64,000 bases of DNA from Siphonodentalium dalli (taxonomy: Eukaryota; Mollusca; Scaphopoda; Gadilida; Siphonodentaliidae), in assembly GCA_032622095.1 (NCBI GenBank), contig CP136061.1, positions 36,213,797 through 36,277,796 on the forward strand. Direction: 5' to 3'. The position numbers and the translations under genes are program-made. Below are positions 1 to 64,000 of the stretch, in pieces. Position 1 is the stretch's first letter. Each line of letters begins with the position of its first letter. The notes below the pieces were generated by a model that did not search any database, was not told the DNA's origin, and saw nothing but the letters and a program-made list of their open reading frames with translations.

Positions 1-276
1 GAATATCATTTTCAAAATATTTGTCAATGCTTTGACCTTTTGCAATGTTTACAATCAATATTTTATTACACTTTGGTATTTTATTGGAGTTATATTGGTA
101 ATTCCACTGCAATCGTAATGCTAACATGCTTCTTATATATACTTTATTCTACCAGCCAATGTACATGGTACGGAGACAACGGAATACATAAAACAATACC
201 TCCCCCGTGTCAAGTGCGGATGGACGATGGCTAACATAATTAGTTAATGATCACATTCAAGTTAATGTTGCCATCA
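1..276. other. No feature seen
   Basis: AT-rich flank of the TIR element; a 64-codon open frame at 40-234 has no recognisable similarity or splice context. Confidence 0.5.
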
Positions 277-1977
277 GGGGTCAATACTATGAAACATTTT
301 CTTTGTAAGAATCTACAATTGTTTGTAAGAAATAACAATTAATCATTCCGCCAATACTATGAACCTACGATTACAAACATAAATCACAAATAGTACGTGT
401 TCTTTGTAATTACAAATATCTCCAATCACAAAGAATGTTCGAGTACTATGAAACATAATTTTTCAGTTTTCGCACCCTTAACCCGGATAATATATATATC
501 TATGATACGCAGGGACGTGGCGACAAGGGGTCGATTCACCCCCTCGTGAAAATATTTTGTCAGCTGGAAATTTCAAGTACAAACCACAGGGACGTCGCGA
601 CAAGGGGGTTGGGTTATGTTTCTCGCTCCAAACATTTTATCAACACGTTCAACAGCTGGAAATTTGATACATGAAACAACATGAATTGGAAATTTTACAA
701 CAACAAATAGGTTGAACTTGTTCTGTTATTTTGTTTTTTCCAACAATTTATTAGGGGGTATGTTTTGTTTTAGACCAACATTTGCATATTTACCTCCTTT
801 GGTAAAAAGTTTGGATTGAAATGGCCTATATTTAGAAATTGTCAAACCTTATGGGGTGTCAGCTTGGATGTGATGTAGCAGTATGTGTTCCTTGTAACTA
901 CTGAAATTACCCAATTTATTGAAAGTTACAACGAGAAATCGTCCCACTGCGTGTAGAAACCACCGACCCCCGGAAAGCAACTGACAAACTTGCCCAGATA
1001 CACGATTCCGGTCACGCTCCATATGACGGGGTTAGAACCATCTTCGTCAGCGCTGGACGGCCTGTAACGGTGTAATGCACCTGACATTCTACCGACTGGC
1101 ACTCTACCGCACCACTCCTATAACCGAGACCATTAGCACGTCCCTGCTTCGATACACCCCCTCCCGATAAAATGGAGTCACGTTACTGCCTCGATGTGTT
1201 ATGATAAGAGTAGCGGATCAGTTTGAAATAATAGGATGGTCACAATATATATAATGCTATACCATCAAAATAATATTTTATTTTCACAAACTGAATGGTT
1301 GTAAATTTGTAATTTGTAAAAACAATGATACCAAATTGTTTGTAGTACTCGTTATTACACTGACTTGTACTTACATATACACACTACAAACGAACCGTTT
1401 AATTGTTAACTTGCGCAGACAAGTGGTCAACAACTTAGCAATCCGTGAACCGATTGGATAGCTCTGATAAGCGTTCACCTCTCAACTTATGATTGGTTAT
1501 TTCTTTTGTAACTTTGGCCCGCCGTGATTCAATATATTGTTAATCACTCACAGGCAAAGGTTTGTCCGTAAGCAATCTACAATAATCAACAGTAGATCTT
1601 TGTGAAATTTGCGAGATTTTGTTAGCTCATCGTTTCGTTGTACCGGCGTTCTCACTAATCACAATATGATAGCACGCATTGTAACTTCCCCATATAAATT
1701 GTTGTCAGTTATTTTAGCTCTATATGCATGTCCGTCTAATTTGAACTGGTATTCAGATAGCACTGATAACAGGTGCATGGTAGCAGAGTGGGGAGTTAGT
1801 TTTTTCTAAGTTTTACAGCTGCCTTTTAGGGGTTTCACCTCTCGCCCAGTCTAAGGTATTACAATAATACGGCTAAATTTTCCCTGTACTATGAAACCAC
1901 TGTGATAGTTAACACAAATTTGTAATTACAATACAATTTGTATTAGCAGGTATAAAATTGTTCATAGTATTGACCCC
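277..1977. mobile_element. TIR element, ~1.7 kb, no coding capacity seen
   Basis: A perfect 17-bp terminal inverted repeat: GGGGTCAATACTATGAA at 277 and its complement ending at 1977. Near the left end the motif ACTATGAA recurs around 357 and 455. No transposase was seen inside, so this is a non-autonomous DNA transposon. No target-site duplication was obvious. Confidence 0.65.
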
Positions 1978-2378
1978 AGGACACGTGGTTTGACAAATAA
2001 GAATAGACATTGTGTTATGGCAGTTTGCAGTCTGCCGCATTGTGAGATGGAACCTACCTGATTTAACATGGAGAACAGGTATCTACGGGAGTTTGAATAT
2101 CTATGATGATCATTATGCACGTTTTCTTTAAAACAGATGGTCGTGTACTGCTTAAAATCATTTTGAATTTACGAAGACTGTATGTACTATTCGAAATGAT
2201 AGGAAACAGTGATTCCCTCAAATCGGAGAACTGCACTCAGAGTATGAGCTGTAAGCTGGACCCCCAATGCACATTGCCCAGCTATAGAACACCACCTGTT
2301 GGCATAAAGAAATATATATATTTATTACACGCTTGTTCCTAGAAGTACAGTGTTATTGCTGTTCCATATTAACAAATC

Positions 2379-2402
2379 CGTATGGAACGTACGTTCCATA
2401 CG
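2379..2402. repeat. Perfect 24-bp palindrome
   Basis: CGTATGGAACGT followed directly by its complement ACGTTCCATACG. It lies between the TIR element and the first foldback. The rest of 1978-2572 shows nothing recognisable. Confidence 0.7.
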
Positions 2403-2572
2403 CAACTCGTTGACGTAAAATGACGTACATGACGTTCGCTTCAACCATGAAACTGGAACTATTTAAATAAAAGAATCATCACACATGACAAACATGCCAT
2501 GTGTGAGCATAAATAAACATTCTGATCCTGTATATTTAATGCACGGATTCTAGGACACGAAGCGTGTAATAA

Positions 2573-2730
2573 ACACAGAACGACACGATGTGTAAATGGG
2601 TTTGTCGATACGGCACTCGTTCTGTCGCGGAAGGATAGAACTCGAGGCGCAAGCGCCTCTCGTTCTATCCTTCCGCGACAGCACTCGTGCCGTATCGACA
2701 AACCCATTTACACATCGTGTCGTTCTGTGT
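2573..2730. mobile_element. Near-perfect foldback MITE (158 bp)
   Basis: The left arm starts ACACAGAACGACACGATGTG and the right arm is its complement; the centre is GGCGCAAGCGCC near 2652. Because of the symmetry both strands show almost the same open frame, which is not a gene. Arms are about 78 bp with few mismatches. Confidence 0.85.
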
Positions 2731-2869
2731 ATATATGTATATATTTGCCGTGAAATTCACGGCAGTGTTTTAAAAGTGTGGTTTTAAGATGTGAAATTTC
2801 ATTATTGGAGAGTTATTAATACTGGAAATAAGAACAAAGTCAATCTATATTTCCATATACTTGTTACGG

Positions 2870-3105
2870 TAGGGTGACACCAACGAATCTGACTGATCGC
2901 CATACTGTTGCGCGAGCGCACGTAATGATCCAAGGTGTTACATCCGCTGTAGAAAAACCACTTAAAATGCTGTTAAAAAATCGTTACAATCCAGTTAATT
3001 ATCTGCTATATGGACTACCGCCCAATATCATTGTTACCTTGTTACGTGCGCTCGCGCAACAGTATGGCGATCAGACAGATTCGTAGGTACGTTGGTGTCA
3101 CCCTA
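2870..3105. mobile_element. MITE with ~55-bp inverted repeats
   Basis: TAGGGTGACACCAACG at 2870 and its complement ending at 3105; arms continue through CGCCATACTGTTGCGCGAGC. The unique middle of ~120 bp has no coding potential. Confidence 0.85.
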
Positions 3106-4503
3106 CTCCGTTTCACTCCATGACGTCACCAAAAACGACGTAAAACCTCGTGGCGTTCTGACATTTTTACTGTGCCGCGTTTTTGCTATGTTTATTTTAT
3201 GTGTTGTTTTCGATTATTTGTTTGCCGCCGATATCGCCATTTGTCGGGATTCCCTGTTTCTATATTTAAAACTGGCATGCTCGTAGTGAGCCTCGATTTC
3301 GATTTTTTCTCCTAGGTCAAAATACGTCAGAGTTATGACAAAAATAGATCGACCTACATTTCCTCCATCAGAACTCTACATCAAAGAGTCTATAGACTCC
3401 TTCGGGACCTACATAGACTCCTTCATTTGGGTATTTTTACTTATAATTGGGAAGTTTATCATTTTTGGTTCGTGCGAAGACCTCTTTTTATCGTGCGGGA
3501 AAGGAGAGACATTCAAAACGCGATTTCGTAATTCGACGCAATAGGCTGAATAGCCTAACCTTCAGCCGAGTTCCGGGTCAAATACGACGAATGACGTGAC
3601 ACAAAACAAAACGCATTTGTTGACACAAACACCGTTTGAAGAGTTTATTATTACACAAAATGATCGTTATTGATTAATTATTGATTAATTATTGATTTTT
3701 ATTGTTGCATATTGGCTGCTATCAATATTTACACAAATGGTATTAATTATTTCTTATAATTGCTCCTTTGGTCAACTTTGACTATCGGAAAATGAAAATG
3801 AAAATATGCCGCTGAAAAAAATGTAATCGATATTAAAGTCTCATCCTTTCGGCAACATGGAATTGGTTTTAATTACTTAAATGATTAATATAGTAATTTG
3901 CCTTTTATCTCTGATGAAATGAGAAATGGTAATTGTCTTTTTTTGCTAACATTATATTAAATTAAATAAATTAAGTAAAATACAGAGAAATTATTTTTTA
4001 AATTATTGTTTATTACATTTTTGCGCACGTTGGCATCTCTCTGAGTACATTCTAGTTAATTATTGTTTTGTAGACGTTTATGTTATTTCCGTTTCAGCAG
4101 AGTTACTAATAATTTAATCATAAGTTATCAATCCACGGAATACTGTAAAACAATTGGCTGATAACTACTTAGCCATTTAGGTTATTTTTCGATAATCTAA
4201 ATTTCTTAATTACTTTCCCCGCTACAAAAATGACAGCAGCGCCGAGTGATTCCACTTATACCGCGTGCCTAAAAATGTACATGGAAATTTTTGATGTGCC
4301 ACCGCGTCGAATATCAATCCCACGTGCAACTACAGCTGCCCCGTGCCACGCCATGCGTGATCAGATGCGACAAGCCAATCAAAAACGCTATATATGATCC
4401 GACGTGATCAATCGGTAAGCACAAGTTTTGAGTGACATTTGTCTCCTTCAACATCACGTGTCTTTTTCGTCTGAAATAGTCACGTTGTACGCTCGTTATA
4501 CCT
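3106..4503. other. No gene seen
   Basis: About 1.4 kb of AT-rich sequence with a short ATTATTGATTA direct repeat near 3660-3700. Open frames of 60-70 codons at 3092-3544 have no recognisable content. Confidence 0.5.
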
Positions 4504-7500
4504 ACAACTTTTGGCGGTTCGCTTGTGAAATGACGGATTAAATTATAAGAAATAACTCTTGTTTCGATTAATTTATGAGTTATAACCGAAACGTTTGAAG
4601 CAAAATTGTGTATAACTGCACTACGCGCGGGGTCCTACTAAAACCCGACCGCACCGACCGCACCCGACCGCACCCGACCGGACCGCCCCCAGGGGTCCGA
4701 GCGAGATGGGGTTTGCACTAACGTGTAGAATGGACCCGATTGTACCAAAGTTCCAATCCCCAAGTCGATAGCTCGAGCGGTCACGGCACTGTTAACCCCT
4801 GACTGGCGGCCGTTTCCGCCAGGTACGGGAAATCCAAAAAGGCGCCGACCGCACCTCCCCTGACTGCCTGACCACGGAAATTGACATTATATCATGAAGT
4901 GAATACCCATATGCATACATGGGCGATCGGACAAGTCGCTAGCTGCAGCGGAAGTGAATAAATTAACCCATACGCTGCTGCCGAATTCGCTATAAATGTA
5001 CGCAAAAACGCCGAAATTAACACCCGCCGACCGGACCGCCCCTAGGGGACGGAGCGAGATGGGGTTTGCAATAACGTGTAGAATGGACCCGAATGTACCA
5101 AAGTTCCAATCCCCAAGTCGATAGCTCGAGCGGTCACGGCACTGTTAACCCCTGACTGGCGGCCGTTTCCGCCAGGTACAGGAAATCCGAAAAGGCGCCG
5201 ACCGCACCTCCCCTGACTGCCTGACCACGGAAATTGACATTATATCACGAAGAGAATACCCATATGCATACATGGGCGATCGGACAAGTCGCTAGCTGCA
5301 GCGGAAGTGAATAAATTAACCCATACGCTGCTGCCGAATTCGCTATAAATGTACGCAAAAACGCCGAAATTAACACCCGCCGACCGGACCGCCCCTAGGG
5401 GACCGAGCGAGATGGCGCTTGCACTAACGTGTAGAATGGACCCGAATGTACCAAAGTTCCAATCCCCAAGTCGATAGCTCGAGCGGTCACGGCACTGTTA
5501 ACCCCTGACTGGCGGCCGTTTCCGCCAGGTACAGGAAATCCGAAAAGGCGCCGGCCGCACCTCCCCTGGGTTAATTTATTCACTTCCGCTGCAGCTAGCG
5601 ACTTGTCCGATCGCCCATGTATGCATATGGGAATTCACTTCATTATATAATGTCCATTTCCGTGGTCAGGCAGTCAGGGGAGGTGGGGTCGGTGCCTTTT
5701 TGGATTTCCCGTACCTGGCGGAAACGGCCGCCAGTCAGGGGTTAACAGTGCCGTGACCGCTCGAGCTATCGACTTGGGGATTGGAACTTTGGTACATTCG
5801 GGTCCATTCTACACGATAGTGCAAACCCCATCTCGCTCGGTCCCATAGGGGCGGTCCGGTCGGCGGGTGTTAATTTCGGCGTTTTTGCGTACATTTATAG
5901 CGAATTCGGCAGCAGCGTATGGGTTAATTTATTCACTTCCGCTGCAGCTAGCGACTTGTCCGATCGCCCATGTATGCATATGGGTATTCTCTTCATGATA
6001 TAATGTAAATTTCCGTGGTCAGGCAGTCAGGGGAGGTGCGGCCGGCGCCTTTTCGGATTTCCTGTACCTGGCGGAAACGGCCGCCAGTCAGGGGTTAACA
6101 GTGCCGTGACCGCTCGAGCTATCGACTTGGGGATTGGAACTTTGGTACATTCGGGTCCATTCTACACGTTAGTGCAAACCCCATCTCGCTCGGTCCCCTA
6201 GGGGCGGTCCGGTCGGCGGGTGTTAATTTCGGCGTTTTTGCGTACATTTATAGCGAATTCGGCAGCAGCGTATGGGTTAATTTATTCACTTCCGCTGCAG
6301 CTAGCGACTTGTCCGATCGCCCATGTATGCATATGGGTATTCTCTTCATGATATAATGTCAATTTCCGTGGTCAGGCAGTCAGGGGAGGTGCGGTCGGCG
6401 CCTTTTCGGATTTCCTGTACCTGGCGGAAACGGCCGCCAGTCAGGGGTTAACAGTGCCGTGACCGCTCGAGCTATCGACTTGGGGATTGGAACTTTGGTA
6501 CAATCGGGTCCATTCTACACGTTAGTGCCAACCCCATCTCGCTCGGTCCCCTAGGGGCGGTCCGGTCGGCGGGTGTTAATTTCGGCGTTTTTGCGTACAT
6601 TTATAGCGAATTCGGCAGCAGCGTATGGGTTAATTTATTCACTTCCGCTGCAGATAGCGACTTGTCCGATCGCCCATGTATGCATATGGGTATTCTCTTC
6701 ATGATATAATGTCAATTTCCGTGGTCAGGCAGTCAGGGGAGGTGCGGCCGGCGCCTTTTCGGATTTCCTGTACCTGGCGGAAAAGGCCGCCAGTCAGGGG
6801 TTAACAGTGCCGTGACCGCTCGAGCTATCGACTTGGGGATTGGAACTTTGGTACATTCGGGTCCATTCTACACGTTAGTGCAAACCCCATCTCGCTCGGT
6901 CCCCTAGGGGCGGTCCGGTCGGCGGGTGTTAATTTCGGCGTTTTTGCGTACATTTATAGCGAATTCGGCAGCAGCGTATGGGTTAATTTATTCACTTCCG
7001 CTGCAGATAGCGACTTGTCCGATCGCCCATGTATGCATATGGGTATTCTCTTCATGATATAATGTCAATTTCCGTGGTCAGGCAGTCAGGGGAGGTGCGG
7101 CCGGCGCCTTTTCGGATTTCCTGTACCTGGCGGAAACGGCCGCCAGTCAGGGGTTAACAGTGCCGTGACCGCTCGAGCTATCGACTTGGGGATTGGAACT
7201 TTGGTACATTCGGGTCCATTCTACACGTTAGTGCAAACCCCATCTCGCTCGGTCCCCTAGGGGCGGTCCGGTCGGCGGGTGTTAATTTCGGCGTTTTTGC
7301 GTACATTTATAGCGAATTCGGCAGCAGCATATGGGTTAATTTATTCACTTCCGCTGCAGCTAGCGACTTGTCCGATCGCCCATGTATGCATATGGGTATT
7401 CACTTCATGATATAATGTCCATTTCCGTGGTCAGGCAGTCAGGGGAGGTGCGGTCGGCGCCTTTTTGGATTTCCTGTACCTGGCGGAACCGCCCGACAGT

Positions 7501-7764
7501 CAGGGGTTAACAGTGCCGTGACCGCTCGAGCTATCGACTTGGGGATTGGAACTTTGGTACAATCGGGTCCATTCTACACGTTAGTGCAAACCCCATCTCG
7601 CTCGGACCCCTGGGGGCGGTCCGGTCGGGTGCGGTCGGGTGCGGTCGGGTTTTAGTAGGACCGCTACGCGCGTTATAGAATGTATCTTCAACCTTTTCGG
7701 TTATAACGGCATAACATTAATCGAAACAAGAGTTATTTCTTAAATAATTTCACCAACAAAAATT
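4504..7764. mobile_element. Large foldback element with 353-bp satellite arms
   Basis: The outer ends are inverted repeats (AGAAATAACTCTTGTTTCGA near 4548, complement near 7720), followed by ACTACGCGCG and a GC-rich stretch of CCGACCGCAC repeats (4640-4690), mirrored at 7610-7660. Inside, a 353-bp unit repeats in one orientation (marker at 4708, 5061, 5414) and then, from about 5570, in the opposite orientation (marker at 5826, 6179, 6532, 6885, 7238, 7591). Spacing is exactly 353 bp throughout with few differences. No transposase is encoded. A small copy of the same ends without the satellite lies at 39150-39320. Confidence 0.85.
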
Positions 7765-7874
7765 GTTTGCTACGCGAATCAGATGTTGGTAATGGAGTGG
7801 ATCAATTTTTGATTCGCATGAACCCACTTCGACCTTGAGTCCCTTGAAATAAGACCACGTGTTTGATAACTCAC

Positions 7875-8048
7875 CAGGCTCGGCGAGTACGCCCACCACC
7901 ATGGTCCATATATCCATGTTCGTGACTCTCAATAACCGTCCTCCGTCTGCACGACAAGACGCTAATCCGGTATTGTAATTCCCATGTCCGATTCTGAAGC
8001 AGATGTTGGTCCCGCCAGCATCTTCAACTCTGTAGTGACTTGGGCAAT
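7875..8048 (-). CDS. Lectin-like gene exon: first half of C-type lectin-like domain
   Basis: Acceptor TATTGGTTGCAG, donor GTGAGT, 174 bases. It reads YCPSHYRVEDAGGTNICFRI then GHGNYNTGLASCRADGGRLL and RVTNMDIWTMVV. The pattern CP-x-x-Y...CFR...A-x-C-x-x-x-GG-x-L is the amino half of a C-type lectin-like fold (first two disulphide Cys and the GG-x-L turn). The calcium/sugar-binding half (EPN/QPD, WND) would be in the next exon, which I did not find. Confidence 0.68.
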
Positions 8049-11000
8049 CTGCAACCAATAAAGCAGGAACGTAGCTGAAATTTCTCTGTTGTGATGTCAG
8101 CTTAGAATTTACAACTCCGCCCCCCCCCCCTTCCGAACAAAACCCAAATTTACTAGTTCAGGACATTTCCATATTTTCGATTGGAATTGTTCAACTGGTA
8201 CATCAAAGTTAAATTGTTGAATGGAGTGCTTACGAAGCTTGTTGCAATAATAAGAAAGTTCGATATCAAATAATAGGGGTGTGGGCAAATGTATCTGTCT
8301 GTATCTGTAGATATTTCAGTGCAGGAACCAATTCTGGTTATAGAGGTACTGGTACAGGTGGTACCACGGCCGAATAACTTTGTAACCCATGTGGTGACTC
8401 ATGTAGGGGTCGTTAACGTGCCAACACCGAGGCGTGTACACGCGTCAGCCATTAATGACAGCGCCCGGTCGGACAGCGTATATACTGCACCCACGACCAC
8501 ATGCCTGGACAAATGTTGTAACGGGGAATTCGGCAGTTTACAATCGGATCTTTATTCTGTGATCTCGAATGAGACTTTTCAGCCTGACAAACGTGGTACA
8601 TGTGTATCTGACCGAGTTCTAATTATGTAAATGTAAAATGTAAATGAATTGCATTTAAGTGTAATTATTGAGCATTTCAAACACAACCCCCTTAATTTTA
8701 ATAGATATATACTTCATTATGACCATCATATAATAATTTTATGATCGTTTATTGATACGTTTGGAAACAGTGGGGCTAGAGCAGCAGAGCTGTCGAATTT
8801 TCGATTTAATGGTAACTGGGTAAAGGTTTGAATAATTGCCCTTAAAGGGAATTGTATTACCCTTGAGTGCAATTATAAATAGATTCGAAAACTGCTTCCC
8901 ATGTCACCACGCAATTAGGACCATCGCTCCTAAATTTGTCGACGGTGCATATTGTTATGTATTCAATGTACTCACAACGTTGGCAATACACCCCAGCATA
9001 TCTCGGTCCAGGAGGACACAGACATGGTAAGTCCTCATGCAACGTGCCGTTATTGAGGCAGGATATCTGAAATGACATGTACTCATAATCAGGAGGGCAC
9101 ATACATGATAAGCCATCATGCAAAGCACTGTTATTGAGGCAGAATAACTAAAATGAAATGTACTCATAATCAGGAGGGCACAGCCATGATAAGTCATCAT
9201 GCAAAGTGTCATTATTGAGGCAGGATATCTGAATGGAATGACATGTACTCATAATCAGGAGGTCACAGCCATGGTAATAGTCATACAAAGTGCTGTTACT
9301 GGGGCAGGATATCCGAAATGAAATTTACTCATAATCATGAGGGCACAGACATGGTAAGTCATCATGCATAGTGCTGTTATTGAGGCAGGATATCTAAAAT
9401 GACATGTACTCATAATCGGAACATATCGACCCACAAGGTTACGTTCAACCCTCACAAGTTTTCATGGTATGTTGTTGTGCAGGTATTTCGTTACAGACAC
9501 CACATTGTGCCAGAATATGAACGAAAAGATGCATATAAAATAATCTATATCAAAGCTAAAGCATGAGAAGTAAAATTTATGTAGTTCCACATGTAACGGT
9601 GGTATTGACATTTACCTTAAAATACCTGTATGACTGTTTTTTTCGAGTTAATTGCATGCATGCATGTATTCCGAAGCGTTTTGTTGAAATACATTTATTT
9701 ACATTCTTATTCATTTTGCGATCTAAATTATGCGAACACAGATATACGTGTATTATTTTTAATCCTTTGGTGGCCATTGTATTTAGCGATTTTCAAGGTT
9801 AAGTTCACGAAATCTGCCAGAAACCGTGGCTCATTTTGTTCAGCATACTCGAATTATGTAAAATAGAATGGTGCCTGCTTTTCTGCACACATTCCGTTAA
9901 CACCATGTTCTAATAATAGCCAGGATCAGCTACACGTGTAAATTGTAACGTGTGTTGCTATGGTATTGCTATGGACATGCACTTGGCGGGAAACGTCATG
10001 TGATATTACGGCACCAAACCTAAAAGTTTATAATAATCGTACGTGTGGATAATAGTCGGACATAGAGAGAAGGCAAGAAAACTCATTGTTTTATTTGTCA
10101 TTTACTGGGTACAGATCTTACTTGTGTCATGGTGAATGTTACATGCATGCTTATTTCCCGTTCTGTTCCATGCGAGTAAAAGAAGCCAAGAGGTTTCAAA
10201 CAAATTAAAATTATTCCGCCCGGAAAATCTCTGCCTTACAGCGCTGATCGGTCATTCTGTTAGCAGCATATTTGATTATTCCGCTTCGCTATACGTTCCT
10301 TGAACTAGAAGTTTGACACAAAACTTCTAAACGGTTTGAACTTGTACGTGTAGGCTTCCTGATCACGTGAGTCGGGTGACTGTCAACACACTTTAGGTTA
10401 CAAGTCACACGTACGTGTGGCTGATTCTGGCTTCTGTTAAGACAAAAACGTCTAGACTGCAATTCGTCAACAGTTTAACGACATTTGACGAGTAAACACT
10501 GGTATTATGCGGTAAATATTTAAAGTTATATGCTGTCCCATGTTCCCAAAGAACAAATGTTGTGTAGATCAGAACCAGCAGATTATTTTCTTATTTCACC
10601 AATAGTCGCCTATCGCAACACGGGGAACTCATAGCTCGTCCAACCAGATGGGAAGTCAGGAAACAATGTGCACACAGTTTAATTTCCATGGTTGACCTTT
10701 ACCGTAACACTCGACCTTGACAAGGTGACATCGTGTCCCCCTCTAGTTTATCTGTCCTCATATATGTTACGCTTTTGGACAATTATGTTTACATACGAAA
10801 TTGGTCTCCGTTGCCATGGTAATTTATTTTACAATGTTCTTACCACTTTTGTTTACTACACCATGCCCAATCAGATCATCCCATTATTCCATAGCCTTCA
10901 AAATGATACATAGAAACCCCTTATGTACGGTATGTGCATCAAATTAAAAATATGGGGTATCTGCCGCTCTCATATACCCATAGACGATACCGTTATTCGG

Positions 11001-12858
11001 GAGCTGTGCTAACGAAAACAGGGAGCGGTAATTGGAATCTGCTAACGGGAACAAGAAATAAGAAGGCACATTAATGTCTACCACGTGAGTTAGTCGTTCC
11101 ATTTAGTAAAATATGCATCTTGTTTATATATGCCATGCATATGGATAGTTAATTCACAATACTACAAGGTTAATCGATCGAAACAATCGAAACAACAACA
11201 GCAACAACATCGTCAACATAACCAGCATCGCTATCATAAAAATAAGAACACTAGCATGTATGTCTACCGATGATAATATCTGAGTTTGAAACTCTGAATG
11301 CTAGCGTTGAGTACAGGCACAAATTGTTGTTCCGATCGACAAGACTTTGTTAGAAGTTCATAGAACTTTATCTTAGAATGTGTTTACCAATATTGTTTCG
11401 ACGTGTATTTAATTCGCAAGTGATTCAGGTTAGTGCATTTCATGAAGTTATACTCATCAACCACTCATCATACACAAACAGCATGATGTTCTTTGCCCCG
11501 GGTTTACCTCATCTACATGTTTCCACATCCATGGCAGTCGATGATTGTAGGTACTATTGTGATTAGCTACGTTCTCAGATTAAAAGGCAAGTTGAAGGTG
11601 ACCATGTAGACAGATAGATAAAGATATTTGTTTAATGGCTAATATCTAATAGTAGACAGATGAGCATAAGCACATATACAAAAGAGCAATACAGAGTGTG
11701 ACATTCATATAGTATAAATATAATTTTGTTAGATATATAAATATAACAGGAATGCAGCTTGACAGTTCCGCCGAGGGACAAGATAGTGAATTAACCCAGA
11801 TTAGTAATAACAACTAAATAAATAATCATTCCTTATCTAAAACATGATAAACAACCCGTGCTATGACACCCTCCCCCTCTGCATGGCTGTCATGTTGCTT
11901 AAGAGATAGTAAGATAACAGGAGATAATTAAGACAATAAAAGATAGAGATGGAGATAGAGAGATAGATAGAGGAGTAGAGGAGAAATATACACTTGAATA
12001 GGCTCGGTCAGACAAGTCATGCCATCGATTGCAATCAATTGGCGCACACGAAAGCAAGCCAAAGCTCAATTATTTCAACTGTGGTCCTTATTGGTAACCG
12101 ATCACATGACTGACCAGGCCACAACACAAGTTCTCGTAAGGTCATAATATTAATAATATACAAAGTCACATTCCTCAGTACCTAAAATTTCATCAAATAG
12201 ATCCTGTTTTATTAAGTGACCCCAAGAGGCCAGATTATAGTTAGATTCAATATATCTCACATAATTATTCCACAAAGCGATCATTATGTAGAAAAAGCTA
12301 CTGTATCCAAATACTCTAACATGAGGCACATACATCTAAAATTACCAGACCGGACAGCTGGACCGGAGATTATATTTGCAATTTGTGTCTGGAAATTGGA
12401 ATCTATCTCTTTCCTATCTGTTGTTTTTCATGATATTCAGTTTTCTATTCTAAACGAAGGATGTTTTCAGTTCGTTATAAGCAGTTCCTCTTGATGCATT
12501 TTCTATATCTATCCACCACACCTGAGTAAATTTGTCTCTCAAAATAACGGATGTATTGTTTGTTTGAACATATTTTTATTGCGACCCACATATATACATA
12601 GACGGTTTACGTATCACAAAATGTTTATACACAATTGGGTGGTTGCACAGGGGATCGGAGGACATCCAGTCAAGTTACCAAACTTAGTGATGCTCCTCTC
12701 GCCCGGCATTCAACTGCTGATGAGTTAAATCGATGATGGTGTTTCAGAAAGTAATGTCATGAGAGTTCGTTTTTGTTATTTGTATGGGGGCGATCACGGG
12801 CAGATACATATATAGGGCACCGTCTGCCAATCAATTAATGCAGACTGTTGTTGTTGTT

Positions 12859-12893
<35 letters not shown>

Positions 12894-15302
12894 TGTTGTG
12901 TGATGGGAAACGTCTCACATTGATGGGAATAATTCTTATTAAAAACCGGTACGTGGATATGATGAATGATTGTATTTTCTCGAGTCTTGAATAATCGCAA
13001 ATTCAAGGTGTCGCATTGTACGGTGTGTCGAAAAGGTTATATTTGATGCTGGTGATGACAACTTTATGTTCATATAGTCGTACCCACATACGGTTCTTGT
13101 GTCTATATAGATGGGGCTTTCAAAGAAAAAGTGGCTTGAAACTTCACATGGTTCTGATCACTGCAGTTGTTTCGGAGTCTACATTGCAAAATATTTAATA
13201 TTCTCCACCCTTTATGGTAGTAAGAGGGAGGTCTTATTGATGTCTCTTCAATGTGTAAATAAATGTAATTATACATATTTGTGAGTATTTCGTACTTGGT
13301 TGGTTCCGAGATGAAGTATGTGGGTTTTGTCAAGTTCTAAGTTCAAGTTCAAAAGCTTTATTTATAAATTCAGGCAATTTTAAAATTATACAAACATAAT
13401 AAACCTGAAATAAAATTAATATTAGTTAATAGAGGATCTACAGCTCGTCCCCAGTTTAGGGTGGATACACATATGCATGTAATCTCTGTAATTATCGTGT
13501 ATTTGGCGTTTTACATGGATCATACAGGCAATGTAATATGTGTCCATTGACAACCCAATCATTGCCGACGTGTTGACCACACTGAGTTCTGGTTCCAATT
13601 AGGTCGGAATATAGATAAGGCCGCTATCTTGGACCTAGTCGCCAGGCCACTTAAAATAATTGGTCGTGGGATAACCCAATGGTGGACGTTCTATTGAAAT
13701 AAATACCAGTCCTCTCTTGATATTTATAGCAGTGATGGATCAGGATTTCCCCGACGCAGGGACTATATATGATCCCCGATTGGGGCTCTATATGGTCCCG
13801 AAAGCTACCAGGCGGGGTGGCTAACTCTGAACTATTTAAGTAAAACATATTATACTGTACCTTAAGCTTCTTGTCCAGATTATTCCGACCGATACATTCA
13901 ACTAAGTCCCTTAGCGATATGAAGCTTTCGAGACCCTACGCCAAACAAGCATCATGGTCGAACATGTTCTATATCAAGCATGTATATGCCAGACGTGTCG
14001 CTTCTGGTGTTCGTGCATTAATATAATGCCAGATATTACACAGACTTGACTAATTTCCGCATCCGTAAGACAAGACATGTTTTGGACTGGCCTTAAATGT
14101 TCTGATAGCAGACAGTTTGACTTCGATTATCACTACTCACTTGTCTGGCCTGTTAACAATGAGCCGCTCGCTCGCTGTTGTCATTGCAATTATTGGTGTG
14201 GCTATTTTACATACAGAAATTACATGCATGTGTGTATCCACCCTTATAGCGGAATTTACCAAATGAGTCCAGTAACCTACTTTAATGGCCAAGTTTTGTA
14301 AATTGCGCTATAATCTGGGGATGAGTTGTAGATTCTATTTATTACACTATTAATAAACATACTTTATATCAACAAATGGGACGCGAAACTAACATCGGCT
14401 TCTATAAGGCATTCGATGACGTTTTACGTAACTATGCGTTGTTGGTCCGTGTAAAAAAATAGTCCCAGATAAATAAAGACTCTTTGGCGTATTTAATGGC
14501 GTTATTAGCGTATATTTAATGACATAAGTTTTCATTCATTATAGTTCGTTGGAAAAAATATAGTATTTTGAGACGTAGACGACAAACGGGAAGTCAAAGG
14601 TGACGTAGCACTATTTCCTGTTGTGCAACGAACGTTTAATATCACAATTTATAAAATGGGTTTATTGAATGGAATAATGGTAGGATCATGTAATGTTCTT
14701 TGAGTCCTAATAACAGCATCAGAGCTGCAATATTAATAGTTGTTCGTCGGCCTTTGTTTCGGTAAAAGTCCTGAGGACTGGTAACCGCAACTGGACCTAA
14801 ACAAAACTGTTATCTTACACGATAAATTCCATCCGCGAAAAGTTATATCCAAGTTGATATAATTTTGTTTCATGCTATTCTGATCTGCTTTTGGGTGGGA
14901 TCCAACTGTTGACTGGAAAAAGTGAAACAAACAATACACGGAGCGGGGGTGTGGTCATGGAGCGAAAAAATATTTTGTTCGACACTCTCTCTGCAAGTAT
15001 GCTGCTGATCTTTAAATAATTCTGTATACATTTTTGTAGCAATATTTTATTTTCTAAATAAAACGTCTAACATCTAACAGAGATAAGAATAAAGACGCCG
15101 AACCACACGTTTCCATTGATGTACACGCTCTACCACATTGCAAACTGTTCAGAACGGTCACCGATTCTAAATATCCTTCATCGGAGGTGAAAATGCTCCG
15201 TCCTGTCGACGTTTTATAGCGTACTAGTGTAGATGCCGCAGCATATCTAATAACCATGGCAACTGAACATAAAGCTAATTTCAATATTAAACGAATGTTC
15301 AT
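7875..15302 (-). CDS. Secreted PAN/EGF/C-type-lectin-like gene (partial, introns included)
   Basis: Three coding exons on the - strand read toward lower coordinates: signal peptide plus PAN/apple-like start (15302-15114), EGF-like (9066-8976) and first half of a C-type lectin domain (8048-7875). The EGF and lectin exons join in phase (QR-Y-CPSHY). At least one exon between the first and the EGF exon is missing from my reconstruction, as is the second half of the lectin domain, expected below 7875 where a 3.3-kb foldback satellite element is inserted. The gene may be intact with exons outside the window or too divergent to see, or it may be broken. Such proteins are secreted or membrane-attached recognition proteins; the ligand is unknown. 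Confidence 0.6.
8049..8975. other. Intron between EGF and lectin exons
   Basis: A C run lies at 8117-8130. A 113-codon open frame on the + strand (8289-8630) has no known domain and lies in the intron; I do not call it a gene. Confidence 0.5.
8976..9066 (-). CDS. Lectin-like gene EGF-like exon
   Basis: Acceptor CATTTCAG, donor GTGAGT, 91 bases, phase 0 to 1. It reads ISCLNNGTLHEDLPCLCPPG then PRYAGVYCQR. C-LNNG-x-L...C-x-C-x-x-G-x-G-x-x-C is the core of an EGF-like domain. The acceptor and the first ~55 coding bases are repeated upstream in an 81-bp array. The frame stays open beyond the donor to about 8857, so a longer exon cannot be ruled out, but only the GTGAGT donor fits the phase of the lectin exon. 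Confidence 0.62.
9001..9425 (-). repeat. 81-bp tandem array over the EGF exon acceptor
   Basis: Five copies of an 81-bp unit. The marker TATTGAGGCA (+ strand) starts at 9051, 9132 and 9213, its variant TACTGGGGCA at 9297, and a last copy at 9378. On the - strand each unit has a TTTCAG-like acceptor, the start ISCLNN and the C-x-CPP core. The innermost copy is the real EGF exon start. Upstream copies carry changes such as a TAG in place of CAG, so a continuous read-through protein is not possible. Confidence 0.8.
9426..13334. other. Probable intron of the lectin-like gene, no exon recognised
   Basis: Holds a GATA-rich stretch near 11895-11985 and a TTG run at 12845-12899. The missing PAN-domain exon is expected here or up to 15113, but I could not identify it. 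Scattered open frames of 60-92 codons show no domain. Confidence 0.45.
12845..12899. repeat. TTG/CAA trinucleotide microsatellite
   Basis: About 17 mostly uninterrupted GTT triplets with a few GCT; on the - strand it reads as polyGln in a 70-codon frame with no other support. Confidence 0.85.
13335..13400 (-). mobile_element. Possible 3' tail of a non-LTR retrotransposon
   Basis: On the - strand, AATAAAGCTTTTGAACTTGA followed by AACTTAGAACTT looks like the microsatellite-type 3' end of a LINE. No reverse transcriptase sequence is attached. Confidence 0.35.
13458..14244. mobile_element. TIR family element, copy A (~790 bp)
   Basis: Begins AGGGTGGATACACATATGCA and ends with the near complement TGCATGTGTGTATCCACCCT. 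The interior matches copies B and C (GTGTATTTGGCGTTTTACAT near the start). Non-autonomous; no transposase seen. Confidence 0.82.
14245..15113. other. No gene seen; probably intron 1 of the lectin-like gene
   Basis: Short open frames only (such as 14733-14939 on the - strand), without a recognisable domain or clear splice signals. Confidence 0.4.
15114..15302 (-). CDS. Lectin-like gene exon 1: signal peptide and PAN-like start
   Basis: Reads MNIRLILKLALCSVAMVIRY then AAASTLVRYKTSTG and on to LNSLQCGRACTSMETC. The first ~24 residues are a clear signal peptide (hydrophobic core, Ala-rich cleavage region). SLQCGRAC-x5-C resembles the start of PAN/apple domains (xC-x3-C-x5-C). The donor is probably TGTG|GTTCGG at 15113, which is a weak site; AC|GTGTGG four bases earlier is an alternative. 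Confidence 0.6.
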
Positions 15303-16469
15303 TTTTGCAGCAAGTTAATTGATGATCGGGATATTAGGAAAAAAAACTTAGGTTTGATGATAAACCACCACTACGAGTTGCTCCAATACCATGCATGGAC
15401 GTCATTGATGTCCCAGTTATGTTTGCGGGCCGAACGCCTACCTCTCCTGCTGGCCAATCAATAACACGAGAACTTACTACTCAAACATTTGGAAGATAGT
15501 CTGATTGGATGTTATATCCACTATGGTTACTAAAGCTATGCTTATATTAAACTCATATTAAAGTCAAGCTCAATAATCTTATTCATCTTTGAGTTGAAAT
15601 CGAAATCCGCTATATTGACCAATTAAAGCCAGGGTCTTGCTCTTGCTTATATACCGTTATCTACCATTGTCTTGCATTTTGTATTCATAAACAAAGAGGT
15701 TAATATTGAGTAGATAATTACATCTTGAGAGGAATGTCTCCGGATTCATATTTTATTAACATTGCACGGAAATCAATTCGAAAGTACCCCCCTTGGTCGT
15801 TTCTTAAATAATTACAAATAGTTTGCATTCACTGCACCGTTGAGTATATAAGCTCCGCAGTACAGTATATCACAAAGGCGAGGCACAAATAATTCATACT
15901 TCCTCTGCATGGGGTCATATAGTTACTCATTCGGTAGATACATAGCGCATTTTTTAGACTGACGAAATCATCAGCGAATGTGAAGCCGCTTCGATTCCTG
16001 ATTCCTGATTACATGACTCGTGTATCTGGGCAAATACATCAGGCGTTTACTGTGGGTCGATGGTTTCTGTGAGATGTGGATTAATTTCAAGGACTTAAAT
16101 ATGCATAATCCGAATTTACGGTCCCGAATTACGGTTTATTTGGCATCGGGGGTAAAACATATTTGATTCGAGTCGAGGAACCCAATCATCAAATCTCAGA
16201 GTGATCAGATATCGATTTTTGAAATTTGTTATTTCCCGAGATATGTAATTTTTGGCGGCCTGACCAATATTCGTCAATCCGACGGTCTCGGACCAAATTG
16301 GGGATGATGATGGATATATATTTGAAACTCAGGCCAGATTTGTTTGATGCTATTGGTCAAGGTCCGATCGCGGTATATTGCGAACCATGTAAATCCTGGG
16401 TAGCCTAGTAAATAATAAAACGCTCTTCAGGTCCAGTCCGACTTTATAACGTGAATGTTATTCATGTAT
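15303..16469. other. Upstream flank of the lectin-like gene, nothing recognised
   Basis: Would contain the - strand promoter. I saw no convincing TATA box or 5' exon. A 60-codon frame at 16226-16408 has no family features. Confidence 0.4.
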
Positions 16470-16877
16470 CAAGTTAGCTATCTTGATTCATCAACTTAGC
16501 TATCTTGATTCGTCAACTTATTATCTTGATTAACCAACTTAGCTATCTTAATTCATATCTTAATTAATAAACTTAGTAATCTTGATTATTCGACAGCTAT
16601 CTTGATTAATCAACTTAGTAATCTTGATTAATCAACTTAGCAATTTTGTCTAATCAACTCAGTTATCTTGATTAATCAACTTAGTAATCTTGTTTAATCA
16701 ACTTAGTAATCTTGATTAATCAACTTAGTAATATTGATTAATCAACTTAGTAATCTTGATTAATCAACTTAGTAATCTTGATTAATCAACTTAGCAATTG
16801 TGTCTAATCAACTTAGTTATGATTAATCAACTTAGTAATCTTGATTAATCAACTTAGTAATCTTGATTAATCAACTT
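16470..16877. repeat. 22-bp tandem array
   Basis: About 18 copies of AACTTAGTAATCTTGATTAATC. The first copies are variants with AGCTATC and GATTCATC; later copies are nearly uniform, with a few single changes and one deletion. No coding function. Confidence 0.9.
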
Positions 16878-17570
16878 CCGCTACCCCACCCTTTAGCACA
16901 CGATACCTACATGTACTATACATGGCGGGCCATTATAGAGTATAGGGGTTTTACTGAGAAAAATTAAATAGTGAATTGGACGCTCGATTCAGACACCCAA
17001 CACGATATGTAGTGTACAGAGATGAGCGAAGTAGTGCCAACTTTTTCCAATAATCGCATGTTGCTTACTAGCCAATACTAAATCCACCACCATTACATGC
17101 ACGGTATCATGATCAATTTGGAGAGTATACGGTGGGGGCTTTTGTCGAAGGTATTATACCCACATGACCGAAGTAGATGGTAGGCTAGCCGGATACGTGC
17201 CGTGCCACCCGATCGTCTGTCCGAGCAGATATCTCAATCACATGTTTGATCTCAGTGACAATTGGTATGGATGTTCTCCACTTTATATGGGTGCATAGAT
17301 GACTGTTCGTTGTGTTCGGTGCGTCCGTTCTAGAGTTATTGATCTTTGTTTATTGTAAACTCGTTCTGGAGTTATTCAACTTTGTTTATTGTAAGCCCGT
17401 TCTAGAGTAGAATCCGTTTGCAGGTTATGGTGTGTAACGTGTAGGCATTAAACCTCCATTTTAGGAAAATGTCCAATCATAAACATGGTTTATTTTGTTT
17501 GGAGATAACTCAGGGTTAGTTATAATAGAATATACTATGGTGATTGATCCTTCGAATTTATTACCAGTTA

Positions 17571-17936
17571 TGTAAACTAAAGCAAAAAACGTTACATAAC
17601 CTGGCGTTTGTTTAGATCCGGATATGCTAAACATAAAGAGCGTTATTTGTTAATGTTTTCCTGATATGGAAATAATAAAGAGCGTTTATATAATTTGTGT
17701 GTGATTATCCAATAGAATTGCGCTCTGTTATGTAAACAGAAGCAAAACTACTTCTGTAAGACGAGAAGGTTCTTGTTTACGTACACCATCGTACGTCTTG
17801 GCAACAATATACTATTTACGCGCAGATTATGTTGGCATATGAACAAAACGATATATATTTTAATATTCCTTCCGTTGATGGTGATTTGAACAAATATGAA
17901 TATTTCTGCAACGAACGCCGCCCGTGCCTTTAAGAG
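17571..17936. mobile_element. TTAAAGGCACG family element, truncated copy 1
   Basis: Ends CGCCCGTGCCTTTAAG at 17936 and is similar, in reverse orientation, to 40028-40556 (ACAGAAGCAAAACTACTTCT, AATAAAGAGCGTTTATA). The other end is missing. Flanking 16878-17570 and 17937-18976 hold nothing I recognise. Confidence 0.7.
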
Positions 17937-18976
17937 AAATCCGAATACAATATATAACTTCTTTTGACATTGAAAAGTATTAATGCACAGTCTAAACAAA
18001 TGAATAACGTTGCTGGAAGCACTCGGTTGCCATTCATAATGAGTTAATATCGTGTGGCTCTTTACCAGATTGTCGAACATATTTACATTGTGTATATGCT
18101 GATACATATTATTTTTCAGGCATAGAGTCGGGCATCATATAATAAAGATAAAATAGGAGAATGTTCCCCCAATATCCCCCAGTTAGGCCCTCAGTTCAAT
18201 TTGGGAAGTCCTTTTGGAATTTGGCAAAAATCAAATTCTTTTGGCAAATTTTTTGGCATTAGATCACCGTCAACCCTGATATTGACTGTCGTACTCCTGT
18301 AACGAATATTGCTCATCCCTCATTCCAAAATTATGAATACGTAATTTGGAAGGATGGATAAGATATGATGATATATACAGGAAACACCGTTCCATTGTTT
18401 GTATACACTATGGGCGACACTTACCAAAGTCATCATATACATTTTCGATCTATTGTTTCTTCCGGCAAAATTGAACTAAACGCTCTTTATGTTTGCCTCA
18501 CCAGGTATTGTAGGCCATCGATGAATGCTTTCTGTTGTTCCATGTTTAAGAAAAGTCGGGATAAATAAATTCCATGTCTTGAATAAGGCTGTGACACATA
18601 CAGTCTGCAAAAGTGTATTTAACGCTTTAATTGACCTTTATATCCACGGACACGGACCAAAAGCGAACATAAAAACCATCACGATGCTTTAAAGGCTCAC
18701 TTAATTTTTGAATGCCCAGATCACATACACAACATATTCCATATTATTTTCGATTTGGAAGAGGTACCAAATATATATTTATTACATATCTATCAACGTA
18801 ATTCGCATAATCGCACAAGTTTCCAGGCGTGTGATAATTCTCAGAATCGCACTATAGTGCAATCTGTCGAGGGAACTATTTCATTCAGTGTTAAAACTCA
18901 ATTAAATTCACATTTTCTGTACCGGAGATGTACGATTGTGAATCAACTTACTATGGTACGGAGATATGTAATAAAA

Positions 18977-19141
18977 ATAGAACCGCATGAGTGTCTGGAT
19001 TTTGACGAAATTATCGCACTCGATTTGTTGGCGGAACGCGATACCTCTCGTTTGGGAATGCGTCCCGCACTCGAGGTATCGCTCCGCCAACAAATCTCGT
19101 GCGATAATTTCGTCAAAATCCAGACACTCATGCGGTTCTAT
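18977..19141. mobile_element. Foldback MITE (165 bp)
   Basis: The left arm starts ATAGAACCGCATGAGTGTCT; the right arm is its near-exact complement; loop near CGTTTGGGAATGCGTCCCGC. The overlapping open frames on both strands are products of the symmetry. Confidence 0.88.
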
Positions 19142-20167
19142 CTATATATTCTACCAGAATATTGAACAGCTGTGACCAATAGGAGTGTCCCCCATATGAC
19201 AGAGATTCTCAAATTCATTCCAAGACTTTCCCCGTTGTCAACCCAGAATGAATCATAATTCAAAATAAGGGATCGAGTTATTCCCCTTTCCATTGGGAAT
19301 AATAAACTTTATAGTACAGTTCGGATAAAAAAACTCGACAAAAACAACATGATCCCAGTTTATATGACCGGATTACTGATTCACAAATTTGCATGCACCT
19401 ACATGTATATCGCTCCGCGAAAAAAACAAAACAAAACAAAACAAAAACAAAACAAATTAAAGAATAAATAAATATATATCTAATATAAATTCTAGTTATG
19501 GGTTATGAAATTTATACATTTCTTGTCATTTTCACAATGTTGCTGTATGTTGTATTGACTTCTGTAAATGTGTATATCAATGTTTCTTTGAACCATTATT
19601 GTATGGACGAAGAACCAATAAACAATGTCACTGAAAAATATATGTCCTCGATCATTATACTAAAATCAGTACACCGCACACCGAGTGCATTGAGATCTGT
19701 CAGGGCTAATAGAAAAGATTTACACAGCTCCAATCTTTATGGTGTAAATCTGTAAGTGTTATGCTACCAACAGACAAAACAAATACGCCTGACCGTCACA
19801 AAGAATGCCACGCATGCCGTAGTCAAGTTGGTACACAGTGTAGTATATAATATGCTATTATGTGTCGTACAGGTTTATAATTCATACCCCAATAGACCAG
19901 CGTTATCGATAATCAACTATTCGTCTTAAGCCTACGTGAACACAGATTGTATAGGTCGAAACATTTTATTGTTAGTTGTGACATTCTAGGCGGATTATAC
20001 ATAAATCAAGGTAAGTGGGTTAGTTGCGATTTACAGGCTTACTGACAATTATTGATCATTTATAGTGTATGTATTTTAAAATGCAGATATATATACCATA
20101 CGAACAAATTATCAAGAGAGGAGATCATCTCCTATTATATAGTGCACATTTGATCCCCATTTAGATC
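19142..20167. other. No gene seen
   Basis: Contains an AAAAC-rich run at 19420-19455. The 85-codon frame at 19498-19755 begins with a hydrophobic segment (YTFLVIFTMLLYVVLTSVNV) but has no recognised family and no support from neighbours. Confidence 0.4.
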
Positions 20168-20652
20168 ATGCCATGACTCTCTACTCTGGCTAACGCCCGC
20201 AGAGATCATATTCCACCAGTACAAAACAAAAAGTTTTGACAGGGAACCTTATAAAATCGAAACAATAACGAGGGGAATATATTTCTTAGTTATTATCTGT
20301 TCCTTAATAATTTAATTCACTGTAGGTGAAGGTCCCAAATCGAAATTGCATGCTTTTGTGTGACTTTTCTGAGCCAATCTCGCAATAAATATTTAATTAA
20401 TTAACAAGATAAATTCCATAATTGTAAGCGACGCTCACAAAGTCAATTAAATCGTGAAATTTCCAGTTACGACCTTCACCTGCAACGAAGTACATTATTA
20501 AGGAACAGATAATAACTAAGAAATATATTCCACGCGTTATCTTTTCGACTGTATAAGGTTCCCTGTCAAAAGTTCAAAAGAGTTCCAAAGTTTTGAACTG
20601 GTGGAATATAATCTCTACGGGCGTTAGCCAGAGTAGTCATTCATGGCATAAT
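20168..20652. mobile_element. MITE with ~180-bp inverted arms
   Basis: The left arm (GGCTAACGCCCGCAGAGAT, ACAGGGAACCTTATA, AACAGATAATAACTAAG in complement) is mirrored at 20475-20652. It ends at ATCATGCCATGA / TCATGGCATAAT. About 130 bp of unique centre. Confidence 0.82.
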
Positions 20653-20938
20653 CGTGTTTACGTGACGATGGTTTTGACATGCGAATTCTCATTATTGGAG
20701 AGTTATTAATATTGAACATAAGAACACAGTCAATCAATGTTATCATGAGCTAGTTGATGATAGTTGTTTTACAGACTGTTACTTTATTTCGCACGCTGGC
20801 AAACTGTATGAAATTCTTCATAGATGACTATTTATTGCACTTTTCGAGTCATAACTTCGGGGATAATGTTCTTCGATTGTGTTCCCGCTTAAACCTTCCA
20901 TGATTGGAGCTTCTATTTTGTTTGTTTGTGAAAACCGT

Positions 20939-21052
20939 GTGCCAATGCATTCTCTTATATACGAGTCTCACACATTGTAAGCCAGTGTATTCTCTTATAC
21001 ATGCGAGGATCCCTATGGGAAACTCGCATATATAAGAGAATGCACCGGCACA
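20939..21052. mobile_element. Palindromic GCCAATGCATTCTC family, copy 1
   Basis: Two nested half-sites: GTGCCAATGCATTCTCTTAT at the left and CATATATAAGAGAATGCACC at the right, with an internal second half-site. Confidence 0.7.
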
Positions 21053-21640
21053 GGATCTTTAATGCTGCACAAACGAACCTGTCAAGAAAGTTTTATTATA
21101 ACTATATATGAAATGCCACGAGTCAGTGCACCATTGATTCATGTCAGATATTTGAAGGCTAATTTCGGGAAAATGTGAGTTGTATACCAACTTGATGAAT
21201 TACATGTACATATATTTCACTGGTCATGTAGTAAACTGTTATCATATGCATTGTATAAGTAGTTGGTCACGCATATCTAGCACACTATAACCCTAAACGA
21301 CGAAGCGTCTCCACAATTGGCATGCAAATTTACCGGCGTATGGAGGCACCCTTAGACTTTATAGAGGGTGGAAGCCGTACTGGCTATACCCGCCACACCA
21401 GCTTGCCTATTGCAAATTTGCAATGCCAATACTTGTTCTGATTTGACCCATGCAAGAGTACACAGAACAAACTTCATAACTATTGATTTCATTGACCACA
21501 GCCCATGCATGATTAATCCCTACTAAAGTAGTACTAATTTAATTATATCTGTAAGCACTGATCAGCTAACAATATTTTGGTCTAAGCTAGACTAAATACA
21601 ACTAAACCGTATATAGCAGATAGTCATTAGGTCAGTACAG

Positions 21641-21641
<1 letters not shown>

Positions 21642-21672
<31 letters not shown>
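21642..21672. repeat. CA dinucleotide microsatellite
   Basis: About 15 uninterrupted CA units. The surrounding 21053-22248 shows no gene. Confidence 0.95.
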
Positions 21673-21673
<1 letters not shown>

Positions 21674-22248
21674 GAAAGCCATGCACGGGACAATTCAGAG
21701 TTGTTTGACAAAACCGACTTAGTAAATTAAGGAAACCACTTCAAGAAAAAGATGTTTCCACCATTTTTGTGATAAAAGATCTAAACTTAGAAAATCTTAT
21801 AAATCGATTTGACTTGTCATCTTAAAGGGGTACTGTTGTCTGTACCCTAAATCCAGTCATTTATGGGACCATCTTCTATTATATTCAACAGAATATATGC
21901 AACCAATGAATGAATTTGAGCCATGGATTGGTGCAAAATACACTCATGTGATCTATGAACGATGCAAATACGCCAAACAGCATGTCATAAATTGATTTTC
22001 ATTATAATTACCATGTTGTTTGCATCGTTCAGTGTACAGTACCCCTTTAGATATACTTATGTTTTATATTTAATCTTTTAATAACATATTTGCACAGTTT
22101 TGGAAATGTAGAGAAATATACCATGCATGAAGGAACACGCTGCTAAAGTGACTCAGTTTACTGATCTCCTTAAATAACTCACTATATGCATGTACTGCAT
22201 ATATTTTCATCGCTAACACTTCCATGACTGGAGCTTCATGAAAAACCC

Positions 22249-22318
22249 TGTGCCAATGCATTCTCTTATATATCCACACGGAGCCTCGCATATATAAGAC
22301 ACTACATTGGCCTAACAC
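22249..22318. mobile_element. Palindromic GCCAATGCATTCTC family, copy 2
   Basis: GTGCCAATGCATTCTCTTAT at the left, GCATATATAAGACACTACAT then TGGCC at the right. It sits just before TIR copy B. Confidence 0.7.
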
Positions 22319-22331
22319 TATATACATTGTA

Positions 22332-23689
22332 AGGGTGGATACACACATGCATGTAATCTCTGTAAATATCGTGTATTTGGCGTTTTACATGGATCATACA
22401 CACCGTGTAATATTTGTCCGCTGACAACCCAATCATTGCGACTGTGTTTGACCACAGTGAGTTAAACTCTGAACCGCTGAAGAGCCGTTGACTGGGACGA
22501 AGTCGTCAGGCCGCTTAAAATAATTATTCGCGCGATAACTCAAATGGTCGACGTTCTGTTTAAATCATTGTCAGTCTTCTATTGATGTTAATACCAGTGA
22601 TGGCCTCATCCCCAACGCAGGGGGCTATGACCCCCCAACATGCACGGAGATATATTATCCCAGAAGCTACCGAATTCACCATTGCATATTTCCTCGACAG
22701 GGGTGTGCATGCAGCACCCTGAGTCCTGACACCTTGCTTTATAAATATCGTAGTCATGTCTGTCGTGTCTGTTTTCTACGAGTGGTTAATCTAATATGCA
22801 GCAATTTATGCTATTCATATAATTATGAACATATTATACAGCTTTAAATTTGAATGCATGGTGTTGCTGTTTGTCTTCATTCGAAAGGGCTGCCTAGCTA
22901 CGAGTTCCCAACTACGTCACCTTTCCTCTCTTGTGTTATACAGTTATACATGTATACGCAAAATTTACAACCATGGAATATTTAAGTAAAACATTATATT
23001 GTAATTCTTGCCCAGATAATCCCGGCTGATACAATCAATTGACTCCCTTAGTTATTGGAAGCTTTCGAGAACCAGCCCCTCCCCCAATCATGGATTATGG
23101 TCGAAAATGTTATAATTCAAGCTTGTGACAGTTAGGGGCTTGTTCAACCTTTGGCTTGAGAAACATATATATAAATGGGGGGGGGGGTGTCACTCTTTTT
23201 AATTTCAACGCTGTACCTGCATTATTTTTTGGCGCTATAATGAATAATTGCAATCCCAATTGAATTAATGTTATCACATGAGCTCGCTCTCAAATTATCA
23301 GAGAAATCTCAACAAGCCGGTATCATCCTATAAAAGAATTCTGCATATTTTATTTTTGTTTTGGATGACCCTGTTTCCAAGAAATGACAGAAACCAATCA
23401 AGTATAAAATCTACCGGCTCTAATCCACTTTTCGAAATGAATTATAACTCGTGAAAAACAGCAACATATATCAGACAAGAATTACTCATTTCGGCATCCA
23501 TGAAAGAAGACATGCTTATGACTGGCCTGAAATTTCTTGATGGCAGTTTGTTTGATAATGGCTGATAACTACTCACTGGTGTAATTGACCTCTCGCGCGC
23601 ATGTGATTAATTTTGTCAATTATTGGTGTGGCCATGTAAAATACATGTATTTTACATACAGACATTACATGCATGTGTGTATCCACCCT
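22332..23689. mobile_element. TIR family element, copy B (~1.36 kb)
   Basis: Begins AGGGTGGATACACACATGCA and ends TGCATGTGTGTATCCACCCT. It is the longest copy and includes a G run at 23177-23188. The interior resembles copies A, C and D. No transposase. Confidence 0.85.
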
Positions 23690-23690
23690 A

Positions 23691-24519
23691 AGGGTGGATA
23701 CACACATGCATGTAATCTCTGTATGTAAAATACATGTATTTTACATGGCCACACCGACATTAATCACCTGCGCGCGAGCGGTTCATTGTTCACAGGCCAG
23801 ACAAGTGAGTAGTCATAAGCGAACTCAAACTCTCTGCTATCAGGACATTTAAGGCCATCCCAAAACATGTCTTCTCTTACGGATGTGGAAATTAGTTAAG
23901 TCTGTGTGATATCTGACATTTTATTAATGCACATCACCAGAAGCGACACATTTGGTGTATACAGGCTTGATATAGAACATTTTCGACCATGATGCTTGCT
24001 TGGCGTGGGGTTTCGAAAGCTTCAAATCGCTAAGTGACTTAGTTGAATGTATCGGTCGGAATAATCTGGGCAAGAAGGTACAATATATGTTTTACTTAAA
24101 TAGTTCAGAGTTGGCCACCCCGTCTGGTAGCTTTCGGGATCATATATAGCCCCAAGTCGGGAGTCATATTTAGCTCCTGCGTCAGGAATTCCTGATAATA
24201 TTGCCCACATGTTGGGGATCATAGCCCCTGGGTTGGGGAACTCCTGGGGCCATCATCGGTATACAGATCAAGAGAAGACTGACAATGATTTAAACAGAAA
24301 GTCCAACATTTGGGTTATCGCGCGAACAATTATTCTAAGCGGCCTGACGACTTCGTTCAGTCAACGGTTCTCTGCACGCTCAGAGCTTGGCTCACTGTGG
24401 TCAAACATAGCCGCAATGATTGGTTATCAACGGACACATATTACATGGTCTGTATGATCCATGTAAAACGCCAAATACACGATAATTACAGAGATTACAT
24501 GCATGTGTGTATCCACCCT
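23691..24519. mobile_element. TIR family element, copy C, inverted and abutting copy B
   Basis: Starts one base after copy B, so the two outer ends form an inverted junction (CCACCCTAAGGGTGG). Its interior runs in the opposite orientation to B: the ATGTAAAATACATGTATTTT end is next to the junction. Confidence 0.85.
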
Positions 24520-24529
24520 AAGCCAGTGA

Positions 24530-24580
24530 ATTATCTCTCTATGGAAGACTCGCATATATATAAGAGAGAATGCACTTGCA
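24530..24580. mobile_element. Palindromic GCCAATGCATTCTC family, degraded copy 3
   Basis: AGCCAGTGAATTATCTCTCT at the left and CGCATATATATAAGAGAGAA then TGCAC at the right; it directly follows TIR copy C. Confidence 0.55.
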
Positions 24581-26201
24581 CATGACCTTTAATGTTTCAC
24601 CACCCCTGCTCCCACCACGAAAGGGTTAAGCTGCTATTAGCCAGCCTACTACATATAGCTCCTCTATATCGGCCTAGTCAAGCTTGTAATCGTAACCGTA
24701 TAAATTTCTTCCAATCCTGAGCAACTATGGGGCGCGTGTACTGCCTCCCACATAACGTCGCTTTATGTGGATACATGTATAATACATGAGAAAACAATTA
24801 AGAACAAACAATGTACACGGGGATAAGATGTAAACCATTTTAATATTTTGGTTACGGTATAAGATTTTAACGATTTCTTTACCCTCTAGCTTCAGTTGGA
24901 CTAATCGATCCATTAGTAGGTGCGGTTTCAGCCAGTCACACACATTATGCCATATCTTTTGTTCTTATCTGAGTATCGAACAATGTACTTGGTCAGGGCT
25001 AATGTACGAGTGACTGGACATTCGGAACTATAGAACAGCGAGGCCCGCAGCCTTTCTTGATATAAATATATATAGAGGATTTATAATGAGTCGCAATTAT
25101 TTACGCAATTTATTAACCGGGTGCACTGAATTATATTCGAGCGTTGAACGTTGAAATAAACTGGATAAACGCAATCGTGCCAACTGATATCATACAGTAA
25201 TGTGTTTATTCTCTAACCAAACAATATATTGACAAGACAAATAGAAGATATAATTATACCATAATTATATTGATGTGGCTGTATATCTACACACTACATG
25301 TATACACGTATTTCCTATTGAAAATCTACTTTAAATCACCATTATATGTCGTCATCGTCGTCATCGCCTGTAAAAACTGAATACCATTAACAACAACAAA
25401 AATAACAACAACATCATCAACAATACGAACAACTGCATATTATTATTGAAATTTTGGTTTAGGTATACATATTCCAAATCGCCATTGTGGCAATATCATC
25501 ACCATCACCGGGAACCAATAGACACCCACATAGAATTCCCTCCCTCTCACCTCCAGACAAAACCTAACTTTCCGGTATTATTCATTATTCTACACGTTTG
25601 TTTCAGCCTTGAATTATCCCTGTGATTATTTTAGTTACGTATTTCGAATTATACCTCAGTTCTAACCCTTCTTCAAAAATGTGTTCGTCATTGAGGAGAG
25701 AAGAGCGTTTTATAAGTTGAAATAACGTGTGGTCCCATCACCATTGTTCGTCCTACTGTCTATATCATATGAAACCCCTATAATATCATTGAAAAGCCCA
25801 TTAGTTATATTCGCATCTCTCACCAGTGATCGCTGCGTGTTTCCCGGGATACTTGGCATCGCGCCAGGTAAATTACCGCGCGGATTACTACTATTTAGAA
25901 AAGCCGCGCTTGACACAAATACCAGACATTGCAAAATGATTGCTTTGTTAATTAAAGTTCAATGATTGTCCAACTTCGTTGCACTAACGAAAATAAGCAC
26001 AAAACAAAGAGGCAAATTGGGGGACGATATATGCTTCGTCGTAAGGCAGAGCGCGCAATACTGTCGTATACGGTTGTGAAGCGTCGCAGCCAACGCCGTG
26101 CATGTATGCATTTTACATGCATTTTTCAGCTTCTTTTGAAGATTTTGATTTGTTAAAAAGGCATAACGCTCAATTCGTTTTACAAAATTTTCAACTCGTT
26201 A
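24581..26201. other. No gene seen; upstream flank of copine
   Basis: Contains several short ACAACA-type runs near 25390-25420. The 60-80 codon frames here have no recognisable domain. A promoter or noncoding first exon of the copine gene may lie here but I could not identify one. Confidence 0.4.
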
Positions 26202-26316
26202 TGTTGGGATATAAGATTTTATGAAACTCGTTTGATAAATGTGATTCACAACTCGTCTACGACTCGTTGTGAATCAAATTTATCAAACGAGTTTCATAAA
26301 ATCTTATATCCCAACA
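26202..26316. mobile_element. Foldback MITE (115 bp) just upstream of copine
   Basis: The left arm starts TGTTGGGATATAAGATTTTA and the right arm is its complement; loop near CTCGTCTACGACTCG. It ends about 190 bp before the copine ATG. Confidence 0.88.
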
Positions 26317-26507
26317 TATATCGTCAGAAATCTTCTATATCTCTCACGTATGTCCAAATACGGTACTTATCAATGATTGGGATTTACAATAAAATATGTC
26401 ATACAGTAACCAAGATATAATTTCAGGCTCGAAACCGCGACGGGTGTTAAAAGAAGCCATGAATTAAACTGTCTGATGTTTGGGGTAGACAGACATTGCC
26501 CGGTACC

Positions 26508-26699
26508 ATGGCAATGGAGTTCACGCCCGTGACGAAACTCAAAGGAGATGTGGTTGAGTTGATGATTCGCTGCTATAACCTGGCAGATCTCGACGTTTTT
26601 ACCAAAACAGACCCGATGTGCGTGCTGTTCGTTAAACAATTCGGTCAGTGGAAAGAAGTGTCCAGGACGGAAGCCATTATCAACACTCTCGATCCGGAG
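26508..26699 (+). CDS. Copine exon 1 (start, C2A first part)
   Basis: Codes for residues 1-64, starting MAMEFTPVTKLKGD and ending NTLDPE, followed by the donor GTACGT, phase 0. It holds the first C2A calcium loop (NLADLD...KTDP), with D29 and D35 kept, and the RTE-x-I-x-NTLDPE stretch typical of copine C2 domains. The in-frame stop at 26460 limits any upstream extension of this exon. A separate noncoding 5' exon cannot be excluded. Confidence 0.92.
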
Positions 26700-29600
26700 G
26701 TACGTCGGCATCGACCACATGATCGAAGTACTGTTATATAGAGTACTATAGGTTAGAAGGAATTCAATAAGTAGAATTACGTCCCTTTCGTTTTTACACC
26801 CAATCTCGAATACGTGTTAAAACAATTCTGGCGCGCGATTGGCGAATAATATGTCAAATAAATTTACAATTTCAAGAAATATATTATCCATAGCATGTAC
26901 AAAAAGTGGGCGTTTCCTAGTCTGAAATGCGTTCGTGTCCAAACAATGGCTGGTGATTGTGGCTGGGTATTGGCTTTCGTCAGGTTTGGTTTTTGGTTTT
27001 TGAAAAAAGGCGTGGCTGGAACTGGATAGTTTAGTGTGGGCGTGGTCAAACGTTAACACTGTAGCCTATGGAAATAATTTAGTTCCTTCAAACCTATATA
27101 GCTACCAAGGTTACCGGGTTTTCCTGGTTTAGAAATTAACAAATAGTTTGATACGTCTTGTATTATACACGTATACACGTATACATTGATATGAAGAATA
27201 TTTACGTTTTCTATATCTATGCTGAAGACCTCCACTTTTGTTCATTTTGTAGCTTCATTTCATAAATTTGTAACCTGCACCATTATCTTCCTCGTTAAAA
27301 AGTTACACAGATGTCACCCATTTGAAGCTCTCCAGACGGTCACACGTAAATTTTAAAAGCAGATCGACAGACATTCGCAAATATAGATAGATATGTATCA
27401 TACAGTGTTATGGATTACAAAGTAGTACGTTTGCAAGTATAATGGATGGATAAATTACGTGGGGGCTAGTTAGTTCCCATCAGTCCTACTTTCTAGATAT
27501 GTTATCTCAAAACAGCAGTGCTCAATGTATTAATCTTCGATGTAAACGTTTTGATTGCATTTGCTAATGGGAAAGATGTAACCAGTAAGCGGTATCTACG
27601 CCTGTCCCCAACCCAATTGTCCGATATGTGTAATATTGAGGCAAATTAATGTTTAAATCAAACCAATCCTACTATTAAAACGGAGAGCTTATGTATGCCA
27701 GACAGTAATGTTCGGCACCAAATTTAGGTTTCAGGTACTAGGACGAGTTCAAGCAGAGGTATACATATACGGAACCTATTTTAGTTATAAATGTTCTAGC
27801 GTCGTTTCTTTGAGCGGATTTCTTATATGTTGCAGTTTGTTGAAGTGTTCAAGATGGAGTATGAGCCAACGATTCAACAACAACTTATGTTTTCTGTTTA
27901 TGACATCGACAGCAGGTAAGTATTGTAGATAAAATATCTTGAAGTGATGTTGAACCATCATGCAACTGGGTCATCGAATGCGACATAGGATATTCATGTT
28001 AAAACTAATGTTCACAAAAACGTTATCATGTTGTGTGTATTACTAGTACACGCAGCAACTCACGTTTGTGGAATAATTGCTGTGTCCGGAATGTTTAGAC
28101 CAAGTTATAACAATTGAATTCCCTTTGAAAAAAAAGCACACGGACCGCTTTAAAATTCATTATAAACATACTTATTGTCATGTAACGTATGTCAAATTCA
28201 TGTTAGATTGGAGGACAATTTCTGAAGAAAAAAATAATATGAACATCCGCTCCCTGCAATAAGTATATATTCAAACATAAAATAACAATGAAACATACCA
28301 ACAGGCTTTGGTATGACGGGAACTGGATGTAAAGTGTATAATCGTTTGAAGTTATGTTTGGTTTTATAATCCTTGGATATCACGTTAAAAGATTGGGAAT
28401 GATGATCTCGAAGAGAGTACGACAGCGTATTAGCGCCGACTTGATTACTGTTTAAAGAGTTTAACTAACACTTTAGTCAACAGTTTAGTTAAACAGTTTA
28501 GTTAAACTGCTTAAAAAGTTTGAACTATCTTCATTTTCAGAACAACGGAGCTTAGATGTCACGATTTTGTCGGATTTGTCGAAGTGAAACTTTCTGATCT
28601 GATAGACCCCAACGAGAAATACACGACAACAACGAAGACATTGAGAGTCGCAGGTAAGAACGGTGCTCGAGTCTCGAAAAGAAGCACACATAACAGTGAA
28701 GGTTGACACAGCTAGTAATAAGTGTCTATTAAATAATCCCATATGAATGTGTATTCCTGATATGTTATGAACAAGTATGTATATTTGTTTTATTTATGCT
28801 GAATTATGTTAAAAATATAAAACAGCTGAAACAGTTATGTGACTCTTTAAATTTAAGTTTTTTTCTAGAGTATATGAACTCTTAATATCGATATTTCGTG
28901 TTTTATCGACCTAGATTGTCCAACTGATATTGCTCAATGAAACGTACAAACGACGTCTACGAAATTTGATAGGAGGGATGCGATAGATCAAGAAATACAA
29001 ATCTACAATTTAGATATGCTCTCCAATATCTTACTGAACTGAGACAAACGCTCCTTGTTTTCCCACCCCATAATGGAATAACAACGAACATTTATTGCCT
29101 CACGCTGAAGAATAATCTGGAACCGATACATGTGTTCATTCTCCAGACTACAGTTATATATACTTCCAAATTAAATGTTTCGTCCCATTCCGCGCGTTCG
29201 AATTTGAATCTACATGATCAACAAGAAAAGAACACGGGTACGAAGGTACATATTTGCCTGTATTTTACGAGTGGTGCATATCCCAAAAACAAAATAAAGT
29301 GCTGCTGCTGCTTAAAGCCACATGGCGGATTTCGCTCCAAAACACACCTAATAATATTCGCTTCTGAATTTTTCTCGATTTCGAAATAGGTATCGATTAA
29401 TACATGTACTTTAACTATACCTTTCTATGAGCAGTATATTCCCCAGAAACACGCACCGAAGTCGTCAGACATACACGTTTGTACACGATGTTGGTCCCAA
29501 ACCAAACACCTAGCCATTTGCAGGACATGGAACATAAAACAGCGTCCCGTTTTAGTATATTCCTCATATTGTAAAAATAAAGAGTGTTTGTTTCACTTAT

Positions 29601-32600
29601 TATATGTGCGAAAAATTGAAAATAGCTGAAAATGGCTGATACCGATTCAGGTGGTCATTGGTGTAAACAGTATTTAATCCATATAATTCATAAAGTAATT
29701 ACAACATAATAACAAGTTATGGTATGGAGTGGATTCGGCAGGTGGTCATTGAGATCCTTATCTGATGAATACCACACACATTTCACTTTCTTCAAGAAAG
29801 CCATGTAAAACACTCAAATTGCTTTTTCATTAGTACTTTTGAGAGCAGATGCAGCCGGTATATCAACATTTCGTGTATTTACTTATCTCCTTCCAAATTA
29901 CGTAGACATAATTTGAAAGCTCTAATCATGTCCGTTTAAGGACTTCAAAATTGTGTTTGTTCTATTTTAATATCATGCAATAAAAACTATAATTATGGAT
30001 TCATCATTGCTGTTGTAAACGATGAGGAAACCCGCATTCTCTAAAACTTCATATATACTCCAACTGTGTTGTTCTTCCCGTGGCGCATACATCCATTCGG
30101 GTATTATTTATATATCTCCTTTAGTCCCACAGTCACTGGTCCGGGATGCAACAGGAGCGAGCGCAATATCAGTCTTAATACAGCAACGACCATACATCAA
30201 GCTTATGTTGATATTAACCCTGTTTGTGTGATCAGACGTATAACTACAGCCTGTTCTGCCGAAATTTCGCACATTATCTGGCTATAAAGAACTTGTTTTA
30301 GGTAGATTAGAATCGCCTCATTTTGGGTCGATAATGAGAGCATTTTAGTCACAGTATCGACTCATAATGAGGCGATTCTAAGCAGATTATGTGCGGACAA
30401 TGATACAAATACGCCATTCCACGACTTTTCAGGTGTACGCTCTTTCAAGTGTGTTTTCACGGAGGTCCACGCCATAAAAAGAAATAACGGCTATGACTCC
30501 ACTATCTGCTTATTTCAGAATCAAATATTCACATTATTACCTATTTCACATTATAGGTCTATTGTGTGAGTATTTGCGCGAAGATATGTTGATAACTAAG
30601 TTTTATATAATTTTTCAGGTGAGCCGAAGCCACGAGGTTTGATTAGTATAACTTCAGAGTTCGTGGAAGAAAGTAAGAACAGAGTACAAGTACACGCTGG
30701 AGGACACAAGCTCGACAGAAAAGGTGTGCTGTCAATGCAAAAGGTGAATCTAAACACGTGTATGTGCAACATAATCGACCTATACTATTCACATTGGTTC
30801 ATATTGGATTATTTTATTCTGAAATAAGCACATAGTGCACTTACATCCATTATCACTTTTGATGGCGCGGGCAACAGTGAAAACACAATTTAAAGAGCGT
30901 ACGTTTGGCAAGTCGTGAGTTGGTTAGTTCGTGTTATTTTCCGCCCACAATGAACTTATAATATGTCTTGATGTGTCGATAATGATACTCAAACACTTCT
31001 TTTTTTATTTCATGTCAGTATTGACTCAAATGGGGCCATCATAAGCCGATCATAATCCTATTATAAGCCCGTAATTTTTTGGAGAACATGCTGGTGTGGG
31101 ATAAGCAGTGCATGCTAATAAGAATCTGGTCATTCTTTGTCCGGGGACAATGTCACTCGCTTTTAACTGTTTCTATGCTAAATACTCATTGACGAGTAGT
31201 CAGCACCATTAGTAAATGTTCAGATAATAAGTTTAACCATTTCTATGCTAAATACTCATTGACGAGTAGTTAGCTCCATTAGTAAATGCTCATATACTAA
31301 GTTCACATAGGTCATTTGTTGAACTTATTGTTTGAACATTTCTCACCTATTAATATGAATCATTCTGCATTTCTATCTTTTCATCTGTCTGGTGTCTGTT
31401 AACTAGCACCACTAACTGCACCCCTGGAGACCTAATTCTGCTTAGGCCTCATGTCCTCTGGACACATCCTGCATTTTCAACAACACTGTAAATATGAATT
31501 GGCGTATTCATGCGTGTATAAGACGTTCAGAACCTAAACTGGTTGTTAAATATTTCAATGGATTTTCGTTCGGGTTTATTTTCTGGTGTATATTAATTGA
31601 AGTGTTTAACTTACTGCACCATATGTCCTATCACAAGTGTTTGTCTGTTCACTAGCACCACTAACTTCACCCCTGGGGACCTAATTCTGCTTATGCCTCA
31701 TGTCCCCTGGATACAATCTGTATTTTAGTTTCTTTAAAGATTTTAATTTTGTTTAGTGTTTATTTTCTCTATATCCCCAAATTGGCAGACGACACAATGC
31801 ATAATCGAGGTGCTCAATGGGGGAACATCACAATATTAATACCTGGGAACTTAAATCTGAGTCTAGGTCTCCCATAGCAGACGACGCCTAAGCAGAATGA
31901 GGTCCCCAGATGGTGATTTTAGTGAGTGGTCGACTATCGAATAAATTTGTTCCTCGATGAATGTACCTTTCTCCAACTCCAGTGGTCGGTTGACCCCCAT
32001 AACTAACATATAATTTCTCACAAAAAAGACAGGGTCTGGTTCTCATAATAACCGCAGCGATGGCCATTTTCAAGCTTTCACGTCGCTTTGTATCACTTTC
32101 CAGCCAAACACGCATCTACAGATAAGCAAATATATCGGTAACTCCACATTTCACCCGGTGTACAGAACTGAGCTGATACACAGAAGCAGGCATCCAAGGT
32201 GAGTTAACCAATTTGATAAAAATAATCAAAATATTATCAAATTGCATAAATTAGAATTCAAATGAATGTGCAAATTACACCGCAGATAAACTCTGAGAGG
32301 GAATAATTTGGAAATGTTATGCATTGCAGTTAATGGAAGATAGATTAAGAATAGGGACAGTTAAAAAATAATACAATGAAGGGAGCGAATTCAGAATGCA
32401 ACTAGAGGTCATCCAGAACTTCCATATGAAGCTTGGGATGAATCAGATGAGACATGCCAAATAATCTAGTCATGCAAAGAGTAATATCCAAGATGTCTGT
32501 CGGCGGCCATGTTTTATTTTAATCACTCAAATTGGACAGCTCTCAACTAAAGGTAATCCCAAATATGCCTGTACATTCAAAGCGGCCATGTTTTAAAAAT

Positions 32601-35600
32601 GAAATTAAAACAATAATTGGATAGCTCCCACCTAGAGGTCACCCCCAAAGATCCATATACAATTTTGTGACGATCGGATGAGGAATGCTACCTGTATGCT
32701 GTACCAAAGCGAATTGTTGACGGACATACGGACGGACGCGAACCCATAGCAATAGATCAAACATATCTTCGTCAAGTTGAGCTAAAAGGGGCATAATTAA
32801 CAAAAGAACCAATTGACCAACCAAACCCATATTCTAACTTGACCTGTACTTTTGATTGAGAAACATATATAATCTAATTTTGGTTCAAATACAAATAACC
32901 CATACTGGTGTTATTGGTCAGAAACCAATATGTGATCGAATCAGGAAATTTCTAAGACAAAAGGGTTATGTTTGCAACAAGTATGTAACCTATGCTAGTT
33001 GAGAAACACACATACCATCTTAGATCTGGTCACATAATACAAAGTATTAGTTTTTCAGTTATCAGTTATCCGACGAAAACCAAAATGTTATCAAGTCATA
33101 TAATCTCACATGCATCGTTGGCTTATAACCAGAAATACCAACTTTGGTTCCGTTCAAATAATTCAAACTCGAGTTATCGTTCAGAAAGCAAAATATTAAC
33201 TGACGGACGGACAGCAAGAGAGATGGACGGGAGCTTCCTGAATTGTTATAGCGAAAATCATAGGTCATTGGCCTAACACATTATTGTGAAAGAATGTAAG
33301 AACAAATTATAAAAAGTTGTTCGAAAATGTAAGAAATAATGAAAAAAAATGATAAAAATTGTTATAGAATGTAAGAAAAAAATTCAAAAATTGATAAAGA
33401 ATTTAAGAAAAAGATGGCAAAAAAGGATAAAAATTGTTAAAGAATGTAAGAAATAGTGATACAATTTGATAAAGAAAGAATGTAAGAATAAATGATAAAA
33501 AATTATAAAAATATTAAAGAATGCAAGAAAATGTAGTATACGAAAACTGGCGTAAATAAAAGCATCAGACAATACAAACGTACCTTGTAAATTTATTTCT
33601 GATATATGAACAAGGAGCGAATGCTTCACTTATGTGCTAAATCTGAAATCAGCTGGAAAATTGCTATGACTGCGATCAGTTTTGTCCAAGGTATATAAGG
33701 TCTACATACCGTTATTTCGTGCAAATATCGATCTATATTGTCCAAATTCGCTAGTTCAAAGTCGCCCCGAAGACGAACCATGTATTCGTGATTGCAAATG
33801 TCTGCATTATCTTAATAAATTGTGAGACAATTCACTCCCGCATGTTCAGTTGAGTTTTTCTTTCAGGTGGAAGCCGTTCGAGATTGGAATACAACGCCTG
33901 TGTAACGACGACTGGGATAGATTGCTTCAATTTGCTATTAGATACAAAGTGGGGTATGTTCAGTGACTATAACCAAGGCTCACCGATTCGTAGCTTAATA
34001 ATTCCGTTCTGTTCACCTAGTATAGTCACCTAGATGATGCATGAACCGTATTGGAAGGAAGATAAACTTGCATACACGCCGATAGGCGCACATAGACAGT
34101 GAGATAATCGGACACACATATGTTATGTGGCCTACCATTTGGTTAGCAGGATGTCTTTCTCACAGTGCAGAAGTGGGGCAAACGATCTTTTTTGGTCAAT
34201 GGTCACTGCTATAGAAATCAATAAGACAATTTTTTCAGCGGACAATTTCTATGCGTTCAGTAGGTCTTCAATATATATACCTGTAGTGCCCGCACATCTA
34301 CTTGCGTGGCCACTTCATACAATCAGTTACTATGGTCAATGTTAAATTTGATGATTACATATTCATTTAAAGCCAAACGGCGGGTTGCGCTCCAAAATAC
34401 ACCTATACTGTATTCGCTTTTAAATGTTCCCCGGTATCTAATTAGGTAGATACATACTTGAACTACCTTTCTACGAACATTATATATATCTCAGAAAGAG
34501 GCATTGAATTCATACAAATACTACTTTGAACACGGTTTTCGGGTCACAAACAAACAACAGCCATGTGCACGACAAGGAGCAGAAAATAGCGCTACGTGTT
34601 AGTCTATTCCTGAAGACATAAAGAGAGTTTTTTTTTAACTTCTATACATACGAAAACGAGATTACCAATTTTTCACCACGTGTGGAATTGTGGTTTTAAC
34701 CACGAGCCTTTTGGCGAGTGCATGGTTAAACCACAATACCACGATTAGTGAACATGTTTTACTCTCGGCTACCATGCGTGTGTTTTATTTATGCCATAGT
34801 TATTATCTTTGATTTGTTCCGCAAATTTAGCTGGAAATTTACCGTGAACATGGCAAGTATTTTTCAGACCATATGAAGCCGGTATATCAATATTTCGTGT
34901 ATTTGTCAACCTATCTTATGCCTCCTTACCAATTACGTAGACACAACTCGAATGGCCATGGCTAACGCACTGTGTCACAATGGCGCCCAATTATCTCTGC
35001 ATTGAATAGAGTCTGGTACTTGTTTTGTGGTTGGTTTGGGAGCTGGTATCTGGCAGTATTTGGCGTTGGGTCTATCTGGGAATTTTCAGCCGTCCATAAT
35101 TGTTGAAATATATACTTTACATGTATTATCTCCAATTGGTTTGCATCCTCAATTCCAAAAATATAACGTCGATATTTAGAGTTATTCCTCTTATCTCGTT
35201 TCAGAGACGATTTCAAGATTATAGGAAAGTACCAGTCAACTCTCCGAGTGTTGAGCAGCATGAAAGGGTAACTATTCTTTCTTAAAACCACCCTGCGTGT
35301 CACGGAATTACTGTTATACACGAATACAAATGACTAATGGCATAGTGACACGAATACCTGTTCGCATATTAAAACCAATAACGTTCAACAACAGGCAAAT
35401 GTATTAATAGATATAGGGAATCTACCTGATAGTCCTTAGCCTCGTCTTTTATTCATATTCAGTACAACACACCATATAATTATGCGTGTTCTCTGTGCTC
35501 GTTTGTATGCTTTCCCCAGCAGTTCTGATTACCCGTTCAATGATTACGACCCAGCTGTATTTACATTGTATATCAGTGAATACATTCGGGTCATATTTTT

Positions 35601-38600
35601 AAACCTCGAACAAAACCTAGTAATTAATCGCGCGTGTTACGTATACCGCTGGTCATATTATGTCAAAAGTGCACAAAACATGCAGGCTGAGTGCAGCTGA
35701 AATATATATTACCCGGGAGGTTTTTTGAAGTGATATCCATTTTTGAATGAAAAACAAATAATGTTCTTTTTCTACACCAAATAACAATGGAGATAGTTTG
35801 TAGTTAGTTTTATTGTGATACGATAACAAATACTGAGCCGTTATCCTAATAGTTGAAATCCGCTTTAAAGCGACTTGACGGATTGCTCTCCAAAATACAC
35901 CTAATAATATTCTCTTTCAAAATTTTCCCGGTGTCGAAATAAGTCGATAAACTACCTACTTATGAGTATTATATGTCACAGAAAGACGCACGAAAGGCAT
36001 CAAAAATACATCTTTGAGGACGACTTTTCGGTTCCAAACAAACAAACAAAAACATCCATTTGCGCGGCATGGAACCTAAAAGTGCGTTAGTGTTAGTCTA
36101 ATCCTGATACGGTATACATAAAGAGCGTTTCTTCACTTCTGCATGTACGAAAAATTAAAAAAAGCTGGAAAATGACTGTGACCATGGAAAGTATTTTTCA
36201 GAGCACATGTAGCCAATATATCAGTATATCGTGTAATTTTCAACCTATCTTATACCTCCTTTCAAATTACATATTCATAATTTCGAAGCTCGAATGAGCC
36301 ATATCCGTTTAATTTTGTAACTATGTTAAGTCTTTTCTCAGTTTTCGGATAATACATACTTCGTACAGACATGCAATCACACTTATTTCGTTCTATTATT
36401 AACCTAATTTGATCACCGGAACGTGAAAGAAGTGACTAGTTACAAGGGTTTACCATTCCATGACTGGAGTTTCCTGAAGTTTTGCGAAAACCCTGTGCCA
36501 TGCATTCTCTTATATGCGAGTCTCCCATAGGCCTAACCATATTTACCTTGACCTTGTAAGTCAAGCATTCTCTTATATATGCGAGTCTCCATATATAAAA
36601 GAATACATTGGCACAGTATCTTCAATGCTACACTAGCGCAGCTCCCGCCGTGTAACACGTCATGAAAGGATTAAGTTTGAATGTTAATTCTTTATACACT
36701 CTTATCTCCGATAGTCATTTATATAACTTATACTTACATGTGTATCGAGATCACCGAGCACTATATTGTATTACAGGTTAGGTAATTATATTTAGGTGAT
36801 TTATACTTACATGTGTATCGAGGTGATCACAGAGTACCATATTGTATTACAGGTTAGGTAATTATATTCAGGTGATTTATACTTACATGTGTATCGAGGT
36901 GATCACAGAGTACTATATTGTATTACAGGTTAGGTAATAATACTCAGGTGATTTATACTTACATGTGTATCGAGGTGATCACAGAGTACTATATTGTATT
37001 ACAGGTTAGGTAATTATATTCAGGTGATTTATACTTACATGTGTATCGAGGTGATCACAGAGTACCATATTGTATTACAGGTTAGGTAATTATATTCAGG
37101 TGATTTATACTTACATGTGTATCGAGGTGATCACAGAGTACTATATTGTATTACAGGTTAGGTAATTATACTCAGGTGATTTATACTTACATGTGTATCG
37201 AGGTGATCACAGAGTACTATATTGTATTACAGGTTAGGTAATTATATTCAGGTGATTTATACTTACATGTGTATGGAGGTGATCACAGAGTAACACATTG
37301 TATTACAGGTTAGGTAATTATATTCAGGTGATTTATACTTACATGTGTATCGAGGTGATCACAGAGTACTATATTGTATTACAGGTTAGGTAATTATATT
37401 CAGGTGATTTATACTTACATGTGTATCGAGGTGATATCAGAGTACTATATTGTATTACAGGTTAGGTAATTATATTCAGGTGATTTATACTTACATGTGT
37501 ATCGAGGTGATCACAGAGTACCACATTGTATTACAGGTTAGGTAATTATATTCAGGTGATTTATACTTACATGTGTATCGAGGTGATAACAGAGTACTAT
37601 ATTGTATTACAGGTTAGGTAATTATATTCAGGTGATTTATACTTACATGTGTATCGAGGTGATAACAGAGTACTATATTGTATTACAGGTTAGGTAATTA
37701 TATTCAGGTGATTTATACTTACATGTGTATCGAGGTGATCACAGAGTACCACATTGTATTACAGGTTAGGTAATTATATTCAGGTGATTTATACTTACAT
37801 GTGTATCGAGGTGATCACAGAGTACCATATTGTATTACAGGTTAGGTAATTATATTCAGGTGATTTATACTTACATGTGTATGGAGGTGATCACAGAGTA
37901 CTATATTATATTACAGGTTAGGTAATTATATTCAGGTGATTTATACTTACATGTGTATCGAGGTGATAACAGAGTACTATATTGTATTACAGGTTAGGTA
38001 ATTATATTCAGATGATTTATACTTACATGTGTATGGAGGTGATCACAGAGTACTATATTGTATTACAGGTTAGGTAATTATATTCAGGTGATTTATACTT
38101 ACATGTGTATGGAGGTGATCACAGAGTACCATATTATATTACAGGTTAGGTAATTATATCCAGGTGGACATCAGATGTCCAAGTAAAGAGAAGAAGCAAA
38201 AGAAGGATCCGTCCTCTGGAGCACTCAGATTCTACGCATTCAAGTGAGTTACATGTAGTAGTCTAACCCTTCTATCCTGCAGCTTCCATTTAGTTATAAA
38301 AGTATACATTTCAACGCGTTCGGTCTATTTATATAACACAAGAGCAGAATGATTCATATTCCATGGTCGTCTGTTGAACTTATTAATTGAACATTTCCAG
38401 AGGAAACTCCTCGCCCCCCCCCCCCCCAATGAATATTTATCATATAGAACGGGCTAATTAAAATACAGACTGTTTGTGGGTCCAGATCTTAGTAGCAACT
38501 ATAATCGATATAATATCAGTTATTTCATCAAATCAGTTATTTCATAAATTTGATTTCCAAATAGGAAGCTAACAGCGTCATTGTTATAAACGATGTGCAT

Positions 38601-41600
38601 GCAGTGATTATTGTTGGTAGAATCATTGCCTTATACATATGTTTATCACCGAATTATTCGTCGCGAATAATGGAGTAAATATCTAAATTTGTGCGTAGTT
38701 CCGACGTTGAGTTCTCTGAAATAGCAGCCAAATTCTGTCTACGAAACTTGGAAGGAGGTATAAGATAGCTTGAAAAATACCCGACGTATTGTTATGCCGG
38801 CTTCATATGCTCTGAAAAATACTTTCCATGGCCACAGCCATTTTCCAGCTGTTTTCAACTTTTCGCACATAGGTGAAAAAAATCGCTCTTTGTTTCTACC
38901 ATATGCGGAATAACGTAACACAAAACGCCCTCTTCTGTTCCACGCCTTTAAAATTGCTGTTTGTTTTTGTTCGGGACCCAAATATCGTGTTAAAAGTTGT
39001 ATTTCGTATGGCGTTTTATGAAAATGCGTCTTTCTTGGACATATAATGCCCGTATAAAAGTAATTAAAGTATTCATCGACCTATTTCGATAAGGCGAACA
39101 TTATTAGGTGTATTTTGGAACGCAAACCGCCATGTTGTTTAAGTTGTAACTTTTCTTTCGATTAAGATTATGCAGTTATAACCGAAAAGGTTGAAGAAAA
39201 ATTCTACGCGCGTAATAGTAAATTTGTCTTTAAACTTTTCAGTTATAACTCAAAACAAGAGTTATTTCTTATAATTTAATCCGCGAATTCGCAAGAGAAC
39301 CACCATAAATAGAAGATAGAAGAAAAGTGAGCCATAACACTCTTGAGATTATTTCCGAAGAAAAAGACACATACCATTGAAACAGTCACGATGTCGCTCA
39401 GACCTATAGTTATCTATTGATGAATGGCGTCATCTGTTCATCGTTTGTGATTGTCTAATGGCAAGTTTGCGTGTGCACTGCGTTCGGTGCACGTGTTCCT
39501 AATAGATTTCGGTTGTAATACTGAGTTGTTAGTTTCAATTAAAAGTATTTGCAAATGCCAGCACGAGTCTTCGTCTTCGTTTCAGCGCATCGCATGACTC
39601 GCTCTGCAACTACAAAATCATTAAAGGGACACCTCGGGACTCAACCATACCCCATATTAAAGCTCGTGGGCTCTTCCCCATACAACATTCAATTCAACTG
39701 GTCGCAGCTAACGTACGAGCAAACGTACAGTCGACGTTGAACAAAATCGACTTGGAAAAAAATGCACGACGTATTTGTAACCCAGTAACTGGTTACAATT
39801 GCGTCGTATTATTTTTCTGCACCAAAATCTGCCATATATCATTGACAGGGCAACCATACCCTTGGGGATAGGAGCTTCCATAAGTTTTAGAACATGTGCT
39901 CCGATTCCTTTATCACCTCTCATCCACACCATCAGTTCTACTCTCTGTATTTGTTTTTTGAGGGATACTAAACTGTTTAAATAATCATACGCTAAGTAAT
40001 TCTGATGCAGCATTGAAATTCCCATTTAAAGGCACGGGCGGCGTTCGTTGCAGAAATATTCATATTTGTTCAAATGGCCATCAACAGAAGGAATATTAAA
40101 ATATGTATAGTTTTGTTCATATGCCAAACATAATCAGCGCGTAAATAGTATATTGTCGTCAAGACGTACGATGATGTACGTAAACAAGAGCCTGCTCGTG
40201 TTACAGAAGTTGTGCTTCTGTTTACATAACACGGTTCAATGCTATTGGTTAATCACATTCAAATGATATAAACGCTTTTTATTATTTCCATATCAGGAAA
40301 ACAGTAACAAATAACGCTCTTTATGTTTACTATATCCGGTTCTAAATAAAAGCCAGGAAACGTAACGTTTTCTGCTTTTGTTTACATAACAAAGCAAACA
40401 AAATTGACAATAACATACTGTTTATGCCATATTTCTGATTGGTGTAAGAACCAAGTCTGTCTACATTTTACAATTCTTTCTGTTTATGGCGGTTTTTGAC
40501 GGAGTTGAATATTTTAACAGCATACCACCATCAAGACCGCCCGTATCTTTAAATCGTAATAATTTAAGTATCGAATAGTTAGGCACGCGGTATATATATA
40601 TAGGCGTGGTCACATTACTCGATGACGTCATTTCTTTACCGGAAAGTAATAAAGAAATTTAGGTTATTCAGAAATAGCCTGACTGTCTAAACTTGTTGTA
40701 GTATTCCGTGGATTGGAAGATTAAGATTAAATTATTGAAACGTATAGTCTGTGATTTAATTAACTGGTGGGTTATTTGCCTTAAAACATACCACAGTCTG
40801 GTCACGACTTTTCTTCAGAATGAAACGATAAAGAGCGTTCCTTCTTCTTCTATTCTTGATAATGGTAACAATAACGAGCGTTTGTCTCACTAGTGTTTTA
40901 AAGATTGAAAAAAGCTAGGAATTGATATGAATTTCATATGTTTTTCAGAGTATACAAATCTTGTAAATTGATATGTTGCGTATATTTTCGACCTATCATA
41001 TTCCTGCTTCCAAATTACGTATAGACATAATTTAAAGGTTCAACTGAGTCATGTCCGTTAAAAGCCACATGGCGGTTCGCGCTCCAACGGCCATTTGCAC
41101 GACATGGAACCGAAAAGAGCGTTACGTGTTATTGTATTTCTGATATGGTAGAAATAAAGAACGTGCGAAAACTTTAAGACAGTTGATAAATGGCTTTGGC
41201 CATGCATGTCAAGAAACTAGGCATCGCTATTCGTGTATATGCCAACCTATCTTATACCCCTTTCAGACTTGTGTTCATAGGCGCTGTCACATAAAATATA
41301 TGATAACAATATATATACAATAAAAGAACATCATACTAGGATAAAAGAAGAGAAAACACGCGGGTAGATAAAATTAGTCTAAGAGATGGCAAATCCTAAA
41401 AAAACACAGCTATAAATTAATGGTTAAAAGTCATTCGGAGAGAAACTCCAGACAAAAGTCACTAAAAGTTTCAGTTGAGTACATAGGGGCGATTTAAAAA
41501 AGATGTGTCTTTAAAAGTTTACGAAATTCCAAACGATCATCAGTTACCCTCAGATCGTCTGGGAGTTTGTTCCACAAAGTTTGAGTCGTGATGGAGAAGG

Positions 41601-44600
41601 CTCTGTCCCCTAAAATAAGATGGTTTGAGTTAGGAAGTGCTAGGAATCTCTTCCCGTCTGATCTTCGCTGCATCGTTCCTGAAGTCCATATTGTACAGAC
41701 ACATATAGTCATCTCTGACGAGTTATAGTGCGTTCTTTTTTATTTTCACAGGACCGACATCAAACATAGCCTATTCGACTACGTGCGAGGAGGGCTAACA
41801 GTTAGAATGGTCGTCGGTATTGACTTCTCGGTAAGTTGTTCAATTCTTTAATCTCAATAACCGAATACATATGGTATGTGAGATATACAAATTTAAATAC
41901 AAATACATGGCAAAAGCATATTTAACCGGTACTTAGTTATATATATTCTTCTGTAAATACTGGCTGAACAATGGGGGGGTTACTCTTTTTAATTCCAAAG
42001 TTGTATCTGCAGTCGAAGTTGAATGTCGTCACTTGAGCTCACCCTCAAAATATTCGAGCATTCTCAACCCACCGGTATTTACTTTCTGAAATATCCAATG
42101 TCTGTTATTCAGGTTTGTTAAAAATTGAGGTCAGTCCATGCATAATAAAAAAAAAAAAAATTCCTCATACTGACTTTGACTCGGCGTCGATTAGACTAAA
42201 GACCGTTCATGCCATGCGAATCTCTAAAAATTACATACAAATCGCATGCATGCACGTTCTCTTAACATGGGGTTCACCATGTACATGTGTCATTCGAGTT
42301 CCAGGTACATTCCACCACATCCTGTTCAAACGACAGATAATAGACAGGCTTTGTTCATTTCGGTATCCATGACAGAGTTAAGATTACGTTTATAACTGGC
42401 CGAAAATTTACCGATAGCAGTCAGTTTGACAGTCGCTCACAACTATACTCACATGTCTCGCCTGTTAACAATATATATATATATGTTTTATTCTCACTCC
42501 ATCAGTCAATGGTATAGAGAACATGTACATATAATTATGTAATAATATAGTAATTAACGACGAACCTCTCGCGCACATGTGATTAGTGTTATCAATTATT
42601 GGTATGGCGATGTAAAATACATGTAATTTACATACAGAAATTACATGCAATTGTGTATCCACCCTTAGGGCGCCAATATGTGTCGCTTGGAAGTTTCCAT
42701 GATCAAGTGAAATTAGCTAACTTCAGTCTTGAATATAAAACACAGTTGTATACGAACGAATAAAGAGCATTAAGTGTTCGTATTTTCTGATATGGTAATA
42801 ATGAAGAGCGTTTTCACCGTGTCTGTGTGGAATTATGACTTGTAAGTCTCGTCATGATTATATATTAAAGCCCTTATATTACTATATCACGCTTTTAAAA
42901 CTATTTTAAGGTCACGAAAGCGATAAATTGCTAGCTTTATTTCGAGTCTTGAAACATTAATCGGGTTTTCAACTTCAATGAACTAATTCTACCGCACGGA
43001 CGAGGTCATTGTCGCTTTCGAATTAATAAAACCGACCAAACGCTTCAATGTGAATAATATACCCATATAATAAAATACGGAATCTCTGGTGTAATCGACA
43101 TGTAGTTAATACGTAACTTTACGGTTATCCAACCGTGGATAAATGTACAAATGTACTTCTTTTTGTGTTTGGAGATTGGTATTATCAAATGTGTTTCTCC
43201 GTTTTTCTTTCAGTCTTCCAATGGCAACATTTCAGATGACTATACGCTACACGATGTGAGAAATATATCAGTAAGTACTAGCATCCGTACAATTGATACT
43301 GGGTTTGTAAGTCGTAAAGCCAGCCATAAATACACGCACCAAACCATATACACGTACGTGTTCTCCACCATTGCAATATCTATTAAATAACTACGTATAC
43401 CGACATGTTACATAGCAAAGAATCATATATTTATAGTTTTAATTACTTATATTCTCTTGTTTAAATCAGATGTATATGCTATAATATAAATAGTTGTGGC
43501 AGTCGGGGTACATAGAATGGGTATAGTGGGCATATGAGGCGTGTTGTGATAATACACATATGTGCATGCAATGTAACTCTATATACTATATAGATAGGCA
43601 GCATATTCTCGTGAAAATAAGCACATTTCAACGGGTTTATTTTATGAGCGAAATAAGCTCATATTGGCATTATCTAACCTCAATATACGCTCGTTTTACG
43701 CGTTTAAAAACAAAAGTCCAATATGGGACTATTTCCGTACGAAATAAGCCCATATCGGTACTATTAAATCATCCTTTTTCATTCGACACGACTTACACTC
43801 TTTATAATGTGTTTTCACGGCGGCCCACGACAGTCAACGGAAATAAGGATATAAGCTCACTACAGTCTTATTTTAGAATCAAGTGAGTCCATTATTAACC
43901 TATACGAATAATTAGGTCCAAATTAACTGCGCGAGGATATGTTGAGATAGGACACAAGTATTATGTTAAATAATAAGTTTGGGTCAGTCGAGTAAGCTAT
44001 TGTGCCAATATAACAGTAAATGGAGAAGAATTAGCATCTGAAGTGCTCCAAACTGTTGGTAAAATAGACACAATTAAGATACATCCTCTAAATTACGTCT
44101 ATTTGTATTTGTTTAATTTGGGCGCTCAATATCTTCCCCATTATTCACACACAATTGAAAATGAAATGAGATAATCATTTCTTAATTCCAGGCAAACCAG
44201 TATTTGTACGCTTTCAAGACCCTCGCCGACTTAATCCTACAATATGACATCGAGCAGAAGATATCGGTCTTCGGCTTTGGTGCTAAACTGCCGAATCAAA
44301 ATAAAACAAGTCACTGTTTTCCACTCGGAGGAAACGGTAGTTCCAACTTCGTTCGTGGGCTGAAGGTGAGTATTGTGCCATTTTAATATTATCCAAAAAT
44401 GTAGTTACAAGGATGATAAGATTAATACCTGTCGATAGTAAATACCCTACTCTTCCAACGTATGCCTAAAAACAACAAATATATAGTTCTGTTTATTGTG
44501 AATTGATTATCATATAACCAATTGTGTATTACTGATCAACTGCTGAAAATAGGCTAATTTTTAGGTATAGGGTACCTTCACAAATAGTCTTACCATGCAG

Positions 44601-47600
44601 AGCTGCCACAAATGCCGACAAGGCCAAGAATAATTTTCGTAAATAATATAGAGTTACCTTCCAGAAAAAGTTGGCTTCAACTTGTTCTACCGATGTAGGG
44701 GTATCTCGAAAACTAAGGCCCTTTTTGGTTTTGGCAGCTCCACGAAATGAGCTATTTATAAACATTGCAGCTGGAGATTGATATCACATGATTCAGTATG
44801 ACCTTTTACATGGTTGTGGCTACGTACATCAGTAACCAATATATCCAGAATGCCAAGTGCTAGATATAAAACGAGGTTCCATTAAATTTTGCATTCTAAA
44901 CACTGTTCTAATTGCCATTAATATTTACACTCTCCGTGATTTCATCAAAGGGTACTCCTTACCACTTGCATAGCATATGTGGAGTCCTTTTTTAGAAGTT
45001 GGAATAAGTTATTGACCTCCCAGAACACGTTTATTCTGTTGAAATGAACACTATCACACACCAGGCTAGACCCCCGACAACACGATGTGGTGTGTCTGGT
45101 TGTTGGCTTTCCTAGTTTTCAGTTAATTAATTGGAGGTAGCTCCACAAAGCAATTCACCCAATATACGAAATGTGACCTGACATGAACACAACAGGCTGG
45201 TATGGACCATTGATAGTATACATAAAAATGTTATCACAGATCGATTTATATGATTTAGGCATGTTAAGGGTTCAATGGGACACTGTATTGCGTTTGTACG
45301 TAATTTCAACAGGAAAGTGATGCTTGATAACGGTTATGATTGTTCTACCGGTCGCACTTGATTAATTATTATTTTGATGTTTATCGAATTCAACAGGGAC
45401 TGTACAACTGCCCTGCAGTTTATTCGACGAAATATATATATAATTTATTGAAACAAATCCAATTTTGATTTATGATTTCAATTTTATAAATAAATAAATG
45501 ATTAATAGATGATACTAAATTTCAATGTCTTTGGATCGCACTGGAGTCTTCAGATGCATAGTGGTGGATTATTATTCTAGGTCGTGGGTAAATCTATGTT
45601 CGGATAGATGAAAGTCCAAAGTTTCGGTGAAATGAGTCAGTGTTGGTGATTTAACTACATAGTTAGGTAGTTTGTTCCACTCGGTACACACTCGCTGTGA
45701 GAATGTGAATTTCCTTACGTTTTTAGTTTTCTGACTAACTTGCAGTTTGAAACCGTGACCCCGAGTTGCTCCTTAGGTATTATATGTGAAAAATTGTGTA
45801 GAATCCATGTTGTATAATCCCCTCAAAAGTGTATATGTTTCCACCCGGTCTGCTCACATCAGCCTGTATTTTATCGAAGGTAGATTTAGTATTAAGAGTC
45901 TCGTGCCATAGCTATGTTTCTTTAGACTGGGTACCATTCTCGTTGCCCCGAAAGGACATGGATGGTAAACGGAATAGATGCGAGCCAAAAATAGTCGATT
46001 CTTATTATATTACTAATTCCCGCGTTGTAATTGACGAACTGTACGACCACATGATGGCAAACGGGTGAATAATCCATTGGTAATGATAGGTTTTCTGGTG
46101 TCATATCATCAGTTTGACTTGTTATGTCCAATATACTATGGAATTCAGGTTCTGAATGCTGAATGACATTATGAGCAATGTAGTCCAATAACTGCTTGCA
46201 GTAAAATGTTATTAATATCTGGAGTTAATAACGTGCCATGTTAATTTTGGTTAGAACGTTATCGTGAACCCAAGGACTTGCGAAAATGAAGGAAGTTGAA
46301 TTAGTACGCTTAACTATGGAGTTGCCCGTGGTTCACTATAATAAAAAATGGCATATTTCAGATCATATTATACAGGCCGATCAATGTATAGCCCAATGCC
46401 TCTAACTGTTCTAATCCTATTCGATTATGAGTTATCAGGTCAGTCTGGCTTTGCTCAATCCCTTAACCCTTTACCCAACAAACCGGCCAAAAACGGCCAA
46501 ATAAAGCTGCAACAGCCTAAATTATCTTCGGTCTGTCTCAATAAAACCATACAAATATGGATATCATTGGAACCGGCTCATTGACCACATTGTGATCGTT
46601 ACAGTTATGCCCTGTGCCAATGCATTCTCTTATATATGCGAGTCGACCATATGTCGCCTCGCATATATAAGAGAATGCATTGGCCTAAAAAAAAATTTCT
46701 TACATTCTTTAACAATTTTATAATTTTTAATGTGTTAAGCCAATGCATTCTCTTATATATGCAAGGCGACCTATGGTCGACTCGCATACATAAGAGAATG
46801 CATTGGCACAGGGCCGTTATGTTGGGTAAAGGGTTAACAGTATTTATTCCATGGTTAATACAACAATAATAAATGCAATGATTTATTCTCATAACACATG
46901 ACAGATGCGTATGGAGATTAACATAACTTATAAACAAACACTGGTAACAAGAAAATATATACAATGTACAAATGTATGGCGGCATTGGAGATCATGTAGT
47001 CACGATTATAATATTATATGTACTCATTCGAAAGGTTGCATACGTAGCAATAACTAAATAGTTCAGATGGTATATGTCAACCAGGCTGATTTTCGTCGAA
47101 CCTCTTAAAATGGTATGTATAAATTTGCATGCCGTATTTGGCATGGGTTTTGTACATTGAGAAGTTCATCCATTGTTGTAATGTTTGGTCTATTCAGGTA
47201 TTCTTTTGATATATGACATTTTCTCTCGTGCTCAAGCGCTTCACATTCAAATAGGTAATGGTATTCGTCTCCTAGTCTGTTATCTCTACATAGCGGGCAT
47301 GTTCGTTCCCTTAGATCTGTACCATTCCAGCGACCGGTTTCCATTGGCAAATGGTGATTTGATGTTCTAAATTTACATAATATAGTTCTATTAAATTCAT
47401 TTGGAGTGTCTAGATAGCCTTCATATGAGATATCATGTTTGAATATCTGATATTTTTTTCTCCAGCTAGAATTTTGCAGATCTGCTTCCCAGTTCAATCG
47501 GAATTGGCTAATCATGCTACATTTCACGTACTCGATAAGTTGGTCTACGTTTGTCGCTATGTCGCTATCACATACATGAGCTTGGGAACATGACTCTAAG

Positions 47601-50600
47601 ATATGACGAATGGAACTCAGCCAACTGATATGACTTGAGTCGTTTGATAACGTGCGTGATAAATGATATAGTACTTTATAGTATCGCTTTTCATCCATGT
47701 TAACTAATCTACACCAATATTTAATCATTCGTGGTTTAATTAAAATTTCTAAAGGCATTCGGCCAGTTTCTGCATAAACCATGTAGTCAGTCGTCGAAGG
47801 TTTTACTCCCAATAAGTGCTTCATAAATTGTCGGTGAACATTCTCAATAATGGCACAATCTTCATGGCCCCACACCTCACACCCATAGAGGAGTACTGGC
47901 ACTACTTGTACATTAAATAATTCGAATTGGTGTTTATACTCAAGCAGTGTTTACGGGCTTTCGGTATAACAGAGTACATTGCTTTCATGCCTTTATAGAA
48001 GCCAAATTTGTCTTGACTTCTCCAAATTTTCCCGTCTTCGAGAGAATAATTCCGAGATAATTGAAGTTTTTAACCACATCGATACTTTTACCATAGAGTT
48101 TAAATTGTGCATTTTTTGGTAAACCATTTTTAGAGAACATTACAATTTTTGCTTTGTCTGCATTTACTTTGTTAATTTACAGATATCACAATATCTTTCA
48201 AATGATAAAAGCTGCTTTTTCAGTTTCTCGCTGTCTCTGCCATAACTACTGTGTCGTCTGCGTATAGAAGGACACATATTGAACATATATGTGCAGTTTC
48301 TCAACAATTTCATCTGAGATGGTAATAAGACCTTTCGTGCCTTGTTCGGCGAGAAAAGTGTCTAGGTCATTAAGGTAGATGGAGAAAAGAAGGGGTGGGA
48401 GGATCGGATTCGACATCCAAGTGTGTAGACTTAAAGGCACGTGTGGCCTTAATTGTCGAAAATATTCATAATTGTTCCAAACACCGTAAACAGAAAAACA
48501 TTAAAACGCATACAGTTCCGTTCATATATACCATGACCATCGCGTAAACAGCATGTTATCATAAAGAACTACTATATTTTACCTAATCAAGAGCCTGATT
48601 GTGTTACAGAAGACAGCACAATGCTACTGGCTAATCACACACACATGGCATAAACGCTCTTTATTAGTTCCATATTAGGTATTCACCAACAAAGAACGCT
48701 CTTTATGTGTACCATCATAATATAAACAAACACCAGAAAAGCAACTTTTTATGCTTTTGTTTACATAATAATGGTCAAACATTTGACAATAACATACTGT
48801 TTATGCGATATTTCTTATTTGTATACGGACAAAGTCTATCTACATTTTGATGCTCTTTCTGTTTGTGGCGGTTTTTGACGGGTGGAGATATTTTCACAGG
48901 ATACCCACCGCCAAGGCCAACCGTGTCTTTAAATTTAACATATAGTTACCTCTTAATTACGACAAGTTAGGCTATACCCGATGTATTTCACTGATGCATA
49001 TTCAACTTTTGGACTATATATAACTCGCCCAAGTACTAACCAATATGGACGGTTCATTATCGCGAAACTGAGTGAAAGAATCACTCCAGTGACACAGGAG
49101 AGAGTGACGAGAAACATTTGGACCAATAGAAATCATGCATGTACAGTGTCATGTGATCAAGTTATTTTAGTTTGTTAGTGCATGCAGTACAATACAGCAG
49201 TGATAAAAATGCATTTAATTGTGCTCAAAATGTGCTCAGATGAATATGGGTGAATTATCACTATATAACATAATGTTATCATGAAAGCGTCGGTTTTCCA
49301 GTTCGCAGTATCGCTTATGGCGCGTGGTTTAAATAGAGTTTATAAACATGAAATATGTACCCATGTTGTTATGTAGAACAATCCCTTTGTATTAGAAAGA
49401 AGCATACCAATACACATACCGACCTCTTATTTTGACAGGGCGTTGAGAATATGTATGCCAAAGAGACGCCAAAACTCAAGTTTGCGGGACCGACAAAGTT
49501 GTCGCCGTTAATACAGAGAGCGATCGACATAACTACAAACAACATATGTAAACAAGGCAACCAGGTGTATCACGTACTGCTTATAATAACGGTGAGTGTC
49601 ACGTAAACAAGGCAACCAGGTGTATCACGTACTGCTTATATTAACGGTGAGTGTCACGTAAACAAGGCAACCAGGTGTATCACGTACTGCTTTTATTAAC
49701 GGTGAGTGTCACGTAACCAAGGCAACCAGGTGTATCACGTGCTGCTTATATTAACGGTGAGTGTCACGTAACCAAGGCAACCAGGTGTATCACGTACTGC
49801 TTATATTAACGGTGAGTGTCGCGCAACCAAGGCAACCAGGTGTATCACGTGCTGCTTATAATAACGGTGAGTGTCACGTAAACAAGGCAACCAGGTGTAT
49901 CGCGTACTGCTTATATTAACCGTGAGTGTCACGTAAACAAGGTAACCAGGTGTATCACGTACTGCTTTTATTAACGGTGAGTGCCGCGTAAACAAGGTAA
50001 CCAGGTGTATCACGTACTGCTTATAATAACGGTGAGTGTCACGTAAACAAGGCAACCAGGTGTATCACGTACTGCTTATATTAACGGTGAGTGTCACGTA
50101 ACCAAGGCAACCAGGTGTATCACGTGCTGCTTATATTAACGGTGAGTGTCACGTAACCAAGGCAACCAGGTGTATCACGTACTGCTTATATTAACGGTGA
50201 GTGTCACGTAAACAAGGTAACCAGGTGTATCACGTGCTGCTTATATTAACGGTGAGTGCCGCGTAAACAAGGTAACCAGGTGTATCACGTGCTGCTTATA
50301 ATAACGGTGAGTGTCACGTAACCAAGGCAACCAGGTGTATCACGTACTGCTTATATTAACGGTGAGTGTCACGTAACCAAGGTAACCATGTGTATCACGT
50401 ACTGCTTATATTAACGGTGAGTGTCACGTAAACAAGGTAACCAGGTGTATCACGTGCTGCTTATATTAACGGTGAGTGCCGCGTAAACAAGGTAACCAGG
50501 TGTATCACGTGCTGCTTATAATAACGGTGAGTGTCACGTAAACAAGGTAACCAGGTGTATCACGTACTGATTATATTAACGGTGAGTGTCACGTAAACAA

Positions 50601-53600
50601 GGTAACCAGGTGTATCACGTGCTGCTTATATTAACCGTGAGTGTCACGTAAACAAGGTAACCAGGTGTATCACGTGCTGCTTATATTAACCGTGAGTGTC
50701 ACGTAAACAAGGCAACCAGGTGTATCACGTGCTGCTTATATTAACGGTGAGTGTCGCGTAAACAAGGCAACCATGTGTATCACGTGCTACTTATAATAAC
50801 GGTGAATGTCACGTAAACAATGCAACCAGGTGTATCACGTGCTACTTATATTAACGGTGAGTGTCACGTAAACAAGGCAACCAGGTGTATCACGTACTGC
50901 TTATATTAACGGTGAGTGCCGTCTGTGCCCCGCAATGCCTTTGCAATGTCAATCTAATATATATTTTGGGACTTCTGTTTGTCTGTCTGTTTGTCTGTTA
51001 GCTATGGCCGGGAAAACTGCCGGACGGATTTCTACGAAAATCGTGACCCCGACCTGACCTTGGCCTTCAAAATGGTCAATGCATGGTCAAATCGAGTAAA
51101 ACGGACGGATTTTGACGAAATTTGATACCTAGGGATGCTTTTGTCCGGGGAGTGTTTTGGATGGGTCAAATCGTGACCCCGACCTGACCTTGACCTTCAA
51201 AATGGTCAATTCAAGGTCAAATCGCGCTTTTCGACATCCCGGGTGCTTCGTGCCCAACTACTCAATTCATCCTGTAAGGTGTTATTTGTTATTTGAGCGA
51301 CGATATTCCAATAATATATGATACTAGCTGGTGGGCCGGACGGATTTCGACGTAAATATTGACCCCGACCTGACCTTGGCCTTCAAAATGGTCAATTCAT
51401 GGTCAAATCGAGTAAAACGGACGGATTTTGACGAAATTTGATACCTAGGGTTACTTTGGTCCGGGGAGTGTTTTGGATGGATCAAATCGTGACTCCGACC
51501 TGACCTTGACCTTCAAAATGGCCAATTCAAGGTCAAACAGAGGGGAAACCGCCCGGATGAAGTCGGGACCACCAGCTAGTATCATATATTATTGGAATAT
51601 CGTCGCTAAAATAACAAATAACACCTTACAGGATGAATTGAGTAGTTGGGCACGTAGCACCCGGGATGTTTTTAACAGCCTGGGGCTACTGCGAACCGCT
51701 CTCATCGACTGAAGTCCCACTTTAATATGAGCTCCACCCTTACGAGATGGTCATGAGCCCATACCCAGGAAGTCCACCCCGAGCACGATGACCATCAGTC
51801 AGTCGGTCGTGACCACTCGTACTCTTCAGACAGCGAACCCATCATGTGGAAGTCCCGCCCAGAGTAACCTCCCTACGAGACGTATCACACAGCATGGACC
51901 CAGAACAAAGTATAGACAATTCGCGCCCGGGATGGTCGAAAAGAGCGAGTGATCTTCTCCTTCACCTCCAACAAATACGAATGATATCGGATCGTTAAAT
52001 CACATAACATCACACCTATCTCTTTTGGTGTCAAAATATTACTCATTACTGTATTTACCAAAATATTTATGAAAAGTGCCTTGTGTCTTAATACCAAGAA
52101 ATTAAAATCAGACGATTTAAGTTTCGCCACTGCTGTTGCAATTAATGTAGTAACACAATACACAGCGCACCGCACAGTGTTATCGTTCGTTGCCGAAAAC
52201 GCAACCCTGGCTTCATTGTTACAGTGATGTGTGTAAACAATGGCATCTAGTAACTGAGGGATTATTGCTAATAAAATAACAACAAATTCCTTCTATTTTT
52301 TCATGTTCTACTTGATAATAATTGTACTTATATATCGTCTATCCCTACGAGGGCCCTAAGCGCTTCACATTATTACCCCAGCTGTTAGTAATGCCGAGTC
52401 TTCTGCATGCAGATATGCATTTTTATAGGCGCTTCACAAGGGCGGATTACAACATACCCAACAACCAGGTCCCTATTTCTCGTCTAGGTACGACGGAGCG
52501 AGCACAGTATGAGTGACCTTGCCCAAGGGTCACAACCTGGCGCGAGATTTGAAACAGCGTGTAGCTATATATAGCACACTCACCGCTTAATTAATCCGGT
52601 CAAGCCACTGTTGTTGAGAACATTGTCCATCGCCGGGGCGCCAGCTCATGCCGGTGCCTTGACACTATTACAAGTCCGACACTCTAACCACTGGGCTATC
52701 GCTTCCACCAGTACTTGGTCATACTGGTTAGCACACTCTATATTTTTCAAGCTGTACCGACCGAGAACACCTTTCGTATACTTAATCATTCCACTGTGCA
52801 TAGACACAACCGATCCCTGGTAAATAACTGACATACTTGCCCAGATACACGAATAATGTTACCCTCCCTCTACGTATATTGTATTCGAATCTAATACCAG
52901 CATCCGAAAGGAGCGAACATAGGCCCTAGCCTTATGTGGCCTATATGTTATCAGTCCCTTTAATAAGTGCAGTAATATATTGAGGGGTGCGAAGCCTTCA
53001 CAATACGAGCGACCTTTCTTATGGGTCACAAGTAGGCGCGAGATTTGAACAGCGAGTAACTCTATATTCACAGTGTGCTTAATTCGAACTATTGCTCCCG
53101 TAAGTATGTGTTCTATTGTTATCGACATTCCACTGTACTTAGCACAGCTGTTATTGTAACATGTGTGGTGTATAGATGAGTTCATACCTGTTTAAGAAGT
53201 GACACACACGTGATAAATGTGTTATTTAATTTCAGGACGGAATCACAAACGATTACGACCAAACCCTAGAGATATTGGTGGAATCCAGCGATCTTCCTCT
53301 GTCTGTCATTATTGTTGGCATCGGTCCTGCTGATTTCTCATTCATGGTTAGTACATAACAGAAATCATTTAAGAACTAAGACAAGATAATCAATTCACCA
53401 GACCTGACGTGCCAATTATGATCTACTCGAAAAATCTTGTTCTTCGATTGCATGTAAAAATACACACATGTTGGTATGACGACCGGGTATATTAAACATA
53501 TCTTTACACACACGTTATACTATGACGACCGGGTATATTAAACATAATTTTACACGGCCGTTGTTATGACGACTGGGTATATTAAACATACGTTTACACG

Positions 53601-56600
53601 CGTGTTGCTATGACGACCGGTTATATTAAACATAAGGTTACACGCACGTTCCTATCACGACCGGTATATTAAACATAAATGTACACACACCTTACCAAGC
53701 CGACCGGGTATATTAAACATAAGTTTACACGCATGTAGTTATGACGACCGGGTATATTAATCATAAGTTTGATAGTGAAGTCACCGCGATATACGTTTCT
53801 GAAGACAACTAACTTTTTTTGTTAATTTTTATTGATCAAAATTATATATATATTGCTACAAAATTAGCAATCAAGATTATCTCTCATACGCTCTTTCGTC
53901 CACCCAGCCTAGTAATACCTTTCACACACCTGCCCTTTCACTCATCGTGACATTCCTTTTAAATACACGCTTCTAGTATTTGGTCAAAGAGCTAATTTTT
54001 CCACGCATAACATTCACCTGTTTTGCGCGCTAGAAAAAATTAAATAGCCAACGTAGAACCGACCCAGGTCACAGGTACAAAACGAGGTTCTCGCCCTGCA
54101 ACGATTGGTGGGAGCAAGCACGTTGGGGAGGTGGTTGCTGACCGGAAAGTACAGTTGTTTTTAAAGACGATTCGGGCACCAGTGGCTATTCAACTTGTTT
54201 AATCTGTCGTTTTATTATGGTACAACTGATGTATAACGGTGGGTTGGAGCTTCGAATGTGCTTACTGTGTGGCATTTCAATCTTCACTACTTTTCGATAG
54301 GAAGAACTGCAACACAGCGATAGACTTCTCAAAAGCACGATATCTGGTAAAGTGGCGAGTCGACGGAACACACAGTTTATGGTGATGACGAAACAGGTTC
54401 TTACGGAAAGCGGCGGTCAGGCGTTGGTAAGTAATGCTTGTGCAACATATTCTCGTTCGAATAGGTTCAAATATGGAACCTATAAATTTTCACATACTTT
54501 CATATTGAACTTCTGAAATAAGCCATAGTGAACTCAAATCCGTTATTCCGTTAAACCGCGTGGGCCACATTGAAAACACATTACCACGGTAATTTTGGCT
54601 TGTATAGAACATATTGCTCAAATTGTGCCACATTGCACTTATTGGTTTTGAATTACGTTCATTTTAAACTTATCTCGACATCCAAACAGGTTCAAATTGA
54701 GCTCACGAGACAGGCTGTTAGCTATCATGGCCCCTTGAAAATAATTATTTCTCCATTTACAACAGCCTTACATATACGTTTAAGCCACATACGCATACGC
54801 ACAGTCTATGAAAATACAAAGGACATAAATGTCACATATAATTACGAAAATGAAGAAGTTCACCCAGAAGAAACGTTGAGGAATGACTCTAAAAATAAAT
54901 ACATGGAAAATTAATTACTTTCTAAAGTTTGCCTTTCAAATAACTGTTGTTGGTTAAAACAGATATACATGAGTGTGTGTTAAATCTAGTGTATGTGTTA
55001 AATCTAGTGTATGTGTTATATCTAGTGTATGTGTTAAATCTAGTGTATGTGTTATATCTAGTGTATGTGTTATATCTAGTGTATGTGTTATATCTAGTGT
55101 ATGTGTTATATCTAGTGTATGTGTTATATCTAGTGTATGTGTTATATCTAGTGTATGTGTTATATCTAGTGTATGTGTTATATCTAGTGTATGTGTTATA
55201 TCTAGTGTATGTGTTATATCTAGTGTATGTGTTATATCTAGTGTATGTGTTATACCTAGTGTATGTGTTATATCTAGTGTATGTGTTATATCTAGTGTAT
55301 GTGTTATATCTAGTGTATGTGTTATATCTAGTGTATGTGTTATATCTAGTGTATGTGTTATATCTAGTGTATGTGTTATATCTAGTGTGTGTGTTATATC
55401 TAGTGTGTGTGTTATATCTAGTGTGTGTGTTATATCTAGTGTGTGTGTTATATATAGTGTGTGTGTTATATATAGTGTGTGTGTTATATCTAGTGTATGT
55501 GTTATATCTAGTGTATGTGTTATATCTAGTGTATGTGTTATATCTAGTGTATGTGTTATATCTAGTGTATGTGTTATATCTAGTGTATGTGTTATATCTA
55601 GTGTATGTGTTATATCTAGTGTATGTGTTATATCTAGTGTATGCGTTATATCTAGTGTATGTGTTATATCTAGTGTATGTGTTATATCTAGTGTATGTGT
55701 TATATCTAGTGTATGTGTTATATCTAGTGTATGTGTTATATCTAGTGTATGTGTTATATCTAGTGTATGTGTTATATCTAGTGTATGTGTTATAACTAGT
55801 GTATGTGTTATATCTAGTATATGTGTTATATCTAGTATATGTGTTATATCTAGTGTATGTGTTATATATAGTGTATGTGTTATATCTATGCTAGTGGGTG
55901 CGTTGAATCCTTTAGTCCGATCAACAAAATGCTTGAAAGTTATGGATGCTTTAGTTCATGACAGTCGGAGAGACAACAGAGCTGTAACTAATTAAAACCT
56001 TTCTATACCAATTCAACATTGGCTAGAAGTTGTCGCATAGGAAATGTTCAGATAATAATATATCGACCAGGGGGGGGGGGGGGGTGAAAAAAAATTTCCG
56101 GCACATATGCCGGGGTGGGTGGTCAAATATTCTGCTTGTTTTTTAAGTGTTTTGGCAATGAGTTGGGCTTCAAAACCACTTTGAATGAGAGAAATAATGT
56201 AATTCTAACTGGTAAACTGACTGCAGGCAGTTATCGTGTTGTATTTTGTTGCAAATTTTGAAATCCAAGATGGCCGCTGGCAGCCATGTTTTTTTGGCCG
56301 AATGACCTCAAAATGACTCATTCCTATTTACATGTCCATGTTAACATCCATGATAAATAGTATGCACAGAAATTCATATACAGCTGTTTACAGTGAATTT
56401 TCCCCCCGCAAATCTCTGTTTTAGTGTTAAAAGGGGGGGGTGGGTGTCAAAAAATGGTCGGAAAAAACTGCCGTAAACGGAAAAAAAATTGGCGGTGGGG
56501 GTGGGTGGGTACAAAAAATGATCGAAAGGGAAAAAATGCCATACGTGCCTGAAATATTTTTCCGACCCCCCCCCCCCTGTATCGACCAGTAAACTTATTA

Positions 56601-59600
56601 CCAAAGCATTTCCCTAAATAAATAGGGCCCCTTCTGCATGCACTTTATTTATCTGTCATCTGCTTTCATCACCTTAACATCCCTCCAAATGAATAATACA
56701 CTATACCATTGTATGTTTGTATAACTGAATGGGAGAATCCATTTAGTAGAGTATGGGCTAAAGAGGCATTGAGCACTCCGCTGGGGTGAGCGAATGTGAA
56801 TAGAGAAGACTATTGCTCACATATTATTTTATTATTTTTCAAAATTAATATTCCCGAGTTGGCAGAACACAACGTAATATTCATACACACTAATCGTAGA
56901 CAGTCAGTGACTATTGTTGCGTTGCGATGCATTGCCATTCGTTCGTCGTTGATTAATTCATTCCAAACAAAGCACTAAATATTTATAATTGTTTAAAAGT
57001 TGTGTTGTCTAAAATAGTAGGAACAATGAGGTTGAAATTATTGCCAGTATATATTTGTTGAATGTCATCCAAGTTGCATAGAGCCTGGGTACTTACATAT
57101 CAGTCCGAGTCACTATAAATATAAAGCGCCTGGATATGGCCCCTGCGTCGCTGAAGAAAGGCTCCCAAATGGAGACTGTTTTATCTATAATTGATATGAT
57201 CGCAATGAAAAACATTAACATGGCGTTGTGTATTTCAGGCTAGAGAAACAATGGCCACGTTATCTAGTCAAGTTGTGCAATACCTCAAGAGTAGAAACAT
57301 TTCTCCAAACAAACCGAAATTTGGTTGCTCAATATTCCGGAAATCACGAAACAAATGGACGAGGAGCAGTTCCGCCAATGACGTCATCAATGCGAGCAGC
57401 AGACCGCTATCTGGCAGTTTAAACAGAACTCACAGCGCAACGCTCCAGCGTTCCGGCAGCGCGACGCATATGTCGGAAGCAGAAATGGGTAAGTGTGCAT
57501 TTTCTGATATATATTTTTGTATCATTTATTCGTCGTTTTGATACAATTTTCAATTATTACAATGGTGTATTGCATACAAACATAATACATAGTACATACA
57601 GAAAATACTACTAATAGTAATAGACAAGTGTTTTTTATATTATGACCGTATGTAGAACTAAATTTGTCGCCATGCCCATCAAATGTGTTTTACTTTATAT
57701 TTGCCTGAAATGTTGCACGTATGATGATGTTTGGTCTTATACTTTGTGAAACTGCAGAGGAAACTAGGTTATAGAAAAGCTGAAAGTTCTGTAGTAGTGC
57801 CCTGCCCTGCAGTACTTTGTATACTATGGTTTTGGGACTTAGTAGATAGTCTTTCAAAGTACAAACATGGTTGGGCATCAACTATATGATGATTGAGAGT
57901 AATATATAGTGTTGGGCGTTTAACCTGTCGGAGAAAATAATCAATGATCGAGTGAAGAGAACATGTCTAGGACACTCCCATTTCCCCCCAAATTGCATTT
58001 CTAAGTGAGACATTCCATGTACATGCTTGTTGTTCATTGTTATACTCTTGGTTAAAGAAAAGAACAGCTTCTTCAATACCTAAGTTGTTTTTGCCGCTTT
58101 TTGTTATGTATATATATACCGTTTTATCAACAGCATTATGCTATATATTGAAGTACATCTGTTCCTGTACTTACCCCAAAGATTATATCTTCTTTTTTGG
58201 AGGAATTTGGGTTTTCTGAGATAGTTACACTCCTACAGCAAGGACTATATATTATGGTCCCTGTGTGTTCGTCAGTGACTCTTCGATACGATAAATGTGT
58301 AAAATCACGCCACGATGCCACTATTTTCCCACAGTGACAAACAAAAGGTGATGATATGTCAGAAAAATAGCAACATTTCACATTTCGGCGGCCATCTTGG
58401 CCGCCATATTTGATTTTGGTTCCGGAATTTTGGCTAGTTTGTAAGGGTTGTATATTAGCATAACGAATCGAGCGGAGAAAAGACCGCATGTGATATCATC
58501 TTTAGTTTAACGGCGATCAAAGAGACCTGGTGCATATTAAAACAAATGGCCGCCATGCTGGACGCCATCTTGCCTGGAGTATCTGCGGCCACTTTTTTTC
58601 TTGTTAACAACCGAAAAAAGCTAGAGGAGACATTAAGAAAGAAAATTAGTGGGGTGAAGTTGATTCCTGTGGGGGATGCAGAGGTCGACCAATATCCCCT
58701 TGACTAATTAACCGTGTATCATAATGTCCCGTTGTTGTGCGACCGGTCGTCCGTATCAGTTAACAACACAAGTGTCGTCACATTGGCATGCGCGCCATGG
58801 CGATGCAGGGTTAGCAGAACATAATTCGTGTTTGATCCTGAAGTACCGATGCACTGGGTAGCCCACTCCACGACAACAGGACAAGGTGGGCACAGAAAAC
58901 GATATCTTCCAATCAGGGAGGTGGCAAGACCGCGTTCCTACATGGTGCGGGTGACAAACTTTGAATTTCCAACGAAACACTCGCGCGTTGAAGACCAAAG
59001 CTGTACTTTATACAAGTACGGTTGATTCAGTCATGAAATCTGCAATTGTTGAAAAAATTGAGGGTTTGGGGTGAGAAAACCCAACCCACTGTCACCTTGT
59101 CTCGGCCCTGTTAAATTTTACAAGAGCGTATGTATATTTCAGCCCCGACAATAACGTCGTTTCTATAAGATAAACTTGTTTTAAAAAACGAGCTACATGT
59201 AGCATTATGTTAATAACACGTGGTGTGTTTAATTCGCGATTACGCGCTCACCGCGTGTTGCTATATGGGGCGTATTTTCAACTTCATTGATGTCGGTTTG
59301 TTTATATTTTTGCCTGATTTTATTTTGGGCTCATTTGCGTTCACATATCAATTATCTCTTTTAATATTGTCAAAAATCATAGTTATATTTCAGTTTGATT
59401 TGCAGTCAATCTATTGGTATATGATTATAAGGAACGACTGGACGATCGATCGGAGTCATTGGGTTTTGACCGGCAGAGGAATTAACACACATTGTTTAAT
59501 TACTCTGCCGATCAAAACCCAAGGACCAAGGTGTTTTCTTAACGACAAACCCCTGTATCTCGGGTCAATTTGGTGTTATTTCACCTCAGCGATATCAACT

Positions 59601-59701
59601 ATTTTAATCTTGTATTTTCAGGTCCAGTATGTCCCACGTGTGGCTCAGTAATTAACAAAATAACAAAATCTTATGACTTCCGAGAAGAGGACCTCAGATA
59701 A
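26508..59701 (+). CDS. CPNE: Copine family gene, 16 coding exons (whole span, introns included)
   Basis: Copines are cytosolic proteins that bind phospholipid membranes through two C2 domains and carry a C-terminal copine/vWA domain for partner binding. Sixteen open segments flanked by AG and GT join with continuous phase into 1854 nt, 617 codons plus stop by my count. Domains: C2A about residues 13-128, C2B 135-255, copine vWA 285-500, tail 510-617. MIDAS elements are D299-F-S-S-S, T397 (GPTKL) and D430 (TDG). Usual animal copines are about 540-560 residues, so the tail is about 60 longer. C2B lacks the calcium aspartates. I chose the ATG at 26508 because it has a good context (ACC before, G after) and an in-frame TGA lies at 26460; a second ATG follows at 26514. 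The weakest join is exon 7 to exon 8. The paralogue cannot be named. No promoter was recognised. Confidence 0.93.
26700..27835. other. Copine intron 1
   Basis: Nothing recognised apart from AT-rich sequence and a short ACACGTATACACGTATACA repeat near 27168. Open frames on the - strand have no domain. Confidence 0.6.
27836..27915 (+). CDS. Copine exon 2 (C2A)
   Basis: Acceptor ATGTTGCAG, donor GTAAGT; enters in phase 0 and leaves after two bases of an Arg codon. It codes for FVEVFKMEYEP...YDIDS, residues 65-90. It carries the YDID part of C2A calcium loop 3 (D87, D89), so C2A should still be able to bind calcium. Confidence 0.93.
28541..28653 (+). CDS. Copine exon 3 (end of C2A)
   Basis: Acceptor TCATTTTCAG, donor GTAAGA. 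It completes the split Arg codon and reads RTTELRCHDFVGFVEVKL and on to TLRVAG, ending after one base of Gly. The HDFVG motif (D99) matches the conserved DDFLG of copine C2A. The phase fits both neighbouring exons. Confidence 0.92.
29309..29943 (+). mobile_element. TTAAAGCCACATGGCGG family repeat, copy 1 (intron 3)
   Basis: Starts TTAAAGCCACATGGCGGATT, continues CGCTCCAAAACACACCTAAT, and ends near CATGTCCGTTTAAG. Copies at 34368, 35864, 38745 (reverse) and 40780-41280. No coding potential. The rest of intron 3 (28654-30618) holds a foldback at 30308-30383. Confidence 0.75.
30308..30383. repeat. Short foldback in copine intron 3
   Basis: AGAATCGCCTCATTTTGGGT in the left arm and its near complement ATAATGAGGCGATTCT in the right. 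Flanking sequence (about 30415-30600) is similar to 43785-43960, so this is part of a dispersed repeat pair. Confidence 0.7.
30619..30743 (+). CDS. Copine exon 4 (linker and start of C2B)
   Basis: Acceptor TTTTTCAG, donor GTGAAT, ending in phase 0 at Lys170. It reads GEPKPRGLISITSEFVEES and ends with KLDRKGVLSMQK. It aligns with the linker and the NLDKKDFLGK loop of C2B in other copines, but the calcium-ligand Asp is Gly here (G164) and the FGKSDP signature is not kept. Confidence 0.9.
30744..32103. repeat. Copine intron 4 with two direct repeat pairs
   Basis: A ~68-bp tandem duplication (TTTCTATGCTAAATACTCAT at about 31170 and 31240), and a ~65-bp direct repeat (CTAGCACCACTAACT, CCTAATTCTGCTTA) at about 31403 and 31652. 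No gene. Confidence 0.65.
32104..32198 (+). CDS. Copine exon 5 (C2B, divergent)
   Basis: A 95-base exon too short to stand out as an ORF. Acceptor ATCACTTTCCAG, donor GTGAGT. It enters in phase 0 with PNTHLQISKYIG and reads on to HPVYRTELIHRSRHP, ending with two bases of Arg. VYRTE-x-I matches the copine C2B strand (VYRSEVIKNNLNPT in vertebrates), and the next exon continues with WKPF as expected. PNTH sits where most copines have SDPF. Confidence 0.88.
32199..33866. other. Copine intron 5 with low-complexity repeats
   Basis: Related blocks at 32400 and 32635 (TAGAGGTCA..., ATGAG-x-AATGC), GGACGGAC runs at 32720 and 33205, and a degenerate AAGAATGTAAGAAA array at 33280-33540. No coding features apart from chance frames. 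Confidence 0.5.
33867..33953 (+). CDS. Copine exon 6 (C2B)
   Basis: Acceptor TTTCTTTCAG, donor GTATGT. It completes the Arg codon of exon 5 and reads RWKPFEIGIQRLCNDDWDR and on to FAIRYKVG. WKPF is the conserved copine C2B strand. RYK (227-229) replaces the usual DYD of calcium loop 3. It ends after two bases of Gly. Confidence 0.9.
34368..34966 (+). mobile_element. TTAAAGCCACATGGCGG family repeat, copy 2 (intron 6)
   Basis: Starts TTTAAAGCCAAACGGCGGGT and shares the internal blocks CTCCAAAATACACCTA and TATCAATATTTCGTGTATTT. A small foldback (34675-34748, TTGTGGTTTTAACCA / TGGTTAAACCACAATA) lies inside. Confidence 0.7.
35205..35267 (+). CDS. Copine exon 7 (end of C2B)
   Basis: Acceptor TCGTTTCAG, donor GTAACT. 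It completes Gly231 and reads GDDFKIIGKYQSTLRVLSSMK, which matches the copine segment SHDLIG-x-F-x-T-S-L-x-x-L. An in-frame TAA follows at 35269, so splicing must occur here. The donor leaves two bases (GG) of a codon, which does not fit the best alignment of the next exon, so the exact 3' end is uncertain. Confidence 0.82.
35864..36317 (+). mobile_element. TTAAAGCCACATGGCGG family repeat, copy 3 (intron 7)
   Basis: Starts CTTTAAAGCGACTTGACGGA, continues CTCCAAAATACACCTAATAA, ends GAGCCATATCCGTTTA. Confidence 0.7.
36488..36617. mobile_element. Palindromic GCCAATGCATTCTC family, copy 4 (intron 7)
   Basis: CCTGTGCCATGCATTCTCTT at the left, an internal half-site, and AAGAATACATTGGCACAG at the right. 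Confidence 0.65.
36720..38163. repeat. 76-bp minisatellite ending at copine exon 8
   Basis: About 19 copies with an exact 76-bp spacing (ATGTGTATCG at 36811, 36887 and on). Each unit ends in TAATTATATTCAGGTG, and the last, TAATTATATCCAGGTG, runs straight into exon 8. Each unit thus carries one or two AG acceptor-like sites (ATTACAG|GTTAG, TATTCAG|GTG). A few units differ by single bases. Confidence 0.92.
38175..38243 (+). CDS. Copine exon 8 (C2B-vWA linker)
   Basis: Reads CPSKEKKQKKDPSSGALRFYAFK, the Lys-rich linker that copines carry as HPEKQQKKK-x-Y-K-N-S-G. The donor is GTGAGT. The start is chosen at GACATCAG|ATGTCC because it keeps the phase with exon 7 (K-G-C-P-S-K). An alternative acceptor 11 bases upstream (ATCCAG|GTGGAC, 38164) would add VDIR, which fits the family length better but breaks the phase. 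A 76-bp array ends immediately upstream. Confidence 0.82.
38745..39142 (-). mobile_element. TTAAAGCCACATGGCGG family repeat, copy 4, reversed (intron 8)
   Basis: The - strand begins near 39142 with TTAAACAACATGGCGGTTTG and shares the internal blocks and the GGAGGTATAAGATAG end. It abuts the small foldback at 39150. Confidence 0.65.
39150..39320. mobile_element. Small copy of the 4504-7764 foldback ends, without satellite
   Basis: GTTATAACCGAAAAGGTTGA and CTACGCGCG followed by AACAAGAGTTATTTCTTATA match the outer ends of the large element. Here the two ends lie within ~170 bp, with no GC-rich stretch or 353-bp unit. Confidence 0.75.
40028..40556. mobile_element. TTAAAGGCACG family element, copy 2 (intron 8)
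   Basis: Starts TTTAAAGGCACGGGCGGCGT and ends CCGCCCGTATCTTTAAAT; imperfect terminal inverted repeats. Internal GTTTACATAAC and AAAGAGCG-type motifs are shared with copies 1, 3 and 4. Confidence 0.78.
40780..41280 (+). mobile_element. TTAAAGCCACATGGCGG family repeats, copies 5 and 6 in tandem (intron 8)
   Basis: The end part of one copy (to CATGTCCGTTAAAA near 41061) is followed directly by the start of another (GCCACATGGCGGTTCGCGCT), which is internally deleted. Confidence 0.6.
41494..41712 (-). pseudogene. 3'-terminal fragment of a CR1-like LINE ORF2
   Basis: The - strand frame reads RRSDGKRFLALPNSNHLI then FSITTQTLWNKLPDDLRV and EFRKLLKTHLF. F-x-x-x-x-x-x-LWN-x-LP-x-x-LR...F-x-x-x-LKTHLF is the typical carboxy end of reverse transcriptase ORFs of CR1/L2-type non-LTR retrotransposons. 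The enzyme core is absent, so this is a 5'-truncated dead copy. It ends about 40 bases before copine exon 9. Confidence 0.75.
41752..41830 (+). CDS. Copine exon 9 (start of vWA, MIDAS)
   Basis: Acceptor TATTTTCACAG, donor GTAAGT. It reads KTDIKHSLFDYVRGG and on to VVGIDFS, phase 0 at its end. FLDYVMGG and VGVDFTGSNG are copine hallmarks; here they are LFDYVRGG and VGIDFS|SSNG, split by the intron. D299, S301 and S303 (in exon 10) make the DxSxS metal-binding motif. Confidence 0.94.
41960..42665. mobile_element. TIR family element, copy D, one end lost (intron 9)
   Basis: Ends ATTACATGCAATTGTGTATC then CACCCT and shares the GTTACTCTTTTTAATTCC region with copy B. The left TIR was not found. 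Confidence 0.7.
43214..43270 (+). CDS. Copine exon 10
   Basis: A 57-base exon: acceptor TTTTTCTTTCAG, donor GTAAGT, phase 0 on both sides. It codes for SSNGNISDDYTLHDVRNIS. SSNG completes the MIDAS loop, and SLHY-like TLHD follows as in other copines. Confidence 0.93.
44192..44365 (+). CDS. Copine exon 11 (vWA)
   Basis: Acceptor CTTAATTCCAG, donor GTGAGT, 174 bases in phase 0. It reads ANQYLYAFKTLADLI and on to FGFGAKLP and FPLGGNG, ending RGLK. FGFGA-x-P is one of the most conserved copine motifs, and NQYL-x-A matches NEYL-x-A. The second half (NKTSHCFPLGG) aligns with VSHEF-x-LNFNP. Confidence 0.95.
45480..46100 (-). pseudogene. LINE reverse transcriptase 3' remnant (intron 11)
   Basis: On the - strand, 45760 to 45570 reads GATRGHGFKLQVSQKTKNVR then KFTFSQRVCTEWNKLPNYVV and LTHFTETLDFHL. 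F-x-x-RV-x-x-x-WN-x-LP-x-x-V...F...LD is a common carboxy-terminal signature of non-LTR retrotransposon ORFs. The upstream part is too decayed to read. It ends in AT-rich sequence. Confidence 0.62.
46612..46811. mobile_element. Palindromic GCCAATGCATTCTC family, double copy (intron 11)
   Basis: Two ~75-bp palindromes (46613-46684 and 46739-46807) separated by AT-rich sequence; the outer edges CCTGTGCCAATGCATT and AATGCATTGGCACAGG are themselves inverted. The same layout, cut at the window end, is seen at 63805. Confidence 0.8.
47105..48430 (-). pseudogene. Truncated, frameshifted non-LTR retrotransposon (LINE) reverse transcriptase
   Basis: The longest non-repetitive open frame of the window (47902-47105, 265 codons) starts MPVLLYGCEVWGHEDCAIIE and has CKFRTSNHHLPMETGRW and the zinc-knuckle-like CPLC-x9-EYHYLFEC. 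Upstream, other frames give NADKAKIVMFSKNG and FNYLGIILSKTGKF (47990-48180) and LFSIYLNDLDTFLAEQGTKG (48310-48400), all parts of a LINE reverse transcriptase palm and thumb. At least two frameshifts separate these pieces, and the catalytic YADD and endonuclease are not intact. It is a 5'-truncated dead copy in copine intron 11, cut at 48431 by another element. Confidence 0.85.
48431..48934. mobile_element. TTAAAGGCACG family element, copy 3 (intron 11)
   Basis: Starts TTAAAGGCACGTGTGGCCTT and ends AAGGCCAACCGTGTCTTTAA. Almost identical, in inverted orientation, to 59999-60500. It inserted at or beside the end of the LINE fragment. Confidence 0.85.
49439..49591 (+). CDS. Copine exon 12 (vWA)
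   Basis: Acceptor TATTTTGACAG, donor GTGAGT, 153 bases in phase 0. It reads GVENMYAKETPKLKFAGPTK and on to CKQGNQVYHVLLIIT. GPT-x-x-x-P-L-I carries the MIDAS Thr397, and YHVLLIIT is the core strand before TDG. The last ~38 coding bases plus the donor are the founding unit of a 55-bp tandem array that runs from here to about 50930. Reading through the donor gives VSVT and a stop at 49604-49606. Confidence 0.94.
49548..50930 (+). repeat. 55-bp array of copine exon 12 end plus splice donor
   Basis: About 25 copies of a 55-bp unit: AAACAAGGCAACCAGGTGTA then TCACGTACTGCTTATATTAA and CGGTGAGTGTCACGT. The first copy is the real exon end (KQGNQVYHVLLIIT) with its donor; the others are in intron 12. 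All copies keep GGTGAGT or CGTGAGT, and differ at a few recurring sites (GGC/GGT, TAC/TGC, AATAAC/ATTAAC, GTGTCAC/GTGCCGC). 55 is not a multiple of three. Confidence 0.95.
50976..51668. repeat. Direct and inverted repeat complex (intron 12)
   Basis: Starts after a GTCTGTCTGTTTGTCTGTTA stretch. Blocks with CCCCGACCTGACCTTG and GACGAAATTTGATACCTAGG occur at 51050-51240 and again at 51360-51545. A second part, CATCCCGGGTGCTTCGTGCC at 51234, is mirrored at 51563-51668 with TATGATACTAGCTGGTGG and its complement. Probably a decayed mobile element. Confidence 0.7.
52321..53110 (-). mobile_element. SINE-like repeat remnants (intron 12)
   Basis: On the - strand, GATAGCCCAGTGGTTAGAGT near 52700 resembles a tRNA A box, and TTTCAAATCTCGCGCC near 52545 resembles a B box, though the spacing is larger than in a tRNA. 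A second TTCAAATCTCGCGCCTA lies near 53040 beside a related GGGTCACAA block. Family not identified. Confidence 0.4.
53236..53346 (+). CDS. Copine exon 13 (vWA)
   Basis: Acceptor TTTAATTTCAG, donor GTTAGT, 111 bases in phase 0. It reads DGITNDYDQTLEILVESSD and then LPLSVIIVGIGPADFSFM. DGxxTD, LP-x-SVIIVG-G and ADF are strong copine motifs. D430 completes the MIDAS set. Confidence 0.96.
53470..53770. repeat. ~46-bp minisatellite (intron 13)
   Basis: Six or seven copies of TATGACGACCGGGTATATTA followed by AACATAAGTTTACACGC, with length varying by a few bases. Confidence 0.85.
54301..54426 (+). CDS. Copine exon 14 (end of vWA)
   Basis: Acceptor TTTTCGATAG, donor GTAAGT, 126 bases in phase 0. 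It reads EELQHSDRLLKSTISGKVAS and on to TESGGQAL. It corresponds to the ME-x-LD and RDIVQFVPFR region of copines but is divergent: QFMVMTKQV stands where QFVPFRQFQ is usual. Its final AL joins ARETMATL of exon 15 as in EALAQ-x-VLAE. Confidence 0.87.
54970..55888. repeat. 18-bp minisatellite, ~51 copies (intron 14)
   Basis: The unit GTGTATGTGTTATATCTA is repeated about 51 times with a block of GTGTGTGTG variants near 55385-55490. As 18 is divisible by three and the unit has no stop in two frames, it creates two long open frames of simple repeats (LVYVLY, SVCVIS); they are not genes. Confidence 0.95.
56062..56587. mobile_element. MITE with poly-G inverted ends (intron 14)
   Basis: The left end TATCGACCAG followed by a G run and GAAAAAAAATTTCCGGCA; the right end is TTTTTCCGAC, a C run and CTGTATCGACCAGTA. 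A central AAGATGGCCGC block near 56267 is often seen in repeats. Confidence 0.7.
57239..57488 (+). CDS. Copine exon 15 (end of vWA and Ser-rich basic tail)
   Basis: Acceptor GTATTTCAG, donor GTAAGT, 250 bases from phase 0 to phase 1. The start, ARETMATLSSQVVQYLKSRN, matches the last copine helix (LAE-x-P-x-Q-V-V-x-Y-F). The rest is a basic, Ser/Arg/Asn-rich tail (FRKSRNKW, SSSAND, SGSLNRTHS, QRSGSATH) without a fold I recognise; it is probably disordered and offers many possible phosphorylation sites. It continues the same frame as the vWA. Confidence 0.9.
57489..59621. other. Copine intron 15
   Basis: Holds GGCGGCCATCTTGGCCGCCA near 58386 with a relative near 58548, and a foldback at 59457-59524 (GGGTTTTGACCGGCAGAG / CTCTGCCGATCAAAACCC). 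A 117-codon - strand frame at 58136-58489 has no recognisable domain. Confidence 0.6.
59622..59701 (+). CDS. Copine exon 16 (last coding exon with CPTCG)
   Basis: Acceptor TTGTATTTTCAG. It completes the Gly codon of exon 15 and reads GPVCPTCGSVINKITKSYDF and then REEDLR, stop TAA at 59699-59701. The phase fits exactly. C-x-x-C-G looks like half of a zinc-binding site; a partner Cys pair is not evident nearby, the nearest Cys being in FGCSIF of exon 15. Plant copine-like RGLG proteins end in a RING finger, but this is far shorter. An AATAAA lies at 59767. Confidence 0.82.
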
Positions 59702-59997
59702 TACCAGCATTGGTGTCTTAGGAGACTCAGAATCATGTTCATTAAACTCACATCATTCCATTTTAAAATAAAACATCTAACCATATTCGTTTATGCGGTT
59801 TCATTTTCTGCATTGTCATATCAATATAGAGTTTATGTTTTAATAGTTGTTGTTGGAATTGGACCCAGTATTATGTTCATAACACTCACATCATTCCATT
59901 TTAAATAAAACAGCTAACCATATTCGTGTATACGGTTTTAATTTCTGCATATATTATCATATCAATATAGTGTTTATGTTTGAATAGTTGTTGCAGG
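59702..59997 (+). promoter_or_regulatory. Copine 3' flank/UTR with duplicated poly(A) signal
   Basis: Two imperfect direct copies of a ~120-bp segment (about 59730-59853 and 59873-59997) each begin near ATGTTCAT and contain CATTCCATTTTA, an AATAAA (59767-59772 and 59904-59909) and TATCAATATAG. Either hexamer could direct polyadenylation of the copine transcript. The polyadenylation site itself is inferred. Confidence 0.6.
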
Positions 59998-59998
59998 C

Positions 59999-60500
59999 AT
60001 TAAAGACACGGTTGGCCTTGGCGGTGTGTATCCTGTGAAAATATCTCCACCCGTCAAAAACCGCCACAAACAGAAAGAACATCAAAATGTAGATAGACTT
60101 TGTCCGTATACAAATAAGAAATATCGCATAAACAGTATGTTATGGACATATGTTTGACCATTGTTATGTAAACAAAAGCATAAAAAGTTACTTTTCTGGT
60201 GTTTGTTTATATTATGATGGTAAACATAAAGAGCGTTCTTTGTTGGTGAATACCTAATATGGAACTAATAAAGAGCGTTTATGCCATTTGTGTGTGATTA
60301 GCCAGTAGCATCGTGCTGTCTTCTGTAACACAATCAGGCTATTGCTTAGGTAAAATATAGTAGGTCTTTATGATAACATGCTGTTTACGCGATGGTCATG
60401 GTATATATGAACGAAACTGTATGCGTTTTAATGTTTTTCTGTTTACGGTGTTTGGAACAAATATGAATATTTTCGACAATTAAGGCCGCACGTGCCTTTA
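59999..60500. mobile_element. TTAAAGGCACG family element, copy 4, downstream of copine
   Basis: Starts TTAAAGACACGGTTGGCCTT and ends AAGGCCGCACGTGCCTTTAA. It is nearly identical to the reverse complement of 48431-48934 across its ~500 bp, suggesting recent movement or gene conversion. Confidence 0.85.
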
Positions 60501-61130
60501 AACGTTCGGACAATATAAGTTTCGTAAACTCAGTCAGCAGTTAGGATTGATGTTAGTTATTCGTTGTCGTAAAATGTTTCGAGTTAGGAGGAGGGGGTTA
60601 AACATTCCAAGGTATGTCGGGGTGTGGTTCCTTTTTAAACAAATGCCAAAGCACACTCATGTCTTGTTTTGTACGACTTAGCCCAGATATAGGCTCAGTA
60701 ACAGTTTTAAAGATGTCTTAGAACAACATGTACACTATTTCCTCTTCAAATCATGTGGAGACCCTTATAGCAAAGGTGTTACCCCCAATTTATGTTGCAT
60801 ATGTGGCCGTAATGTAAGAACGTATGTTTCCGAGATATGTCTAATGTGCCTGTCTGAATCTAATTGCGAATATAATGGGCAAAAATAAAACTAACTTGTT
60901 TCTTACTCTTAAAACTGAGATCAAATTGAGATAAAATGTTTGAAAAACACAAGTCACATAATATCTGACAATAGTATATATATATGCATACAATAGACAC
61001 TAGGTATATGCTATACAAAAATGAGTAGATTCATTAATACACCGGTGTGTGAACAATACCCAAGAGCACCGTGACTGCTTGTTGACCTGTGATTAATTGA
61101 TAACCAATGGAAGATTGAACTGTGTATGAG
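60501..61130. other. No gene seen
   Basis: AT-rich sequence with no recognisable open frame or repeat. A short stretch near 60640-60850 could be read as a decayed element but I cannot identify it. Confidence 0.4.
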
Positions 61131-61560
61131 TCGATGCCATGATAATACTGGTTGACAGACTAATAAACTCGTTGACAGACTAATCATGTATAGTGTAGGC
61201 ACATGCTAAACTGATTCCCAGATATGCCTATATGATAAACTGTTGGCAGATTAATCGTGTACGACGTAGGCCCACGATAAACTGGTTGACAGACCAATCA
61301 TGTATGGCTTAAGCCCATCATAAACTAACCAGGTATGATGTAGGCCCATTATAAACTGGTTGACAGACTAATCATGTATGGTGTATGCCCATGGTAAACT
61401 GGTTGACCTGCTAACCAGGTATGACGTAGGCCTATGATAAACTGGTTGACAGACTAATCATGTATGGTGTAGGTCCATGGTATGCTGGTTGACGGAATAA
61501 TCAGGTATGGTGTAGGCCCATGATAGACTGGCTCACAGACTAACCAGGTATGGTGTATAA
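61131..61560. repeat. ~43-bp minisatellite
   Basis: About ten imperfect copies of GGTTGACAGACTAATCATGT followed by ATGGTGTAGGCCCATGATAA and ACT. Copies vary in length and in several bases. Confidence 0.85.
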
Positions 61561-63803
61561 ATTATGGGGCTATTTGATACCGATACAACGATCTACTGTA
61601 TGCTTGATATTTGACGCCTATCGGATAATGAACTACTACATAATTATACGAATAGCTAATAGCAGTCATAATGTTTTCGGACGGTCCAAAAATATGTTCC
61701 CAGAATTAATGAGTACGAGTCCGTTTGTGAGAAAATAGTTTGCCGTGATATTATTGTAGTTAATTATGATGCTATCAGGTTATAGTCAGATGTTTGGCTG
61801 CATGCAAAGTTCGCATGCCCGTGCTTGGCTTATCGAAACCGTAACCATATAACTGCGGATATGACAAAACGACAACTGCTATAGAAGAACACAAATATTA
61901 GTGACGTAGTACCCTATTCTTAATTCTTATCAATGAAGTTCATTGTGCGAAAACGATTCCAATATGTTTGTAGACATATTTGGTTATATTTCCATGTTTT
62001 TCAGTTAAAATGGCCGCATATACTGAGTAAAATCATTCTCCATATACACGAGCACAATAATAAGCGATCGAATACTATCAACACAGACGTTAGCGAACTG
62101 GGGGGGGGGGTCTAAAATCGAGTATAGGTTTCGGGTGGTGGTTCCTCAAAATTACCTGACGCAACAAAACGGCAAATAGTTTCGACAACGTGTATATGGC
62201 TAATCGTGTGAGGTGATAGTTTCGCTGTGAACGATCTATCACGTTGAGCACAACGTTTACACTAATATTCCACTAAATTGACGAATGGAGGATAGTTTTC
62301 GGTAGGTTCCAAGGTAGTGTCTGTATATTTAAATGACGATTTTGGTACAAACCGAAGAAAATGAAACCCTATCCGTTATATCAGTTAGGACTTCACGGTT
62401 ACAGTTTGAATGTGCACATTACACCATGCCGAGTTATCCTAAATGTAACTGCTATGAATGAATTAGCGAAATCGCTTTAACGTGATCATACAACTGAAAG
62501 AAAATGTCCATTCATTACCATGGGCTCCAAAATGTAAATGGTTGTCCCGCTTTTGACCCTTTCCGGTGATGAATTTAGGTCGATAAATGTGAAGGGTTGT
62601 GGCGTTTAACCCTGTCATTTGATGAATCTAGGTCGATAAATGTGTCGAATAGTAACATACTGACTTACGAGACGGATTCAAATTATATAATTAAAATGAC
62701 CCAATTGTTATACAGCGCGTAAAAATAAAGAGTGTTTCTTGTTTGTTTATACATGGTATGATTAAAAGAACGATTGTATCGCTTCTGTGAACAAATTGAA
62801 AACATATGGAAACGTGATATGACTATATGGTAAAATTATATTTTATTTTGCAACTCAATGTATGTCCTGATTCCGTACATACATCTCTACACTCACATAC
62901 CATCCGAACACGCCCTGGCAATTCTACTGTGTGTGAGTGCGTTCTTTTAATAATGCCACCATCTATCCTTAAACTTTGTTATATTTATACAAGTATATAC
63001 CGCTAATCGATATACGTTTTGACCATAAGTTTGGTATGTATCGACCTGTTGGTTCAACATTGTCTTATCTGTTGCGCTATACCAATCATTATTCATGTTT
63101 GCTCTTACATGTATTCACGTATCGAACAGCGCCGTGTTCGATTGTTGCCTTCGTGTAACATTCTTCAGCCTTGTAGAACTTAGAAACCAGGACCCTTGTG
63201 CATGTACATTTACGTACTTCTGGACTCCCATATATAACTTATATGACACACAGAGAAGACACGCAAGGAACGCTAACAACCATCCCGTATAGTCAAGTAG
63301 TCAAGACGCGGACTTCACATGAGATAAGGGCGACGTACTCGCAGATCTACTCGATTATTAACTTTAATTGTATCTTTTAGTGCAACCGTCCTGATATTAA
63401 GATGTATCCGTAAACATATCATGGTGGGACCAAGTCACCTAGCATGTTTGATTTCATCATATGACAAACCTAAACATACACTCATATAGACATACTGAAT
63501 CTATCGTATTTTCGACGAATTGGCATTTCCTGGAAGCGTGTAGGTTTGCGTTAATCGCTTCGATTTCACACTTTTGTTTTGTGTCTATTAGTAATGAGTT
63601 TTGTTCGACGCTATATGACGTGGACTCTCGCGGTTCGGGAAATAGAAAGTATACCACAAGTAATCAGACTCACTATTTATACGTGGGGCTGCAGTTAACG
63701 TAGACTGCTGAACAGGTACAGCGATGAAGCATTGTAACTGCCGACGCAGAGTTCTATGGAATATGTGACCCGCCATATCAAATCCAGTCATAAGTCGGGA
63801 TTT
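61561..63803. other. No gene seen
   Basis: About 2.2 kb with a G run at 62101-62110 and a short direct repeat around 62575-62645 (AATCTAGGTCGATAAATGTG type). The 60-80 codon frames between 62976 and 63791 overlap on both strands and have no family features. Confidence 0.4.
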
Positions 63804-63948
63804 TTTTTACCCTGTGCCAATGCATTCTCTTATATATGCGAGTCGACCATAGGTCACCTCGCATATATAAGAGAATGCATTGGCCTAATAATTTTTTACA
63901 ATTTTAATAATTTTTTCTTGTATTCTTTAACAATTTTATAATTTTACC
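63804..63948. mobile_element. Palindromic GCCAATGCATTCTC family, copy 6
   Basis: ACCCTGTGCCAATGCATTCT then CGAGTCGACCATAGGTCACC and its complement arm, followed by CTTTAACAATTTTATAATTT as in 46612-46811. It corresponds to the left two thirds of that double copy. Confidence 0.8.
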
Positions 63949-64000
63949 CATACAGAGCCCCAGAGAAACATGAGCAGACGACACTCTTCTATATGCTTCT

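Follow-up and report, generated by a model that had tools for sequence, protein, structure and literature searches.

Minisatellites that embed a splice donor are already known as a kind, with ABCA7 and IFI6 as examples. A minisatellite with multiple splice donors in IFI6 (6-16, G1P3) was reportedly described by Turri in 1995. Two downstream repeat units of this gene are reported to be used as donors, which leads to three mRNA species and different isoforms (PMC4526556). In human ABCA7, the VNTR of intron 18 adjoins exon 18, donor included, and consists, in the reference, of 23.7 units, each 25 bp long (PMC5954066). Retention of one unit through the second donor was about 2% and was unaffected by length, the pairing of this figure with this isoform following from sentence order in the source. 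A longer VNTR went with more exon 19 skipping and less expression. In one brain area, the canonical isoform was outweighed in 90% of cases by the sum of the alternative ones, of which exon 19 skipping made up most (PMC5954066). Other reports describe related cases: a potato RdRp gene gained an intron by tandem duplication across an intron-exon border (PMC4974935, which also cites genes of fission yeast in which an intron spans several exonic duplicates of 24 bp), the length of the miR-137 VNTR correlated with splicing at donors inside the pre-miR-137 sequence (PMC6692358), and a substrate with two strong 3' splice sites was spliced poorly, with a several-fold gain on reducing double occupancy (PMC5389562).

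We analyzed a stretch of 64,000 nucleotides from the scaphopod Siphonodentalium dalli (hereafter the window), in which a 55-bp array lies on the end of exon 12 of a predicted copine gene. The array resembles that of ABCA7 in sitting directly on an exon end with the donor included, in the loss of frame that one added unit would cause when splicing moves to the next donor, and in that the next exon can be skipped in frame. It differs in its unit, as that of ABCA7 has 25 bp and starts at the donor GT, whereas the copine unit has 55 bp, of which 44 are coding bases. A further difference is that length variation and RNA effects are demonstrated for ABCA7, where length influenced next-exon skipping but not one-unit retention. 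IFI6 is similar in that repeat units supply alternative donors; its downstream units yield isoforms, however, whereas each of the 24 downstream copine donors gives a stop. In the potato RdRp gene, the duplicated stretch likewise crosses a splice border with its signals, but it is a single duplication that gave a new intron and not an array. Among the matches listed in the open-licence literature, we met no gene that combines a donor array with an acceptor array, and no donor unit with 44 coding bases. Among the papers listed in the open-licence literature under acceptor arrays, ABCA7 was the sole array on a splice site that we recognized.

The copine gene and the array at exon 12

The gene was searched for by tblastn with a human copine query; many rows, with E values up to 50, are chance matches. 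Six rows had E < 0.01, at five places (26550, hit twice, 41654, 44195, 49436, and 53236) that follow the order of the protein. The rest of the model (Table 1) was built from weaker tblastn rows, splice sites, and phase, and exons 7, 10, and 14 from a splice-site scan only. Confidence is lowest for exons 7 and 8, which lie in the diverged second C2 region. The predicted product matches the Pfam families Copine (PF07002, E 1.1e-52) and C2 (E 1.9e-15) and aligns with the copine BONZAI 1 (PDB 6kxk/6kxu) over residues 16-519 of 582 (E 1.3e-58), the likeness extending over the C2 and copine domains. The BONZAI 1 alignment crosses both C2 regions. The product differs from the copine family in its second C2 domain (33867-38243), which is diverged; at a threshold of E 0.001, Pfam reports one C2 stretch, in residues 19-118.

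Table 1 Coordinates of the copine gene and of its splice-site arrays in the window
Feature	Positions	Strand	Remarks
Copine gene model, 15 exons, 14 GT-AG introns	26508..57488	+	582 codons open; start codon and 3' end provisional
Second array, 76 bp x 19	36728..38166	+	Unit carries exon 8 acceptor (TRF)
Copine exon 8, VDIRCPSKEKKQKK...	38164..38243	+	Acceptor within last copy of 76-bp array
Copine exon 12, 153 nt, phase 0, GVENMYAK...LLIIT	49439..49591	+	Pfam Copine PF07002 E 7.7e-9; BONZAI 1 alignment
Copy 1 of 55-bp unit	49548..49602	+	44 nt of exon 12 end and 11 nt of intron 12
Donor 1, GTGAGT	49592..49597	+	Sole donor of 25 that keeps the copine frame
24 more unit copies within intron 12	49603..50922	+	GTGAGT intact in 23
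TAA in frame on donor 1 read-through (VSVT*)	49604..49606	+	Sequence, frame test
Copine exon 13, 111 nt, phase 0	53236..53346	+	Skipping in frame, minus 37 codons

The preliminary description of this locus held that the 55-bp unit contains the last codons of copine exon 12 together with its GTGAGT donor. Cutting the array in register, the Pfam match, and the alignment all bear this out: each unit has 44 exonic and 11 intronic bases and spans the exon end and its donor. Tandem Repeats Finder (TRF) reported 55 bp x 24.9 at 49548-50918, with 94% matches, 0% indels, and a score of 2343, and a cut every 55 bp gave 25 full head-to-tail copies in register at 49548-50922, namely the real exon end and 24 others. 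The array and its start were thus correctly described, but 24 copies rather than about 25 follow the real donor, and the repeat stops at 50918-50922 and not at 50930. As in a splice-donor VNTR, the array is continuous with the end of exon 12, real donor included, and a donor is present in most units. GTGAGT is intact in 24/25 copies, as the preliminary description had said of nearly all of them, and copy 23 has GTGAAT. With a slash at the exon end, the 9-mer ACG/GTGAGT is exact in 21 of the 25 copies, the true exon end among them, ACC/GTGAGT occurs in 3, and ACG/GTGAAT in 1.

A 20-base core of the unit had 25 matches in the window at up to 3 mismatches, every one of them within the array; 100 shuffles gave a mean of 0.02. 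Beyond the array, the window has 14 GTGAGT on the + strand and 14 on the - strand. Nineteen distinct sequences are found among the 25 copies (13 once and 6 twice), and 16 of the 55 columns are variable. No strong higher-order period was detected, the mean differences per pair being 2.75-3.35 at lags 1-12 and 3.18 over all pairs.

Reading frame and variation at the 25 donors

The join 49591/53236 reads LLIIT/DGITNDYD and lies opposite LLIITDGVITD in BONZAI 1; because of this match, donor 1 is the donor that makes the copine. Read-through of donor 1 runs into a stop after VSVT, and the spliced models for donors 2-25 meet a stop in 24/24 cases. All of these later donors share the first junction, LLIIT-VSVT, at which the models displayed for donors 2, 3, 4, and 25 end. 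On the sequence, donor 1 is therefore alone among the 25 in preserving the predicted copine frame. The preliminary description had anticipated both the stop and the first donor as the only productive one. Its reason for excluding in-frame growth of the exon, a unit length of 55, does not suffice, since three units make 165 bp. In-frame growth is excluded because the TAA directly follows the first junction, independently of unit length. Loss of exon 12 (153 nt) or of exon 13 (111 nt) would leave the model open.

Conservation of the donor hexamer does not clearly exceed that of the remaining unit. Variation affects one of the 6 hexamer columns and 16 of all 55 columns (P 0.43), and among 50 six-column windows, 24 contain no more than one variable column. 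The hexamer accounts for a single one of the 60 variant cells, a level reached by just 8 of the 50 six-column windows; these cell counts are not independent, because the copies share ancestry. Selection on the donors thus lacks clear support, by columns (P 0.43) as by cells (matched in 8/50 windows). In the exonic part, 7 of the 12 changes among copies are nonsynonymous, compared with 77% expected without constraint (P 0.16). Nothing in the array appears to require selection, and weak selection would be compatible with the data.

A special RNA fold was not found in five unit stretches, which folded no better than shuffles (z -0.05 to 1.46). The donor 9-mers of the array are predicted to be nearly fully paired (P unpaired 0.000-0.026; region median 0.007), and P unpaired is at most 0.002 at 5 of the 13 other donors of the copine gene. 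Rfam gave 0 matches at the gathering score in the whole window.

The array at exon 8 and other repeats of the window

A second array of the copine gene, which the preliminary description does not mention, has a 76-bp unit, terminates in the first bases of exon 8, and is a mirror image of the donor array. Upstream of the real exon 8 acceptor, which is weak (2.6 on a rough score), there are 17 CAG copies and one TAG copy. With the TAG copy left out, each of the upstream CAG acceptors leads to a stop (17/17), and the last copy alone stays open. Splice-site arrays thus make up 2 of the 6 arrays counted in the gene, which have units of 70, 75, 76, 55, 44, and 18 bp; the count does not include three small TRF arrays (28452, 38510, and 50974). 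Under simple assumptions, and in a test designed after the data had been seen, the chance that at least two of six founder units span a junction is P 0.03. This hints that two splice-site arrays in one gene exceed what chance easily gives.

Other repeats were observed in the window. An array of 18 bp x 50.7 with 98% matches occupies 54976-55888 in intron 14 and has open frames of up to 340 codons on both strands. Upstream of the copine gene, a 353-bp tandem array of about 8 copies (4674-7628) is covered by two adjoining TRF rows, and an 81-bp array (9009-9417) has GTAAGT in only some units. Intron 12 also holds an inverted repeat (51234-51669) with arms of 108 nt that are 96% complementary and 220 nt apart, which looks like a small transposable element. 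A 281-codon open frame on the - strand of intron 11 (47108-47950) has no Pfam match at E 0.01. It belongs to ten open frames of 117-281 codons, among 25 listed, for which no Pfam family was found at E 0.01; the open frames in the Pfam scan include four within the 18-bp array and one in exon 15.

Competing explanations and meaning for the gene

We favor the view, at a probability of about 0.7, that the 55-bp array is a young, homogenized minisatellite over a splice border, in which donor 1 would mostly be used with a low nonsense leak. It is read as such because the donor columns are not clearly better kept and because amino acids change freely among the copies. The array would have originated in a tandem duplication across the border of exon 12 and intron 12 and would then have expanded by slippage or unequal exchange; in the simplest model, the old intron 12 was enlarged by 24 x 55 = 1320 bp. 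By exon definition, the spliceosome is presumed to select the strong donor closest to the exon 12 acceptor, so that donor 1 would be used in most transcripts. Against this, when two donors are equally strong, the site closer to the 3' splice site can win, reportedly a subject of work by Eperon from 1993 and 2000. Low-level use of later donors might yield transcripts with the VSVT stop, which would probably be degraded. Growth of such arrays would be tolerated because the outermost copy remains joined to the exon. The donors would be intact through the youth and homogenization of the array and not through selection on each of them, to which the quietness of the hexamer, with 1 of the 60 variant cells, is a counterpoint. 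The one-unit retention of about 2% in ABCA7 (PMC5954066) speaks for this view, whereas the poor splicing of a substrate with two strong 3' splice sites (PMC5389562) and the presence of two splice-site arrays in one gene weigh against it.

An intron-proximal donor can be favored among equal donors, and this speaks for a reading in which the downstream donors win, the VSVT stop is present in most transcripts, and expression is poor or the gene is being lost. The identity of 21 of the 25 donors over 9 bases, the real one included, and the stop given by each of donors 2-25 would fit such a case. However, the 15 exons are free of stops, the 14 introns are GT-AG, and residues 16-519 of the 582 still align with a copine, as selection on the gene would predict, and we regard this reading as very improbable. 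That the copy number was inflated or invented during assembly is less probable still: long arrays are difficult to assemble, but the 19 distinct sequences among the 25 copies are unlike the stutter of one read and therefore disfavor simple assembly stutter.

Control by array length would give the repeats a role. The preliminary description suggested that the copies might act as decoys or that array length could tune splicing, and both ideas are hypothetical. The donor array of intron 12 and the acceptor array of intron 7 would bind splicing factors, and their length would set the yield of full-length copine via exon 13 skipping or nonsense transcripts. VNTR length in ABCA7 correlates with skipping of the next exon and lower expression (PMC5954066), two crowded strong 3' splice sites lowered splicing in a study of double occupancy (PMC5389562), whose result is relevant to both copine arrays, and skipping of exon 13 (111 nt, phase 0) leaves the frame open while removing 37 codons of the copine domain. 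The presence of a second splice-site array within the gene points the same way. Since the donor columns are without a clear sign of selection and the fold of the unit is not unusual, we consider such control unlikely. By the ABCA7 precedent, a length effect on splicing is nevertheless possible, and the predominance of the alternative isoforms there, in 90% of cases for one brain area, means that an array of this kind need not be harmless. A wider version, with two opposed ladders of 19 acceptors and 25 donors whose outermost members are productive and whose copy numbers both act as a heritable dial on full-length copine, seems quite unlikely to us; in this version, the copies next to exon 12 may also provide conversion templates for the last 14 codons of that exon.

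Under the minisatellite reading preferred here, donor 1 is most likely the splice site, with a small nonsense leak, and regulation by array length is possible by analogy. The locus is a natural experiment on the choice of one donor among 25 near-equal donors at a spacing of 55 nt. Its readout is clean, as all later donors run into one and the same stop, and the acceptor array of the same gene is the mirror experiment. The donor array also suggests a route by which an intron may grow by more than 1 kb from its splice border while the protein is unaffected.
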